Shown: piece by piece, positions 1 through 64,000 of the stretch | How the letters are laid out: every line of letters starts with the position of its first letter | How positions within the stretch are numbered: position 1 is the first letter of the stretch | Assembly: GCF_015209745.1 (NCBI RefSeq) | Contig: NZ_CP063657.1 | Span: 2,356,001 to 2,420,000, forward strand | DNA from: Lysobacter avium | GTDB lineage: Bacteria > Pseudomonadota > Gammaproteobacteria > Xanthomonadales > Xanthomonadaceae | Direction: 5' to 3' | Length of the DNA: 64,000 nt | Notes under the pieces: model-generated | Seen by the model: the letters and a program-made list of their open reading frames with translations, nothing else | What the model was told of the DNA's origin: nothing | The model's database searches: none | Program-made: the position numbers and the translations under genes

Positions 1-104
1 GACGCTGGCGCGGCAACGGACGACGTTTCCACCGGATTGTTCCCACTCCCTCCGCACGCGCTCAAAAGCATGGTCAGGGCAACTACGAAGAATATATTTT
101 TCAT
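1..104 (-). CDS. Lipoprotein, N-terminal part only (cut by window edge)
   Basis: The reverse strand from 104 reads 34 complete codons to the window edge. They begin with Met-Lys-Asn, then a hydrophobic stretch and a lipobox LLSAC, with the Cys at residue 17, followed by a Gly/Ser/Asn-rich linker. This is a classic signal peptidase II lipoprotein start, so the product should be an envelope lipoprotein. A weak AAGG lies about 12 bases before the ATG. Nothing of the mature domain is visible, so no function can be given. It follows the GT2 gene on the same strand after about 180 bases of AT-richer DNA. Confidence 0.6.
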   Translation of the reverse strand, partial: MKNIFFVVALTMLLSACGGSGNNPVETSSVAAPA

Positions 105-285
105 ATTAAAAACAAGCCTTTTGATTATTTTAGACGAGACCACTGGATATAAGCGATCGATATGGCCACGCCGGTAGATCCCCGGCCCTGAAGTCCACTG
201 CCGCGGGCCCCGTGCCGGGTAACGCCGGACGCATCGACACCGATCGCAACCATTCTTCAACAAGAACCGTTCATCGGGAACCGGA

Positions 286-2646
286 TCAAGCCGACAATTC
301 ACAAACGAGACTGTCAAGGGAAAGGTTCACATTGTATGCCGGGTCGCGCAGAAGCTGGGCACCCCAGCGCTGCCGCATCAGATCGACCTCGCGCGCGAAC
401 CGCTGCTTCTTCTCTTCGGTGTCCTCGCTGCCGCGCGAGGCCGACTCGTGGTGATACAGCTCGGCGAATGGCGTCCAGATATTGCGGTATCCCGCTTCAC
501 GCACCCGCAGGCAAAAGTCGATGTCATTGAAAGCGACCTGCAACTGCTCGTCCAGACCGCCGACCTGATCGAAAACCTCGCGCCGCACCATCAGGCACGC
601 GCCGGTGACCGCCGAGAGGCTCTGCGCCACTCTTGCCCGTCCACCGTGCCCGGGGTAGCCGCGCGGCAATCCGGAGTAGATGTGCGCCGCGACGCCGTGG
701 ATGCCCAGCACCACGCCGGCGTGCTGGATGGTGTCGTTGGGGTAGTACAGCATCGCGCCCACCGCGCCGACGTCGGGCCGCATGGCCTGGGACACCAGCT
801 CCTCCAGCCACTCCGGCGAGATCACTTCGATGTCGTTGTTGACCAGGCCGATCACCTCGCCAGCGCATTGGCTCGCCGCCCAGTTGTTGATCGCAGCGTA
901 GTTGAAGGCTGCGTCGTAGCGCAGCACCATGACGCGTTCGCGGCCCTCCAACTCCGCCAGATACGCCAGCGCGCCCGGCTCGGAGGACTGGTTGTCGACC
1001 ACCACGATCTCGTAATCCGGGTAGGTGGTCTTGCTGACAATGCTCTCGACACACATCCGCAGCAACTCGACCTTGTCACGCGTCGGGATGATCAGGCTCA
1101 CCTTCGGGGGTATCGCCGGCAGCGGCCAATGCACACGGTAGTGCCCGTGCGACAACTCCTCGGCCCGGGCGCCGGGATGCTGCCGGTCCAGGTGCCCGGC
1201 CACCGCCCGCGCGCCTGCCGAAGACGCATAGTCCTTCGCATCGCGGGTCAGTGCCGTGGATCCGGGAATCGCACGCCAGTGGTACAGCACCTTCGGGATA
1301 TGCCGGACCTGGCCCGGTTGTAGGCGCTCGACGCAACGCAGGATCAGGTCATGGTCCTGACTGCCTTCGAAGCCCTTGCGGAAACCACCGACCTCACGCA
1401 TCAACTCCGCCCGGATCGTGGTCAGGTGGCAGATGTAGTTCTGGCTGCGCAACAGGTCGGAATCGAAATCCGGCTTGAAGTACGGGTCGAAGCGCCGGCC
1501 CTCGGCATCGATCTTGTCCTCGTCGGAGTACAGCAGGCCAGCATCCGGATGGCGACCGATCTCCTCGGCCACTTCCAGCAGCGCGTGCGGACGCAGCTCG
1601 TCGTCGTGGTCGAGCAGCGACACGTAGTCGCCCGAAGCAAGCCCCAGCGCACTGTTGGACGCTTCCGATATGTGCCCGTTGCGATCGCGGCGCATGACCC
1701 GGATACGGAAATCGGTCTGCGCGTACTCCTGCACGATCTCCATCACGCGCGGGTTCGGCGACGCATCGTCGACGATGCACAATTGCCATTTCGAATAGGC
1801 CTGATCAAGCACACTCTCGATGCAGCGGCGCAGCCAACGCTCCGGGGTTTGATACACGGGCAACAGGATGGAAATCAGCCGGCCTTCCGGGGTGATCGCA
1901 ATCGCCCGGCAACGTAATTCGTCCATCCGCTCTGCGGTCAGCGTGTCGAACCGAGCCACCCAGCCGTCATAGCTGTCCGCACCTGCCGGCACCACCCGGC
2001 GGCGATAGTCGCGATACAGCGTATCGGCTGCCCGGGACACCCCGTCGCGGAGCGATTGCCTGATGAACCTGATGCTTCTTGACGCCAGCCCTCCCGGTGC
2101 GTCGGCAGTGGACTCCAACATGCGTCGCAACGCCCGTACGCGAGCAATACGGCGTACGGCGAAATCCCCCATCCGAAAACGCAGCGGCCCGCGCCCCATG
2201 CTGAATCCCAGGGCCGTCACGTCATGCTTGAACAGCACCAGTGCACGAATCCGTCCATTGCCGCCGGACGTCGGCAACGCGATCCGTGCCTCCCCGTCAG
2301 CGCCGCGCGCATAGACCGGGTACAGGCACGGGGCAACAACCGCGTCCTCCCGCGCCGACATGCTTCCGGTGATCTCGTACCACCCCGCGGGGATCCGCTC
2401 CAGCGGATCACGCAACTCCGCAGTGAAGCATGCACGCTCACCGACCGCCTTCCACTCCGTGAAAACGCCATCCCGTCGAGACGTCAGATTGACATCGGGC
2501 ACAAGTTCCACGGTCTGTGGACGCTGGTGGGTGTCCGGCGCAATCGTCCAGACCAAGGCCTCCACGCCCTGCTCGGAATTCGGATCTGGGTTCAAGGGAT
2601 CTCCAACGTACAAGCCGGGACAATGCCCCGCCACCGGCAAAATCAT
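286..2646 (-). CDS. Tandem family-2 glycosyltransferase (two GT-A domains), O-antigen type
   Basis: The product is predicted to transfer sugars to the growing O-antigen on the cytoplasmic side of the inner membrane. About 250 N-terminal residues form a domain I do not recognise, followed by a basic linker. The first GT2 domain starts at ISILLPVYQTPERWLRRCIE and carries LLDHDDE as its DxD-type motif plus a later SQDHDL. The second starts at VSLIIPTRDK, with LVNNDIEV and a FNDIDFCLRVREAG motif near the end. Two GT2 domains in one chain are typical of enzymes that add two sugars or alternate linkages. The open frame extends upstream to 3045, but that stretch is low-complexity and Arg-rich. I therefore place the start at the ATG at 2646, giving 786 residues. 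No good ribosome site is visible there, so the start is uncertain. Specificity cannot be read from sequence. Confidence 0.85.
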   Translation of the reverse strand: MILPVAGHCPGLYVGDPLNPDPNSEQGVEALVWTIAPDTHQRPQTVELVPDVNLTSRRDGVFTEWKAVGERACFTAELRDPLERIPAGWYEITGSMSAREDAVVAPCLYPVYARGADGEARIALPTSGGNGRIRALVLFKHDVTALGFSMGRGPLRFRMGDFAVRRIARVRALRRMLESTADAPGGLASRSIRFIRQSLRDGVSRAADTLYRDYRRRVVPAGADSYDGWVARFDTLTAERMDELRCRAIAITPEGRLISILLPVYQTPERWLRRCIESVLDQAYSKWQLCIVDDASPNPRVMEIVQEYAQTDFRIRVMRRDRNGHISEASNSALGLASGDYVSLLDHDDELRPHALLEVAEEIGRHPDAGLLYSDEDKIDAEGRRFDPYFKPDFDSDLLRSQNYICHLTTIRAELMREVGGFRKGFEGSQDHDLILRCVERLQPGQVRHIPKVLYHWRAIPGSTALTRDAKDYASSAGARAVAGHLDRQHPGARAEELSHGHYRVHWPLPAIPPKVSLIIPTRDKVELLRMCVESIVSKTTYPDYEIVVVDNQSSEPGALAYLAELEGRERVMVLRYDAAFNYAAINNWAASQCAGEVIGLVNNDIEVISPEWLEELVSQAMRPDVGAVGAMLYYPNDTIQHAGVVLGIHGVAAHIYSGLPRGYPGHGGRARVAQSLSAVTGACLMVRREVFDQVGGLDEQLQVAFNDIDFCLRVREAGYRNIWTPFAELYHHESASRGSEDTEEKKQRFAREVDLMRQRWGAQLLRDPAYNVNLSLDSLVCELSA

Positions 2647-3018
2647 GCGCCAATCGGGCTGCGTAGCATAACGGCTGGCGCATGCACGAGTACGGTGGCT
2701 ACCGGCCCTGGGGCCCGCCGTATTCCGCTCCGCATGCCGCCCGCATTCGCGGCTCGGGGCCTGCCCCCAGCCTGTACCGGGCCACTGCGACATCGCCCGC
2801 CACCCCGGCGGCCGATATGATTGGTGATCCGGAGACCTTGCTCTCTCCGTCCTTCCAGCGCTTCGGATCCTTCCCGTCACCAGCCGGGCGCACGCGAGCG
2901 GCGGCTGCACGCCAACACAAGTCCGAGCCCCGATACAATCAGGCGATAGGCACCTGCCTGCGCCAACCCGGCTGACCCGACTCCACAAGATGACCCACGC
3001 CATGCACTCGGTATCAAA
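2647..3018. other. Intergenic region between divergent O-antigen genes
   Basis: This 372-base gap separates the minus-strand GT2 gene from the plus-strand sulfotransferase gene. Open frames cross it, but their translations are Arg/Gly/Pro-rich without recognisable domains. I see no RNA gene and no convincing promoter hexamers. It probably holds the two divergent promoters. Confidence 0.4.
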
Positions 3019-4782
3019 ATGCAGTTGATCGTCTTGGGAATGCACCGATCCGGGACCTCGACACTGGCCCGATTGCTGAACCTCATGGGTGTCTATTTCG
3101 GTCCCGAGGGAATGAGCACCGGCGCAAACCCGGAAAACCCCAAGGGGTTCTGGGAGCGGCGCGATGTACGGCAGCTAAACGACGCACTGCTGCACTCCGA
3201 TGGCTGTGACTGGAACCGCATCAGCAGCTACGACGCAGACCAGACCCCGGAAGATGTGATCACGCGGTTCGAGGATCACGCCGGGAAACTCATCCTGGAG
3301 ATGGATGCCCACCGTCCGTGGCTGATGAAAGAACCTCGCCTGTGCCTGCTGCTGCCACATTGGAAGCGCGTGCTCGAAGTACCGGTCTGCATCCATATCC
3401 TCAGGCATCCGGTCGAAGTCGCATCCAGCCTGAACAAACGCAATGGCATGCCTTTCCCCGCAGGTCTGGCCCTGTGGGAACGCCATGTCCGCGCGGCATT
3501 GCATGCGGCCGCGGACTTGCCGGGCATCCTGGTCTCGCACCACCGGCTCATCAATGACCCGATGGGCACCGTCGAACGAATGCATGCCCAACTGGTCGCA
3601 CACGGCGTCACCGGCTTGCACCTGCCCTCCAGGCGCGAGATCGAATCGTTCGTGACACCGAAGCTGCATCGGGAACGCCGGGATCGGCCTGATCTTTCAA
3701 TCCACCTCGATACACCCCAGGCCCGATGGTTCGATGCGCTCATCACTGGCAGTTGGCCTCCTGCCGCCGTCGAGGCTCCCTCTGCGGCCGTCAACGACAC
3801 CTTGAGGGAATACGAGTCGAGCCTGCCGCCCATGGACACCACCCGCCCCAACCTCCTGCTTGCCTCCGGCAACCGCCGGCAGCCGGAGAAAGATTCATTT
3901 CCCGGCGACCGCCAGACAAGCCGGCATGCGCGCGAAATCCTCAAGCTGACCCGGCTCGCCCTCGCCTCCGAGGAGCGTTTCAGGCACCAGATCGCCAAAC
4001 TGGAAGCGGATGCCAGCACCGCCAGCGCGCGGGCGAACCTGACGACCGGACTCGAGCAGGCGATCGACACACTGGAGCAAGAGAAGAAGCAACTGGCAAT
4101 CGCGGAACGACTGGCGCAGCAAGACAGAACCAGGTCTGCGATCGCGCTTGAGCGGACGACCGGTGAACTGGCACGATCCAATAAAAGCCTGGCTGCCGCC
4201 GAACAACAGGCATCGCAGGCCAAAGCGGAACTTTCCGGATACCGGGCGAAGATCCAGCAGATGCGCCGCAAGCATGACCGGGAATCCAACACGCACGCAC
4301 GCCACCGTGAAATCGCGGCCGGGATGATCCAGGAGTATCGGGTGCGCGTAGAGCATCTGATCGCCGCAGTCGAGTCGCGGGAAAACGCCTTGCGACAACT
4401 CGACCGCCATCCGGTCTGGAGGTTGACCGCGCCGTTGCGCCGACTCGCCAGCCTGGTCACCGGCCGACGTCCTCCCTCCGTCACCTCGCCGCTGGGGATC
4501 CTGCGCGACAGCGAGCTGTTCGATGCACACTGGTATCAATCCCGTTACCCCGACGTGGCCACCAGCGGGATCGACCCGGCCCGGCATTATCTCGACCACG
4601 GCGCCGCGGAAGGCCGCGACCCTTCACCCCACTTCAACACGCGCGCCTACACGGATGCGCACCGTGAAGTGACGATAACCGGCGAGAATCCCCTCATCCA
4701 TTTCATCGAACAACGCAGGCTGCTCGCGACAATGCCTGCCGGCGCACCGCATACCGGCCGTGACGGCGAGGGAGACCAGTGA
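3019..4782 (+). CDS. Sulfotransferase-family protein with coiled coil and YPDV-type repeat
   Basis: This 587-residue protein opens with the P-loop-like GMHRSGTSTLARLLN of PAPS-dependent sulfotransferases (residues 8-22). Around residue 130 it has ILRHPVEVASSLNKR, which fits the 3'-phosphate-binding segment. Family knowledge therefore suggests sulfate transfer to a sugar. Residues about 290-460 are rich in Glu, Lys, Gln and Ala with heptad-like spacing and should form a coiled coil. The C-terminus (about 495-560) carries one and a half copies of a repeat, LFDAHWYQSRYPDV followed by DPARHYLDHGAAEGRDP, that recurs in the next gene and in the RgpF fusion. The stop overlaps the next start as ATGA, so the two genes are translationally coupled. 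The substrate is inferred only from the O-antigen context. Confidence 0.75.
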   Translation: MQLIVLGMHRSGTSTLARLLNLMGVYFGPEGMSTGANPENPKGFWERRDVRQLNDALLHSDGCDWNRISSYDADQTPEDVITRFEDHAGKLILEMDAHRPWLMKEPRLCLLLPHWKRVLEVPVCIHILRHPVEVASSLNKRNGMPFPAGLALWERHVRAALHAAADLPGILVSHHRLINDPMGTVERMHAQLVAHGVTGLHLPSRREIESFVTPKLHRERRDRPDLSIHLDTPQARWFDALITGSWPPAAVEAPSAAVNDTLREYESSLPPMDTTRPNLLLASGNRRQPEKDSFPGDRQTSRHAREILKLTRLALASEERFRHQIAKLEADASTASARANLTTGLEQAIDTLEQEKKQLAIAERLAQQDRTRSAIALERTTGELARSNKSLAAAEQQASQAKAELSGYRAKIQQMRRKHDRESNTHARHREIAAGMIQEYRVRVEHLIAAVESRENALRQLDRHPVWRLTAPLRRLASLVTGRRPPSVTSPLGILRDSELFDAHWYQSRYPDVATSGIDPARHYLDHGAAEGRDPSPHFNTRAYTDAHREVTITGENPLIHFIEQRRLLATMPAGAPHTGRDGEGDQ

Positions 4783-7700
4783 TGCTGCCGCTGCCTGACA
4801 CCGTTCGCGAAATCCGCGACTCCGGCCTGTTCGATGAACACTGGTACCTGCGTCGCTATCCCGACGTGGCCATGCTCGGCATGGACCCGGCCGAGCATTA
4901 CCTGCGCTTCGGCGCCGCGATGGAGCGCAGTCCGGGGCCCGGCTTCGACGGTGCGGGTTATCTGGCGATGTATCCGGACGTTGAGCGGGCCGGAGTCATT
5001 CCTTTGCTCCACTACCTCCGCCATGGTCGCGCCGAAGGACGCATCCCCGGGTTTCTCCCGCCGCCAAGCACCGGGATAGCGCGTGCCCGGCTGGTCGCCT
5101 TGGCGGAAACGCGATTGCGCGGTGCGCCAAAACGGCACCTGCCAGCACTCGGCAAGACGTCGCAAGCTCTATTCATCGGCAACATCCAGACCATGTATGC
5201 GGCGTCGCAAGAAGCCATCGACCACCGGCTGGCCAGCATCGTCATGCCGACTTACAACCGGAAAAAGCAGATTGTCCGGGCCATCGAATCGGTACAGGAA
5301 CAGACACACCGCAACTGGGAGTTGCTGATCGTCGACGACGGCAGCACCGACGGAACGCCCGATGCCATCCGCCCGTATCTGCGCGACCCAAGGATCCGCC
5401 TGATCGGGCAGCCTCGTCGTGGCGTCAGTGCTGCACGCAACGCGGCGCTGGCCCTGGCCCGTGGCGACACCGTCTTCTATCTGGATTCGGACAACCGCTG
5501 GACCCCGGACTTCCTGCATTCGATGCTGACCTATCTGCATGCCACCGGAAACCCGTGCGGCTATAGCGCGCTGGCAATCGAAGGCGATGACGGCAAGATT
5601 TCCGGTTACCGTGGCGAGCCGTTTTCCTGGTCTCATTGCCTGCAGTCGAATTACGTCGACCTCAACGTGTTCTGCCACGACATCAAGCTCTACCGCGATC
5701 TTGGCGGCTTCGACGAAAGCCTGCGGCGGATGGTCGACTGGGATCTGATCCTCAGATACGCCAGGGATTCGAAGGTGGCCTACGCACCGTTCATCGGTTG
5801 CTACTACACCGGCTCCGAGACAGACCAGAGCCGGATTTCGCTGTCCCAGCCGTACGCCTATCGCGCGATCGTACAAACAAAAAACCGGCTCAACACCGGG
5901 GACCCGCAGGTCGTCGCAAACCACCTGCATCTCAATTTCGCCATCAAGATCGCCGCCCCGAGCGACAAGCGGGATGAGTGGGGCGACTACCACTACGCCG
6001 TTTCACTTGCCGAGGCGCTGCGTTCGCTCGGGCACTCCGTAACGATAGATTTCAGGGACCAGTGGTACGCCCGCCATCAGCACCGCGACCAGGTCATCAT
6101 CGTGCTGCGGGGGTTGCAACGTTACAAACCCAACCCCGAACACATCAATATTTTGTGGAACATCAGCCACCCGGACCAGGTGAGCTACGCGGAATATGAA
6201 AGCCACGACATCGTTTACGTGGCTTCCCCATCGTATCCTTCGCTTCTCAACCAGATCCTCGGAAAACCGGCCCGGACGCTTCTGCAGTGCACCGATACCA
6301 GGCGCTTCGGCTTCTCCGGCCCCGCAGGGGATTCACTGGACGGCCTGCTTTTCGTCGGCAACTCCCGCAACCATTTCCGGCACACGGTCCGCTGGGCAAC
6401 CGAGCTTGAAATGCCGGTCAAGGTTCATGGGACGCGCTGGTCGCAGTTCATCGATGCACGGCACATCGTCAGCGAGCATGTTCCCAATACCGAACTGGCC
6501 GCTCACTACGCGTCCGCGACCGCGGTGCTCAACGATCACTGGGAATCGATGCGGAATTTCGGACTGATTTCCAACCGTGTCTTCGACGTGCTGGCCTGTG
6601 GCGGCACCCTGATCTCGGACTCGATGCCATCGATCCAGCAACTGTTCGGCGATGCGGTACTCCAGGTCGATTCCCGCGACACCCTTGCCCAGGCCCTGGC
6701 AACGCTCGAATCGGCACCGCGCAGTGCCGCCGACGCCTTGCGGATCTCCCGACAGGTCCATCAGGCGCACTCCTTCGATGCACGCGCGGCAACCATCTGG
6801 AACGACGTGCTCGGACAATTGGGACTGCCGCCGCGCGCGCACCAGCAGGATCCCGGCACGCCCGAAGTCGCCGCCCCATCGGCGATACCAGCGGCTCCCA
6901 AGCGCAAGCGCGCGGGATTACTGTTGCAGCGCCGGGCGCACGGCCCTTCCAGTTCCGCCTACATCCGCCTGATCGCCCCCCTCACCACCGACCTGGCGCA
7001 CGCGGACATCGACATGGTGCTGCTCGACGGCGTGGAGGACGGCCGCCTGGACAACTGCGATTACTGCATCGTCCAGCGCGTGGCAGTGGAAGACATCGAC
7101 GATGCGGTTACCCTGGTTGAACGGGTACGCACCCTCGGATGCAGGTTGTTCGTGGACAACGACGATGCATTCGGCGCGCTGGACAAGACGCATCCAGAAC
7201 ACGAGTTCTATCGTGAGCGCGATGCGGTGCTCCGCTATCTGATGGGCCAGGCGGATCAGGTGTGGTTCTCGACGGAACACCTGCATTCCCTCTATCGCGA
7301 CGACGCACGCAATGGCATCGTTTTGCCGAACAACCTCGATCCCCGCCTGTGGCGCGACTACCGCAAGCCCCGGTGGAGCCGGTCCGGGGGGCCCTTGCAA
7401 TTGCTGTACATGGGTACCGCAACGCACGACGCCGATTTCGCGGCCATCCTGCCAGCCCTGGATGCGCTTGCCGAGCTGCGCCCCGACAGTTTCCAGCTGA
7501 CCAACATCGCCGCCGTGCGCTCGCCGCCCCAACGCAGCTGGCTCAAGAACCTGCCGCCTCCGCGAAATGCTTTGAGCTACCCGCACTTCGTCCGCTGGCT
7601 GGTCGCCCAAGGCCCCTTCGACGTCGGTCTGGCACCGCTCGCGGACACCGGCTTCAATGCCTCCAAGTCCGACATCAAGATCCTGGACTACTGCGCACTG

Positions 7701-7937
7701 GGCTTGATATCGCTGGTTTCGGACGTGCCCTGCTACCAGCATCAACGTGAACAACAGCCCTTTGCACTGCGTGTTGCAAACAATCCGCAAGCATGGCTCG
7801 CCAGCCTGTGCGACGTGATGGACGACTCGGCAACCCATCGGCAACTCGCGGCGCAAGCTGCCGACCATGTCTGGGATCAGCGCAACGCCACCCACAGCGC
7901 CCAGGCACTGCTTGCAACGCTGGGCCGGACACCCTAG
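4779..7937 (+). CDS. Multidomain glycosyltransferase: YPDV repeats, GT2, then two GT-B-like domains
   Basis: A 1052-residue cytoplasmic enzyme predicted to build the O-antigen. Residues 1-90 hold two YPDV-type repeats (GLFDEHWYLRRYPDV and a weaker second copy). Residues about 150-370 are a GT2 domain starting ASIVMPTYNRK, with ELLIVDDGSTDGTP and YLDSDNRW as the DxD-type motif. Residues about 390-690 resemble the CgeB-like 'glycosyl transferases group 1' fold, with GLLFVGNSRNHFRHT and a late GLISNRVFDVLACGGTLISD. Residues about 710-1050 form a second GT-B-like domain with LPNNLDPRLWRDY, LLYMGTATHDADF and SKSDIKILDYCALGL. Three transferase domains suggest assembly of a short oligosaccharide. 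Its stop codon overlaps the convergent tagD-like gene by four bases (CTAG read from both strands). Confidence 0.85.
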   Translation: MMLPLPDTVREIRDSGLFDEHWYLRRYPDVAMLGMDPAEHYLRFGAAMERSPGPGFDGAGYLAMYPDVERAGVIPLLHYLRHGRAEGRIPGFLPPPSTGIARARLVALAETRLRGAPKRHLPALGKTSQALFIGNIQTMYAASQEAIDHRLASIVMPTYNRKKQIVRAIESVQEQTHRNWELLIVDDGSTDGTPDAIRPYLRDPRIRLIGQPRRGVSAARNAALALARGDTVFYLDSDNRWTPDFLHSMLTYLHATGNPCGYSALAIEGDDGKISGYRGEPFSWSHCLQSNYVDLNVFCHDIKLYRDLGGFDESLRRMVDWDLILRYARDSKVAYAPFIGCYYTGSETDQSRISLSQPYAYRAIVQTKNRLNTGDPQVVANHLHLNFAIKIAAPSDKRDEWGDYHYAVSLAEALRSLGHSVTIDFRDQWYARHQHRDQVIIVLRGLQRYKPNPEHINILWNISHPDQVSYAEYESHDIVYVASPSYPSLLNQILGKPARTLLQCTDTRRFGFSGPAGDSLDGLLFVGNSRNHFRHTVRWATELEMPVKVHGTRWSQFIDARHIVSEHVPNTELAAHYASATAVLNDHWESMRNFGLISNRVFDVLACGGTLISDSMPSIQQLFGDAVLQVDSRDTLAQALATLESAPRSAADALRISRQVHQAHSFDARAATIWNDVLGQLGLPPRAHQQDPGTPEVAAPSAIPAAPKRKRAGLLLQRRAHGPSSSAYIRLIAPLTTDLAHADIDMVLLDGVEDGRLDNCDYCIVQRVAVEDIDDAVTLVERVRTLGCRLFVDNDDAFGALDKTHPEHEFYRERDAVLRYLMGQADQVWFSTEHLHSLYRDDARNGIVLPNNLDPRLWRDYRKPRWSRSGGPLQLLYMGTATHDADFAAILPALDALAELRPDSFQLTNIAAVRSPPQRSWLKNLPPPRNALSYPHFVRWLVAQGPFDVGLAPLADTGFNASKSDIKILDYCALGLISLVSDVPCYQHQREQQPFALRVANNPQAWLASLCDVMDDSATHRQLAAQAADHVWDQRNATHSAQALLATLGRTP

Positions 7938-8320
7938 CGCGTCAAGGACTGCTTGATCTGGGTGGTCGACACATCGGGCGTGCGCGGCAGGTAGCACACC
8001 TCGCAGTACGGGGAGAGAAAGTCGAATTTCCCCTCCCAGTCGTGTCCCATCACGAAAATGTCCGCCGAATACCGGCGGATGTCGTCGACTTTCTGTTCCC
8101 AGGTGTGCTCGGGGAAAACCTCGTCGACCCAGCGGATCGATTCGAGCACCGCCTTGCGATTCTCGTAATTGAGCAGGGAGGACTTGTGTTTGCCTCGATT
8201 AAACTCGTCCGACGATAAACCCACCACCAACCGGCTGCCCATCTCGCGCGCCCGCCTAAGCAGTTTGATATGCCCCACATGCAGGATATCGAACGTCCCG
8301 TAGGTGATGATCGTTTTCAT
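7934..8320 (-). CDS. tagD: TagD-like glycerol-3-phosphate cytidylyltransferase
   Basis: A 128-residue nucleotidyltransferase that would make CDP-glycerol from CTP and glycerol 3-phosphate. It has the family's GTFDILHVGH nucleotide-binding motif (residues 8-17) and an RTPDVSTTQIK motif near the end, matching the RTxxISTT signature. Its length equals that of Bacillus TagD (about 129). The ATG overlaps the stop of the upstream CDP-glycerol glycerophosphotransferase (ATGA), so donor synthesis and use are coupled. TagD is known from Gram-positive wall teichoic acid. Here it probably supplies glycerol phosphate for the O-antigen. A related CDP-polyol or ethanolamine-phosphate substrate cannot be excluded. 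Confidence 0.85.
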   Translation of the reverse strand: MKTIITYGTFDILHVGHIKLLRRAREMGSRLVVGLSSDEFNRGKHKSSLLNYENRKAVLESIRWVDEVFPEHTWEQKVDDIRRYSADIFVMGHDWEGKFDFLSPYCEVCYLPRTPDVSTTQIKQSLTR

Positions 8321-9228
8321 GATTGCCCCTGCATGTTCGCCACCGGCCTGCCCATGCCACCGCAGTCGGTAAGTTGTCTGACCTTCTCCACCACGCGCGC
8401 CGAGCTGCCGTCATCGACATGGTCGAAGAACAGCCGTCGCTTCCATTCCAGCGATGCCCGTTCGATTTCCGTTCGCGGTTCAAACAGGGTTTCCAGGGCT
8501 TGGCGAAACTCCTGGAAATCATGGCAAACAGGCCCCGGGAAGATGAAATCCAAGTCGTAGAAACCACCACGCTCAAGCAGATAGCTGTCGTGGTCGTAGG
8601 CAAAGCTGACCGCCGGCTTACCGGTCAGCATGTAGTCGATAAAGCAACTGGAGTAATCCGTCACCAGCGCCGCGGACAAGCGGTACAGGATCTCGACGTT
8701 CGGGAAATGTGCATCCGACAGGTCCAGCGGCCCCAGGCTCTCAAGCTGACGGGTGAACACGCGGGCGTTGTCCGCCATGTGCTCGCGGATGCCAAGCACC
8801 GCATCGTTGCGCTCAAGCCAGTCCCCCAGACTGGCGACTTCCTCGTCGGTGAAGCGGTAGTAACCGTCCTCCTGGGCATTGCGGAAGGTCGGCATCAGCA
8901 ACACCAGATGCCTGCTGCCGAGCAGGCTTTTCAGCCGTGCGGCCTCGGCCTGCATGTCCGCGGGCAGGCGATCGAAATCACGCAGGATGAAATCGTTGCG
9001 CGGAAGGCCGGTATTCCAGATCTCACCAAACGACAGCGGATAGAACGATGTCGCCATCGCCATTGTATCCACCTTCGAGGAGCTGATCACGGCGCGGCAG
9101 CGCTCGTGCTCCACGGCAATCCGGTCCAGCTTCTGCACCATGTCCTGAGACGCATAGCCGATGCGCTTGAACGGGATGCCGTGCCAAAGATTGATAATGT
9201 TATGCAGATCGCTGGCCACCGGATACAC
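8317..9228 (-). CDS. CDP-glycerol glycerophosphotransferase, C-terminal part (separated by frameshift)
   Basis: The 303 residues readable from a GTG at 9228 are the catalytic half of a TagB/TagF-type enzyme. It has NIINLWHGIPFKRIGY near the start, the family's conserved segment, then TGLPRNDFIL, LLMPTFRN and LVTDYSSCFIDYML. The frame stays open upstream to about 9340 and encodes ALADALRQNLFIKHSP, which fits the family but has no start codon. The missing N-terminal half (from TPKHATWWGFPVCAF to TVVPLKSP) lies in the adjacent frame at the end of the RgpF-like gene. The 303-residue reading is thus best seen as the tail of one 1001-residue protein broken by a one-base shift near 9298. It would transfer glycerol phosphate to the glycan. 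Confidence 0.75.
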   Translation of the reverse strand: MYPVASDLHNIINLWHGIPFKRIGYASQDMVQKLDRIAVEHERCRAVISSSKVDTMAMATSFYPLSFGEIWNTGLPRNDFILRDFDRLPADMQAEAARLKSLLGSRHLVLLMPTFRNAQEDGYYRFTDEEVASLGDWLERNDAVLGIREHMADNARVFTRQLESLGPLDLSDAHFPNVEILYRLSAALVTDYSSCFIDYMLTGKPAVSFAYDHDSYLLERGGFYDLDFIFPGPVCHDFQEFRQALETLFEPRTEIERASLEWKRRLFFDHVDDGSSARVVEKVRQLTDCGGMGRPVANMQGQS

Positions 9229-11321
9229 CAGATTCCGGGTGGGGCTGTGCTTGATGAACAGGTTTTGCCGCAGCGCATCAGCAAGTGCTGGCCACGCGGG
9301 CTCTTGAGCGGCACCACGGTGACATTGGCGCCCGTTACCTCAACCGGCCGGCCAAGCGTGAAAATTATCTTGCGGATCAGCGGATCATCGCGGACCTGCT
9401 CGAAAACCGCACGTTCGTTACCCGAGAAAACATCGCTGAAGGCGCAAACCGGAAAACCCCACCAGGTGGCATGTTTGGGCGTGACCCGATCGGCCGCCAG
9501 GAATTCTCCATTTCCCAACAGTTTCCGTGGCTGATCCAGGTTGTCCACCAGCCGCTCCGTCCCGATATGCAGGTTGCGATGGAGCCTGTCCGGATCGACG
9601 ACCCGATCCAGGTTCCTCTGGATGATGTCCACGTCGGCACCCGGGAGTTTCTCGAGGATCCTCTCTTTCCAATTCCACAGGCCCGGTACGAAATAGTGGT
9701 TTTCCGACAGCAGGTAACGCTTGAGCAGGGGGAAGCCTTCCCCTAGCAAATGGAAATACCAGGTCGTGAACATCGGATGGAATGGATACAGATACGGCAT
9801 GAAGGTATCGAACGCATACCCTCGCGCAATCAGATGTCGAGTCAGGCCGACCTCGTACTTCAGGATGATATTGCGCTTGTTGTCCTGGGCAACCACCGAA
9901 TCGATCAGATTCCTGAATTCCGGATCGCTTGTCACCGGCCGGCGATAAGCCACGAAATACGAGGCGACATGGAAGTCATAGTGGTAGTCGCGCTCATACT
10001 GATCCAGTAGCGCTCCCCGTACCGTCTCTACCGGGATCGGTTGGCGGAACTGGTTGGCCGGGTTTTTCCGGGTGGACGCCAGCCCCTTGGTCGCCTGCAG
10101 GCCCCACCAGTCGCAGGCACGGGCATCCATCCGCTCGAACACCTCATCCAGGCTCCTGAGCAGGTAGCAACTATCGTTGACCAGCAACAGCTCGTCGTAC
10201 TCCGCCAGCAGGTCCCACCCGAGCTTTTTCGCCAGCCGCGAATAGGAGCCGAAATCGTATTCGCCGTGCCGCTCCGCCCATGCCTGCTTGACGTGGGGAG
10301 TCAGCTTGTCCAATTCCTCCGGCGGCATCTCGCTGTCGGCGAGGTAGTAGATATCCGCATGCCGGGCCAGCTCACGCAGGTATGCCAGGACGTAGTCGTC
10401 AACCACGCCATCGGCATCGTAGGCGGCAAACAGGCAGACCCGGCGCACCGGTTGTCCTGCGACATGCCGATAGCCGCTTGCGGGATATTGATTCACTCGT
10501 GCCGGCGGACGGGTATCCAGCCCCAGTTCCCGTCCGACCCGCATGTAATGACCCAGGGGGTTCTCTCCCTCCACGGCCGGATCCATGTGCGTGGACCAGT
10601 ACCACCAGACATCGAAGTCGCGGCACGGATTACGCAGTTGCTTCCAGCCGTACTGGCAGAAGTGCAACAGCGGATTCCGCTTCTTGCGCGCCACATCGTG
10701 GTTGTTTCGCAGGTACCACGCGCCGTCGAACAGTGCCGACGGATTCCTGTTTTCGCGGGCCCCGTGGCGCACGTAATGCACCAACGGGTCCATACCCGAC
10801 TCGAGCACATCCGGGTATTGCTCCAGGTAGTACTCGACATCAAATACACCGGCGTCCTGGATCGCCTCGACCCTGGGGTCGAGCACCGGCCAGGCCTCCA
10901 GCCCACGGCGGCGACCCTCGGCCAGATAATGCAGCAAGGGGTTTTCCTCGGTCTTGTCTGCCCTGAAGTGCGCCTGCACATACCGGTCCACGTCGAAATC
11001 CGCGCTGGGATTGCGGGATTCCCGCCATCCGGATTCGCAGAAGTGCAGCAAGGGGTTCAGCCTCGCCTTCCGGACATCGGGATTTTTGGACAGGTAATAG
11101 ACCCCATTGAACAGGTCGCAGGGACTCCGACCTTCCCTCGCTCCGGAGTCGACATAGTGCCGGAGGGGATCCACCCCGGCCGCTTTCACATCCGGATACA
11201 GATCCAGATAACGCGCACGGTCGAAAATCCCCAGCGCATCCACCGCCGCCATTTCGGGATGGCGATAGCCGCTTCCCAGGCGTCGAATAGCTGCCTTCAC
11301 CACCCGCTTCATTGCCCTCAT
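9087..11321 (-). CDS. YPDV-repeat / RgpF-like protein with start of a CDP-glycerol transferase domain (frameshifted)
   Basis: Residues about 1-270 hold roughly seven copies of a 30-35 residue repeat of the type FDxxxYLxxYPDVxxxGxDPLxHYxxxGAxEGRxP. Residues about 295-560 match the RgpF family (rhamnan synthesis protein F), with RRVCLFAAYDADGVVDDYV and ELLLVNDSCYLLRSLDEVF. Residues about 600-675 begin a CDP-glycerol glycerophosphotransferase domain. From about residue 676 (near 9298) the literal reading leaves the family and gives Cys/Ser/Arg-rich nonsense for about 70 residues. The true continuation is in the frame of the 8317-9228 gene. The start is the ATG at 11321: it overlaps the previous stop as ATGA and has GGGGGAG five bases upstream. 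The GTG at 11327 is less likely. Confidence 0.75.
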   Translation of the reverse strand: MRAMKRVVKAAIRRLGSGYRHPEMAAVDALGIFDRARYLDLYPDVKAAGVDPLRHYVDSGAREGRSPCDLFNGVYYLSKNPDVRKARLNPLLHFCESGWRESRNPSADFDVDRYVQAHFRADKTEENPLLHYLAEGRRRGLEAWPVLDPRVEAIQDAGVFDVEYYLEQYPDVLESGMDPLVHYVRHGARENRNPSALFDGAWYLRNNHDVARKKRNPLLHFCQYGWKQLRNPCRDFDVWWYWSTHMDPAVEGENPLGHYMRVGRELGLDTRPPARVNQYPASGYRHVAGQPVRRVCLFAAYDADGVVDDYVLAYLRELARHADIYYLADSEMPPEELDKLTPHVKQAWAERHGEYDFGSYSRLAKKLGWDLLAEYDELLLVNDSCYLLRSLDEVFERMDARACDWWGLQATKGLASTRKNPANQFRQPIPVETVRGALLDQYERDYHYDFHVASYFVAYRRPVTSDPEFRNLIDSVVAQDNKRNIILKYEVGLTRHLIARGYAFDTFMPYLYPFHPMFTTWYFHLLGEGFPLLKRYLLSENHYFVPGLWNWKERILEKLPGADVDIIQRNLDRVVDPDRLHRNLHIGTERLVDNLDQPRKLLGNGEFLAADRVTPKHATWWGFPVCAFSDVFSGNERAVFEQVRDDPLIRKIIFTLGRPVEVTGANVTVVPLKSPRGQHLLMRCGKTCSSSTAPPGIWCIRWPAICITLSIFGTASRSSASAMRLRTWCRSWTGLPWSTSAAAP

Positions 11322-12730
11322 TCCCACTCCCCCAGAGGTTGATTCTGCATTTGATTCCCGTGAAATATCCTGTCGCGCGCATCCGCCAGACGAAAGACAA
11401 CGCCTTCGGGCACGAAAACCTTGAACCCACTGCCCAGATCCGACGCCTGGCGCACGCCGGTGGAGTCCAGGCTCAACCGGTATCCCACCAGCGCGTGGGG
11501 CAACCCGAGATGGGACTGGACATCCGGGCGCAATTGCCGATCCACCCTCTCCGCCTGCAGCGTGCGCCGGCCGATTTTCACCGCAATATCCTTCGGAAGA
11601 TTTCCCCCCGCATCGACGGCCCAGCCGCGAATGACGAGCGCATTGCCTTCGACGGAAATTTCATCCACGAACCCGACCGGTTCAATACGCACCGCGGACT
11701 CCCCATCGCGCTCGGAATCCTGTTCCACCATGGATAGATAGAACGCCTCCGCCTGCTGCGTCATTACCGCTCCCGACAGTGGCGCCTGGCCGATACGGTC
11801 CCAGTTCAATCGCACCGGCATGTAACCGCGCGCCGAAAGCAACGCCTCCACCCGGGCCTGATGCGCCTCCGGCACGTACATGTCCAGCACGAAACTCCGG
11901 CCATCGGCCTCGGCGAGCCACGCATCGACCAGCCCGGACTCCAGCCCGCCGTCAAACACCCTGCGGATGGCCTCGTCTATGCGGAATGGGGAATACCCAT
12001 CGGCTACCGCCTGGCGCAATGGCTCCGATACCGCGATGTTTCCCTTCGCCAGAAGGCTGATCTGGCGGTCGCCCGAAACCACCGGCATCGCCGTTGCGTG
12101 GAACAACTCCGACGCCAGGCTGCTTTTTCCATACCCGGGAGGTTGCATGAGCAGATAGGCCACCGGCCTGCGCCTCGCGATGTGCACGACGTGGCGAGCC
12201 ACTGGGTCACCGGCCTGGTTGACGCTCGGCCCCATCCATTTCCAGGCAAACCCCGCCAAAGTCAGCTTCAACTGCGCCATGGTCGGGAAATAGCGCTCGT
12301 CGATGCCGCGTTTGACTTTCACCCACTCGGCTGCGGGAGACGAAACCAGCCCCAGTTCCAGCACCAGGACACCGTCGGGTGCGAGCTTGTCCACCAGGCG
12401 CTTGATCAGTTCCGGCTGGTCATCCGCATAATGCACGGCGGAGGCCAGCAGGATCACGTCGAACAGCCCCTCCGGCAGTTGGCTCCAGTCCTGCGCAAGG
12501 AATTCGCAATCCGGGAACCGCGACTTTGCGCGGTTGACGAACTCGGCGGAACGATCGATGCCGACCGAGCGTGCCGCACCGAGAAACCTGGCGAACCCGC
12601 AGAAAAATCCCTCGTTGCAGCCGACATCCAGGAAGCTGCGGCCACTAAGCTCGGGCAACTTCAAGGCCAGCAGTTTATCGAGGGTACGGGAGTCGCCGGC
12701 CGCGCTTGGAAATGATTGGTATTGGACCAT
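11318..12730 (-). CDS. SAM methyltransferase / P-loop phosphotransferase fusion with Wzt-like C-terminal module
   Basis: A 470-residue protein with three parts. Residues about 25-180 are a class I methyltransferase, with SFLDVGCNEGFF as the SAM-binding motif, GIDRS as the acidic loop and FDVILLASAVHY. Residues about 190-350 start with LLMQPPGYGKSSLASELF, a Walker A loop, and look like a P-loop kinase domain. Residues about 365-460 share a module with the C-terminus of Wzt in this locus (GW(A/M)VD, LP..IA, RPDV..HLGL). The layout recalls E. coli WbdD, a methyltransferase-kinase that caps O9a polysaccharide and is recognised by Wzt, although the kinase fold here differs. A chain-capping role is inferred. 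It lies between wzt and the RgpF fusion and overlaps the latter as ATGA. Confidence 0.75.
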   Translation of the reverse strand: MVQYQSFPSAAGDSRTLDKLLALKLPELSGRSFLDVGCNEGFFCGFARFLGAARSVGIDRSAEFVNRAKSRFPDCEFLAQDWSQLPEGLFDVILLASAVHYADDQPELIKRLVDKLAPDGVLVLELGLVSSPAAEWVKVKRGIDERYFPTMAQLKLTLAGFAWKWMGPSVNQAGDPVARHVVHIARRRPVAYLLMQPPGYGKSSLASELFHATAMPVVSGDRQISLLAKGNIAVSEPLRQAVADGYSPFRIDEAIRRVFDGGLESGLVDAWLAEADGRSFVLDMYVPEAHQARVEALLSARGYMPVRLNWDRIGQAPLSGAVMTQQAEAFYLSMVEQDSERDGESAVRIEPVGFVDEISVEGNALVIRGWAVDAGGNLPKDIAVKIGRRTLQAERVDRQLRPDVQSHLGLPHALVGYRLSLDSTGVRQASDLGSGFKVFVPEGVVFRLADARDRIFHGNQMQNQPLGEWE

Positions 12731-12793
12731 GGGATAGCCGGTTCTCGTGCATCCAAAACAGATCGATGCAATGAAATGAATCGATGGACGGGG

Positions 12794-13948
12794 TCAGTCA
12801 GTCTCGCGCAATGTCGCGGCAACCGCCGCCGCAATACGCAACGGTGCGTCGGCATGATCGGACGACGATCCACCAAGAACCCGCAACTGTTCCCCGAGCT
12901 GGGAGGGTCGCAAGACGCCGGAGACATGGACGCTTGCAAGGAAACCGCACTCATCGGTGTGCAGCCCCAGATGACGCATCACGTCCGGACGCCGCACGCG
13001 CTCGACCGCATGGGCGACATAGCGGTGTCCATCCATTTCCAGTGCAATCCCGCTCGGCAGCGCGCCCTCGGTATCGACCATCCAGCCTTTGACCAGGAAC
13101 AGACCGTCGCCATCGCCTTGGCGAATTTCCTCGATCACCCCGTAGATCTGGGCGGCAGGGGATGGCGCCGCGTCTTCGATCGTGATGACCTTGTTGGCGC
13201 GCAGCTGCGCCATCATGCCGTGATAACACTTCAGCGACGAAGTGATGTCGCCCGCGTAGGCCAGCTTGCCACCTTCCAGCACGATGCCCTTGTTGCACAT
13301 GTCGCGCAGCAGACCGACGCTGTGGCTGGCGAGCACCACGATCTTGCTGCCACCGACCCGGCTCTGCATCCGCTCCTTGGCCTTGGCCATGAACTCCGAA
13401 TCGCCGGCGCCCACCCACTCGTCCATAAGCATGATGTCGTGCTGGACCGAGGTGGAGATTGCGAACCCCAGACGCATCTTCTGGCCCGACGACAAGGTCC
13501 GCAGGCGGTGGTTGACCTTGTGCTCCAGTCCGGCGAATTCCAGGATCGACTCCACCTGCGGGCGCAGAAACGCCGCCTTCAGGCCCATCGCGATGCCACG
13601 CAGGAAGATATTCTCCCGCACCGTCGCCTCGCCACTGAAGCCCAGCGACATGTTGAGCAGTGCCTGGCAGCTGCCCTGCACCGTCAGCTCGCCACTGGTC
13701 GGCTGATAGACGCGGTTTAGCACCCGCAACAGGGTGCTCTTGCCCGCGCCATTGCGCCCCAGGATGGCCAGCCGGTCGCCCTCGCGGATCTCAAAACTGA
13801 TGTCGTCCAGCAACCGGATCAGGCTTCGCTTGGGGGTATCGAACGCCGCACCGAGAAACATCCCGCCCCAGCCCGTTGCCTCGCGCTCGCGCTGCAGGAA
13901 GATCGGAACGTCGAGATTGATCCGGTCGGCCCGGATGAATGCGCTCAT
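12794..13948 (-). CDS. wzt: O-antigen ABC transporter ATP-binding protein (Wzt)
   Basis: The ATPase subunit that powers export of undecaprenyl-linked O-antigen across the inner membrane. Walker A is GRNGAGKST, the signature is TLSSGQKMRLGFA, Walker B is DIMLMDEWVGAGD, and the H-loop His is in VVLASHS. About 135 extra C-terminal residues follow the ATPase domain and carry a module also present in the next gene. In Wzt proteins this position holds the glycan-binding domain. I use the ATG at 13948 (384 residues), four bases after the wzm stop. The longer frame from 13981 would overlap wzm by 29 bases. Confidence 0.92.
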   Translation of the reverse strand: MSAFIRADRINLDVPIFLQREREATGWGGMFLGAAFDTPKRSLIRLLDDISFEIREGDRLAILGRNGAGKSTLLRVLNRVYQPTSGELTVQGSCQALLNMSLGFSGEATVRENIFLRGIAMGLKAAFLRPQVESILEFAGLEHKVNHRLRTLSSGQKMRLGFAISTSVQHDIMLMDEWVGAGDSEFMAKAKERMQSRVGGSKIVVLASHSVGLLRDMCNKGIVLEGGKLAYAGDITSSLKCYHGMMAQLRANKVITIEDAAPSPAAQIYGVIEEIRQGDGDGLFLVKGWMVDTEGALPSGIALEMDGHRYVAHAVERVRRPDVMRHLGLHTDECGFLASVHVSGVLRPSQLGEQLRVLGGSSSDHADAPLRIAAAVAATLRETD

Positions 13949-13952
13949 CGGG

Positions 13953-14795
13953 TCAGATCCATAACGGTACGAAGCGGGCATAGCGGCGGTACACGAACGT
14001 CGCCGCCACCAACCCGACGATGGTCATCGCGCCGACATACCAATACGTCACCATTTCAACCGGCTCACCCAGGATAGGCGCGCGGAACAGGGTGACGAAA
14101 TGGTAGAACGGGTTGAACCGCATCAACTGCCCGCGCACGCTCTCGGCCGGCATCAGGTCGGGATACCAGATGATCGGGGTCAACAGGAACAGGAAGATCG
14201 AAGTGTGGTTGAGGAGTTGGCCAAAATCCGAAAATCTGGCGCCTATCAGCGAAAAGATCACGCTGATCCACAGGCCGTTCAGATAGATCAGCCCGATGGT
14301 CAGCGGAGCCAGCAACAAGCCCTGCAGCGCCACGCCCTTGTACATGAGCAGGGCGATGACCGTAATCGGCACATAAGTGCAGAAGTCGAAAAACGATTTG
14401 GCCAGCGATTGCAGCAGGTAATCGGTCAGCCGCATGTGGCCGTCCATGATGAACGACTGGCTGGCGACCAGCACGTTCGCGCTGCCGATCACCGACGACA
14501 TCAGGGTCCGGAACACCATCGCCCCGAGCGCGACATGGGCGGCGAACTCGGCGATCGAGCGACCCTGCATGCTGGCGAAAAACGACCCCAAGCCAAACAC
14601 ATACACAACCGCCGGCGCCATCAGCCACAGCATGCCGAAACGGGACTTGCGCGCCCGGACGAGGATATCCAGCCAGCTGGAAAGCGCCCAGAACTCGGGG
14701 TTGCGAAAACTCTCGCGAAGCTCGCGCCAGAATTCGTTGGTGGCCTGCGATCTCGGGGAAGCGGGCACGAGCACTGCGTCCTGCCCTTCGCTCAC
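13953..14795 (-). CDS. wzm: O-antigen ABC transporter permease (Wzm)
   Basis: A 280-residue integral membrane protein of the ABC-2 / polysaccharide-export permease type. About six hydrophobic segments are visible, including APAVVYVFGLGSFFA and FFDFCTYVPITVIALLMY, with a LLTPIIWYP segment typical of Wzm/KpsM proteins. It forms the transmembrane channel with Wzt. The GTG start overlaps the metB stop (GTGA), so the transporter is translationally coupled to metB. A Wzm/Wzt pair implies an ABC-transporter-dependent O-antigen, with polymer completed in the cytoplasm. Confidence 0.92.
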   Translation of the reverse strand: MSEGQDAVLVPASPRSQATNEFWRELRESFRNPEFWALSSWLDILVRARKSRFGMLWLMAPAVVYVFGLGSFFASMQGRSIAEFAAHVALGAMVFRTLMSSVIGSANVLVASQSFIMDGHMRLTDYLLQSLAKSFFDFCTYVPITVIALLMYKGVALQGLLLAPLTIGLIYLNGLWISVIFSLIGARFSDFGQLLNHTSIFLFLLTPIIWYPDLMPAESVRGQLMRFNPFYHFVTLFRAPILGEPVEMVTYWYVGAMTIVGLVAATFVYRRYARFVPLWI

Positions 14796-15976
14796 GACAG
14801 GGCGCTGTCCAGGTCGGCCTGCAGGTCCACCACCGTCTCGACGCCCACGCTCAGCCGCACGAGGTTGTCGGTCACGCCCAGCGCCGCGCGCCTTTCCGCC
14901 GGCACCGACGCGTGGGTCATGATCGCCGGGTGGTTGACCAGGCTTTCCACGCCGCCCAGCGATTCGGCCAGCGCAAACAGCTTCGTGCGCTCGCAGAAGC
15001 GGTTGGCGGCATCCGCCCCACCCTTCAGGTAGATGCTGATCATGCCGCCGAAGCCATCCATCTGGCGCTTGGCCAGTTCATGCTGCGGGTGCGACTTCAG
15101 GCCGGGGTAGAGCACCTTCTCGATCGCCGGATGGGTATCCAGCCATTCGGCCAGCACCTGCGCGTTCTCGCAATGCGCCTTCATGCGCAGGTGCAGGGTC
15201 TTCAGCCCGCGCAGGGCGAGGAAGCTGTCGAACGGGCCCTGCACCGCGCCGATGGAGTTCTGCAGGAACGCCATCTGCTCGGCCAGGTCGTTGTCGTCGC
15301 CGACCACTGCCATGCCGCCGACGATGTCGGAGTGGCCATTGAGGTACTTGGTCGCCGAATGCATGACGATATGCGCGCCCAGCTCCAGCGGACGCTGCAG
15401 GATCGGCGAGCAGAAGGTGTTGTCGACCACCACGATCAGGCCGCGCCTCCGGGCGATCTCGGCGATCTGGGCAATGTCGACCAGCTTCAGCAGCGGATTG
15501 GTCGGGGTCTCGATCCAGACCATGCGGGTCTCGGGACTGATCGCGGCCTCGAAGGCGGCCGCATCGCTGAGGTCGATCCAGCTGAAGTCCAGCCCGGCGC
15601 TGCGCCGGCGGACGCGCTCGAACAGGCGGTAGGTACCGCCGTAGACGTCGTCCATCGCTATGACGTGGCTGCCGGTGTCGAGCATCTCCAGGATGGTCGA
15701 GGTCGCCGCCAGACCGGAGGCAAACGCAAACCCGCGGGTGCCGCTTTCCAGCGCGGCGACGCAACGCTCGTAGGCGAACCGGGTCGGGTTGTGGCTGCGC
15801 GAGTACTCGTACCCCTGGTGCACGCCCGGGCTGGACTGCACGTAGGTGGAGGTCGCGTAGATCGGCGTCATCACCGCGCCGGTGCTGGGGTCGGGAGACT
15901 GGCCGGCATGGATGGCGAGGGTGCCGAGGCCCGGACGACGGCCGGACTCACCGGTGGGATCTTGATCCATGGACAT
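14792..15976 (-). CDS. metB: Cystathionine gamma-synthase / gamma-lyase family PLP enzyme
   Basis: A trans-sulfuration enzyme of about 394 residues that interconverts cystathionine with cysteine or homocysteine precursors. Conserved features are YEYSRSHNPTR, FASGLAAT, DDVYGGTYRLF, WIETPTNPLLK, VVDNTF and the PLP lysine in HSATKYLNGHSD. The open frame runs upstream to 16108, but those residues are not family-like. I place the start at the ATG at 15976, after a GGAAA. A second ATG lies at 15970. Sequence alone does not separate synthase (metB) from lyase (metC-like) activity, and the cystathionine beta-synthase nearby would fit a lyase. In Xanthomonas this gene marks the conserved border of the variable LPS locus, as it does here. 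Confidence 0.88.
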   Translation of the reverse strand: MSMDQDPTGESGRRPGLGTLAIHAGQSPDPSTGAVMTPIYATSTYVQSSPGVHQGYEYSRSHNPTRFAYERCVAALESGTRGFAFASGLAATSTILEMLDTGSHVIAMDDVYGGTYRLFERVRRRSAGLDFSWIDLSDAAAFEAAISPETRMVWIETPTNPLLKLVDIAQIAEIARRRGLIVVVDNTFCSPILQRPLELGAHIVMHSATKYLNGHSDIVGGMAVVGDDNDLAEQMAFLQNSIGAVQGPFDSFLALRGLKTLHLRMKAHCENAQVLAEWLDTHPAIEKVLYPGLKSHPQHELAKRQMDGFGGMISIYLKGGADAANRFCERTKLFALAESLGGVESLVNHPAIMTHASVPAERRAALGVTDNLVRLSVGVETVVDLQADLDSALS

Positions 15977-16047
15977 GGCAGAGGTTTCCGTGAACGGCAG
16001 CGGGACGACCCGGAATTCTACCACCTGCCGGCCGGCCGCCCTTGCCC

Positions 16048-16698
16048 TCAGCCGACCTGCCGACGCGCAGCCGCAGGCGCGGCAGCCGGCAGACGCAACT
16101 CCCGCCACGGGCGTTCAAACACCAGAAACGACGCCATGGCCACCAGCATCAAGGCGGCAAGTACCGCCCAGGCCGAAAACACACTCGTCCCGAACCAGCG
16201 GGCCAGTGGACTGGCGAGCACCGGCATGTGCCACAAGTAGGCGCTGAAGCTGACCGCTCCCACCAGCCGCATCGGGGCCCAGGAGAACAGCCCGCTCAAC
16301 CAACCCGGTCCATGCAGCACCGCCAGCAGCAGGCTGGACCACACCAGCCCGAAAAACAGGAACCAATGGTGATTGAGCTTGTTGTCAAGCGCACCGCCGG
16401 TAATCGCCGCCCAGACTCCCGGGGTGGTCGCCACAAAGGCGACCAGCGCCGCCAGGCCTGCAACACCCCAGAGACGCGGAAAGGCGTGCTTGCGCGAACC
16501 AAGCCATTGATCCAGCCGCGCCGCGAAGCCCCCGCACAGGAACAACACCAGATACGGCCCCAGCCGCACATCGTTGCGGCCGGTCTCGCCCGGCGGCCAG
16601 AACCACAGCGCCGCCGCCACTACCAGCACCGCCACGGCAGCCTCCAGCGCCCACGGCCAACGCCAGGCGCGCATCCACACCAGCCCAAGCGCGTCCAT
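16048..16698 (-). CDS. Acyltransferase-3 family protein, C-terminal fragment
   Basis: The 216 readable residues contain several membrane segments (LEAAVAVLVVAAALWF, GPYLVLFLCGGFAARL, HHWFLFFGLVWSSLLLAVL, AVSFSAYLWHMPVL) and end with FLVFERPW. This matches the C-terminal half of OafA/YrhL-type membrane acyltransferases, where SxYLWHxP followed by a late ERP(W/F) is characteristic. Such enzymes O-acetylate surface sugars. Full members have about 350-400 residues, and the catalytic N-terminal half with its His is absent. Upstream the sequence passes directly into a truncated gspF at about 16699. I read this as a broken gene joined to gspF by a deletion or an assembly join; it is unlikely to be active. 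Confidence 0.65.
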   Translation of the reverse strand: MDALGLVWMRAWRWPWALEAAVAVLVVAAALWFWPPGETGRNDVRLGPYLVLFLCGGFAARLDQWLGSRKHAFPRLWGVAGLAALVAFVATTPGVWAAITGGALDNKLNHHWFLFFGLVWSSLLLAVLHGPGWLSGLFSWAPMRLVGAVSFSAYLWHMPVLASPLARWFGTSVFSAWAVLAALMLVAMASFLVFERPWRELRLPAAAPAAARRQVG

Positions 16699-17539
16699 CG
16701 AGCAGCGCGGCCAAGGTGCTGGCCCAGCGACCTACTTCGGACTCGATCAGCCATTGGCCGACGATGGGCAGCCGGACCGTCGACTCCGCCAGGCGATCGA
16801 CGAAGCCCGGCAGCTTGAACAACGCACGGACGCCGACGGCCAGCAGCACCACGGCCAGCGCCACCAGCCAGGCGTGTTCGCTCAACCAGACTCCGGTGGC
16901 GATCGTCCACCGGGACAGCGCGGGCATGTTGTTGCCCTGCTGGGTCAGCAGGCCACCGAAGCGCGGCACCACCCACATGAAGATGATGCCGACCGCGGCA
17001 AGACCCGAGCCCACGAGCACGATGGGATAGATCATCGCGCCGGTCATTTCCTGTCGCACCCGCTGGTCGTACTCGAATTGCTGGACGCCGTTGCGCACAG
17101 ACTCGGCGAGCCGGCCGGTCGCCTCGCCGGCATGCACCAGCTGGTGCAGGTATTCGGGTATCGGCAACTTCGCCGCACGCAGCGCCGCGCTGAAACTCTC
17201 GCCCCGGCGGACCGAACGCTCCATCTCGGAAAACGCGCGGGTCAGGCTGGGGTGATGGCTGGACTTGGCCAGTGACGACAACGAGGTGACCAGCCCGACG
17301 CCGGCTTCCAGCAGGGTAGTGAACTGGTTCAACACCAGTTGCAATTCGCGCGATGAGGCGGTCCGCCGACGCGGTCCGGTCCACCCGCCTTTGCGTACTG
17401 CCTTCATCGCATAGGGCGTCAGCCCCTGTGACGCCAGCCGGCGTGACGCCTCTCCCTCGGAGAGGGCATCCAGCGTGCCGGAGACTTTCTTGCCGGAGCC
17501 GTCCATGGCCTCGTAACGGAACGTGGCCACCTCAGCCAT
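16385..17539 (-). CDS. gspF: Type II secretion inner-membrane protein GspF/PilC family, truncated and chimeric
   Basis: Residues 1 to about 280 are a normal GspF/PilC platform protein: FRYEAMDGSGKKVSGTLDA at the start, then LNQFTTLLEAGVGLVTSLSS, a LHQLVHAGEATGRLAE motif, and membrane segments near 165-195 and 225-240. The second F domain begins (LIESEVGRWASTLAALL) but at about 16699 the frame passes into acyltransferase DNA. It then reads roughly 100 unrelated Gly/Ala/Arg-rich residues antiphase to the acyltransferase. Family members have about 400 residues with a second conserved domain, which is lost. The start is the ATG at 17539, overlapping the gspE stop by eight bases. The product is probably non-functional unless the join is an assembly error. 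Confidence 0.75.
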   Translation of the reverse strand: MAEVATFRYEAMDGSGKKVSGTLDALSEGEASRRLASQGLTPYAMKAVRKGGWTGPRRRTASSRELQLVLNQFTTLLEAGVGLVTSLSSLAKSSHHPSLTRAFSEMERSVRRGESFSAALRAAKLPIPEYLHQLVHAGEATGRLAESVRNGVQQFEYDQRVRQEMTGAMIYPIVLVGSGLAAVGIIFMWVVPRFGGLLTQQGNNMPALSRWTIATGVWLSEHAWLVALAVVLLAVGVRALFKLPGFVDRLAESTVRLPIVGQWLIESEVGRWASTLAALLDGRAWAGVDARLALAVGAGGCRGGAGSGGGAVVLAAGRDRPQRCAAGAVSGVVPVRGLRGAAGSMAWFAQARLSASLGCCRPGGAGRLCGDHPGSLGGDYRRCA

Positions 17540-19289
17540 CCGCCACCGCCCCACCGGTCACGCGGATGACCTCATCGACGGTCGTCAGCCCGGCGCGGGC
17601 CTTCAACAAGCCGTCTTCGCGCAAGGTCCGGCCACCTTGACGCGTTGCCACCTGGCGCATGACTTCGGCGGTCGCTCCGGAAATGATCAGTTCCTGCAAC
17701 TCGGGGCTCACGTCGACCAGTTCATAGATGCCCAGGCGTCCGCGATAACCGGTGCCCTGGCAATGGGTGCAACCGACCGGCCGGCGCCATGCCGGATCAC
17801 CATCGGACTCATCCAGCGATCCGACCAGATCTGCGACCGCCGCCAGGACCTCGGCCGGCTCGCTGCAACGGGTGCACAGGCGCCTCACCAGACGTTGCGC
17901 CTGCACGGCACGCACGCTGGTGGCGACGAGGAACGGTTCCACGCCCATGTCGACCAGGCGGGTAAACGCACTGACCGCGTCATTGGTATGCAGCGTGGAA
18001 AGCACCAGGTGGCCGGTAAGGGCCGATTGCACCGCGATTTCCGCGGTTTCCAGATCGCGGATTTCGCCAATCATGATCACGTCCGGATCCTGTCGCAGGA
18101 TGGCGCGCAGGGCACGCGAGAACGTGTAGCCGATCTCGGCATTGGCCTGGATCTGGGTGACCCCGGTGACCTCGTATTCGACCGGATCCTCGACGGTGAT
18201 CATCTTGCGATCGCGCTGGTTCATTTCTTCCAGCGTGGCGTAAAGGGTCGTCGACTTGCCCGAACCGGTCGGTCCGGTGACCAGCACGATGCCATGCGGC
18301 TCGCGCGCCCAGAGCCGGAACGACGCCAGATCCCGCTGCGAAAATCCCAGCCGCTCCAGGCTCAGGTCCTGCCGCTCTTTTGGCAGGAGCCGAAGCACGA
18401 TGGACTCGCCGTGCAGGGCAGGCACCGCAGAGGCGCGCACATCAACCTCCTGACCGCTGACCCGGGTCGTCAACCGCCCGTCCTGGGGCAACCGCCGCTC
18501 GGCGATATCCATCCCGGAGATGAGCTTTACGCGGGACGCCACCGCCGGGTAACGGCTGGCCGGCAGCGTCATGCGCGTATGCAGGATTCCATCGGTCCGC
18601 ATGCGGATGTGGAATACCATTTCTTCGGGCTCGATATGGATATCCGAAGCCCGTTGATCCATCGCCTGGGCGAGGATGTTGTTCACCAGCTCGATGACGG
18701 GAGCTTCTTCCGCCAACTCGCGCAGGTGGCCTACGTCGTCATCCAAGGCGGAGTCATCTCCGGCACCACCTCGCCCGGCCATTTCCAGCAGGCGGTCCAA
18801 GTCCTGGGTTCGCGTCAGGCGCCAGTCCCACGCGTTGGTTCCAAAGTGCTTCCCGAGCGCCTCGTTGATCAGCGGATCCAGCGGATCACGCGCGACAGCG
18901 ATGATCGGACCGGATGCCCGGCTCCAGGCCACCACGCCGTTGTCGACCCACCAGTCCACTGAATACCCTTCGGTACCCAGCAGTGCGCGGATCGCATCGG
19001 GACTCTCGGGCCACTCGTCTCCCGACAGCAGCGGCATCGCGAGCTGGTTCGCCAGGACCGGGAGCAAGGTTTCTTCCGACAAGGCCCCAAGACGCACCAG
19101 GATGCTGCCGATACGGCCGCCGAACTGCTTCTGAAAAGCCAGGGCCTTTTGCACATCCGAGGCGGACACGGCGCTCTGCGCGACAAGCAGATCGCCCAGC
19201 AATTGAGTCCGGGGCGATCCCTCGGGCTGATTCGAGGCGGAAAGAAGGGAGGTCTGCATGTTCATATCAGGCATGGGAAAGACAAGCAT
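17532..19289 (-). CDS. gspE: Type II secretion / pilus assembly ATPase GspE
   Basis: A 585-residue secretion ATPase that energises a type II secretion system, or a type IV pilus-like machine, at the cytoplasmic face. The N-terminal 150 residues are an MshEN-like domain (LGDLLVAQSAVSASDVQKAL). The ATPase core has Walker A GPTGSGKSTTLYATL, an Asp box MITVEDPVEYEV, Walker B DVIMIGEIRD and the His box GHLVLSTLHTNDA. A CTRC...CTHC tetracysteine motif near the C-terminus binds zinc and is typical of GspE/XpsE. It overlaps gspF. Because gspF is broken and no gspG-N genes follow, the pathway is incomplete within this window. An in-frame ATG at 19274 is an alternative start. Confidence 0.88.
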   Translation of the reverse strand: MLVFPMPDMNMQTSLLSASNQPEGSPRTQLLGDLLVAQSAVSASDVQKALAFQKQFGGRIGSILVRLGALSEETLLPVLANQLAMPLLSGDEWPESPDAIRALLGTEGYSVDWWVDNGVVAWSRASGPIIAVARDPLDPLINEALGKHFGTNAWDWRLTRTQDLDRLLEMAGRGGAGDDSALDDDVGHLRELAEEAPVIELVNNILAQAMDQRASDIHIEPEEMVFHIRMRTDGILHTRMTLPASRYPAVASRVKLISGMDIAERRLPQDGRLTTRVSGQEVDVRASAVPALHGESIVLRLLPKERQDLSLERLGFSQRDLASFRLWAREPHGIVLVTGPTGSGKSTTLYATLEEMNQRDRKMITVEDPVEYEVTGVTQIQANAEIGYTFSRALRAILRQDPDVIMIGEIRDLETAEIAVQSALTGHLVLSTLHTNDAVSAFTRLVDMGVEPFLVATSVRAVQAQRLVRRLCTRCSEPAEVLAAVADLVGSLDESDGDPAWRRPVGCTHCQGTGYRGRLGIYELVDVSPELQELIISGATAEVMRQVATRQGGRTLREDGLLKARAGLTTVDEVIRVTGGAVADG

Positions 19290-19325
19290 GACGGAATCCG
19301 AGGAGCTCTCCCCGGATTTGTCGAT

Positions 19326-20702
<1,377 letters not shown>

Positions 20703-20812
20703 GCGAATCACGGGTTCTTGGCGCCGGCAATCGCGGCTGACCCGGGGATTCTAAGGGATGCCGGCACCGGCGGCCGGGTACGCGGCAGCCGGCGTCGACA
20801 GCGCAGCGCGGC

Positions 20813-21031
20813 TCAGTTGCCCTGGGCGGCGTACATCCTGACCAACTGGTCCTTGGCCGCGAGCTTCTCGCGCTTCATCTGTGCCAGCGTGGTGGGGTCG
20901 ATCGGCAACACGCCCAACTCGGCGTCCATAACCTTCTTGTCGAGCTTCTTGTGGCGCTGGTACAGCTGCTTGAACTCGCGGTTGGAATCGATCAGGGCAT
21001 CTATCTCGGGCTGGGATTGATCATCGAACAT
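20813..21031 (-). CDS. YdcH-type DUF465 small protein
   Basis: A 72-residue charged helical protein of the DUF465/YdcH family, recognised by FKQLYQRHKKLDKKVMDAE and a C-terminal KREKLAAKDQLVRM segment. The family has no firmly known function. The open frame extends to 21154, but an excellent AAGGAGG lies six bases before the ATG at 21031, which fixes the start. It stands alone between cystathionine beta-synthase and two small envelope genes. Confidence 0.85.
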   Translation of the reverse strand: MFDDQSQPEIDALIDSNREFKQLYQRHKKLDKKVMDAELGVLPIDPTTLAQMKREKLAAKDQLVRMYAAQGN

Positions 21032-21250
21032 TGAAGCCTCCTTCAGCACAGGGGAACCGCCGGGCGGGAATCGACCGCCCGGTGATTCGACCCTACTCCG
21101 CACGTCCGGCAGCGGCAATATGCGTCGGTCGGGCCGAGTGCGCGCCCGAGGCAAAGGGCTGACAAGAGCCTTGTCCCCGCACGCTATGCGGACTTAAACC
21201 GCTGACAACCAACGATTTATTGACAAAACGCCCGGGGCGCGCAGCGGCGG

Positions 21251-21862
21251 TTACTTCTTCTTGGGCTTCTCGTCGGGCTTGCCGCCCATCAGCTCGGCTT
21301 CCTGACGGGCCAGTTCGGCCTCGCGCGCCCTTGCAGCTTTCAGGCGGGCCGCCTGGGCGCCGGCGACATCCTTCAACGCCGTCTCCACATCGGCCATGGC
21401 GTCGGCATCGCTCAGGGACTGCATACGCAGGCGCTCCGCCTCCTCGGCCCGGACCTGGGCCTGGATGCGCAGGCGCTCGGCTTCGGCGCGTGCGGCGGCG
21501 GCATCGCGGCGGCTGGCCTCCAGCAACAGCTCGGTGCGCTCCCGCTCCAGCTCGCGCAACTGCTGCTGCATCGCCGCCGTCTCCGCGGCCGCCTCGGCAA
21601 TCTGCACCCGGCGGTCGGCGACGTAGTACGCCGCCTCGTATTGACTCTGGCGGGCGTTGGCCAGCGCATCCACGGCGTTGCGCGCCTGCAGTCGCTCAAA
21701 CGACGCGGCGTTGGCATAGTCCGGATTGGCATCCAGTGCGACCAGCTTGCGCCCCAGTGCCTCGACGCCGGCATCGGTGCGGCTTTGCGCGAGGACGGGG
21801 ACGATGGACGCGGCGAGCAGCAGTCCGATGGCCAGGCAACGAATATCGGTGGAAATCCTCAT
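21251..21862 (-). CDS. Periplasmic coiled-coil protein, DUF4398-associated
   Basis: A 203-residue protein with a signal peptide (IRCLAIGLLLAASIVPVLAQ, cleavage likely after ALA near residue 25). A long Ala/Glu/Arg/Gln-rich region with heptad character (about 65-195) follows, and the tail is Lys-rich. It should be a periplasmic helical rod. The ATG overlaps the stop of the upstream DUF4398 lipoprotein (ATGA), so the pair are made together. In some relatives such segments precede an OmpA domain, which is absent here. Function unknown. Confidence 0.7.
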   Translation of the reverse strand: MRISTDIRCLAIGLLLAASIVPVLAQSRTDAGVEALGRKLVALDANPDYANAASFERLQARNAVDALANARQSQYEAAYYVADRRVQIAEAAAETAAMQQQLRELERERTELLLEASRRDAAAARAEAERLRIQAQVRAEEAERLRMQSLSDADAMADVETALKDVAGAQAARLKAARAREAELARQEAELMGGKPDEKPKKK

Positions 21863-22239
21863 CGGCTGCTCCCTCCCTCGAAGCGGTCGCGCAGTTCGCG
21901 CACTTCACGTCGTCGCTGGGCCAGCTCGGCGGCGGTCTTGGCGTTGGAGCTCAGTGCGATCGCCAGATCGGCATCGGCGCTGGCGGCATTGGCGAGCGCG
22001 CGCGCTGCGTCATTGCGACCCTCTGACATCGCCACCTGGGCCCGCCCCAGGCCATCACGTGCCAACGCAAGCTGCTCGCTGGCGTACTGGTCCGCGTCCA
22101 GGTCGGTCGCCCTGGAAACGGCCTGTCGCGCATCGGCCAGCTCATTGGTCGGCGGCGGCAGCGTGGCGCATGCGCCGAGCACGCAAGCGAGAACTGTGCA
22201 CGCGAGCAGGCTGCGGAATTGTGAGAAGCTTGTGAGCAT
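21859..22239 (-). CDS. DUF4398-type lipoprotein
   Basis: A 126-residue envelope lipoprotein. After the ATG at 22239 come a hydrophobic signal and the lipobox VLGAC (Cys about residue 23). A helical DUF4398-like region follows with NELADARQAVSRATDLDAD and QLALARDGLGRAQVAM. The open frame extends to 22320, but upstream residues are not signal-like. No strong ribosome site is seen. It is transcribed divergently from pilU, about 95 bases away, and coupled to the coiled-coil gene that follows. DUF4398 proteins are envelope-associated but uncharacterised. Confidence 0.7.
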   Translation of the reverse strand: MLTSFSQFRSLLACTVLACVLGACATLPPPTNELADARQAVSRATDLDADQYASEQLALARDGLGRAQVAMSEGRNDAARALANAASADADLAIALSSNAKTAAELAQRRREVRELRDRFEGGSSR

Positions 22240-22334
22240 ATGGGGAGCCGTGGCGGAGGTGTATCGCCCGGCCATTGTGGGCAATCCGGCGTCAAGGTTG
22301 CAATGACGGCGTCCGGTCAACGGGGAGTGGGCGC

Positions 22335-23432
22335 ATGGACATCGGCTATTTTTTGAAGCTGATGACGGAGAAGAACGCGTCGGACATGTTCTTGAGCACC
22401 GGCGCGCCGGTGTACATCAAGATCGAGGGCCGGCTGCATCCGTTGGGCAATACCGGCCTGCCGCCCGGCATGGTCAAGAAGATCGCCTACTCGCTGATGG
22501 GCGACGGTCAGGTACCGCAGTTCGAGCGCGAGCTGGAACTCAACATGGCGTATTCGCTGTCCGATGCGGGTCGCTTCCGCATCAACGTGTTCAAGCAACG
22601 CGGTGAGGTCGGCATGGTGATCCGCGCGATCCGCAGCGTGATCCCGTCGATCGAGGAACTGCAGCTGCCGCAGGTGCTCAAGAACATCATCCTGGAGCCA
22701 CGCGGCCTGGTCCTGATCGTGGGCTCCACCGGCTCGGGCAAGTCGACCACGCTGGCCTCGATGATCGACCACCGCAACAGCAGCGTCTCCGGGCACATCC
22801 TCACCATCGAGGATCCGATCGAGTACCTGCACCGGCACAAGCGCTCGCTGGTCAACCAGCGTGAGGTCGGCCTGGACACCCACGCCTTCGGCAGCGCGTT
22901 GAAAAACGCGATGCGCGAAGCACCCGACGTGATCCTGATCGGCGAGATCCTGGACCAGTCGACGATGGAGGCGGCGATCGCCTTCGCCGAGACCGGTCAT
23001 CTGTGCCTGGCCACGTTGCACTCCAACAACGCCGACCAGACGATCGAGCGCATCCTCAACTTCTTCCCCGAGGCGGCGCACAAGAACGTGCTGATGAACC
23101 TGTCGCTGAACATGAAGGCGGTGATTTCCCAGCGCCTGGTGGTCGGCGTGGACGGCCGCCGCGTGCCCGCCGCCGAGGTGCTGATCAACACGCCACACAT
23201 CCGCGACCTGATCCGGCGTGGCCAGATCCACGAGATCAAGCAGGCGATGGAGGAGTCGCTGGAGGAAGGCATCGAATCCTTCGACCAGTGCCTGTTCCGG
23301 ATGCAGAAGGAAGGCAAGATCGATATCGACGAGGCGTTGCGCGCGGCCGACTCACGCGACGGACTGGCGCTGAAGTTCCGCCTCTCCGAAGGGGCCGATG
23401 CCGAGCACGACCAGTATGCGTCGGTGTTCTGA
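22335..23432 (+). CDS. pilU: Type IV pilus retraction ATPase PilU
   Basis: A 365-residue hexameric ATPase of the PilT/PilU family that helps depolymerise type IV pili during twitching. It has Walker A GSTGSGKSTTLASM, the Asp box ILTIEDPIEYLH, Walker B DVILIGEILD (Leu where PilT has Arg, as in PilU) and the His box GHLCLATLHSNNADQ. The longer C-terminal tail after the ATPase core also fits PilU rather than PilT. The start is the ATG at 22335, which has GGGGAG upstream; the longer frame from 22275 is unsupported. No pilT is adjacent in the window. Confidence 0.9.
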   Translation: MDIGYFLKLMTEKNASDMFLSTGAPVYIKIEGRLHPLGNTGLPPGMVKKIAYSLMGDGQVPQFERELELNMAYSLSDAGRFRINVFKQRGEVGMVIRAIRSVIPSIEELQLPQVLKNIILEPRGLVLIVGSTGSGKSTTLASMIDHRNSSVSGHILTIEDPIEYLHRHKRSLVNQREVGLDTHAFGSALKNAMREAPDVILIGEILDQSTMEAAIAFAETGHLCLATLHSNNADQTIERILNFFPEAAHKNVLMNLSLNMKAVISQRLVVGVDGRRVPAAEVLINTPHIRDLIRRGQIHEIKQAMEESLEEGIESFDQCLFRMQKEGKIDIDEALRAADSRDGLALKFRLSEGADAEHDQYASVF

Positions 23433-23474
23433 GCCGAGCCGGCCCCGCTGCGAGCGCCGGCCGGGCTGAGCTTC

Positions 23475-24152
23475 TCAGTCGGAGGCAGGCTCCGGCGCAG
23501 GCGCGTCGGGCTGGTTTTCCGGCCGTGCCGCGTCGAATTCCGGCAGCGCCAGGCAGGCCTGCTCGACCCGGACCAGGGTGGGATACGGCGTCAGGTCCAC
23601 CGCAAATCGGCGCGCGTTGTACATCTGCGGTATCAGGCAGCAATCGGCCAGGCCGGGGATGTCGCCTTCACAGAAAACGCCGGTGGACGGGTGGTCGTTG
23701 AGCATCGCCTCGATCGCCGCGAAGCCCTCGGCTACCCAGTGCCTGACCCACTCCTCGCGCTCCGGCTGGGGCACGCTCCAGGTGCGGTCGAAATACTGCA
23801 GCACGCGAAGGTTGTTGAGCGGATGGATGTCGCAGGCGAGCACCTGGGCAATCGCCCGCGCACGCTGCCGGTCGCGGCTGGCCGCGGGCAGCAGCGGCGG
23901 CGACGGCCAGGTCTCATCGAGGTACTCCAGGATCGCCACCGACTGCCGCATCACCCGGTCCCCGTGCATCAGCACCGGCACCAGTTCCTGCGGATTGAGC
24001 TGGCGATAGGCTTCGGCGTGCTGCTGGCCGCCGTCGCGGACCAGGTGCACCGGCACAGTCCTGTAGGGCAGCCCCTTCAGGTTGAGACCGATCCGGACGC
24101 GGTACGCCGCGCTGGAACGCCAGTACGAATACAGCGTCAACTGCTCGGTCAT
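23475..24152 (-). CDS. maiA: Maleylacetoacetate isomerase
   Basis: A 225-residue glutathione S-transferase of the zeta class that isomerises 4-maleylacetoacetate to fumarylacetoacetate in tyrosine/homogentisate breakdown. The zeta-class active-site motif SYWRSSAAYRVRI is near the N-terminus (residues 9-21), followed by NPQELVPVL and QSVAILEYLDE for glutathione binding. The start at 24152 has GAGAGG just upstream and lies 25 bases after fahA, so the two form an operon for consecutive steps. Confidence 0.9.
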   Translation of the reverse strand: MTEQLTLYSYWRSSAAYRVRIGLNLKGLPYRTVPVHLVRDGGQQHAEAYRQLNPQELVPVLMHGDRVMRQSVAILEYLDETWPSPPLLPAASRDRQRARAIAQVLACDIHPLNNLRVLQYFDRTWSVPQPEREEWVRHWVAEGFAAIEAMLNDHPSTGVFCEGDIPGLADCCLIPQMYNARRFAVDLTPYPTLVRVEQACLALPEFDAARPENQPDAPAPEPASD

Positions 24153-24177
24153 GCCTCTCTCCCGGGAGAACGCGAGC

Positions 24178-25164
24178 TCATCCGTCGTGGCGTTCAATGC
24201 GCTGCTCGATCGCGCCAAAGATGCTGGCTCCCTCGCTGTCGAGCATCTCGATGCGGACGGTATCACCGAAGGACATGAACGGGGTGCTGGGCTTGCCATC
24301 GTGCAGCGCCTCGACCGTACGCAGCTCGGCAAAGCACGATGCGCCCAGAGACGTGTCCTCGTTGGCGATGGTGCCCGAGCCGACGACCGTTCCCGCCGAC
24401 AGCGGGCGGGTGCGGGCGGCATGCGCGACCAGCTGGGCGAAGTTGAATTGCATGTCGACACCCGCCTCGGGCGCACCGAACCATTTGCCGTTGACGTGGG
24501 TGAGCATCGGCAGGTGCAGCTTGGTGTCGCGCCAGGCATCGCCCAGTTCGTCGGGAGTGACGAACACCGGGCTCAACGCCGAACGCGGCTTGGCCTGCAG
24601 GAAGCCGAAACCCTTGGCCAGCTCCCCCGGAATCAGGTTGCGCAGTGAAACGTCATTGACCAGTCCCACCAGCTGGATGTGGCCGGCTGCGGCTTCGGGC
24701 GACACCGCCATCGGCACGTCATCGGTGATGACCACCAGCTCGGCCTCCAGGTCGATGCCGAATTCCTCGCTGGTCACCCGCACCGGATCGCGCGGTCCCA
24801 TGAAGCCGGCACTGACCGCCTGGTACATCAACGGGTCGGTGTAGAAGCTCTCCGGCACCTCGGCACCGCGCGCGCGGCGGACGCGCTCGACGTGCGGCAG
24901 GTACGCGCTGCCATCGAGGAATTCGTAGGCGCGCGGCAGCGGCGCGGCAAGGCTCGCCACGTCCAGGTCGAACGCGCCCTCGGCGTTGCCGGCATTGAGG
25001 GACTCGTACAAGGTGTTCAGGCGCGGCGCGATGTTGCTCCAGTCCTCCAGCGCGCGCTGCAGGATGCCGGCGATGCCGGTGGCGCGGACCGCCCGTGTCA
25101 GGTCGCGCGAAACCACCACCAGCGTGCCGTCGCGGCCGCCTTCCTTGAGGGAACCAAGCTTCAT
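24178..25164 (-). CDS. fahA: Fumarylacetoacetate hydrolase family protein (fumarylacetoacetase)
   Basis: A 328-residue hydrolase that cleaves fumarylacetoacetate to fumarate and acetoacetate, the last step of homogentisate breakdown. Metal-binding segments are visible around IDLEAELVVITDDVP and GLVNDVSLRNLIPGE, and GSGTIANEDTSLG near the end is characteristic of the family. A strong AAGGAG precedes the ATG. It lies just downstream of the tRNA-Gln terminator and upstream of maiA, which supports a true fumarylacetoacetase rather than a generic FAH-fold enzyme. Confidence 0.88.
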   Translation of the reverse strand: MKLGSLKEGGRDGTLVVVSRDLTRAVRATGIAGILQRALEDWSNIAPRLNTLYESLNAGNAEGAFDLDVASLAAPLPRAYEFLDGSAYLPHVERVRRARGAEVPESFYTDPLMYQAVSAGFMGPRDPVRVTSEEFGIDLEAELVVITDDVPMAVSPEAAAGHIQLVGLVNDVSLRNLIPGELAKGFGFLQAKPRSALSPVFVTPDELGDAWRDTKLHLPMLTHVNGKWFGAPEAGVDMQFNFAQLVAHAARTRPLSAGTVVGSGTIANEDTSLGASCFAELRTVEALHDGKPSTPFMSFGDTVRIEMLDSEGASIFGAIEQRIERHDG

Positions 25165-25229
25165 CGGGAACTCCTTATAACGGCGCCGCGGCGCGATGGT
25201 TTCAATTGTAACCGCTTGCGCGCAGGCAA

Positions 25230-25256
25230 CAAAAAACCCGCCACGTGGGCGGGTTC
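25230..25256 (-). terminator. Rho-independent terminator after tRNA-Gln
   Basis: On the minus strand an eight-base-pair stem (AACCCGCC / GGCGGGTT) with a five-base loop is followed by six T. It sits ten bases after the tRNA-Gln 3' end and before fahA, so it should end the rplM-rpsI-tRNA transcript or the tRNA's own transcript. Confidence 0.85.
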
Positions 25257-25265
25257 TTCGTTGTA

Positions 25266-25340
25266 TGGCAGCCCCGGATGGATTCGAACCACCGAATGCC
25301 TGAGTCAGAGTCAGGTGCCTTACCGCTTGGCGACGGGGCT
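25266..25340 (-). tRNA. tRNA-Gln (anticodon CTG)
   Basis: The reverse strand folds into a complete cloverleaf. The acceptor arm is AGCCCCG / CGGGGCT, the D stem GCC/GGC, and the anticodon stem CCTGA/TCAGG with loop CTCTGAC (anticodon CTG, reading CAG). The T arm carries TTCGAAT, and CCA is encoded after discriminator G. It lies 27 bases after rpsI and just before a strong terminator, so co-transcription with the ribosomal protein genes is possible. Confidence 0.95.
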
Positions 25341-25367
25341 ATAAAGCGAATTGTACCGCAAGGAATC

Positions 25368-25760
25368 TTAGCGCTTGGAGAACTGGGTCGCGCGGCGTGC
25401 CTTGTGCAGACCCACCTTCTTGCGCTCGACTTCGCGGGCGTCGCGGGTCATGAAACCGGCCTGACGCAGCTCGCTCTTAAGCGACTCGTCGTACTCGACC
25501 AGCGCACGCGAGATGCCCAGGCGGATCGCACCGGCCTGACCGGTGGTGCCGCCGCCGGCAACGGTGACGTTGACGTCGAACTTGTCGGTGGACTTGGTCA
25601 GCTCGAGCGGCTGGCGCACGATCATGCGAGCGGTCTCACGACCGAAGAACTCTTCGATGCTGCGCTTGTTGATCGTGATCTTGCCCTCGCCCTTGCGCAG
25701 GTACACGCGGGCGGTGGAGGACTTGCGGCGGCCGGTGCCGTAGTTCTGCTGGATTGCCAT
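25368..25760 (-). CDS. rpsI: 30S ribosomal protein S9
   Basis: A 130-residue ribosomal protein recognised from [15 protein letters not shown] at the N-terminus, [19 protein letters not shown] in the middle and the invariant basic tail ending QFSKR. The C-terminal tail reaches toward the P-site tRNA. The start is the ATG at 25760, ten bases after rplM, in the usual rplM-rpsI order. The longer open frame to 25922 is a shadow of rplM. Confidence 0.98.
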
Positions 25761-25770
25761 GTCGTTGACC

Positions 25771-26199
25771 TTAGAGTTCCAGCAGCTGTGGCTGCTGGGC
25801 AGTGTGCGGATGCTCGGAGCCTGCGTAGACCTTGAGCTTGCGGTACATGGCGCGGCCGAGGGGATTCTTCGGCAGCATGCCCTTGACCGCGATCTCGATG
25901 ACGCGCTCGGGATGGCGCTCAAGCGCCTGGCCCAGGGTCTCGGACTTCAGGTTGCCGATGTAACCGGTGAACCGGTAGTACTTCTTGTCGGCCAGCTTGT
26001 TGCCGGTGACCACGATCTTCTCGGCGTTGATGACTACCAGGTAGTCGCCGGTGTCGACGTGCGGGGTGTAGACCGGCTTGTGCTTGCCGCGCAGGCGGTG
26101 GGCAAGCTCGGCGGCCAGGCGGCCCAGGGTCTTGCCGGAGGCGTCGACCACGTACCAGTCACGCTGGACGGTCTCGTTCTTGGCGCTAAATGTCTTCAT
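25771..26199 (-). CDS. rplM: 50S ribosomal protein L13
   Basis: A 142-residue ribosomal protein recognised from [36 protein letters not shown] and [12 protein letters not shown]. The start at 26199 has AAGAAG upstream. It heads the rplM-rpsI operon, with its promoter presumably in the 179-base gap shared with the divergent glcF-like gene. Extensions of the open frame to 27063 are not coding. Confidence 0.98.
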
Positions 26200-26378
26200 G
26201 ACTGATCTTCTTGGGTACCTTGCCGGGCTTGTTGCGCCCGTGACCCGCGGAAGGGATACGGCCGGAACTTCGCCACGCGTTGTGGTGAAAGATGCGCTGT
26301 GGAGCGTAAAGAGGCGGAATGATAACGGTCGCCGCAATTCAGCGCAAGCCACCGAGCCGCACATGCTAGCATCCGGCA

Positions 26379-27593
26379 ATGCCCGCTGCCAGCCGTCCGC
26401 TTGCCTCCGACCCGCTGGTCGCACTGGCTGACCGGTGTGTCCAATGCGGACTGTGTTTGCCGGTATGCCCGACCTACGGCCGCGAGGGGATGGAAGCCGA
26501 ATCGCCGCGCGGTCGGATAGCCCTGGCGAGGGCGTGGGCACTGGACACGATCGAGCCGGGCCCGCTCGGCGATGCCCATCTGGACCACTGCCTGGGGTGT
26601 GGCAACTGCGAGGCCGTCTGCCCGGCCGGGGTGGAGTATGACGCGCTGCTGGTTTCCGCGCGGGGTCGCCAACGCGAGCGCCGCGGCGCAAGTGCGCTTC
26701 AAAAGGCGCTGGAAGCCCTGGTAGTCCGGCCCCGGCTGTTGGGCGCACTTTTGGGCCTTTACCGCCACACCCGCAGCCTGCTTCCTCACGGACTTCAGCT
26801 GTTGCCTGCGCCGCCGGCACTCCCACGCGACGGCATGCTTTCGCTGCGCGATGCAACGGCGGCGCAACCCGCGACGTCGACGCCATCGGCCGCCCTCTTC
26901 GTCGGATGCATTGCGGGCTCCTACGAGGGTCCGGCCCGGGACGCGCTGACCCGGCTTTGTGCCGCTGGGGGCATTCAACTGGTGATGCCGGACGCGCAAA
27001 CCTGTTGCGGCGCCCTCCACGCGCACGCCGGCAATCTCGACGGCGCGGCGCGCCTGGCGGCATGCAATCGCGAGGCCTTTGCGGGACACGCGCAGGTTCT
27101 CACTCTCGCCAGCGGCTGCCACAAGGCCCTCGCGGGCGCCATCGACGGGGAAACGGTGGATGCGCTCTCGCTGCTGGACGCGCGCAGCGATCGGCTGACG
27201 TTCCGGTCAAACCCGGAACGCGTCGCGCTGCACCTGCCGTGCACCCAGCGCAATGCCAGTGGCAGCGTGCCGGCACTGCGTCGCCTGCTGACACGGATCC
27301 CGGAGCTGACGGTGATCGAGATCGATGCCGGCTTCGGCTGTTGCGGCGCCGCGGGCAACCAGATGCTGATCGACCCGGTGCGCGCCGGCGAGTACCGCCA
27401 ACCCCTGCTGGATCAATTGGCGACCAGTGGTGCGACGCGCCTGCTCAGCGCCAACATCGGCTGTCGCTTGCACCTGGGCAACGGAACGATGCTGCCGGTG
27501 CAGCACCCGCTGGAGTTTCTCGCCGAAAGACTGGCCACGCCGGATGCCGCCGACCCGGCACACGGCCGCCCCGGTGCCAGCAGCGCGCGCTAA
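26379..27593 (+). CDS. glcF: GlcF-like two-[4Fe-4S] iron-sulfur protein (glycolate oxidase Fe-S subunit family)
   Basis: A 404-residue protein with two ferredoxin motifs near the N-terminus ([12 protein letters not shown] and [12 protein letters not shown]). Two CCG-type cysteine motifs follow ([13 protein letters not shown] and [11 protein letters not shown]) with [10 protein letters not shown] between. This is the layout of GlcF, which passes electrons from the FAD subunits of glycolate oxidase to quinone. No glcD or glcE is adjacent in the window, so it may partner with a distant flavoprotein or serve another 2-hydroxyacid oxidase. It begins 179 bases from the divergent rplM and is followed ten bases later by coq7. 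Confidence 0.75.
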
Positions 27594-27602
27594 ACTGGCG
27601 GC

Positions 27603-28247
27603 ATGCAAACCACCCGCCGCCTCAGCCGGATCGACCGTGTCCTTGACGATGCCCAGCGTGCGCTGGAAACCGTCCTGGGTTCCCCTGCCGCCATGCGCCC
27701 CAACCCGGCCGCTGATCGTGCGGATGTCGTGCTGGAGGAAAGCGAGCGGCGCCATGCCGCCGGCCTCATGCGCGTCAACCACGTCGGTGAGGTCTGTGCA
27801 CAGGCGCTGTACTGCGGTCAGGCTGCAGTGGCTCGCGACCCGTCCACCCGCGCCCATCTGCTGGAGGCCGCGCAGGAGGAGACGGACCACCTGGCCTGGT
27901 GCGCCGACCGTCTGGTTGAGTTGGACGACCGTCCCAGCCTGCTCAACCCGCTGTGGTATGGCAGCAGCTTCGCGATCGGTGTCCTGGCCGGCCTGCGCGG
28001 CGACGGCTGGAACCTGGGCTTCGTGGTGGAAACCGAGCGTCAGGTCGAGGCGCATATCGACGAAAACCTCGCCTCGCTGCCAGCGGCCGATTCCCGCAGC
28101 CGGGCGATCCTGGAGGTGATGAAGGAGGACGAGGCCCGGCATGCGGACAATGCCGAGGCCGCCGGCGCGAGGATCCTGCCGCCGCCAGTGCCGTCCATCA
28201 TGTCGGCCGCCTCGCGGGTGATGAAGGCGATCGCCTACCGGGTCTGA
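27603..28247 (+). CDS. coq7: Demethoxyubiquinone hydroxylase (Coq7)
   Basis: A 214-residue di-iron membrane-associated hydroxylase for the penultimate step of ubiquinone synthesis. Di-iron ligands are visible in [47 protein letters not shown] and [12 protein letters not shown] (Glu and ExxH pairs). The chain is typical of proteobacterial Coq7. It probably shares a transcript with the glcF-like gene and converges on speD with only six bases between stop codons. It needs oxygen, which is of note beside the anaerobic genes elsewhere in the window. Confidence 0.92.
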
Positions 28248-28253
28248 GCCCGA

Positions 28254-29045
28254 TCAGTCGACCAGGTTGCGCCCGTGGTAGAGCTCTTCGATCTCGCGCT
28301 TGAGGCGCGCCTCGATCTTCATCCGCTCCTTGAACGAGAGGTTGCGCGCCTTCTCCTCGAACAGGTACTGGTCCAGGTCGAAGTCCTTCAGGTGCATCTT
28401 GGTGTGGAAGATGTTTTCCTGGTAGACGTTCACGTCGAGCATCTCGTAGCGCGACTTGATGTTCTTGGCCAGGTAGTCCTGGATCGAGTTGATGCGGTGG
28501 TCGATGTAGTGCTTCTTGCCCTTCACGTCGCGGGTGAAGCCGCGCACGCGGTAGTCCATCACCACGATGTCGGACTCGAGCGTCTCGATCAGGTAGTTGA
28601 GCGCCTTCAGCGGTGAGATCACCCCGCAGGTCGCCACGTCGATGTCGGCGCGGAAGGTCGCGATGCCGTTGTCGGGGTGCGTTTCCGGATAGGTGTGCAC
28701 GGTGATGTGCGACTTGTCCATGTGCGCGACCACCGCCTCGGAGATCACGCCCTTGGCATCGGACTTGTCGATCACCGGCTCCTCGGAGATGAGGATCGTC
28801 ACCGACGCGCCCTGCGGATCGTAGTCCTGGCGGGCGATGTTGAGGATGTTGGCGCCGATGATGTCCGCCACATCCGTCAGGATCTGGGTCAGGCGATCGG
28901 CGTTGTATTCCTCGTCGATGTACTCGATGTAGCGCTGCCGCTCCTCTTCGGAGTAGGCAAAGCTGACGTCGTAGATGTTGAACGAGAGCGCTTTGGTGAG
29001 GTTGTTGAACCCCTGCAACCTCAGACGCGGCAACGGCTTGACCAC
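28254..29045 (-). CDS. speD: S-adenosylmethionine decarboxylase proenzyme, E. coli type
   Basis: Makes decarboxylated SAM, the aminopropyl donor for spermidine. The 263 residues match the E. coli SpeD length (264) and contain [12 protein letters not shown], where autocleavage before the Ser creates the pyruvoyl cofactor, plus [19 protein letters not shown] with a conserved Cys. The start appears to be a GTG at 29045. It is divergent from clp across a 177-base gap that should hold both promoters. Confidence 0.95.
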
Positions 29046-29222
29046 TAGGCTTTATCCGGACAATGACAAGATGCCGGATTATGCGGCAATTGGCCGCGGG
29101 TTGAAAACGCGCGTCCAGCGACGGTTCACCGGAAGTGCCCCAGATGGGCAAAGTTTGCCACTCAGCGCCCATTCACCCTAAGCTGGCTGAATCCGAATTT
29201 TTTCCTACACGACGCCATCCCG

Positions 29223-29897
29223 GTGGACCAATTGACTGCTTTGCGCAAATTCAACAGCCCCCTGACGCCTGACGGCCCCACAATCGAACGCTTCCTGGCT
29301 CACTGCCACCGTCGTCGCTACCCGACGCGGACGGACGTGTTTCGGCCCGGGGATCCCGCCAGCACGCTGTATTACATCATTTCCGGATCGGTCAGCATCA
29401 TCGCCGAGGAGGACGAGGACCGCGAGCTGGTGCTGGGCTATTTCGGCCCCGGCGAGTTCGTCGGCGAGCTTGGCCTGTTCGTGGAAAGCGACCAGCGCGA
29501 GGTGATCCTGCGCACCCGCACGCCCTGCGAGCTGGCCGAAATCGGCCACGAACGCCTCTACGACCTGATGCTGACGCGCCTGGCCGACGACGCCCCCAAG
29601 CTGCTGTATTCGATTGCCTCGCAGATCTCACAGCGCCTGCTCGACACCAGCCGCAAGGCCGGCCGGCTGGCGTTTCTGGACGTAACCGACCGCATCGTCC
29701 GCGCGCTGCACGACCTGGCCCGCGAACCCGAAGCGATGAGCCACCCCGACGGCACCCAGTTGCGGGTCTCGCGCCAGGAACTGTCGCGGCTGGTGGGCTG
29801 CTCGCGCGAGATGGCCGGGCGGGTCCTGAAGAAGCTCGAAGCGGACGGCAAGCTGCACGCCCGCGGCAAGACCATCGTGCTCTACGGCACGCGCTGA
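29223..29897 (+). CDS. clp: CRP/FNR-family global regulator Clp
   Basis: A 224-residue regulator very close to the Xanthomonas Clp protein, which controls virulence and exoenzyme genes and is inhibited by cyclic di-GMP. The sensory domain begins TIERFLAHCHRRRYPTRTDV and includes SVSIIAEEDEDRELVLGYFG and a PGEFVGELGLF loop. The DNA-binding helix is LRVSRQELSRLVGCSREMAG, ending in [13 protein letters not shown]. The start is a GTG at 29223. The 3' end overlaps the convergent HAD phosphatase by 16 bases. The speD-clp-trp neighbourhood is as in Xanthomonas. Confidence 0.93.
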   Translation: MDQLTALRKFNSPLTPDGPTIERFLAHCHRRRYPTRTDVFRPGDPASTLYYIISGSVSIIAEEDEDRELVLGYFGPGEFVGELGLFVESDQREVILRTRTPCELAEIGHERLYDLMLTRLADDAPKLLYSIASQISQRLLDTSRKAGRLAFLDVTDRIVRALHDLAREPEAMSHPDGTQLRVSRQELSRLVGCSREMAGRVLKKLEADGKLHARGKTIVLYGTR

Positions 29898-30640
29898 GGC
29901 GCGGTTTCGACTGACCCGGGCACCGGTTCGCCGGCCCGCCCCGGGCAACCCCAGTTGAGGATCGGCGTGCCCGGCGGCAGCACCTTGCGGAACATCGCGA
30001 CGTTGGCCTGCTTGGGGTTGACCACGACCGGCCGCTCCGCCGCCAGCAGCAGCGGCAGGTCCGCGCTGCTGTCGGAATAGGCCACCGCCACAGGCGCAGT
30101 GAAGCCTGCCTCGCGCAGCATCGTCATCTTCATCTGGAAATGGCAGTGGCGCGCCGCTCCCAGCCCGCCCAGGCGCGGACCGACCAGCGTTCCCACCACC
30201 GGCACGTCCTCGTGTGCGACGAAGGCCAGGATCGCACGCGCCAGTTCGGGCGGGGCACCGGTGGCCACCACGACCTGGTCGCCGGCAACGCGGTGCTGCT
30301 GGAACACCTCCAGCGCGACCGGCAGCAGGCGCGCGCGGATCTGCTCGGCGTGCAGCTCGACATAGCGGTCGATCAACGCATCCAGTTCGCGCGGACCGTG
30401 CAGACCGACGGTACCGGCCCAGACGAACCCGGAGATGCCGACACGCCGGGTCGGCTGGTACGCGACCATCGGCCCAAACAGGGGCGCCAGCAGCAGGGCC
30501 AGTGCCGTTCGCCACCAGCGACGCCGGATCATCCACGCAAACAGGTGGCTGCCCGAATCGCCGTCGTACAGGGTGTGGTCGAAGTCGAACACGACCAGCG
30601 GCGGCGTGTGGCCTGCGGCTGGCGGAACGGCCCCGCTCAC
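29882..30640 (-). CDS. HAD-superfamily phosphatase
   Basis: A 252-residue haloacid dehalogenase-type hydrolase. Motif I is [15 protein letters not shown] with the nucleophile Asp. A later [15 protein letters not shown] holds the motif II Thr, and motif IV is [14 protein letters not shown]. The layout resembles HAD-IB (SerB-like) phosphatases. The GTG start overlaps the trpC stop (GTGA), so it is translated with the trp genes. The substrate is unknown; a phosphorylated small molecule or lipid phosphate is possible. Confidence 0.8.
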
Positions 30641-31428
30641 GCCTGGAACATCCGCCGCAGCGCCGCCCCGGGGTCGGCTTCGCGCATGAAGCTCTCGCCG
30701 ATCAGGAAGGTATCGATGCCGGCGCCGCGCATTTTCGCGACATCGTCCCGTGTTGCGATACCGCTTTCGGTGATCGTGATGCGGTCCGTCGGCACCGCGG
30801 CCTTCAGCTCGATGCTGGTCTGCAGCGAGACCTCGAAGGTGCGCAGGTTGCGGTTATTGATGCCGATCAGCTCGCAGTCGGTCTGCAGCGCGCGCTCCAG
30901 CTCGTCGATGTCGTGGACCTCCATCAGCACGTCCATGCCCAGTTCGTGGGCGAGGTTGGCCATCTCGATCATCGGCCCGTCCTCCAGCGCCGCGACGATC
31001 AGCAGGATGCAGTCGGCGCCGATCATCCGCGCCTCGTAGACCTGGTAGGGATCGACGATGAAATCCTTGCGCAGCGCCGGCAGCGAGCACGCCGAGCGTG
31101 CCTCGCCCAGGTAGCGGTTGCTGCCCTGGAAGAAATCCACGTCGGTCAGCACCGACAGGCAGGCCGCACCGCCGGCCTCGTAACTGCGCGCGATCGCCGC
31201 CGGATCAAAGTCCTTGCGGATCAGTCCCTTGGAGGGGCTGGCCTTCTTGATCTCGGCGATCACCGCCGCCTCGCCGGCCAGGTGCCGCTGCTTCAGCGCG
31301 TCCACGAAGCCGCGCGTTGGCGGCTGCGATTGGGCCCGCGCGCGGACGCTGTCAAGGGTGCGGATCTGGCTGCGCTGGGCGATCTCCTCGTGCTTGCGCG
31401 CGAGGATGGTGTCGAGGATGTCACTCAT
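30637..31428 (-). CDS. trpC: Indole-3-glycerol phosphate synthase
   Basis: Converts CdRP to indole-3-glycerol phosphate in tryptophan synthesis. The 263-residue barrel shows [11 protein letters not shown] (phosphate binding), [51 protein letters not shown] and ITESGI. The start is the ATG at 31428, 31 bases after trpD. It is a stand-alone TrpC, without the TrpF fusion found in enterics. Confidence 0.96.
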
Positions 31429-31459
31429 GGCGTGCAACGAACTCCGGAAATGGGGGACA

Positions 31460-32494
31460 TCACGGCTTCGCCAGCGCGCGCGTGGCTGCCACGAACTCGT
31501 CCAGCTTGTGCCGCGCCGCGCCCGACGCGAGGGCCGCGCGCGCGAGTTCCACACCCGCGGCGATGGTGTTGGAAACGCCGGCGACATACAGCGCGGCGCC
31601 GGCGTTGAGGGCGACGATGTCCAGCGCCGGGCCGGGCTCGTTGTCGAGTACGTCTGTGAGCATCGCGATCGACGCCTGCGGACTGTCCACGCGCAGGTTG
31701 CGGCTGGCCGACATGGCGATGCCGAAATCCTCCGGATGCAGCTCGTACTCTCGCACCTTGCCGCCGCGCAGCTCTCCTACCAGCGAGCCGGCGCCCAGCG
31801 ACAGCTCATCCATGCCGTCGCGGCCCCAGACCACCAGTGCCCGCTCGGCGCCCATCTTCTGCAGCACACGGATCTGGATGCCGACCAGGTCCTCGTGGAA
31901 GACGCCCATCAGGATGTTCGGCGCACTGGCCGGGTTGGTCAGAGGACCGAGGATGTTGAACAGGGTGCGCACGCCCATCTCGCGGCGCACTGGCGCGACC
32001 ACCTTCATCGCCGGGTGGTGCATCGGCGCATACATGAAGCCGATGCCGGTATCGGCGATGCACTGCGCGACCTGCCCCGGGCTCAGCTCGATCCCCGCCC
32101 CCAGGGCCTCCAGCGCGTCGGCACTGCCGGACTTGGAGGACACGCTGCGACCGCCGTGCTTGGCGACCCGGCCGCCGGCCGCGGCAATGACGAAAATGCT
32201 CGCGGTGGAGATGTTGAAGGTGTTGGCACCGTCGCCACCGGTGCCGACGATATCGACCAGATGGGTGCGGTCGGCGACCTCGACGGGAACCGCGAACTCG
32301 CGCATCACCTGCGCGGCGCCGGCGATCTCGCCCACGGTCTCCTTCTTCACCCGCAGGCCAGTCATGATCGCCGCCGTCATCAGCGGGCTGACTTCGCCGC
32401 GCATGATCTGGCGCATCAGCTCGACCATCTCGTCGTGGAAGATCTCGCGGTGTTCGATCGTGCGTTGCAGGGCTTCTTGCGGGGTGATGGGCAT
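31460..32494 (-). CDS. trpD: Anthranilate phosphoribosyltransferase
   Basis: A 344-residue enzyme that joins anthranilate to PRPP. Signature segments are [47 protein letters not shown] and [11 protein letters not shown]. It is not fused to TrpG. It lies 33 bases after trpG and 31 before trpC in the same operon. Confidence 0.97.
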
Positions 32495-32527
32495 TGCTGG
32501 CTCGTATTGTCGAGGTGGGACGCGGCC

Positions 32528-33106
32528 TCAGCCGTCGAGGAAGTTCTTCAGCAGGGCGTGGCCGTGCTCGGTCAGGATCGACTCGGGATGAAACTGCACG
32601 CCCTGCACGGGGTGCTCGCGGTGGCGCAGGCCCATGACCTCCTCCATCGAACCGTCCTGGTTGTCGGTCCACGCGGTGATTTCCAGGCAATCCGGAATAC
32701 TGGCCTTGTCGACCACCAGCGAGTGGTAGCGCGTCGCGGTGTAGCCATCGGGCAGCCCGGCGAACACGCCGGTGCCGAGGTGGCGGATCGGCGAGGTCTT
32801 GCCGTGCATGATCCGGCCGGCGCGCACGACCTGCCCGCCGTAGACCTGGCCGATGCCCTGGTGACCCAGGCACACCCCCAGCAGCGGCGTGTGCGGTCCC
32901 AACTGGCGGATGACCTCCAGTGAGACGCCGGCCTCATCGGGTGTGCACGGGCCGGGCGAGATCACGATCCGCTCCGGCGCCAGCGCCTGGATCTGCGCCA
33001 CTGACAGCTCGTCGTTGCGGACGACCTTGACCTCCGCGCCGAGCACCTGCAGGTACTGGACGAGGTTCCAGGTAAAACTGTCGTAATTGTCGATCATCAG
33101 CAGCAT
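32528..33106 (-). CDS. trpG: Anthranilate synthase glutamine amidotransferase subunit
   Basis: A 192-residue class I amidotransferase that supplies ammonia to TrpE. The catalytic Cys is in [13 protein letters not shown], the oxyanion segment is [16 protein letters not shown], and the His/Glu pair is in GVQFHPESI. It starts one base after the trpE stop. In many bacteria the same subunit also serves p-aminobenzoate synthesis (PabA). Confidence 0.96.
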
Positions 33107-33107
33107 G

Positions 33108-34628
33108 TCACAGCCCCCTTGCCGCTTCGGCGACCGCGCGGAACAGTGCCCGGCCCTTGCTCATGGTCTCTTCCCATTCCTTTTGCGGGTCCGAATCGTG
33201 GACGATGCCGGCGCCGGCCTGCACGTGCAGGCGGCCGTCCTGGATCACCGCGGTGCGGATCGCAATCGCGGTGTCGGCATCGCCATGCCAGCCCAGGTAG
33301 CCGATCGAGCCGGCGTAGACGTTGCGCTTGACCGGCTCCAGCTCGCGGATAACCTCCAGCGCGCGAATCTTCGGCGCGCCGCTGACGGTGCCGGCCGGGA
33401 ACGTGGCGCGCAGCACGTCGGCGTAGGACAGCCCAGGTTTCAAGGTGCCGGTGACTTCGCTGACGATGTGCATGACGTGGCTGTAGCGCTCGATCACGAA
33501 CTGCTCGCCGACCTCGACCGTGCCCGGCTGGCTGACCCGGCCGACATCGTTGCGGCCCAGGTCGATCAGCATCAGGTGCTCGGCGCGCTCCTTGGGATCG
33601 GCCAGAAGCTCGGCCTCCAGCGCCTCGTCCTCGGCCGGGGTGGCGCCGCGCGGGCGCGTGCCCGCGATCGGGCGCACCGTCACCATGCCCTGCCCGGCCT
33701 CGTCGAACTGCAGGCGCACGAGGATCTCCGGCGAGGAGCCGACCACCTGCATGTCGCCCACGTCCAGGAAGTACATGTAGGGCGACGGGTTGAGCGCCCG
33801 CAGCGCGCGGTAGACGTCCACCGGACGCGCCTTGAAGGGGACGCTCAGGCGCTGGCTGAGGACGACCTGGAAAATGTCGCCATCGAGGATGTATTGCTGG
33901 GATTGCTCGACGGCCTTGATGAAGCCCTCGCGGGTGAAACCGGAGACGAAGTCGGCCTCGTCCAGGCCGTAGGAATCCAGGGTTTCCGGATACGCGGTGC
34001 CGCTGTTGCGCAGGCGGTGGACCAGCTGGTCCAGGCGCCGGTTGGCGCGCGCCCACGCCTGCGGTTCGGACGGGTCGGCATGCACGATCAGGTAGAGCCG
34101 GCCCTTGAGGTTGTCGAACACCGCGACTTCCTCGCTGAGCATCAGCAGGATGTCGGGGGTGCCCAGCTCGTCGGTCTTGGCCTCGCCGTCCGCGCCGGGC
34201 CCGCCCAGCCGTGGCTCGATGTACTGGATGCACTCAAAGCCGAACCAGCCGACCAGGCCACCGGTGAATCCGGGCAGGCCGTCGATGCGCGGCACCGAGT
34301 GTTGCGAGCGCAGGCGCTCGACCTCGGCGAACGGATCGGCCACATCGCGCGCCTCGACCAGCTCGCCGTGCTCGGTGACATACAGGGTGTTGCCGGCAAA
34401 CGCGTACACGCGACGCGCCGGTAGGCCGATGATCGAATAGCGCCCGAAGCGCTCGCCGCCTTCGACCGATTCAAACAGGTAGGTGTGCGGCCCGTCGGCC
34501 AGCTTCAGGTACACCGACAGCGGCGTGTCCAGGTCAGACAGGACCTCGCGCACCACCGGGATGCGGGTGTGGCCGTCAGCGACGTGCTGCTGGTATGGCT
34601 GGTACTGCGGACTGTCTGGCGGGGACAT
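33108..34628 (-). CDS. trpE: Anthranilate synthase component I
   Basis: A 506-residue chorismate-using enzyme. The N-terminus has [20 protein letters not shown], part of the tryptophan feedback site (LLES-type). The catalytic core has [49 protein letters not shown] and GAPKIRALE. The start is the ATG at 34628, with AGGAAA seven bases upstream; the longer frame to 34700 is not needed. It heads trpEGDC plus the HAD gene. A small upstream frame with two Trp codons is described under findings. Confidence 0.96.
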
Positions 34629-34792
34629 GCGGCATTTCCTGGGGATGCGACGGATCGGGAACGACGGCGACAAGCGACCATCGCCAACCGGTGTCGGCAT
34701 TGCGGAAATGCAGGTTCGCCCTTGGAGTCATCGCGCTACTGTAGCGGTTCGGGGGCCGGGACGCGACGGGATGGCGCGCAATCAAGCGGTCC

Positions 34793-36226
34793 CTATCCGG
34801 CACTCCCGGCCAACTGGCGCCGCGCACGCGTGGGGGTGTCCGGTGCGATCGCCGGGATTCGGATGACCAAGTCGGTCCCCTCGCCGGGGGCACTGCTGAC
34901 ATCGATCCTCCCGCCGGCGTCGCCGACCATCGAGGAGACCAGGGCAAGGCCCAGGCCGGTGCCTTCTCCACGCGCCTTGGTGGTGAAGAACGGCTCCAGC
35001 ACCTGGCGGCGAACGGGCTCGCTCATGCCGATACCCGTGTCGGAAAAACGGATCCGCGCGTGCCCGTCGCTGGCAGTCACGGAGATGCTGAAGTGCCCGC
35101 CCTCACGCATGGCGTCGCCGGCATTGGCGGCGATGTTCAACACCATCAATTCAAACTGTGCCGGATCGAACCGGATATGGACCGGGACAAGCGGCCCTTC
35201 GATATCGATCGCGATGTCGGGGCTCAGGAGTTGCCGCAACACCGGCCGGAGGTCATTGACCGCAGTTGCCACGTCAATCGTTTCCAGGGAGCGGGCATCC
35301 GCGCGCCCGAAGTCGAGCAAGCGGGTGGCGACCGCGGCGGCCCGACGCGATGCGCCATCCACACCCTGCAGTGCTTCACGCATGGCAGCCGGCTCCGCAC
35401 TCTGCAGCCCTTTCCCGGCGTATCCCTGCACCAGTCCGAGCAGATGGTTGAAATCGTGCGCCAGTCCGCTGGACAGTCGTCCCACCACCTCCATCTTGCG
35501 GGCGTGGACGAGCTGGTCCATCACGCGCTCTCGCTCACGGATTTCCGCCTCCAGCTGCTCGTTTGACACCACAAGTTGATCGCTGCGGAGCTTCTCAGCG
35601 GCAAGGCTCTCACGCAGCGCTGTCGCGGCCCGGTCCACCACGGCCGTGATGAGCACGAACATCAGACCGCTGATGATCCCGTCGGTGACCATCCCGCTCG
35701 CGGGCTCGCCGGCCATGACGTCCACCCGCACGCCGAGCGCGAACGCACCCAGAACGGCGAGACACATCGTCCAGACGGCGGTCCGGCCAATCATCAACCC
35801 GGTGGTGACGATCCAGACGGTGAGCAACGGGTGCTCGAACCGGTTGCCTGTGAAACCCACGCTTGAGTGGGACACCAGCATCAGCATTGCCGTCACCACC
35901 ATCAGCTGCCTGACTGCCCACTGGAACCTGCCGGTACGCACGAGATAAAGGCTGAAGCCCGCCAGCGCATAGAAGCCCATGCTCAAGGCAAAGCCGAGCG
36001 TCTCGTCTTCGCGCCACGGGACGTCTTTGAGCAGGGTGAAGCGGTACGCCCAGATTGGCGGTGCCGTGCCCAGGATGACCAGCATGACCAGCTGGAGGAC
36101 CGGCGCATTACGCCTGTCAACGGGGTCGGCGATCGGAACATCGCGAAGCCATCGCATGAACGCCTTCCACGGCGGCACGCGGGCAGACCTGACGGAAGCA
36201 GCCTCAGACGTTGCAACGGGATCCAT
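34793..36226 (-). CDS. Membrane sensor histidine kinase
   Basis: A 477-residue inner-membrane kinase. The N-terminal 200 residues contain about six hydrophobic segments (APVLQLVMLVILGTAPPIWA, LSMGFYALAGFSLYLV, QLMVVTAMLMLVSHSS, TVWIVTTGLMIGR, MCLAVLGAFALGV, IISGLMFVLITAVV) and no large periplasmic domain. A coiled linker follows, then the phosphoacceptor His257 in LSSGLAHDFNHLLGLV. The ATPase domain has MVLNIAANAGDAM, DTGIGMSEPV and GEGTGLGLALV. The HDFNN-like H-box resembles the NtrB/hybrid class. No receiver gene is adjacent, but an OmpR-type regulator lies on the same strand upstream of the two surface-protein genes. This gene begins 157 bases after the beta-barrel gene and may be co-expressed with it. 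Pairing is inferred. Confidence 0.85.
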   Translation of the reverse strand: MDPVATSEAASVRSARVPPWKAFMRWLRDVPIADPVDRRNAPVLQLVMLVILGTAPPIWAYRFTLLKDVPWREDETLGFALSMGFYALAGFSLYLVRTGRFQWAVRQLMVVTAMLMLVSHSSVGFTGNRFEHPLLTVWIVTTGLMIGRTAVWTMCLAVLGAFALGVRVDVMAGEPASGMVTDGIISGLMFVLITAVVDRAATALRESLAAEKLRSDQLVVSNEQLEAEIRERERVMDQLVHARKMEVVGRLSSGLAHDFNHLLGLVQGYAGKGLQSAEPAAMREALQGVDGASRRAAAVATRLLDFGRADARSLETIDVATAVNDLRPVLRQLLSPDIAIDIEGPLVPVHIRFDPAQFELMVLNIAANAGDAMREGGHFSISVTASDGHARIRFSDTGIGMSEPVRRQVLEPFFTTKARGEGTGLGLALVSSMVGDAGGRIDVSSAPGEGTDLVIRIPAIAPDTPTRARRQLAGSAG

Positions 36227-36383
36227 GAGCGACTCGGACGGCAGTGGATGCGGCGAGCGCCTGACTCGCGCCGACCTCGAAGCACCATAGGCTAGCCCGG
36301 CCGCGCGATGCGGTCATCCGTTGCCGGTCGGGCTTGCGCACCGCGGGACCCATCGAAGCGCTCGCGGCGTCAACCCTCCTGTG

Positions 36384-39300
36384 TCAGTAGCTGCCGACCA
36401 GGTTGATGAACCAGCCCTTGTGATCGTAGTCGAAGTTGGTCAGGTCATCGCTGAAGTCGGTGAAGTTGTAACCGACCCCCAAGCGGAAGTTGCGGTTGAT
36501 GTCACGGTCCACTCCCGCCAGCCAACCCTGCCTGGTGCCACCGTTGTCCACATCGAGCCAGCGATACTCGGCCAGCGCGTGCCACTTCTGGATCAGCTCG
36601 TAGCGGACCTGGCCGGCGGCGAACGTCGTCGCCGAATCCGCCCACGCGCCCGTGCCGCGACCGTAACGGACTTCGCCTGCGCGACGGGCCAGCTTGGCGG
36701 CGTACTCCCAGTGCTGATCCTGCTTGTAGACGCCTTCCAGCGAGAGGATCTGCGAGCGCTGGTCGTAGTCCGCGCCGCCCACCTGACCCAGTGTCGACAG
36801 GTCGTAGAGGTAGGTATACCGGCCGAACAGACCCCACCGAGTGCTGTTCCACGGACGGTAGGCGAAGCCCAGGTTGGCTTCGGCAAAGCGGGCACCGGCG
36901 GCGGAATCAAGCTTGTCCGTGGTCTCGGAATAATTCGCCCGCGCGGCCAGGCTGAGGCTTTCATTGAGCTTGTGCATCAGGCGGTTCGTGGTCACCCACT
37001 GCTCGCGCTGCTCGGCACCGGTGTCGCGACGCCACTCCAGCTTGCTCTGCCAGTCGGTGCCCGGCGAGGTGCGCCCGCCATTGATGCTGACGGCGCGGCG
37101 GTCGACGTTGCCACCATCGGCATTGGTCAGGTCACCCTGTTGCAGTGTGAAACCGGTGTTCCAGCCCTGGGCCGGATAGAGATCCATCCCGAATGTGTGC
37201 GCCAGGCCGGACGCGCTGGGCGTCTTCAGGAACTGGCTCTCGTTGAACAGGTTCACCTGGTTGGACAGGCGCCAACGCTGGCCGAGCGTCCAGCCGTTCT
37301 GCCGGTTGGTGTTGAACAGCGGGTCGTACTCGGTGCGGTCGGTCGAGTAGGTGTAGGCGCCGTAGAGGCTGTGATCGGTATCGATGCGATATTCGGCATC
37401 GACCTGCGCCGAGTCGCCACGATCACCGGTGGTGAGCTCCGCGCCGACGGTGGACAGATCGCCAAACAGGTACTTGCCACCGAGGGTCAACGCATCGTTG
37501 TCAGCGTAACGGCCGCTGTCGTCATCCAGGGTGAGCTGTGCGGTGCCGTAGAGCTCCAACGAAGTCCCGAAACGCTGGGCGTACTTCAATGCACCCAGGG
37601 TGCCATTGGCATCGCCGCTGCCGCGCTTCTCATCGACCCTGCGCACCTCGCCGCTGAGGGTGCGGTCCTCATCGATGCGCCACTCCGCCGTCAGCTGGGC
37701 CTGGGTCAGGCTTTCCGCGCCCCGCTCGGCGCGGCTGGCGCGGGCGTAGATGCCCAGCGACCCGCTCAGCTCGCCAGCCAATTCGGCTCCGACCTCCTTG
37801 ATATCGGCGCCGATGTCAAAACGGGAGACCGAGTAGCCGGCATCCACGCGCCGCCACCACGCACCCGCGCTCCAGTCGCGGTCGGTCACCCCCAGCTCCT
37901 TGAAGTTCGCCCGTGCATCCACGGCGCTGGCCTCGCCGGTGCGGGGACCGACCGGGTTGAGCTGGGTGAAGGTGAAGCCGCCGTTGTCGGAAAAGAACAC
38001 CGGCGCGCTGGTGGACTCGGTACGGGTGTGCTCCAGCTTCAGGTAGGTGCCTTTGCCCGCCTGCAGGGTGAGATCGGCACCGGCGAGGGTGTAGTCGTCG
38101 CCTGCACGGCTCTCGTCGACGTAGGTCAGGCCGACTCCCACGTGGTCGCCAAACCAGTGCTTGCCGCGGAACCCGGCCGCCACCTGGTCGGCGTCGAAGC
38201 TGGTCGGCACCCATTCGTAGTCGACCAGAAGGCGCTGTTCAAATCCGTCCAGCGGGTAGTCGCGGGTCAGCGTCGGGATGTTCTCACGCGTCAGTTGGGC
38301 CAGCGGCCGGGTCAGCAGCAAGCGGCCCTGCAGTTCGTCGATCTCGTAGTCGGCGCCACGCAGCAGGTCGATGCGGCTTTCCACCCGGCCCGTGGTGCGG
38401 TCACGCACTTCCAGCACGACGATGTCCGAACCGGGCAGCACGTCGGTGTGGCGCAGGTAGTACAGGCTGCCGCCGGTGCCGATGAACTCGCTGTGGCCCG
38501 GAGCCGTCTGCGCCTCTGAGCCAAAAACGCGCACCTGAGTGGTCGGGTCGCCCCAGACGTTGTTGGCCAGGGAACGCCAATCCAGCGCCGCGCCATACAG
38601 CGAGCGCACGTACTGGCCGTACTGGGTGCCGGTGAATCCGGTCGAGTAGTTGCCCCACAAGGCCTGGTTCTTGTCCCAGTCGGCACGCAGGTAGAAACGC
38701 CCCATCGTGTCGACGTCGCGATAGGTGGTCGAATCGTCTCCGTAGGTCGGGTAAACCATGTCCGGATCGAGACGACGGAAGATGTCCTGCGGGTCGGCGC
38801 TGGTGAAGCCGGTGAACAGCTGCTTCACGTCCCGCTGGGTGGTGTCGGCCTGCGCAGTGACGAGGTATTTGCCGTCGAACTTGCCCTTGGCATAGAACGC
38901 CAGCCGGCCATCGGCAAGGATGTCGTCGTCGTAGCGACGGTCATTATCGAACGGCGTCGTCGACCCTCTCACGTTGTTCTGGGCGATGGTGACATCGGCC
39001 AGCGCGACGGCGAACAGGTACTTGCCCGACACGTCGACATCCAGGGTGTGACGCAGCGGCTGAGCGCCACCGTCCAACGCGATCTCGAACGGGTGCTGAC
39101 CCACCGGGGCGAGGAACTCGGCGACGAACTTGCGCTCCAGATCGACCGGGTAGCGCTCGCCGTTGATCTTGAGGGCATGGTCCTGCGGCAGGTTGCGGCC
39201 TTGCAGGCGGATGCGCGAGCCGCGAATGGGGATGTTCTGCTGGCGCAGCCCATCACCGGCAAACACCCGATCCACCAGGCTTTGCGTTTGCGCCTGCTCC

Positions 39301-40073
39301 ACGCTCAAGGCGGTGCCCAGGGATTTTTCCAGGCTGTCGCGGATCTGGCTCGCTCCGCGCGAGGCTTCTTCCTCGCTGACCAGCTGCAGGGTGCGCGGCT
39401 GGGTTTCGTCGAAGCGACCGTCCTTGTCGTAGGCACGCAACACGTAAACCAGCTCGTCGCCCTTGCGGAAGCGGAACTTCGAGGGCAGCGCGCCGTCCCA
39501 GTCGGCATTGGAGACGGCAGCCACGTCGATGGCCACCTGGGTCAGCGGATCGATCAGGTCGCCGTCGGCCGCCCGGTAAATTGTCAGCTCATAGCGATCA
39601 ATGAACGCGGGATAGTTGCTGCGCACGTAAAACGCCACCGGCCTGGTGATGCGCTCACCATCGAAGGGGACCATGGACGGGGCAGAGATCGAGAGTTCCG
39701 GTTGGCCAAGCGTCGGGTCCTCGGTGGCCCAGATCACGCCCCCATTGGGCAGCGCCATGCTGAACTTGCCGCTCACCTGCGCCTTGCCGGGCGCGACCAG
39801 GCCGACGGACACGCGACGGTCCGGCGCGAGCGCCTCGGAGGACGATCGCACGCCGGTACCCTCGGTCACCGGTTCGGCCAGACCGCGGGTGCGCAACTTG
39901 AACAGCAGGCCTTCGTCAGTGCGGCAACCGTCCGCGCCGCACTCCACCGCGACCGGCGCGTCATCCGCGTCATTGGCCGCATCCGGCGCTGCCTGCTGAG
40001 CTGAGGCGGTGGACGCCATTCCCGCCAGCAGGGTGATCAGGGTGTAATCCAACAGTTTCATTTGCATGCTCAT
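36384..40073 (-). CDS. Large outer-membrane beta-barrel protein, partner of the giant repeat protein
   Basis: A 1229-residue protein with an N-terminal signal peptide (LLDYTLITLLAGMASTASAQ). A periplasmic-like region of about 450 residues follows, including a Cys pair (VECGADGCRTDEG) and an Ig-like stretch. A long C-terminal half of alternating polar/aromatic beta-strands (for example RLAFYAKGKFDGKYLVTAQA) ends with WFINLVGSY, whose aromatic last residue is typical of BAM-inserted barrels. I do not recognise a named family. The ATG at 40073 is ten bases after the giant gene's stop, with GGGGCGG between, so the two are almost certainly one operon. It could display, anchor or secrete the repeat protein. 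A TonB box or plug was not seen. Confidence 0.7.
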   Translation of the reverse strand: MSMQMKLLDYTLITLLAGMASTASAQQAAPDAANDADDAPVAVECGADGCRTDEGLLFKLRTRGLAEPVTEGTGVRSSSEALAPDRRVSVGLVAPGKAQVSGKFSMALPNGGVIWATEDPTLGQPELSISAPSMVPFDGERITRPVAFYVRSNYPAFIDRYELTIYRAADGDLIDPLTQVAIDVAAVSNADWDGALPSKFRFRKGDELVYVLRAYDKDGRFDETQPRTLQLVSEEEASRGASQIRDSLEKSLGTALSVEQAQTQSLVDRVFAGDGLRQQNIPIRGSRIRLQGRNLPQDHALKINGERYPVDLERKFVAEFLAPVGQHPFEIALDGGAQPLRHTLDVDVSGKYLFAVALADVTIAQNNVRGSTTPFDNDRRYDDDILADGRLAFYAKGKFDGKYLVTAQADTTQRDVKQLFTGFTSADPQDIFRRLDPDMVYPTYGDDSTTYRDVDTMGRFYLRADWDKNQALWGNYSTGFTGTQYGQYVRSLYGAALDWRSLANNVWGDPTTQVRVFGSEAQTAPGHSEFIGTGGSLYYLRHTDVLPGSDIVVLEVRDRTTGRVESRIDLLRGADYEIDELQGRLLLTRPLAQLTRENIPTLTRDYPLDGFEQRLLVDYEWVPTSFDADQVAAGFRGKHWFGDHVGVGLTYVDESRAGDDYTLAGADLTLQAGKGTYLKLEHTRTESTSAPVFFSDNGGFTFTQLNPVGPRTGEASAVDARANFKELGVTDRDWSAGAWWRRVDAGYSVSRFDIGADIKEVGAELAGELSGSLGIYARASRAERGAESLTQAQLTAEWRIDEDRTLSGEVRRVDEKRGSGDANGTLGALKYAQRFGTSLELYGTAQLTLDDDSGRYADNDALTLGGKYLFGDLSTVGAELTTGDRGDSAQVDAEYRIDTDHSLYGAYTYSTDRTEYDPLFNTNRQNGWTLGQRWRLSNQVNLFNESQFLKTPSASGLAHTFGMDLYPAQGWNTGFTLQQGDLTNADGGNVDRRAVSINGGRTSPGTDWQSKLEWRRDTGAEQREQWVTTNRLMHKLNESLSLAARANYSETTDKLDSAAGARFAEANLGFAYRPWNSTRWGLFGRYTYLYDLSTLGQVGGADYDQRSQILSLEGVYKQDQHWEYAAKLARRAGEVRYGRGTGAWADSATTFAAGQVRYELIQKWHALAEYRWLDVDNGGTRQGWLAGVDRDINRNFRLGVGYNFTDFSDDLTNFDYDHKGWFINLVGSY

Positions 40074-40083
40074 GATCCGCCCC

Positions 40084-43000
40084 TCACTTGTTGCCGGCGG
40101 CAGGGGCTGCCGCGTCATTGCTGGCCTCGACCCGCAGACCCGCGCGGACCTCCGGACTCAGGTGGCGTGCTATCGCTTCGTAGACCGCGGTGGCACGGCG
40201 CAGGCCAAGGGCACGGTTGTAGTCCGCAGATCCGCGCACGTCGGTGTGGCCAACCAGCACGACCGTGCCGCCGCCGCGCTGCTCCAATGCAGCGGCAACC
40301 TCTTCGATCAACGCAGCAAACTGCGGCCGGACGGTGGACTTGTCGGTATCGAACAGCACCGTCCCCAGCAACAGCTCATCGCCCTGCAGGCCGACCAGCG
40401 TCGAGGTTTCATCTGCCACGTCCTCGCGCATCGAGAGGGTCGTTTTTGCGGCCACGTCGTCCGGCAGCGGGCCGATCAGCAGTGCCTTGACGGCCGATGC
40501 CCGTGCCAGCGCCAGGCCGTCGGCACCGCTCGCCTGGATCGCGATTTCGCCGCCATCGTGCTGGACCAGCTTGTCCGCCAGGTCCGCAATGGTTGGCAGG
40601 TAGCTTGGGTTCACCTCGGCGCTGCCCGGAGCGAACAGCATCTCCTCCAGGATCACCTCGATGCGCTGCTCACCGCCGGGGATCAGCTCGACCGGCAATT
40701 TGACGCCGAAGTCAAAGCGCACCGGCAGCCCCGGGGTGATGCGGCGAACCAGCGGGTTGGCCGTGGTGAACTGTGCACCGGCCGGCAACGTCGACGGATC
40801 CACCTTGAGGATGAAATTGCGTCCACGCGCCCACTCACCACCGGCCATGCCCGCCAGGTGATAGCGGCCGTACTGGTCGGTCTCGATCAGCAGACCTTCC
40901 ACCGAGGCGATGCGCACGCCGGGGATGCCGCGCTCGTCGATGCCGGTGTTGGTGATCACGTAGTCCACCACGTAACCGTCCGCGACCTTCGCGACGCGAC
41001 GCTCGACCGTTGGAGCCGCCGAGCTCAGGCCCTTGGCGGCTTGGCCGTGATGCTCGACCGTCGTCTTGCCGGCGGCGTCCATGCGTACGGTCGCGCCCTG
41101 CTTGCTCGTCAGCACGAAGTCGCCGGTGAAAGTCGGCTCCGAGAGGCGCTGACTGATCACCACCCGATGCGCCGACGCCGGATCGGCCTCGGAGGCACGA
41201 CCGCTGAGCTGGCCGACACGAATGCCGTGCAGCAGCGGCGCGCTCGCGTCGGGATCGGCAACCGGGCCCTGGCCGCGATCGATCGTGGTGGAGCCGGCGA
41301 TATAGGCCGAGGCGGCAAACCCGCCCTGCACGGTGACGGCGTCAAGCGTGGCGCTGTCCTGCCAGCCATCGCCGTCGCGGTCGCCAAAGACCGTACCCAT
41401 CAGCAGGCTGTCATCCAGCAATGGATCGGCTGCGAGCGACACTTCGGCGGTCGCCACGTTGGACAACGGTGTGTTCCCATCGGCTGCGAAGGCCTGAGCC
41501 TGATTGACGTGGTTGCCCGGACGGACACCCGCGCCGACCCGCATCAGATAGACCAACGTGGCCTTACGCCCAGCGGCGATGTCCAGCCCGTCGAAGAGGA
41601 GCGGATTCTGGCCACTGACGGTGCCGGCGTTGTCGCCATCAGCGACCGTCAGCGAGCCCTCCACGTAGGTGAATCCGGCCGGCGGCGTGTCCAGCACCGA
41701 CACTGCGGCAACGTTCGCGGCGCCCACATTTTCGATGTCGAGCGTGTAGCGCACCAGGTCGCCGACCTTGACTTCGCGGACGCTGGCGGTCTTCACCAGA
41801 CGCAGTGCGGCCTGGCCGGTGGTCGTGACCAGGACGGTGGCGTCGTCGCAGACCGGCGTGGGCACCGAGGTGTCGCAGATCCTGTAGACGTAGCGGTCCT
41901 CGCCGGTGAAGCCCGGGTTGGGCAGGTAGACGATGCTGCCGTCGTCGTTGATCGTGATGCTGCCGTTGGACGGCGGGCTCAGCTGGGTCACCGACGACGG
42001 ATCCAGCGGCGCACCGGTGGAGGTGTCGTTGTCGGGCACGCGGATCGTGACCGGCGTATCCACCTCGGTGCTGTCCTCATCGTCGATGGCCACGACCACG
42101 TTCGGCAGGATCGTGATGGTCACGGTCGCGACCGCGCAGTTGGACGGATTGACCGCCTCGCAGATCCGGTACTCGTAGGTATCGGTGCCCGAATAACCCG
42201 GAAGCGGCGTGTAGGTGATCGTCCCATCGGGGTTAATCACGACCGTACCGTTGCCGGGCTGGCGCACGACCGTCACCACAACGTCACTCGGGTCGATCGG
42301 CGAACCGTTGAGCAGGTCGTTGCGTAGGGTCGCGGTGGTGACCGGGGTGTTCTGCGGCGTGGTGTCGCTGTCATCGTCCGCGTCGATCTGCGGGGTGACA
42401 ACCAACACCTCCACGCCCGGATTGCACTCGGCGGCCGTGGACCCAATGGTGCACGCGGCGCCATCCGAGATGACCGCGGTGTTGATCACCACACCCGCTT
42501 GAGCATCAGCCGCGGTGACCACATAGCTGCCTGACAGCGCGCATGCCGCTCCTAGCTCAAGCGCGGGACAGGTGATCGATGCAGGCGTGATCTTCGCATC
42601 AGCCACTTCCACATCGGTCAACGTCACATTGCCGGTGTTGGTCACAGTGATGGTGTAGGTCAACGTGTCGCCGACCGTCACCGTGCCGCTCTGGTCCTCG
42701 TCGGCATTGGCCGAATTCACCTTTGTCGAGACGACGGCGGGCTCCGCGTCGATCACCGTGGTCGTTGTCGACGGCGGGCTGTCGATCGGATCGTTGCCCG
42801 GCGGCGTGCCGCCCGCAGTCGCGCTGTTCACGACGTCGCCATTATCGATGTCGGCCTGGGTCAGGGTGTAGCTGCCCGTGCAGGTCGTGCTCGCACCCGG
42901 GGCCAGCGTGGTCACCGGGCAGACCGGGGCCACGGCCAGCAGGGGGTCGCTCACGACCAGATCGTTGATCGTCACGTTGCCGGTGTTGGTGACCAGGAAG

Positions 43001-46000
43001 CTGTAGGCAATGGTGTCGCCCACGGCGTTGCCGCTCGGCGTGCCGGCGGTCTTCACCAGCGTCAGCGCCGCGTTCGGGGTGATCGGGGTGGTCGTCGTCG
43101 ACGGCGGCGTGTCCACCGGCGGCGGCGTCGGATTGCCCGGGGTTGTCGGCGGCGTGCCGCCCGCGGTCGCGCTGTTCACGACCTCGCCATTATCGATATC
43201 GGCCTGGGTCAGGGTGTAGCTGCCCGTGCAGGTCGTGCTCGCACCCGGGGCCAGCGTGGTCACCGGGCAGACCGGGGCCACGGCCAGCAGCGGATCGTTG
43301 ACCGCAATACCGGTCAGGGTCACGTTGCCGGTGTTGGTGACCAGGAAGCTGTAGGCAATGGTGTCGCCCACGGCGTTGCCGCTCGGCGTGCCGGCGGTCT
43401 TCACCAGCGTCAGCGCCGCGTTCGGGGTGATCGGGGTGGTCGTCGTGGACGGCGGCGTGTCCACCGGCGGCGGCGTCGGATTGCCCGGGGTTGTCGGCGG
43501 CGTGCCGCCCGCGGTCGCGCTGTTCACGACCTCGCCATTATCGATATCGGCCTGGGTCAGGGTGTAGCTGCCCGTGCAGGTCGTGCTCGCACCCGGGGCC
43601 AGCGTGGTCACCGGGCAGACCGGGGCCACGGCCAGCAGCGGATCGTTGACCGCAATACCGGTCAGGGTCACGTTGCCGGTGTTGGTCACCAGGAAGCTGT
43701 AGGCAATGGTGTCGCCCACGGCGTTGCCGCTCGGCGTGCCGGCGGTCTTCACCAGCGTCAGCGCCGCGTTCGGGGTGATCGGGGTGGTCGTCGTGGACGG
43801 CGGCGTGTCCACCGGCGGCGGCGTCGGATTGCCCGGGGTTGTCGGCGGCGTGCCGCCCGCGGTCGCGCTGTTCACGACCTCGCCATTATCGATATCGGCC
43901 TGGGTCAGGGTGTAGCTGCCCGTGCAGGTCGTGCTCGCACCCGGGGCCAGCGTGGTCACCGGGCAGACCGGGGCCACGGCCAGCAGCGGATCGTTGACCG
44001 CAATACCGGTCAGGGTCACGTTGCCGGTGTTGGTCACCAGGAAGCTGTAGGCAATGGTCTCGCCCACAGCGTTGCCGCTCGGCGTGCCGGCGGTCTTCAC
44101 CAGCGTCAGCGCCGCGTTCGGGGTGATCGGGGTGGTCGTCGTCGACGGTGGCGTATCCACCGGCGGCGGCGTCGGATTGCCCGGGGTTGCCGGCGGCGTG
44201 CCGCCCGCGGTCGCGCTGTTCACGACCTCGCCATTATCGATATCGGCCTGGGTCAGGGTGTAGCTGCCCGTGCAGGTCGTGCTCGCACCCGGGGCCAGCG
44301 TGGTCACCGGGCAGACCGGGGCCACGGCCAGCAGCGGATCGTTGACCGCAATACCGGTCAGGGTCACGTTGCCGGTGTTGGTGACCAGGAAGCTGTAGGC
44401 AATGGTGTCGCCCACGGCGTTGCCGCTCGGCGTGCCGGCGGTCTTCACCAGCGTCAGCGCCGCGTCCGGGGTGATCGGGGTGGTCGTCGTGGACGGCGGC
44501 GTGTCCACCGGCGGCGGCGTCGGATTGCCCGGGGTTGTCGGCGGCGTGCCGCCCGCGGTCGCGCTGTTCACGACCTCGCCATTATCGATATCGGCCTGGG
44601 TCAGGGTGTAGCTGCCCGTGCAGGTCGTGCTCGCACCCGGGGCCAGCGTGGTCACCGGGCAGACCGGGGCCACGGCCAGCAGCGGATCGTTGACCGCAAT
44701 ACCGGTCAGGGTCACGTTGCCGGTGTTGGTCACCAGGAAGCTGTAGGCAATGGTCTCGCCCACGGCGTTGCCGCTCGGCGTGCCGGCGGTCTTCACCAGC
44801 GTCAGCGATGCGTCCGGGGTGATCGGGGTGGTCGTCGTCGACGGCGGCGTGTCCACCGGCGGCGGCGTCGGATTGCCCGGGGTTGCCGGCGGCGTACCGC
44901 CCGCAGTCGCGCTGTTCACGACCTCGCCATTATCGATATCGGCCTGGGTCAGGGTGTAGTTGCCCGTGCAGGTCGTACTCGCACCCGGCGCCAGCGTGGT
45001 CACCGGGCACACCGGGGCCACGGCCAGCAGCGGATCGCTCACGACCAGATCGCCGATCGTCACGTTGCCGGTGTTGGTCACCAGGAAGCTGTAGGCAATG
45101 GTCTCGCCCACAGCGTTGCCGCTCGGCGTGCCGGCGGTCTTCACCAGCGTCAGCGCCGCGTTCGGGGTGATCGGGGTGGTCGTCGTCGACGGTGGCGTGT
45201 CCACCGGCGGCGGCGTCGGATTGCCCGGGGTTGCCGGCGGCGTACCGCCCGCAGTCGCGCTGTTGATCACCTGGCCGGCGTCGATGTCGGTCTGGGTCAG
45301 GGTGTAGCTGCCCGTGCAGGTCGTGCTCGCACCCGGGGCCAGCGTGGTCACCGGGCAGACCGGAGCCACGGCCAGCAGCGGATCGTTGACCGCAATACCG
45401 GTCAGGGTCACGTTGCCGGTGTTGGTCACCAGGAAGCTGTAGGCAATGGTCTCGCCCACGGCGTTGCCGCTCGGCGTGCCGGCGGTCTTGAGCAAGGTCA
45501 GCGCCGCGTTCGGGGTGATCGGGGTGGTCGTCGTGGACGGCGGCGTGTCCACCGGCGGCGGCGTCGGATTGCCCGGGGTTGCCGGCGGCGTACCGCCCGC
45601 AGTCGCGCTGTTGATCACCTGGCCGGCGTCGATGTCGGTCTGGGTCAGGGTGTAGCTGCCCGTGCAGGTCGTGCTCGCACCCGGGGCCAGCGTGGTCACC
45701 GGGCAGACCGGAGCCACGGCCAGCAGCGGATCGTTGACCGCAATACCGGTCAGGGTCACGTTGCCGGTGTTGGTCACCAGGAAGCTGTAGGCAATGGTCT
45801 CGCCCACGGCGTTGCCGCTCGGCGTGCCGGCGGTCTTGAGCAAGGTCAGCGCCGCGTTCGGGGTGATCGGGGTGGTCGTCGTGGACGGCGGCGTGTCCAC
45901 CGGCGGCGGCGTCGGATTGCCCGGGGTTGCCGGCGGCGTGCCGCCCGCAGTCGCGCTGTTGATCACCTGGCCGGCGTCGATATCGGCCTGGCTCAGGGTG

Positions 46001-48789
46001 TAGCTGCCCGTGCAGGTCGTACTCGCACCCGGCGCCAGCGTGGTCACCGGGCACACCGGGGCCACGGCCAGCAGCGGATCGCTCACGACCAGATCGCCGA
46101 TCGTCACGTTGCCGGTGTTGGTCACCAGGAAGCTGTAGGCAATGGTCTCGCCCACGGCGTTGCCGCTCGGCGTGCCGGCGGTCTTCACCAGCGTCAGCGA
46201 TGCGTCCGGGGTGATCGGGGTGGTCGTCGTCGACGGCGGCGTGTCCACCGGCGGCGGCGTCGGATTGCCCGGGGTTGCCGGCGGCGTACCGCCCGCAGTC
46301 GCGCTGTTGATCACCTGGCCGGCGTCGATGTCGGTCTGGGTCAGGGTGTAGCTGCCCGTGCAGGTCGTGCTCGCACCCGGGGCCAGCGTGGTCACCGGGC
46401 AGACCGGGGCCACGGCCAGCAGGGGGTCGCTCACGACCAGATCGTTGATCGTCACGTTGCCGGTGTTGGTGACCAGGAAGCTGTAGGCAATGGTGTCGCC
46501 CACGGCGTTGCCGCTCGGCGTGCCGGCGGTCTTCACCAGCGTCAGCGATGCGTCCGGGGTGATCGGGGTGGTCGTCGTCGACGGCGGCGTGTCCACCGGC
46601 GGCGGCGTCGGATTGCCCGGGGTTGCCGGCGGCGTGCCGCCCGCAGTCGCGCTGTTGATCACCTGGCCGGCGTCGATATCGGCCTGGGTCAGGGTGTAGC
46701 TGCCCGTGCAGGTCGTGCTCGCACCCGGGGCCAGCGTGGTCACCGGGCAGACCGGGGCCACGGCCAGCAGCGGATCGTTGACCGCAATACCGGTCAGGGT
46801 CACGTTGCCGGTGTTGGTGACCAGGAAGCTGTAGGCAATGGTCTCGCCCACGGCGTTGCCGTTGGCCACACCGCTCTTCACCAGGCTGAGTTCGGGGGTT
46901 GGCGGCACCGGAACATCGAGCGTTGGATTGCACTTGGGCTCGACGGAATCCGCCGGACAGATTTCCTGGCTCCGCACAACCGCGGTATTGCGCACGTACC
47001 CCAGGTCGGCGTCGGCCTGGGTAACCACGTAGGTGCCGGACAGCACACAAGTGTTATTGGGGGCCGTGGGCGACAAGGTCGCGCACGTTTGGCTCGACGG
47101 GGTGATCAGCTCATCGGTGACCACGACATTGGTGAGGCTGAAGTCACCGTCATTGGTAACCGTCACTGTGTAATTCAGTGTGTCGCCGACGCTGACCGAG
47201 CCCGATCCATCCTCGTCATCATTCGACGTCATAGCCTTGATCGACGACAACGACGGCTGGCCCAGCACTGGGCCTGATACCGTCGAGGACTCGCCTTCAA
47301 ACGGATCTGGCGCAACCAGCGTCTGCGCGTAGTGCGAAACTTTAGCTGTGTTGGTGATACTGGTGTTAACAAGCGTCGGGTCGGCGTCGACCTTCACCCG
47401 GAAACGTACGCTTGCACCCTCGTTGGGAAGGACAAGACCACCTTCGGTAGTCGTCGCGCCGGAACCAAGCCGGAATACCACCTGATTGCCGTCAAACTCG
47501 GCGATGTCATCGCCTGGTCCGTCTGTCACTGGACCGGTGAATGCACCTCCTGAGTTCGTCAGAACCGTCATGGATGCCGGCACGTAGGTTGTGCCTGCGG
47601 GGATCGGATCGATCAAAGCTACCTTCGTCGCGCCATCCTTTCCGGTGTTATTAAAGGAAACTGTGTACTCCAGCTCATCGCCCAACTGCACGGCGCCGCC
47701 ATTGACGTCAACTACGCTCTTCTGCAGCGATGTCACCAGATTGGGAACAAACAGGTCGGTCACAAACACCAGTGCATGCGGGAAATATGCGTCCTGCGAA
47801 CTGGTAAAGCCCAGCGTCGCACCGGTGTCACCATTCGTCAGCAGCCCCGAGATATCGACAAAGTCGATATCGACCGCAAACTGGTTAACGTAGTCCGGAT
47901 TCTTGGCTGATATACGTGTACCGAGTCGGCTGATGCTGCTGTTCCAGAAGTTGTTCGCTGGATTGACTGCATCCGAGACGGCCGCGCCGTTGAACAGGAA
48001 TTGGTCTCCGCTGAGGTTTCCGTCACCCTCCCATACCAGAGCACCCATATATGCATTGAAGGCGCCCCAGGTCGGGGTGAGCAAGCCGCTGACGGAAACT
48101 GATGCTTGAGTAGTACCGCCCACATATCCGGCGTTACCATCAAACACCATGAGCCGCCGGAACGGCTGCGCAATGTCCTTGTATGTGACGATCAGCGACC
48201 AGCCACCGTAGTAGCCCAGCCCGCTGCCCGTGCCGCCCTCCAGCGCGGTCAGACCGGCTACATAGTAGTCGCCGGACCCCGCCGCCTTTACATGGATGGT
48301 GACGTCTGCATATGCGTGATACGGGCGATTGGAGTTTGCCTCGCCTTGCGAATTGAAGGTGTGCAGGTCCGCCGCTGCCGCACTTACTGTCTGGTAAAGC
48401 CCCGAGTTGGCAACTCGAAGCTTGATATTACGCCGGGCAGGATCCGTGTTGCCGGCGCGACCGCCCCAATACAAACCCGCCGAGAGCACCTCAGCGCCCG
48501 GGGGAAGTGTCAAGGTCGCCATTGATGAATTGGTGCCGCCAGCGCTCGGGTCTATGTTGACGTAGCGCATTTGACGATTTGCATTGCCGCCAGTCGTGCT
48601 GCTCTCGCGGTGGGCGGCGCAATTGACGCTTCCCGTTTCACATGACAACAAGGCGTTGCCGATCATCTCGATGTTGCCTGGCGCGTTGAAGCTGTGACGC
48701 TGGATCAGTTCGGCGGATGCCGGGAACGAGACCAACAGGGTCAGCACGAGCGCAGCAGATCTGAGCAGGCTGCTCATACGCGAGGGCAT
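40084..48789 (-). CDS. Giant secreted DUF11-repeat protein with C-terminal OmpA domain
   Basis: About 2901 residues. A signal peptide (SAALVLTLLVSFPASA, cleavage about residue 26) is followed by a 350-residue N-terminal domain. Two DUF11-like domains with VGDTLNYTVTVTNDGD and VQLGDELEYTVSFNNTG come next. Twelve near-identical 116-residue repeats then span about residues 628-2018. Further DUF11 and cadherin/VCBS-like domains (NTPVTTATLRNDLLNG, VDTPVTIRVPDNDTSTGAPL) follow. The C-terminal OmpA-type peptidoglycan-binding domain has VLFDTDKSTVRPQFAAL, GHTDVRGSADYN and LGLRRA. The start is the ATG at 48789, because AGGAG lies eight bases upstream; the ATG at 48873 or 48777 is possible. DUF11 domains occur in long surface proteins. 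Function here is unknown, with adhesion or a cell-surface stalk likely. Confidence 0.85.
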   Translation of the reverse strand: MPSRMSSLLRSAALVLTLLVSFPASAELIQRHSFNAPGNIEMIGNALLSCETGSVNCAAHRESSTTGGNANRQMRYVNIDPSAGGTNSSMATLTLPPGAEVLSAGLYWGGRAGNTDPARRNIKLRVANSGLYQTVSAAAADLHTFNSQGEANSNRPYHAYADVTIHVKAAGSGDYYVAGLTALEGGTGSGLGYYGGWSLIVTYKDIAQPFRRLMVFDGNAGYVGGTTQASVSVSGLLTPTWGAFNAYMGALVWEGDGNLSGDQFLFNGAAVSDAVNPANNFWNSSISRLGTRISAKNPDYVNQFAVDIDFVDISGLLTNGDTGATLGFTSSQDAYFPHALVFVTDLFVPNLVTSLQKSVVDVNGGAVQLGDELEYTVSFNNTGKDGATKVALIDPIPAGTTYVPASMTVLTNSGGAFTGPVTDGPGDDIAEFDGNQVVFRLGSGATTTEGGLVLPNEGASVRFRVKVDADPTLVNTSITNTAKVSHYAQTLVAPDPFEGESSTVSGPVLGQPSLSSIKAMTSNDDEDGSGSVSVGDTLNYTVTVTNDGDFSLTNVVVTDELITPSSQTCATLSPTAPNNTCVLSGTYVVTQADADLGYVRNTAVVRSQEICPADSVEPKCNPTLDVPVPPTPELSLVKSGVANGNAVGETIAYSFLVTNTGNVTLTGIAVNDPLLAVAPVCPVTTLAPGASTTCTGSYTLTQADIDAGQVINSATAGGTPPATPGNPTPPPVDTPPSTTTTPITPDASLTLVKTAGTPSGNAVGDTIAYSFLVTNTGNVTINDLVVSDPLLAVAPVCPVTTLAPGASTTCTGSYTLTQTDIDAGQVINSATAGGTPPATPGNPTPPPVDTPPSTTTTPITPDASLTLVKTAGTPSGNAVGETIAYSFLVTNTGNVTIGDLVVSDPLLAVAPVCPVTTLAPGASTTCTGSYTLSQADIDAGQVINSATAGGTPPATPGNPTPPPVDTPPSTTTTPITPNAALTLLKTAGTPSGNAVGETIAYSFLVTNTGNVTLTGIAVNDPLLAVAPVCPVTTLAPGASTTCTGSYTLTQTDIDAGQVINSATAGGTPPATPGNPTPPPVDTPPSTTTTPITPNAALTLLKTAGTPSGNAVGETIAYSFLVTNTGNVTLTGIAVNDPLLAVAPVCPVTTLAPGASTTCTGSYTLTQTDIDAGQVINSATAGGTPPATPGNPTPPPVDTPPSTTTTPITPNAALTLVKTAGTPSGNAVGETIAYSFLVTNTGNVTIGDLVVSDPLLAVAPVCPVTTLAPGASTTCTGNYTLTQADIDNGEVVNSATAGGTPPATPGNPTPPPVDTPPSTTTTPITPDASLTLVKTAGTPSGNAVGETIAYSFLVTNTGNVTLTGIAVNDPLLAVAPVCPVTTLAPGASTTCTGSYTLTQADIDNGEVVNSATAGGTPPTTPGNPTPPPVDTPPSTTTTPITPDAALTLVKTAGTPSGNAVGDTIAYSFLVTNTGNVTLTGIAVNDPLLAVAPVCPVTTLAPGASTTCTGSYTLTQADIDNGEVVNSATAGGTPPATPGNPTPPPVDTPPSTTTTPITPNAALTLVKTAGTPSGNAVGETIAYSFLVTNTGNVTLTGIAVNDPLLAVAPVCPVTTLAPGASTTCTGSYTLTQADIDNGEVVNSATAGGTPPTTPGNPTPPPVDTPPSTTTTPITPNAALTLVKTAGTPSGNAVGDTIAYSFLVTNTGNVTLTGIAVNDPLLAVAPVCPVTTLAPGASTTCTGSYTLTQADIDNGEVVNSATAGGTPPTTPGNPTPPPVDTPPSTTTTPITPNAALTLVKTAGTPSGNAVGDTIAYSFLVTNTGNVTLTGIAVNDPLLAVAPVCPVTTLAPGASTTCTGSYTLTQADIDNGEVVNSATAGGTPPTTPGNPTPPPVDTPPSTTTTPITPNAALTLVKTAGTPSGNAVGDTIAYSFLVTNTGNVTINDLVVSDPLLAVAPVCPVTTLAPGASTTCTGSYTLTQADIDNGDVVNSATAGGTPPGNDPIDSPPSTTTTVIDAEPAVVSTKVNSANADEDQSGTVTVGDTLTYTITVTNTGNVTLTDVEVADAKITPASITCPALELGAACALSGSYVVTAADAQAGVVINTAVISDGAACTIGSTAAECNPGVEVLVVTPQIDADDDSDTTPQNTPVTTATLRNDLLNGSPIDPSDVVVTVVRQPGNGTVVINPDGTITYTPLPGYSGTDTYEYRICEAVNPSNCAVATVTITILPNVVVAIDDEDSTEVDTPVTIRVPDNDTSTGAPLDPSSVTQLSPPSNGSITINDDGSIVYLPNPGFTGEDRYVYRICDTSVPTPVCDDATVLVTTTGQAALRLVKTASVREVKVGDLVRYTLDIENVGAANVAAVSVLDTPPAGFTYVEGSLTVADGDNAGTVSGQNPLLFDGLDIAAGRKATLVYLMRVGAGVRPGNHVNQAQAFAADGNTPLSNVATAEVSLAADPLLDDSLLMGTVFGDRDGDGWQDSATLDAVTVQGGFAASAYIAGSTTIDRGQGPVADPDASAPLLHGIRVGQLSGRASEADPASAHRVVISQRLSEPTFTGDFVLTSKQGATVRMDAAGKTTVEHHGQAAKGLSSAAPTVERRVAKVADGYVVDYVITNTGIDERGIPGVRIASVEGLLIETDQYGRYHLAGMAGGEWARGRNFILKVDPSTLPAGAQFTTANPLVRRITPGLPVRFDFGVKLPVELIPGGEQRIEVILEEMLFAPGSAEVNPSYLPTIADLADKLVQHDGGEIAIQASGADGLALARASAVKALLIGPLPDDVAAKTTLSMREDVADETSTLVGLQGDELLLGTVLFDTDKSTVRPQFAALIEEVAAALEQRGGGTVVLVGHTDVRGSADYNRALGLRRATAVYEAIARHLSPEVRAGLRVEASNDAAAPAAGNK
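42735..46905 (-). repeat. Twelve tandem 348-bp repeats inside the giant gene
   Basis: The unit recurs every 348 bases (116 codons) without frame loss. The TAGGCAATGGT segment recurs from about 43010 to 46838 in exact 348-base steps. Each unit encodes AGTPSGNAVG, IAYSFLVTNTGNVT, DPLLAVAPVCPVTTLAPGAS and PPSTTTTPITP, with two conserved Cys. The first copy (near 46838) is divergent and the last has a shorter linker. Two block types are visible: DAGQVINS copies at the N-terminal end and NGEVVNS copies at the C-terminal end. The central strand also varies between LTGIAVND and INDLVVSD/IGDLVVSD. This pattern suggests duplication and homogenisation by recombination. Confidence 0.95.
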
Positions 48790-49151
48790 CGAGCGCACTC
48801 CTGCTGGCAAACGTCCAGAGACGCATGACTCGAGCTCGCCGATCTGGCAGCCTCTGAATAATTCCTTACCCATCTCACTCTCATCCTGTTTTTTCGATCC
48901 AGCGCGCACAGGCACGCCGGTGTTCGGGGGCTCTAGAGCTCCCGAGCAACTGGTCAACCAGGGTGATTGCGGCCATCGAGGCCGATGGATATCCCTCTAG
49001 CGCCGCAGGACGCAGCGCCACCCCCCGGTTTTGCGATGCAGCATATAGACGCGCATCACAAAACAAAATCTCACTTGATCACCCCTTGGTGGGCAAAAGT
49101 AAGGTTGGGCAATAATCGGAAATAGAGGGAAATAGTGTTCCGTTGTTTTAC
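48790..49151 (-). promoter_or_regulatory. Leader and likely promoter of the giant surface operon, with octamer direct repeat
   Basis: This 362-base gap separates the regulator gene (stop at 49152) from the giant gene. At 49118-49125 and 49128-49135 the octamer GGAAATAG (plus strand) occurs twice with a 10-base period, 17 bases past the regulator stop. Direct repeats with one helical turn spacing are the usual target form for OmpR/PhoB-type winged-helix regulators, and such a regulator is encoded next door. The surrounding DNA is AT-richer than its neighbours. The part from 48790 to 48957 is open in frame with the giant gene but lacks signal-peptide character. No clear -35/-10 pair could be fixed. 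Confidence 0.4.
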
Positions 49152-49865
49152 TCAGCTGGCTAAAACGTAGCCAACTCCGCGCACGGTATGGATTGGAAGC
49201 TCCCTGCCCGCCGCAGCTGTATTGGCTTTGCGGCGCAACCGGAAGATCAGCATTTCCAGCCGCTCTTCCTCGAACCCCGCGATCTTGCTGGCAAGACTGT
49301 CGAGTATGCGTTTTCGGGGTACCACTTCGCCGGCAGCACCCACCAGTAGTGCGAGCAGCTCGCGCTCGGCGACCGAAAGCTTGACGGTGCCGCCGCCCGG
49401 AGCGAGCAGACGCCAGCGGTCCAGGTCGAAAGTCCAGCCATCAGCGTGTTGCTTGCTTTCAATGTCCGCCGGCCTGGCACCGTCTGAAGCCGCGCGTCGA
49501 CCGATGCTGCGCAGAGTCGCAACCAACACGGTCGGATCGACGGGCTTGGTGAGGTAGGCATCGGCGCCGCCGTCGAGACCGCGCACCTTGTCGGAGGATG
49601 ATGCGCGTCCGGTAAGCAATACCAATCCCGCCCGGGTGAGGCCACGAAGGTGCGTGACAATGCTGAACCCGTCTTCGTCCGGCAGCCCGACGTCTAGCAC
49701 GAAGAAATCAAACTCGCGGCCCACCATCGCTCGATACATTTCCAGCGCGCTGGGCGCGGTGGCAACGTTGAACCCCGCGTTCGCCAATACGGGCGCCAGA
49801 ATCACCTCACGCAGTTCGTTGTCATCCTCGACCACCATTACCCAAGGGCCGTCTCCCAATGCCAT
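49152..49865 (-). CDS. OmpR/PhoB-family response regulator
   Basis: A 237-residue two-domain regulator. The receiver domain has the acidic pocket VVEDDNE (residues 12-18), phosphoacceptor Asp58 in FFVLDVGLPDEDGF, Thr85 in LLTGRAS and Lys107 in YLTKPVD. The C-terminal winged helix has VKLSVAERELLALLV and ends with IHTVRGVGYVLAS. A GGAGG lies four bases before the ATG. It is immediately upstream, on the same strand, of the giant repeat gene. It has no adjacent kinase, but a histidine kinase ends the same gene string at 34793, and that kinase is the natural partner candidate. Confidence 0.92.
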   Translation of the reverse strand: MALGDGPWVMVVEDDNELREVILAPVLANAGFNVATAPSALEMYRAMVGREFDFFVLDVGLPDEDGFSIVTHLRGLTRAGLVLLTGRASSSDKVRGLDGGADAYLTKPVDPTVLVATLRSIGRRAASDGARPADIESKQHADGWTFDLDRWRLLAPGGGTVKLSVAERELLALLVGAAGEVVPRKRILDSLASKIAGFEEERLEMLIFRLRRKANTAAAGRELPIHTVRGVGYVLAS

Positions 49866-49954
49866 AGGTCCTCCGACCTTTCAGCCCGCTTACCGCGGGT
49901 CGACCACAACGATACGACATCGTGCGCCGCTTCCAGGTATTTGCACGGCTCCGT

Positions 49955-49968
49955 TTGACCCCGATCAA
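49955..49968. promoter_or_regulatory. FNR/ANR-type box upstream of hemN
   Basis: TTGACCCCGATCAA matches TTGAY-N4-RTCAA with one half-site perfect (ATCAA). The centre is at 49961.5. An activating site at -41.5 would start transcription at about 50003, one base before the hemN ATG, implying a nearly leaderless message. No ribosome site is visible before that ATG, which agrees. FNR/ANR control of hemN is well established in other proteobacteria. Confidence 0.65.
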
Positions 49969-50003
49969 GGCACCGGCGGTGGGCGCTACGTAACCTGAGC
50001 GTC

Positions 50004-51395
50004 ATGTCCAGTCCCCTCCAATTCGACGCGTCGCTGTTGCAGCGCTACGACCGGCCCGGTCCGCGGTACACCTCGTACCCGACCGCGCCGCAATTCTCCG
50101 CCGACTTCGGTGAGGAGGCGCTGCGCGAGGCCATCCTGGCGAGCAATGGCGATCCGATCCCGCGCCGGCTGTCGTTGTACGTGCACGTGCCGTTCTGCAT
50201 GAGTCCGTGCTTCTACTGCGGCTGCAACCGGATCATCACCCGCGACCTGGCGCGTGGGGAGACCTACCTGGTGCGCCTGTACCGCGAAATCGCGATGACG
50301 GCGGCGATGTTCGACCGCGACCGCGAGGTCATCCAGCTGCACTTCGGCGGCGGGACGCCGAACTTCCTCTCCCCGGTGCAGCTGGGCGAAGTGGTGGACT
50401 CGCTGCGCAGCCATTTCCATTTTTCCGACTCGCCCAAGCGCGACCTCTCGATCGAGCTGGACCCGCGGTTCGTCAAGCCCGCCGACATCGCCGAACTGGC
50501 CGCGATCGGCTTCAACCGCGCCAGCCTGGGCGTGCAGGACTTCGACCCGGCCGTGCAGCAGGCCGTCAACCGGATCCAGTCGGTCGAGGAGACCGTCGCG
50601 ATCATCGATGCCTGTCGTCAGAGCGGCATGCGCTCGGTCAACGTGGATTTGATCTACGGCCTGCCCAAGCAGTCGCTGGAAGGCTTCTCCAAGACCCTCG
50701 ACACGGTCATCAAAGTGCGTCCGGACCGGCTGGCGGTGTACAGCTACGCCCACCTGCCCGACCTGTTCAAGGCCCAGGGCCAGATCAACGCCGAGGACCT
50801 GCCTTCGCCGGAGGTCAAGCTGGGGCTGCTGCAGCTGGCCATCGAGAAGCTCACCGATGCCGGCTATTCCTATGTCGGCATGGACCATTTCGCGCTGCCC
50901 GAGGATGACCTGGCGACCGCGCAGGACCGCGGCGGGCTGCACCGCAACTTCATGGGCTACACCACCCATTCCGATACCGACCTGATTGGGCTGGGCGTCA
51001 GCGCCATCAGCCATATCGGCGACAGCTTCAGCCAGAACCCGCGAGACCTGCCGAGCTGGCAGATCGCGCTGGACGAGGGCCGCCTGCCGGTGTTCCGCGG
51101 CATGCGCCTGAGCGAGGACGACCAGCTGCGCGCGGACGTCATCCAGCGGTTGATGTGTCAGGGCGAGATCCCGATCGACGCGCTGGAACGGCGCTACCTG
51201 ATCGACTTCCACGACTACTTCGCCGACGCGATCGCCCAGCTGGAGCCACTGGTCGCCGACGGTCTGGTCAAGGTGGAGCCGTCCCGCATCACCGCAACGT
51301 CGCGCGGACGCCTGTTGCTGCGTAACATAGCGATGTGCTTCGACCACTACCTGACCCGACCGACCGCCTCGCCCCGCTTCTCCCGCGCCATCTAG
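50004..51395 (+). CDS. hemN: Oxygen-independent coproporphyrinogen III dehydrogenase
   Basis: A 463-residue radical-SAM enzyme that converts coproporphyrinogen III to protoporphyrinogen IX without oxygen. The cluster motif is VPFCMSPCFYCGC (CxxxCxxC pattern with an extra Cys, as in HemN), preceded by YVHVP. Further signatures are LHFGGGTPNFL, ELDPRFV, RASLGVQDFDP, NVDLIYGLPKQ and YSYAHLPDLFK. The length matches HemN (about 457) rather than the shorter HemW. An FNR-type box lies upstream, and the ANR-type regulator follows 19 bases after its stop. Confidence 0.95.
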   Translation: MSSPLQFDASLLQRYDRPGPRYTSYPTAPQFSADFGEEALREAILASNGDPIPRRLSLYVHVPFCMSPCFYCGCNRIITRDLARGETYLVRLYREIAMTAAMFDRDREVIQLHFGGGTPNFLSPVQLGEVVDSLRSHFHFSDSPKRDLSIELDPRFVKPADIAELAAIGFNRASLGVQDFDPAVQQAVNRIQSVEETVAIIDACRQSGMRSVNVDLIYGLPKQSLEGFSKTLDTVIKVRPDRLAVYSYAHLPDLFKAQGQINAEDLPSPEVKLGLLQLAIEKLTDAGYSYVGMDHFALPEDDLATAQDRGGLHRNFMGYTTHSDTDLIGLGVSAISHIGDSFSQNPRDLPSWQIALDEGRLPVFRGMRLSEDDQLRADVIQRLMCQGEIPIDALERRYLIDFHDYFADAIAQLEPLVADGLVKVEPSRITATSRGRLLLRNIAMCFDHYLTRPTASPRFSRAI

Positions 51396-51414
51396 ACGCG
51401 GCGTGGAGGCGCGC

Positions 51415-52167
51415 GTGAGCCCGACCGCGTTCCCGCGGCAGGACGCGACCACGATGGCGGACGACGGCGATGAGCTGACGTTCTGCTCGACCTGCGCGTT
51501 CTCCCAGGCCTGCCTGGCCGAGGGCATGGACAAGCGCTCGCTGATGGACCTGCACGTGCTCGTCGAGCACGTCGGTCCGTTCCACGCCGGCGAGCACATC
51601 TTCCGCGAAGGCGACCCCTTCGAGGCGATCGCCGCGGTCCGCGCCGGCACTGTGAAGACCTACATGATCGACCGCGACGGCCGCGAGCACGTGCTCGGCT
51701 TCCACCTGCCGGGCGAGGTCATCGGCCTGGACGCGATCGATGGCGAGACCTACCCCTGCAACGCGGTCGCCTTGGACACGGCGATGCTGTGTCGGTTCTC
51801 GTTCCCGAAGATCGCGGTGCTGGCGAGCAAGTTGCCGGGACTGCAACGCCACCTGTTCCGGCTGCTCAGCCGCGACATCGGTCGCGCTGCGCTGCTCGCC
51901 GGCGACTGGTCGGCCGACCAGCGCATGGCCGCCTTCCTGATCGGCCTGTCCCGACGGCTGGCGGCACGCGGCTTCTCCGCCAACCGCTTCCAGCTGACGA
52001 TGGCGCGCACCGACATTGCCAACTACCTGCGCCTGGCGCCGGAGACGGTGAGCCGGGTGCTGCGCCGCTTCCAGAAAGACGGTTTGCTGCTGGTCGACCG
52101 CCGTGAAGTGGAACTGCTTGACCGCGACCAGCTGGCCGCCCTCGCCGATCCCGTTCTGCACCGTTGA
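51415..52167 (+). CDS. anr: FNR/ANR-type oxygen-sensing transcription regulator
   Basis: A 250-residue CRP/FNR-family regulator. It retains the oxygen-sensing [4Fe-4S] cysteines: Cys24, Cys27 and Cys33 in CSTCAFSQAC, and Cys115 in TYPCNAVALD, in the same arrangement as E. coli FNR (20, 23, 29, 122). The recognition helix is in RTDIANYLRLAPETVSRVL, with the ExxSR residues that read TTGAT half-sites. The start is the GTG at 51415, because GGAGG lies five bases upstream; the GTG at 51403 overlaps that site. It follows hemN directly and is surrounded by genes with FNR-type boxes. Confidence 0.9.
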   Translation: MSPTAFPRQDATTMADDGDELTFCSTCAFSQACLAEGMDKRSLMDLHVLVEHVGPFHAGEHIFREGDPFEAIAAVRAGTVKTYMIDRDGREHVLGFHLPGEVIGLDAIDGETYPCNAVALDTAMLCRFSFPKIAVLASKLPGLQRHLFRLLSRDIGRAALLAGDWSADQRMAAFLIGLSRRLAARGFSANRFQLTMARTDIANYLRLAPETVSRVLRRFQKDGLLLVDRREVELLDRDQLAALADPVLHR

Positions 52168-52468
52168 CGCACCGCTTCCACGCGCGTGCCTTCCCAAGTG
52201 ATTAATGCACGCCGGTCGCACTATGCGGCCGGCGGGGTTGCGCATGCCCGAAGCACCCGGCACCGTTGGCGGCGGGAGCGAGGGTTTCGCCATAGCCCTT
52301 ACGCCTGGTCCAAGCGCGATTTATCCCGGCTCGACAGTCTGCCTGCAGCGGCTCACGGAGACCTGATGGAATGCGTCCATGGTCCCGCGGGTTGGGCGCT
52401 TGATCCAGGTCAACGAGACCTGAACCCCGACTGGCCAATATGGCGGCCATTATCCGGGAGAAGCATTG
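52168..52468 (+). promoter_or_regulatory. norB promoter region with FNR/DNR-type box
   Basis: This 301-base gap holds no gene that I can support. At 52400-52413 TTGATCCAGGTCAA matches TTGAT-N4-GTCAA, the form also used by DNR-type regulators. With the box centred at -41.5 transcription would begin near 52448. A plausible -10 (CAATAT, 52436-52441) sits exactly where it should. A GGGAGAAG ribosome site follows about 5-8 bases before the norB ATG. The upstream 200 bases show nothing recognisable. Confidence 0.65.
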
Positions 52469-54766
52469 ATGGAACCAAAAAGCGTGCAGATAACGAGGCG
52501 ACTATGGCTGGGCCTGGGGGCCCTGCTCATCGTCAGTTTCGGCATCATGTTGTGGATCGGCAAGGACCTGTATCAGACGGCGCCGCCGATGCCCGAGCAG
52601 GTGGTCACCGAAAGTGGCGAGGTGCTCTACACCAGGGCTGACATCGAGGCCGGACGACGCGTCTGGCAGGAGATGGGCGGCCAGCAGAGCGGCTCGATCT
52701 GGGGCCACGGTGCGCTCGTCGCTCCCGACTGGTCGGCCGAGTGGCTGCACAAGGAAGTCGTGGCGATGCTCGATATCCGTTCGCGGATCGAGTTCGGCAT
52801 GCCCTACGAGCAACTCAACGAGAGCGAGCAGGCCAAGCTGCACGCGGAGATCAAGCCCGAGATCCGGGCCAACACCTACGATCCCCAGACCGGCTCCATC
52901 GTGGTCAGCGACGAGCGCGCGCAGGCGATCTCGCAGGTCGCCGCCCACTACATGAGCGTGTTCTCCAACGATCCGGCCACGCAGGAACTGCGCGAGGCCT
53001 ATGCGATCCGCGAGAACCCGGTGCCGGACGAGAACAACCGCCGCCTGATGACGGGCTTCTTCTTCTGGGCCTCGTGGGCGACCGCCACCAACCGTCCCGA
53101 CGACGTCAAGTCCTACACCAACAATTTCCCGCACGAACCGCTGGTAGGCAACACGCCGACCGCCAGCAGCTTCATGTGGTCGATGTTCTCGATCCTGTTC
53201 ATGATCGCCGGCATCGGTTTGCTGTCGTGGCACTACGCCGCGTATCACGGCAAGGAAAAGCCGCTGGCACCACCCGCCCAGGATCCGGCGCGGGCGATCG
53301 TCGTGACCCCGTCCATGCGTGCCACCGCCAAGTACTTCTGGTTGGTGATGGCCCTGTTCCTGGTGCAGATCCTGATGGGCGCGACCACCGCGCACTACCA
53401 GGTCGAGGGCCAGGAGGCCTACGGGTTCGCCCTCTCCGAGTGGCTGCCGTATGCGGTTACCCGCAGCTGGCACACGCAGCTGGCGATCCTGTGGATTGCG
53501 ACCGCGTGGCTGGCCACCGGCCTGTACCTGGGGCCGGCGATTTCCGGGCATGAGCCGAAATACCAGAAATTCGGCGTCAACTTCCTCTTCATCAGCCTGA
53601 TCATCATTGTCGTGGGCGCGTTTGCCGGCCAGTGGATGGCGGTGATGGGCAAGCTGGGCAAGATCCCGAACTTCTGGTTTGGCCACCAGGGCTGGGAATA
53701 CGTCGACATCGGCCGTTTCTGGCAGATCTACCTGTTCATCGGACTGATGCTGTGGCTGACCCTCGTCGGTCGCGCCCTGTGGCCGGCGATGCGGGCCAAG
53801 AACCAGACCTCCTCGATCGCGGGCCTGTTGTTCCTGTCCACCGTCGCCATCGGCATCCTGTATGCCGCCGGCCTGATGTGGAAGGAAAACACCCACATCT
53901 CGATCGTCACCTACTGGAAGTTCTGGATCGTCCACCTGTGGGTGGAGGGCTTCTTCGAGGTGTTCGCCGTCGCGGTGATCAGCTTCATCTTCGTCAAGCT
54001 CGGCCTGGTGCGCGGGCGCTCGGCGACGATCAACGTGCTGTTCGCGACCATCGTGTTCATGGCCGGCGGCGTGCTGGGCATGTTCCACCACCTGTACTTC
54101 GCCGGCGTCACCACCGGGGTGATCGCGCTGGGCGCGAGCATTTCCGCGCTGGAAGTGGTGCCACTGGCCTTGATCGGCCTGGAGGCGCACGAGACCTGGA
54201 AGAGCAGCCGCGCCACGCCATGGATGCAGCAGTACAAGTGGCCGATCATGTTCTTCCTGGCGGTGAGCTTCTGGAACCTGATCGGTGCGGGCCTGCTGGG
54301 CTTCCTGATCAACACCCCGCTGGCGCTGTTCTACATGCAGGGCACCAACCTGACCGCCGCCCACGGCCATACCGCGCTGTTTGGCGTGTACGGCATGCTC
54401 GGCATCGGCCTGATGCTGTACTGCCTGCGTGGCCTCAAGCCGGACCTGGTCTGGCGCGAGGGACTGCTGCGCAGCGGCTTCTGGGCGCTCAACATCGGCC
54501 TGCTGCTGATGATGACGCTGACCCTGCTGCCGATGGGCGTTCTGCAGCTGGAAGCCAACCTGGAGAACGGTTACTGGTACGCACGTTCGGCCGAGTTCAT
54601 GACCCGTCCGATCATCGATGTGCTGGTCTGGCTGCGGGTACCGGGCGATACGATCTTCGCCGCCGGTGCCTTCATGATCGCGCTGTTCGTGCTCTCGCTG
54701 TGGCTGGGGCCAAGGCGGGCGCGCAAAACGGTCAGCGGTCGACTGGAGACCGAGTCGAGCCTCTGA
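52469..54766 (+). CDS. norB: Quinol-dependent nitric oxide reductase (single-subunit qNOR)
   Basis: A 765-residue inner-membrane heme/non-heme-iron oxidase that reduces NO to N2O with electrons from quinol. The length and an N-terminal extension of about 220 residues (first membrane helix LWLGLGALLIVSFGIMLWIG, then a soluble domain with RADIEAGRRVWQEMGGQQSG) mark the qNOR form, which needs no cytochrome c subunit. Metal-ligand helices are visible in RSWHTQLAILWIA, IVHLWVEGFFEVFAV, GMFHHLYFAG and AAHGHTALFGVYGM. The start is the ATG at 52469; a TTG lies just before it. A terminator follows 26 bases after the stop. Confidence 0.95.
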   Translation: MEPKSVQITRRLWLGLGALLIVSFGIMLWIGKDLYQTAPPMPEQVVTESGEVLYTRADIEAGRRVWQEMGGQQSGSIWGHGALVAPDWSAEWLHKEVVAMLDIRSRIEFGMPYEQLNESEQAKLHAEIKPEIRANTYDPQTGSIVVSDERAQAISQVAAHYMSVFSNDPATQELREAYAIRENPVPDENNRRLMTGFFFWASWATATNRPDDVKSYTNNFPHEPLVGNTPTASSFMWSMFSILFMIAGIGLLSWHYAAYHGKEKPLAPPAQDPARAIVVTPSMRATAKYFWLVMALFLVQILMGATTAHYQVEGQEAYGFALSEWLPYAVTRSWHTQLAILWIATAWLATGLYLGPAISGHEPKYQKFGVNFLFISLIIIVVGAFAGQWMAVMGKLGKIPNFWFGHQGWEYVDIGRFWQIYLFIGLMLWLTLVGRALWPAMRAKNQTSSIAGLLFLSTVAIGILYAAGLMWKENTHISIVTYWKFWIVHLWVEGFFEVFAVAVISFIFVKLGLVRGRSATINVLFATIVFMAGGVLGMFHHLYFAGVTTGVIALGASISALEVVPLALIGLEAHETWKSSRATPWMQQYKWPIMFFLAVSFWNLIGAGLLGFLINTPLALFYMQGTNLTAAHGHTALFGVYGMLGIGLMLYCLRGLKPDLVWREGLLRSGFWALNIGLLLMMTLTLLPMGVLQLEANLENGYWYARSAEFMTRPIIDVLVWLRVPGDTIFAAGAFMIALFVLSLWLGPRRARKTVSGRLETESSL

Positions 54767-54792
54767 CCGGCCCGACTGCTGACAATGGAAGG

Positions 54793-54813
54793 GGCGGCGC
54801 AAGCCGCCTTTTT
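54793..54813 (+). terminator. Rho-independent terminator after norB
   Basis: A six-base-pair stem GGCGGC / GCCGCC with a GCAA tetraloop is followed by five T. It lies 26 bases beyond the norB stop and before the nnrS box, so norB is probably transcribed alone. Confidence 0.9.
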
Positions 54814-54869
54814 CATGCGCGTGGTTTCGTGCGCGTGCTTGTATCTGCGCGCTCATGCACGCGGCCCGG

Positions 54870-54883
54870 CTGACCCAGGTCAA
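54870..54883. promoter_or_regulatory. Degenerate FNR-type box upstream of nnrS
   Basis: CTGACCCAGGTCAA has one full GTCAA half-site and one four-of-five half-site. Its centre lies 42.5 bases before the nnrS ATG, so with -41.5 geometry the message would be almost leaderless. The position between the norB terminator and nnrS supports a regulatory role, but the match is imperfect. Confidence 0.45.
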
Positions 54884-54918
54884 TAACGCCAGCACCCATC
54901 AAAGGCACACTGACGCCC

Positions 54919-56151
54919 ATGGACAATCATCCCGAACCCAGGCCCGCTGCGCTCTCGCCGGGCCGACTTGCCATCGCACCGCACCGCCTGATGTTCTTCA
55001 TCGGCTCGATGAACCTGCTGATCGCCATGGCGTGGTGGGCGGCATGGCTGGTGGGGACCCGCTGGCCCGCTGTGGCCATACCCCATGCCCAGCTGCACAC
55101 CGGGTGGGTGCACGCCTTCGTGATGCAGTACCAGGTGCTGCCGAGCTTCTTCTTCGGCTTCCTGCTGACCACCTTCCCGAAATGGCTGGGCCTGCCGGAC
55201 ATCGACCGCTGGCGCTACGTGCCGGTCGGGTTGGGGATCTTTGGCGGCCAGATCGCGACCCTGCTGGGTGCGCTGGGCTGGGAGGCCGGAATCATCGTCG
55301 GGGTCCTGATGACCGCCGCGGGCTGGCTCGCCGGCCTGACGGTGATGGCGCCGCTGCTGTGGCGCGAGAGCGGCACCACCTGGCATGCGCGTTCGTGCTT
55401 CGCCGCGCTGTGCCTGGGCTTCCTCGGCGTGCTGGCGTGGGGTGCCTACGTCCTGGGCGCCTCGCCGGTCTGGGTTTTCGCCAGCATCAAGATCGGCAGC
55501 TTCGGGCTGCTGCTGCCGGTGTATTTCACCGTGGCCCACCGGATGTTCCCGTTCTTCGCCAGCCGGGTCGTGCCCGGTTACCAGCCGTGGCGGCCGATGT
55601 GGCTGCTGGCCGCGGCCTGGCCGCTGTTTATCGGCCACCTGCTGCTGGAGCTGTTTCATTTCTACGGCTGGCTGTGGCTGGTCGACCTGCCCCTGCTGGC
55701 GTTGACCGCGACGATGGTGTGGCGCTGGTGGCCACGCGGAAAGAATCCGGGCCTGCTGTCGGTGTTGTTTGTCGGCCTGTCGTGGTTGCCGCTGGCATTC
55801 GCACTGTATTCCGCCCAGAGCATCAGCTATGCCATGACAGGCGTGTACTGGCTCGGTCGAGGCCCGGCGCATGCGCTGTTCATCGGCTTCTTCGGCAGCA
55901 TCCTCATCGCGATGGTGACCCGGGTGACCGAGGGTCACGCCGGGCGGCCGTTGACGATGTATCCGGTGGCCTGGTTCGCCTTCGTCGCAATCCAGATGGT
56001 GGCGGTGATCCGGGTAGCGGCAGAGGTATTTCCCGACAGCACCGCGTGGCAGGCGGTCGCCGCGGTGGGCTGGCTGGTCGCCTTCCTGCCCTGGGTCGCC
56101 CATGTGGGGCGGATCTACCTGGCCCCGCGCTCCGACGGCCGTCCGGGCTGA
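54919..56151 (+). CDS. nnrS: NnrS family membrane heme/copper protein
   Basis: A 410-residue protein with about twelve hydrophobic segments, recognised as NnrS from QLHTGWVHAFVMQYQVLPSF, FLLTTFPKWLG, GLLLPVYFTVAHRMFPFF and GRGPAHALFIGFFGS. NnrS proteins are linked to denitrification and NO stress and contain conserved His for heme/copper. It lies between norB and sirB2 with its own degenerate FNR-type box. No strong ribosome site precedes the ATG. Confidence 0.92.
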   Translation: MDNHPEPRPAALSPGRLAIAPHRLMFFIGSMNLLIAMAWWAAWLVGTRWPAVAIPHAQLHTGWVHAFVMQYQVLPSFFFGFLLTTFPKWLGLPDIDRWRYVPVGLGIFGGQIATLLGALGWEAGIIVGVLMTAAGWLAGLTVMAPLLWRESGTTWHARSCFAALCLGFLGVLAWGAYVLGASPVWVFASIKIGSFGLLLPVYFTVAHRMFPFFASRVVPGYQPWRPMWLLAAAWPLFIGHLLLELFHFYGWLWLVDLPLLALTATMVWRWWPRGKNPGLLSVLFVGLSWLPLAFALYSAQSISYAMTGVYWLGRGPAHALFIGFFGSILIAMVTRVTEGHAGRPLTMYPVAWFAFVAIQMVAVIRVAAEVFPDSTAWQAVAAVGWLVAFLPWVAHVGRIYLAPRSDGRPG

Positions 56152-56170
56152 GTCACGCACAGGAAATCCC

Positions 56171-56572
56171 ATGATCGAGTTCTACCCGCAAATCAAAAGC
56201 ATCCACATCGCCATGGCGATCACCAGCGGGCTGATTTTTGCCCTGCGCGGCGCCGGCGTGCTGGCCGGCATGCGCTGGCCGCACTGGCTGCCGGTGCGCT
56301 GGACCAGCTACACCGTCGATACCGCGTTGCTTACCGCCGCGCTGATGCTGCTGACCATGCTGCCAGGCGCGATGTTCGCCAACGGCTGGTTGACGGTGAA
56401 ACTGCTGCTGCTCGTCGTCTACATCGTGCTGGGCGTGTTCGCCATCAAGCGCGGCCGCACCCGCCTGGCCAAGGCGGGCTTCTACGTCGCGGCCCTGCTC
56501 ACGTTCGGCATGGTCTATTCGATTGCGCGCGCGCACAGCCCCTGGGGGTTCCTCAATGCCTTCCTCGGTTGA
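56171..56572 (+). CDS. SirB2 family membrane protein
   Basis: A 133-residue protein with four hydrophobic helices (IHIAMAITSGLIFALRG, TALLTAALMLLTMLPGAMF, LTVKLLLLVVYIVLGVFAI, AGFYVAALLTFGMVYSIA), the SirB2 layout. AGGAAA lies four bases before the ATG at 56171. SirB2 proteins are uncharacterised membrane proteins often found with NnrS and Nor genes, as here. It begins 19 bases after nnrS and overlaps the next gene by 17 bases. Confidence 0.85.
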   Translation: MIEFYPQIKSIHIAMAITSGLIFALRGAGVLAGMRWPHWLPVRWTSYTVDTALLTAALMLLTMLPGAMFANGWLTVKLLLLVVYIVLGVFAIKRGRTRLAKAGFYVAALLTFGMVYSIARAHSPWGFLNAFLG

Positions 56573-58571
56573 GCGCGCCGCTGCCGCGGTTTCCGGCAAC
56601 GCCCTGGCCATCGCCGCCGGCACGCCCGGGGTCGCCGATCCGGACCGGCCGATGCTCGATGCGCTGTTCCTGGGCCCCTACGGCGAGAACGACACCCTGC
56701 TGGAAAAGCTCGTCGTGGAGTTCCTGCGCGACCACGTCTACTGGCGGCGCAACTTCCACCCCGAGGACCCGCCGGCGATCCCGACCCACGCTGCCCAGCA
56801 TCCCGACTACAAGGCGTTCGAGTCGCGCCTGCGCCGCGAACTGCACCAGCTCTCCGCCTCGCTGAAGCGCTCGGTGCCCTTCCACAGTCCACGCTACATC
56901 GGGCACATGGCCTCCGACCTGCTGCTGCCGGGACTGGCGGCGCAGATGCTGACCCTGCCCTACAACCCCAACAATGTCAGCGAGGACGCGGCCCCCGTCA
57001 CGATCGATCTGGAAGTCCAGGTCGGGCTGCAGCTGGCGCGGATGCTCGGCTACCCCGATGACACCGACCGCCCCGACTGCGCGTTCGGCCACCTGACTTC
57101 CGGCGGCACCGTGGCCAACTACCAGGCGCTGCGCCTGGCGCTGGCATTGAAGGCGTTTCCAGTCGCCCTGCGTGCCGCGCAGGTGCCGGGTTTGGCGTTG
57201 CCGGACGATGACTGGCAGGCGTTCAACCTCTGTCCGGACGCCGGCATCGAGCTGCTCGGCCAGTGGCAGCTCTGGCTGGCCGGGCAACCCGCGCGCGATC
57301 GCCGGCGCTGGCGCGATGCGGTGCAGTCCCAGCGGCTGGAGCATCTGGGGATGGTGGAGTTCTTCGCCCGCCACCGCGACCTCAAGGTGCCGCTGGTGCT
57401 GGCCCCGATCACCGCTCACTACTCCTGGAGCAAGGGCCTGAAGCTGCTCGGCCTGGGCCGGGAACAGCTGCGCCTGTTGCCGGAAAAAGGCATGCGTCTG
57501 GATGCGCAGGCGCTGGAGCAGACGCTCGAGCAGTGCCGACGCGAGCGCCAGCCGGTGCTGATGACCGTCGCCGTGCTGGGCACCACCGAGTACGGCACCG
57601 TCGACCCGGTGGATGCGGTGGTCGACCTGCGCGATCACTTCCAGGCCCAGGGGTTGGGCTTCAGCGTGCACATCGACGCCGCCTGGGGCGGCTACCTGGC
57701 GACCCTGTTCCGTAACCCCGACGGCAGCCTGCGCGGCATCGACGAGGTCCGCGCCGGCTTCGCCCATTTCCCGCAGCCCGAAGTGCATGCCGCTTTTGCC
57801 GCACTGGGCCGCACCGACTCGGTCACCGTCGATCCGCACAAGCTGGGCTACCTGCCCTATGGCGCCGGTGCGTTCATCTGCCGCGACCACCGCGCCACCG
57901 CGCTGCTGGCGGAGGCTGCCGACTACGTCTTCCACGACACCCGCGCCACCGACTACCTCAGCCGCTACCGCCGACTTGGCCAGTTTGTCCCGGAAGGCTC
58001 CAAATCCGGCGCGGCCGCGGCGGCGGTGTATGTCACCCACAAGGTGCTGCCGCTGGACCACGCCAACTTCGGTCGCCTGCCGCGGCAGACGGTGCTTGCC
58101 GCCGAAGCCTTCCACGCACGCGCCGAACGGCTCGCCGTGGAACTGGATGGCATCGCCCGCGTCACCGTGCCCTTCGCGCCCGACAGCAACCTGGTCTGCG
58201 TGGCCATCAACCCGACCGGCAACGCGGACTTGGCACGGGCCAACGCCTTCGTCCGCCGCCTGCACGATGAGCTGCGCGCCGACGCCAGCCAGCCCCTCCA
58301 GCTCAAGCAGTTCTTCGGCTCGATGACCACGCTGCGCCCGGAGGCGCTCGGCGAGACGGAGATGAACCGGATCCTGACGCAGTTGCAGCTGGACCCTGCG
58401 ACACTGGTCGATGACGACGAGGACACCGATGCCGATCGGCTGGTGATCCTGCGTCACACCCTGATGAACCCGTATCTGATCGATCACGAGAACGGCATCA
58501 GCTACATCGACCTGTATCTGGCACACCTGGGCCGAAGGATCCGGGCGTTGCTGGGGAGCCCAAACCCATGA
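56556..58571 (+). CDS. Group II PLP-dependent amino-acid decarboxylase family protein
   Basis: A roughly 671-residue PLP enzyme. Family features are FGHLTSGGTVANYQALRLAL, HYSWSKGLKLLGLG, LGTTEYGTVDPVDAVVDL, SVHIDAAWGGYLATL (Asp contacting the PLP ring) and the PLP lysine in VTVDPHKLGYLPYGAG. The chain is longer than glutamate or tyrosine decarboxylases (about 460-620) because of an N-terminal segment and a C-terminal tail. The substrate is unclear; aspartate, glutamate or an aromatic amino acid are possible. The start is the ATG at 56556, after GGGGG and inside the end of sirB2. Its stop overlaps the next start (ATGA). Why it sits in a denitrification block is unknown. Confidence 0.8.
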   Translation: MPSSVERAAAAVSGNALAIAAGTPGVADPDRPMLDALFLGPYGENDTLLEKLVVEFLRDHVYWRRNFHPEDPPAIPTHAAQHPDYKAFESRLRRELHQLSASLKRSVPFHSPRYIGHMASDLLLPGLAAQMLTLPYNPNNVSEDAAPVTIDLEVQVGLQLARMLGYPDDTDRPDCAFGHLTSGGTVANYQALRLALALKAFPVALRAAQVPGLALPDDDWQAFNLCPDAGIELLGQWQLWLAGQPARDRRRWRDAVQSQRLEHLGMVEFFARHRDLKVPLVLAPITAHYSWSKGLKLLGLGREQLRLLPEKGMRLDAQALEQTLEQCRRERQPVLMTVAVLGTTEYGTVDPVDAVVDLRDHFQAQGLGFSVHIDAAWGGYLATLFRNPDGSLRGIDEVRAGFAHFPQPEVHAAFAALGRTDSVTVDPHKLGYLPYGAGAFICRDHRATALLAEAADYVFHDTRATDYLSRYRRLGQFVPEGSKSGAAAAAVYVTHKVLPLDHANFGRLPRQTVLAAEAFHARAERLAVELDGIARVTVPFAPDSNLVCVAINPTGNADLARANAFVRRLHDELRADASQPLQLKQFFGSMTTLRPEALGETEMNRILTQLQLDPATLVDDDEDTDADRLVILRHTLMNPYLIDHENGISYIDLYLAHLGRRIRALLGSPNP

Positions 58572-59719
58572 GTCCCGACGCATTCCATCCAGGCAATGAC
58601 TTCCTCCCGGCCGGCGCGGCCAAGCCGCCGGCCGCCGTCTGTGACAGCGCGACGATGCGCAGCTGGACCGCGCGGGCCCTGTTGTGCCTGCGCCAGGAAG
58701 CCGCGCGCTCGGCCGACACCCACCTGTTGCGGCTGGAGTTTCCCGGGTTCCCGGGCATCGAGTTCTACTTCAAGGACGAGGCGGCGCATCCCACCGGCAG
58801 CCTGAAGCATCGGCTGGCCCGCTCGCTGTACTTGTATGCGCTGTGCAATGGCCGGCTCAGCCCGGGCCAGCCGGTGGTGGACGCGTCCTCGGGCAGCACC
58901 GCGATCTCCGAGGCTTGGTTCGCACGACTGCTCGGCCTGCCCTTTACCGCGGTGATGCCGACCGCGACCGCACCGCGCAAGATCGCCGACGTGCATGCGC
59001 TTGGCGGCCACTGCGACCTGGTCGACGACCCCGCGCAGGTGCACGAGCGCGCCGCCTGGCATGCCGCCAACGGCGCCTGTCACCTGGACCAGTTCGGCCT
59101 CGCGGAGCGCGCGACGGACTGGCGCGGCAACAACAACATCGCCGAGTCGATCATCGGCCAGCTGGCCTGCGAGCCGCACCCGCAGCCGGCGTGGATCGTC
59201 TGCGGCGTCGGTACCGGCGGCACCTCGGCAACGATCGGGCGCTACATCCGCTACCGCGCGCTGGAGACCGGCCTGTGCGTGGCGGAACCGGCCGGCAGCG
59301 CCTTCGTGCACGGCTGGCGCACGCGCAACCGCAGCGCGATCGCCAGCCAGCCGACCGCCGTCGAAGGCATCGGCCGGCCGAGGGTGGAGCCGGGCTTCCT
59401 GTTCGAGGTGGTGGACGAGGTGATCGAGGTGGCCGACGCCGCCTCCGTGGCCGCGATGCACCTGCTGGAAGAGCAGCTGGGCCGTCGCTATGGCGGCTCG
59501 TCGGGGACCAACCTGGTAGCGTGCCTGGAGCTGGCTGCGCGGATGCGCGCCGCCGGCGAGCGCGGCAGCATCGTCAGCCTGTTGTGCGATCCCGGAGAGC
59601 GCTACGACCAGACGCTGTACGACCCCGCGTGGCTGGCAGAGAACGGCATCGACCCGGCCCCGGCGCAGGTCGCGTTGCGCGCCACGCTGGCCACCGGCGA
59701 ATGGCATCCGATCAACTGA
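58568..59719 (+). CDS. Cds1-like PLP enzyme (cysteine desulfhydrase, cysteine-synthase fold)
   Basis: A 383-residue fold-type II PLP enzyme. The PLP lysine is in HPTGSLKHRLARSLYLYAL, followed by ASSGSTAISEAWFARLLGL, ERATDWRGNNNIAESI and the phosphate loop CGVGTGGTSATIGRYIRYR. These segments closely resemble Mycobacterium tuberculosis Cds1, which breaks cysteine to H2S, pyruvate and ammonia, rather than a CysK/CysM synthase. The start overlaps the preceding decarboxylase (ATGA), so the two are co-translated. The naming rests on remembered family motifs; activity as a synthase is not excluded. Confidence 0.78.
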   Translation: MSPDAFHPGNDFLPAGAAKPPAAVCDSATMRSWTARALLCLRQEAARSADTHLLRLEFPGFPGIEFYFKDEAAHPTGSLKHRLARSLYLYALCNGRLSPGQPVVDASSGSTAISEAWFARLLGLPFTAVMPTATAPRKIADVHALGGHCDLVDDPAQVHERAAWHAANGACHLDQFGLAERATDWRGNNNIAESIIGQLACEPHPQPAWIVCGVGTGGTSATIGRYIRYRALETGLCVAEPAGSAFVHGWRTRNRSAIASQPTAVEGIGRPRVEPGFLFEVVDEVIEVADAASVAAMHLLEEQLGRRYGGSSGTNLVACLELAARMRAAGERGSIVSLLCDPGERYDQTLYDPAWLAENGIDPAPAQVALRATLATGEWHPIN

Positions 59720-59791
59720 CGGCGGCGCGCCATTATCGGGCCGGCTGAGGCCTGCCCGGGCCGATCAGAGCCCGGGCCGGCGTCGAAGCAC

Positions 59792-60412
59792 TCAGTGCGC
59801 GACGTGCTCCCCGCCGGTCTTCGCATCGCTGAATCCCGGATCGTCGAACAGCCGCGGATAGTCCGCCAGCGCCGCGCTCATGTCCGCGACCGGTGCCGGA
59901 TCGGCCGGGTCGGCGTGCAGCGCTTCGGCGCCCGCCATCAGCCGGGCGAGGACGCCGTGCAGGGCCACGTCGGGCTCCGCCTCCAGTTTGCAGTTGGCGA
60001 ACATGTACGCCGCCGCCTCGTCCACCTGGGTGGCCAGCTGGTCGACCTGGGTATCGTTCAGGTGTCCCATCTGGTGGTGATGCAGGCCGGCCATCGCCTC
60101 GCGCATGCGGCGCATACCTTCCATCAGTGGCGCGTCGGGCTCCCATTTGACGTGGTCGGCCGGGATCGGCATCACCGCCGCTTCGGGGTGATGGTCGGCA
60201 TGGGCGTGGGTGTCGTGCCTTTGGGTGTCGTGCGCGTGGGCGTCTTGCGCGTGGCTGCCATGCGCGTGCGCCGCCGCCGTCGCGGACTTGGCCTGCTCGT
60301 GCTCGGCGTGGCTGTGCGTCTTGTCCTGCGCCTGGGCCAGCGACGGCGCGATTGCCGCGCCGAGTCCGATCGCGGCAGCGAGCGCAACGGCCAAAGTGGT
60401 CTGTGTCTTCAT
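59792..60412 (-). CDS. Histidine-rich periplasmic protein
   Basis: A 206-residue protein with a signal peptide (LAVALAAAIGLGAAIAPSLAQA, cleavage after AQA near residue 26). About 50 residues very rich in His, Ala and Asp follow (HSHAEHEQ, AHAHGSHAQDAHAHD, HADHHPE). A helical domain with MRRMREAMAGLHHHQMGHL and a single Cys (FANCKLE) completes it. The His-rich segment suggests metal binding, plausibly copper or nickel/zinc storage or delivery, and copper nitrite reductase is encoded nearby. The start is the ATG at 60412, because AAGGAG lies nine bases upstream and would leave no spacer for the ATG at 60421. It is convergent with the Cds1-like gene. Confidence 0.65.
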   Translation of the reverse strand: MKTQTTLAVALAAAIGLGAAIAPSLAQAQDKTHSHAEHEQAKSATAAAHAHGSHAQDAHAHDTQRHDTHAHADHHPEAAVMPIPADHVKWEPDAPLMEGMRRMREAMAGLHHHQMGHLNDTQVDQLATQVDEAAAYMFANCKLEAEPDVALHGVLARLMAGAEALHADPADPAPVADMSAALADYPRLFDDPGFSDAKTGGEHVAH

Positions 60413-60444
60413 ACGATCCATCTCCTTGAAAAACGGGGGCGCAA

Positions 60445-61680
60445 TCAGACCCGCGCGAACACGAGGCTGGCGTTGGTACCGCCGAAGCCGAAGCTGTTGG
60501 ACATCACCGTGTCCAGCGTCGCATCGCGGCTTTGCTGCACGATCGGGAAGCCTTCCACGCGCGGGTCCAGGTAGTCGATGTTGGCCGAGCCGGCCATGAA
60601 GCCCTCGCGCATCATCAAAAGGCAGTAGATCGCCTCGTGCACGCTGGCGGCGCCCAGTGAGTGGCCGCTGAGCGCCTTGGTCGACGAAAGCGGCGGCACG
60701 TCGTCACCGAACACGGTGCGGATCGACTGCAGCTCGACCACGTCGCCGACCGGCGTGGAGGTGCCGTGGGTGTTGAGGTAGTCCACCTTGCCGACCGGGG
60801 TGCCGTGGATGCCGGCCATGGCCATCTGCATGCAGCGCACGGCCCCTTCGCCCGACGGGGCGACCATGTCGACGCCATCGGAGGTCACGCCGTAGCCAAC
60901 CAGCTCGGCAATGATGTTCGCGCCGCGGGCGACCGCGTGCTCGTACTCCTCCAGCACCAGCATGCCGCCACCGCCGGCGATGACGAAGCCATCGCGGTCC
61001 GCGTCGTAGGGACGCGAGGCCTTTTCCGGAGTGTCGTTGCGCTTGGTCGACAGTGCGCCCATCGCATCGAACTGCGAAGTCATGCCCCAGTGCAGTTCCT
61101 CGCCGCCGCCGGCAATGATGATGTCCTGCGCGCCGTGGCGGATCAGGTCCGCCCCGGCGCCGATGCAGTGCGCGGAGGTCGCGCAGGCAGCGGAGATCGA
61201 ATAGCTCAGGCCGCGGATACCGAATGCGGTCGACAGCGTCGCCGACACGGTCGAACCCATCGTGCGCGGCACCATGTACGGACCGACCTTGCGCACCCCG
61301 CGGTTGCGCAGCAGGTCGCCGGTCTCGATCTGCCACTGCGGCGATCCGCCACCGGACCCGGCGATCAGCCCGGTGCGCACGTCGTGCACCATCTCGTCGC
61401 TGAGCCCGGCATCCGCAATCGCATCGCGCATCGCGACGTAGGCGAACCCGGCCGCGTCGCCCATGAAGCGCTTGACCTTGCGGTCGATCTCCTCGGTGAG
61501 ATCGATCTGCGGCTCGCCGGCGACCTGGCTGCGCAGGCCCAGTTCGGCGTACTCGGGGATGAAGCGGATACCCGGGCTGCTGCTGCGCAACGCCGCGGTC
61601 ACGCTGGCCTGGTCGTTGCCCAGGCAGGACACGATGCCCATGCCCGTCACCACCACGCGCCTGTTTGCCACACCGCCCAT
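60445..61680 (-). CDS. fabB: 3-oxoacyl-ACP synthase I
   Basis: A 411-residue condensing enzyme that elongates unsaturated acyl chains. The catalytic Cys is in [16 protein letters not shown], and the His pair in [13 protein letters not shown] and [14 protein letters not shown]. The close [10 protein letters not shown] start and the fabA partner favour FabB over FabF. It begins two bases after the fabA stop, so the two are an operon. Together they form the oxygen-independent route to unsaturated fatty acids. Confidence 0.94.
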
Positions 61681-61682
61681 GC

Positions 61683-62198
61683 TCAGAACCCCTCCGTCGA
61701 GGTGAACAGCCCCACCCGCAGGTCCGAGGCCACGTAGATCTCGCGTCCGTCGACCAGGGTGCGGCCGTCGGCGATCACCAGTTCCAGCTTGCCGCGCATG
61801 ACCCGGCGGATGTCCAGTTCATAGGTCACCAGCTTCGCATCGGGCAGCACCTGGCCGCTGAACTTCACCTGGCCCACGCCCAGCGCGCGACCGCGGCCGG
61901 GCGCGCCCAGCCACGGCAGGTAGAACCCGCACAGCTGCCACATCGCGTCCAGCCCAAGGCAGCCGGGCATGACCGGATCGCCCTCGAAGTGGCACGGGAA
62001 GAACCACAGGTCGGGGCGGATATCCAGCTCGGCGCGGACGAAGCCCTTGCCGTACTTGCCACCCTCGGTGCTGATCTCGGTGATGCGATCGAACATGAGC
62101 ATCGGCGGCGCCGGCAGTCGCGCGTTGCCGGGGCCGAACATCTCGCCGCGGGCGCAGGACAGAAGCTGCTCGCGATCAAAGGAAGAAGGTCGATTCAT
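61683..62198 (-). CDS. fabA: 3-hydroxydecanoyl-ACP dehydratase/isomerase
   Basis: A 171-residue hot-dog-fold enzyme that dehydrates 3-hydroxydecanoyl-ACP and isomerises the product, introducing the cis double bond. The active-site segment is [20 protein letters not shown], with His and Asp as in FabA. The length matches E. coli FabA (172). The start is the ATG at 62198; the open frame to 62369 lacks support. An FNR-like palindrome lies 58 bases upstream. Confidence 0.95.
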
Positions 62199-62255
62199 GT
62201 AGTCACACAGCGCAGGGGAAACCTTGGATTCTGCCGGTTTGGCGAAAGAAATGTG

Positions 62256-62269
62256 TTGACTGCGGTCAA
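62256..62269. promoter_or_regulatory. FNR-type palindrome upstream of fabA
   Basis: TTGACTGCGGTCAA is a perfect palindrome of the TTGAC-N4-GTCAA form. Centred at 62262.5, it would place the fabA transcription start at about 62221 with -41.5 geometry. A CAGAAT -10-like hexamer occupies 62233-62228 on the minus strand, as expected. That leaves a 23-base leader before the fabA ATG. Direct FNR/ANR control of fabAB is inferred. Confidence 0.5.
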
Positions 62270-62355
62270 TCCGCGGATACGTACGCAACCGTACTGTTTG
62301 ATCGTACGCTGCCAGTCCGCGACGGCAAGCGTCCCGCCGACAAAAGCGGCTTGAC

Positions 62356-62369
62356 CTGATCCCGGTCAA
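62356..62369. promoter_or_regulatory. Degenerate FNR-type box between fabA and nirK
   Basis: CTGATCCCGGTCAA matches nine of ten half-site positions if both TTGAT/GTCAA variants are allowed. Its centre is exactly 100 bases from the fabA box and 50 from the nirK box. It also lies inside a longer palindrome TTGACC-N7-GGTCAA (62351-62369). It could be an upstream site for either divergent gene. Confidence 0.4.
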
Positions 62370-62405
62370 GACCGGTTCGAAAATACGCCAACAGCAGGGC
62401 GAAAT

Positions 62406-62419
62406 TTGATCCTGATCAA
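62406..62419. promoter_or_regulatory. Consensus FNR/ANR box upstream of nirK
   Basis: TTGATCCTGATCAA is a perfect TTGAT-N4-ATCAA consensus. Centred 127.5 bases before the nirK ATG, it would give a start near 62454 and an 86-base leader with -41.5 geometry, although no convincing -10 is visible there. The whole 341-base fabA-nirK gap holds three such boxes and no gene. GTAC triplet-like repeats at 62281-62307 may be a further operator. Confidence 0.7.
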
Positions 62420-62539
62420 ATTCGCCGTCACGGTAGCTGCAACCCTTGTCCCAAATCCAGCGCGCGCCCGGACCAACCCTGCAAGGGTCCCGACGCCGCT
62501 ACAGGCATCACCCATCAAACCACCACAGAGAGCCCCGGA

Positions 62540-64000
62540 TGAAGCGCAAGAACGTCTACTTGATACCGCTGCTGGCGGCACTGGCACTGGCATTGCCCGC
62601 CTGTGACCGCTCCAGCCCGTCGTCCGACACGCCGGCGGCCGACGCCAGCCAGGACAGGATCGTCGGCTCCCGCAAGGGCGACTTCGGCCCGCCGCAGGGC
62701 GAGCCGGTCAACGCCATCCTGACCAGCCCGCCGATGGTGCCGCCGGCCACCGGGCGCACCGCGCCGGCCAAGGTGATCGTCGAGCTGGACGTGATCGAGA
62801 AGGTCATGCCGATCTCCGAAGGCGTGGACTACACCTTCTGGACCTTCGGCGGCACCGTGCCGGGCAGCTTCATCCGCGTGCGCCAGGGCGATACGGTCGA
62901 GTTCCACCTGCGCAACATGCCCGACAGCAAGATGCCCCACAACATCGACCTGCACGGCGTGACCGGTCCGGGCGGCGGCGCCGCATCCAGCTTCACCGCG
63001 CCCGGCCACCGCACCCAGTTCACCTTCAAGGCGCTCAACGCCGGCCTGTTCGTCTACCACTGCGCAACCGCGCCGGTTGGCATGCATATCGCCAACGGCA
63101 TGTACGGCATGATCCTGGTCGAGCCACCGGAGGGCCTGCCCGAGGTCGACCGCGAGTACTACGTGATGCAGGGCGATTTCTACACCACCGGCAAGTACCG
63201 CGAGAAGGGCCTGCAGCCCTTCGACATGGAAAAGGCGATCGACGAGAACCCGACCTACGTCCTGTTCAACGGTTCGGAAGGCTCCACGACCGGTGACAAC
63301 TCCCTGACCGCGAAGGTGGGCGAGACCGTGCGGATGTACGTCGGCAACGGCGGCCCCAACCTGGTGTCGAGCTTCCACGTCATCGGCGAGATCTTCGACA
63401 AGGTCTGGTACGAGGGCGGCACCAACTACCAGGAAAACGTGCAGACCACGCTGATCCCCGCGGGCGGCGCGGCGATGATGGAGTTCCACCTGGAAGTCCC
63501 CGGCAGCTACGTGCTGGTCGACCACAGCATCTTCCGCGCGTTCAACAAGGGCGCGCTGGCGATCCTCAAGGCCGACGGTCCGGAGAACAAGGCGATCTAC
63601 TCGGGTCTGGAAGTCGACGAGATGTACCTCGGTGACCGCGCCGGCGACAGCCTGGGTGCGGTGGCGGTGGCGGCCAAGGCCCAGGCCAGTGGCGAGCTGA
63701 CCGTCGAGGAGCAGATGGCGGCGGGCAAGGAACTGTTCATGGGCACCTGCTCGACCTGCCACCAGGGCAACGGCGAGGGCATGGCCGGCGTGTTCCCGCC
63801 CATCGCGGCGTCGGACTACATCAAGGCCGATCCGAAATCGCTGCCGCGGGTGATCCTGCACGGCCTGCAGGGCAAGGTCACCGTCAACGGCGAGGACTAC
63901 GACTCGATCATGCCCCCGATGAACCAGCTCACCGACGACGAGGTGGCCAACATCTCCACCTACGTGCTCAACAGCTGGAACAATCCGGGCGGCAAGATCA
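62540..64000 (+). CDS. nirK: Copper nitrite reductase lipoprotein with fused cytochrome c domain (3' end beyond window)
   Basis: Reduces nitrite to NO in the cell envelope. The frame is open for 487 codons to the window edge. A lipoprotein signal ends in LPAC (Cys22). Two cupredoxin domains follow. Type 1 copper ligands are His134, Cys175, His183 and Met188 ([27 protein letters not shown]). Type 2 ligands are His139, His174 and His280 (SSFHVIGE). Catalytic Asp137 and second-sphere His329 (VLVDHS) are present. After about residue 385 a class I cytochrome c domain begins, with heme motif CSTCH (404-408) and a likely Met ligand in SIMPPM (458 or 461). The fusion supplies its own electron entry. 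GAGAG precedes the ATG. Confidence 0.95.

Follow-up and report, generated by a model that had tools for sequence, protein, structure and literature searches.

In the genome of Lysobacter avium, four consecutive genes encoding a response regulator, a giant secreted repeat protein, a barrel protein and a sensor histidine kinase rather likely constitute an exchangeable surface-display cassette, in which the giant and its dedicated barrel partner would have their expression controlled by a private two-component pair. The genes lie in a window of 64,000 nt (contig NZ_CP063657.1, positions 2,356,001 to 2,420,000), whose own numbering is used below. Genome comparison leads beyond an earlier, sequence-only reading of this DNA: it indicates that giant and barrel make up the core, that the regulator and kinase family is commoner beside trimeric autotransporters, and that the block swaps with a pilus operon.

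49152..49865, minus strand: response regulator (P0001), 237 aa; Response_reg 1.6e-18, Trans_reg_C 1.5e-13
40084..48957, minus strand: giant secreted repeat protein (P0002), open reading frame of 2,957 codons from a TTG; Pfam
36384..40073, minus strand: barrel protein (P0003), 1,229 aa from the ATG at 40073; homologs found
34793..36226, minus strand: six-TM sensor histidine kinase (P0004), 477 aa; HATPase_c 1.2e-20
34771..49949, no strand: exchange block with exactly four genes, delimited by the ends of blastn flank homology in genomes G298 and G313

The open reading frames confirmed the layout described in the sequence-only reading, with four minus-strand genes in the order regulator, giant, barrel and kinase and with the barrel ATG (40073) 10 bases past the giant's stop (40084). 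Another in-frame ATG is present at 40118, where a start would overlap the giant. The first gene of the block does encode an OmpR-type regulator with receiver and winged-helix domains (PF00072 and PF00486, both above cut-off), and the claimed six-helix kinase was recovered as six TM-like segments by averaged hydropathy together with HATPase_c by Pfam. Long open reading frames on the opposite strand look like shadows of the GC-rich coding sequence. Scanning for promoters and terminators gave 2 promoter-like and 6 terminator-like sites, both no more than in shuffled sequences. No description of the four-gene layout was found among the papers listed on DUF11/SdrD-OmpA proteins, two-component pairs and Lysobacter/Xanthomonas. 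The block is followed downstream by trpE/trpG and preceded upstream by hemN and a Crp/Fnr-type regulator gene, and is therefore sharply bounded; in view of these neighbours, a partner of the kinase among genes next to the block was rejected.

Two genomes of the genus, G298 and G313, have trpE and hemN placed as in the window. Their flanks are about 91% identical to it at the DNA level, the closest among the eight genus genomes with a trpE match, and blastn homology of the flanks breaks off at 34770 and 49950. In the slot between these points the four genes are absent and a 4.85-kb chaperone-usher operon is found instead, encoding two SCPU proteins, a PapD-type chaperone and an usher (Pfam on the G298 copy):

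2479-7187 of locus L273 (G298): Csu-like chaperone-usher operon in the trpE-hemN slot
13134-17872 of locus L274 (G313): Csu-like chaperone-usher operon in the trpE-hemN slot

This exact swap implies that one chromosomal slot carries either the pilus operon or the four-gene cassette. The proposal that the four genes form a unit held in this comparison, as they are present or absent together as one block, and we rejected the notion that they are neighbours by chance because the swap falls exactly at the block edges. Judged from gene content, they appear to behave as one exchangeable surface cassette that is gained or lost as a unit. Ushers of this operon type matched at E<=1e-40 in 5 of the 10 genus genomes searched, in G298 and G313 within the trpE-hemN slot and in G264, G217 and G282 elsewhere, with 43-48% identity; the window genome had no usher match at this threshold. 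At the block edges we found no shared words of at least 10 bases, no repeats and no difference in GC content or composition, and therefore no mobile element was identified.

An ATG at 48873 or the signal-peptide methionine near 48777 is a more plausible start of the giant than the TTG, which makes the protein about 2,900 aa long. Its N-terminus carries a signal peptide, recognised by eye, followed by a region without Pfam match. In agreement with the giant repeat protein with an OmpA end that had been read from the window, Pfam identified 14 DUF7507, 3 DUF11 and 2 Big_9 stretches and an OmpA domain at residues 2868-2930, so that DUF11-type repeats and an OmpA C-terminus are both present. Eleven repeat markers are spaced by exactly 116 residues.

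42793..46861, minus strand: near-identical DUF7507 repeats, 348 bp (116 aa), 11.7 copies, 95% matches
42112..42381, minus strand: Big_9 Ig-like domain, the better of 2 (Pfam)
40168..40356, minus strand: OmpA-family domain of the peptidoglycan-binding type at the giant's C-terminus (PF00691, E 1.1e-9)

Fetching with a barrel profile yielded 80 named loci, of which 78 include sequence on the upstream side of the barrel. In all of these but one, locus L133, the barrel comes straight after the giant (77 of 78), and OmpA lies in the giant's reading frame in 76 of the 77. At 45 of the 77 junctions the two frames overlap by 4 bases, and at 16 they are separated by no more than 16 bases; the remaining junctions are overlaps, most of which can be put down to barrel ORFs extended too far upstream. 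Close barrels occur in at least 93 of the 297 family genomes, and carriers by name include Comamonas, Variovorax, Lampropedia and Microbulbifer. Records labelled as Bacillus subtilis and Flavobacterium carry the barrel too (L152; protein P0179); we guess these to be contaminated or misnamed assemblies.

Among the matches listed, 14 of 119 close-barrel loci have the regulator and/or the kinase within 25 kb (both in 12), as judged by eye from matches on contigs with a listed barrel, to which weaker matches could add a few. These 119 loci are the listed barrel matches with at least 55% identity that span most of the full length, without fragments and distant matches. Where named close-barrel loci had wide flanks, regulator and/or kinase were present in 8 of 40. 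The expectation that all four families occur together in relatives thus stood for the giant and the barrel and failed for the two-component genes in most close-barrel loci. This implies that the conserved unit is the giant plus the barrel, to which the regulator and the kinase are accessory.

Another barrel subfamily is only distantly related (about 24% identity; profile comparison probability 99.6) and occurs in 58 of the 297 family genomes. The one giant of this subfamily that was scanned is without OmpA, the distant barrel scanned has no Pfam match, and in all 32 loci fetched the next gene after the distant barrel is of the OmpA family. An N-terminal motif of this OmpA-family gene, around KAQCWLDVSFHEY, is strongly conserved in 24 of 24 loci (L057, L075-L081, L083-L085, L093, L197-L202, L204, L205 and L210-L213). 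In 19 of the 24 best-scoring distant-barrel loci the giant is preceded by the regulator. Fifteen of the 24 have the kinase, which stands ahead of the regulator at 4 loci and past the OmpA gene at 11, some of these 11 with additional putative ORFs between the OmpA gene and the kinase. The flanking order read from the window, with the regulator at one end and the kinase at the other, therefore recurs in these 11 of 24 loci as regulator-giant-barrel-(OmpA)-kinase. In L214 and L215, the giant and the distant barrel share one reading frame of roughly 4,200 codons, in which the barrel's signal peptide is replaced by a linker rich in proline. That the giant is fused to the barrel in one branch and to OmpA in the other suggests joint action of the three parts. 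The window's own genome encodes, outside the window (L094 7998-12824), a 1,608-codon protein that combines DUF11-like parts with a distant barrel, possibly a one-chain relative of the giant-barrel pair.

The window's barrel protein had no Pfam family at E<=0.001 and no NCBIfam match, and a PDB sequence search up to E 1 returned an unrelated protein at 0.17 as the sole match. AlphaFold2 models were moderately confident (pLDDT 58.9 and pTM 0.46 for the whole mature chain, 64.5 and 0.53 for the barrel part alone), and both runs concurred in about 34 antiparallel strands at residues 626-1242:

36393..38243, minus strand: barrel proper, about 34 predicted antiparallel strands (AlphaFold2 models)

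The predicted strands, about 34 in number, may form a single closed barrel. Matches to the model by Foldseek and VIA-align were generic outer-membrane barrels with a query TM-score of at most 0.33, many of the top ones being TonB receptors. LptD, SprA and Deinococcus SlpA were among the Foldseek rows; SprA and SlpA were missing from the VIA-align matches listed, an absence that excludes nothing. Several database names make the barrel a TonB-dependent receptor, for which the giant would serve as substrate-capture protein, and the prominence of such receptors among the best structure matches fits these names. TonB-dependent receptors have 22 strands, though, against the roughly 34 predicted here, and neither Pfam nor NCBIfam detected a plug domain or a TonB-receptor match. 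Lacking a plug domain, this identity of the barrel was rejected, and we hold the whole reading to be very improbable.

A serious possibility, falling somewhat short of probable, is that giant and barrel represent split autotransporter-like secretion, with the barrel actively exporting the giant as its passenger instead of merely anchoring it. In the fused relatives the passenger occupies the N-terminal part of the chain and the barrel the C-terminal part, as in classical autotransporters, about 34 strands would form a wide channel, and SprA is among the Foldseek matches. Against this, neither the window barrel nor the scanned distant barrel has any Pfam match and therefore no autotransporter or two-partner barrel domain, the giant's C-terminal OmpA domain would need to remain periplasmic, and the structure matches are to generic barrels. 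With regard to the known types, passenger and barrel of type Va share one chain, whereas they are separate genes in the window and fused only in distant relatives; a TpsB POTRA/ShlB domain as in two-partner secretion (type Vb) was not matched in the barrel by Pfam, and neither giant nor barrel had the YadA_anchor or ESPR of trimeric autotransporters (type Vc). On the linkage and the fusions, the barrel is probably an exporter or an anchor of the giant.

The giant might alternatively be a periplasmic or peptidoglycan scaffold tethered to the outer membrane by the barrel, with regulator and kinase monitoring envelope integrity. The OmpA domain, whether on the giant or encoded by the separate gene of the distant subfamily, would suit such a role. 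However, complete giants (n=44) vary widely in length, from 822 to 3,299 aa, whereas the barrel is near-constant (median 1,241, with lengths and overlaps inflated by some homologous ORFs over-extended upstream), and the slot holds a pilus operon in other genomes; both features are adhesin-like, and we consider the scaffold unlikely.

The kinase shows the H257-D258-F259 motif and N and G boxes, conserved at >=95% in 89 aligned kinases; Pfam gave no HisKA match, though HATPase_c was found. Its sensor region is immediately preceded by the motif DPVDRRNAPxLQ:

35639..36085, minus strand: sensor region of the kinase, six TM-like segments, no Pfam domain

At E<=1e-40, 94 of the 297 family genomes have homologs of the kinase and 70 of the regulator. 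Among the candidates scored, the window genome has one of each at this threshold, and the nine other genomes of its genus have neither.

The pairing analysis drew on the 97 regulator rows and on 132 kinase rows from those listed, the weaker kinases being left out. A family kinase lies within 30 kb in 89 of the 97 regulator loci and within 200 bases in 56, of which 50 are convergent. For the 89 pairs at fetched loci, with one regulator per kinase, regulator and kinase distances correlated (Mantel r 0.776; maximum of 2,000 permutations 0.085), and the correct partner was picked in 19 of 19 genomes with two pairs. The true partner ranked in the top five of 89 for 14 of 16 distant-barrel pairs, and for 10 of the 12 that are split by 14-17 kb. 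Three results count against such pairing in the window's branch: in the window's barrel subfamily the true partner reached the top five in only 1 of 11 pairs, the distance profiles of the window's own regulator and kinase correlated at -0.26 (rank 40 of 89), and the pair of L082 ranked only 70 of 89 in the profile-correlation test. The window regulator and the window kinase both have their nearest neighbour at L082, which flanks a giant and a barrel; at L217, the next relative common to both, the two genes stand side by side. The claim that kinase and regulator form one signalling pair was thus upheld for the family, which co-evolves, and not by the ranks of the window and L082 pairs. We read the poor ranks as those of a partner family with some kinase exchange in the window's branch, because two kinase clades occur there and L059 has two kinases. 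Two family kinases with one listed regulator were seen at each of L059, L062 and L063.

The family of this regulator and kinase accompanies giant surface proteins. BLAST located a trimeric autotransporter within 12 kb of 57 of the 97 regulator loci (median distance about 1.6 kb), a DUF11 giant at 31, both at 1 and neither at 10. The barrel is also present at 26 of the 31 DUF11-giant loci, a group that includes the window locus, which was not mapped in the census and was entered as giant plus barrel. YadA_anchor was detected by Pfam in 45 of the 47 autotransporter C-termini scanned, the other 10 of the 57 being truncated by the end of the locus or contig. The 10 loci without a recognised giant count against the association; four of them (L246, L092, L230 and L260) adjoin DUF11-like or autotransporter-like proteins by eye. 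Regulator clades track the kind of surface gene: a clade of 17 contains 16 distant-giant loci and a clade of 46 contains 44 autotransporter loci, and the window's clade (n=24) is mixed. When only the sensor was used as query at phylum level, 4 of 249 genomes gave a match, including two from outside the family; in one of these two the regulator and the kinase adjoin a DUF giant (L270), and in the other no giant was seen at the kinase locus (L271), which counts against the association. Many loci among L175-L194 and L217-L259 have the kinase convergent with the regulator and divergent from the autotransporter. At L063 and L065, a family pair adjoins a protein that by eye resembles two-component-propeller sensors, with no giant.

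These data bear on whether the two-component genes are hitch-hikers with a regulatory target elsewhere, as could be argued from their lack at most close-barrel loci and from the poor profile correlation of the window pair. Against that, 87 of the 97 regulator loci of the family have a giant or a trimeric autotransporter alongside, compared with an autotransporter in 2 of 80 control loci, which were chosen for the barrel and are not a random sample; trimeric autotransporters nevertheless occur in 200 of the 297 family genomes. Moreover, regulator and kinase travel with the block in the exchange. Hitch-hiking is in our estimation quite improbable.

In the favoured surface-display cassette, the giant would be exported by means of its signal peptide and its OmpA end would bind peptidoglycan, as the domain suggests. 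The variable stalk of Ig-like DUF7507/DUF11 repeats would stand outside the cell with the N-terminal head distal. The barrel, linked to the giant and fused to it in relatives, would be its own partner in the outer membrane and would thread and/or anchor it. Kinase and regulator would form a private two-component pair, with expression of the structure set by the regulator, and the cue of the kinase may, at a guess, be membrane-embedded or membrane-soluble. More tentatively, giant and barrel (with OmpA) might be an undescribed outer-membrane display or secretion system with a barrel of at least 34 strands and passengers of up to several thousand residues, and regulator and kinase a sensor family that in Lysobacteraceae is attached to giant surface structures of any kind, autotransporter or DUF11 giant.

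The BCAM0218-0228 cluster of Burkholderia cenocepacia is described as a trimeric autotransporter cluster with sensor kinases, response regulators and an outer-membrane lipoprotein gene, for which its authors propose regulation (PMC3404963). It resembles the cassette, to the extent that the cluster is described there, in that giant surface adhesin genes are flanked by kinases and regulators, and the window's two-component family neighbours autotransporters of this kind at the 57 loci counted above. In contrast, the window giant is not of the YadA type and has a separate large barrel. Type V secretion likewise combines a long secreted passenger with a dedicated barrel, and fused forms exist, but the window barrel lacks a Pfam match, has about 34 predicted strands, and has OmpA on the passenger or in a third gene. 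The SprA translocon of the type IX system is reported to have 36 strands (PMC7463736). The predicted strand number in a single chain is comparable, whereas no related sequence was matched in the PDB and the structure match is weak and generic. Deinococcus SlpA (the S-layer deinoxanthin-binding complex) is also a large single-chain barrel and gave the highest query TM-score among the 50 Foldseek rows listed, 0.29-0.33; this score is low and the domain make-up differs, and the likeness may lie in the fold only.

According to a paper on xanthomonad genomes from 2013, all the non-fimbrial adhesins that it identified rely on type V secretion (PMC3826837). The cassette is a candidate for another kind of non-fimbrial adhesin, and it gives the problem of giant-protein export a small, defined gene set. 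If the proposed barrel is real, a single chain of at least 34 strands would rival SprA in size. About 90 kinase/regulator pairs gain a predicted target, namely the neighbouring giant surface gene, and, if this holds true, the regulator and kinase sensor could be used to find new surface systems.
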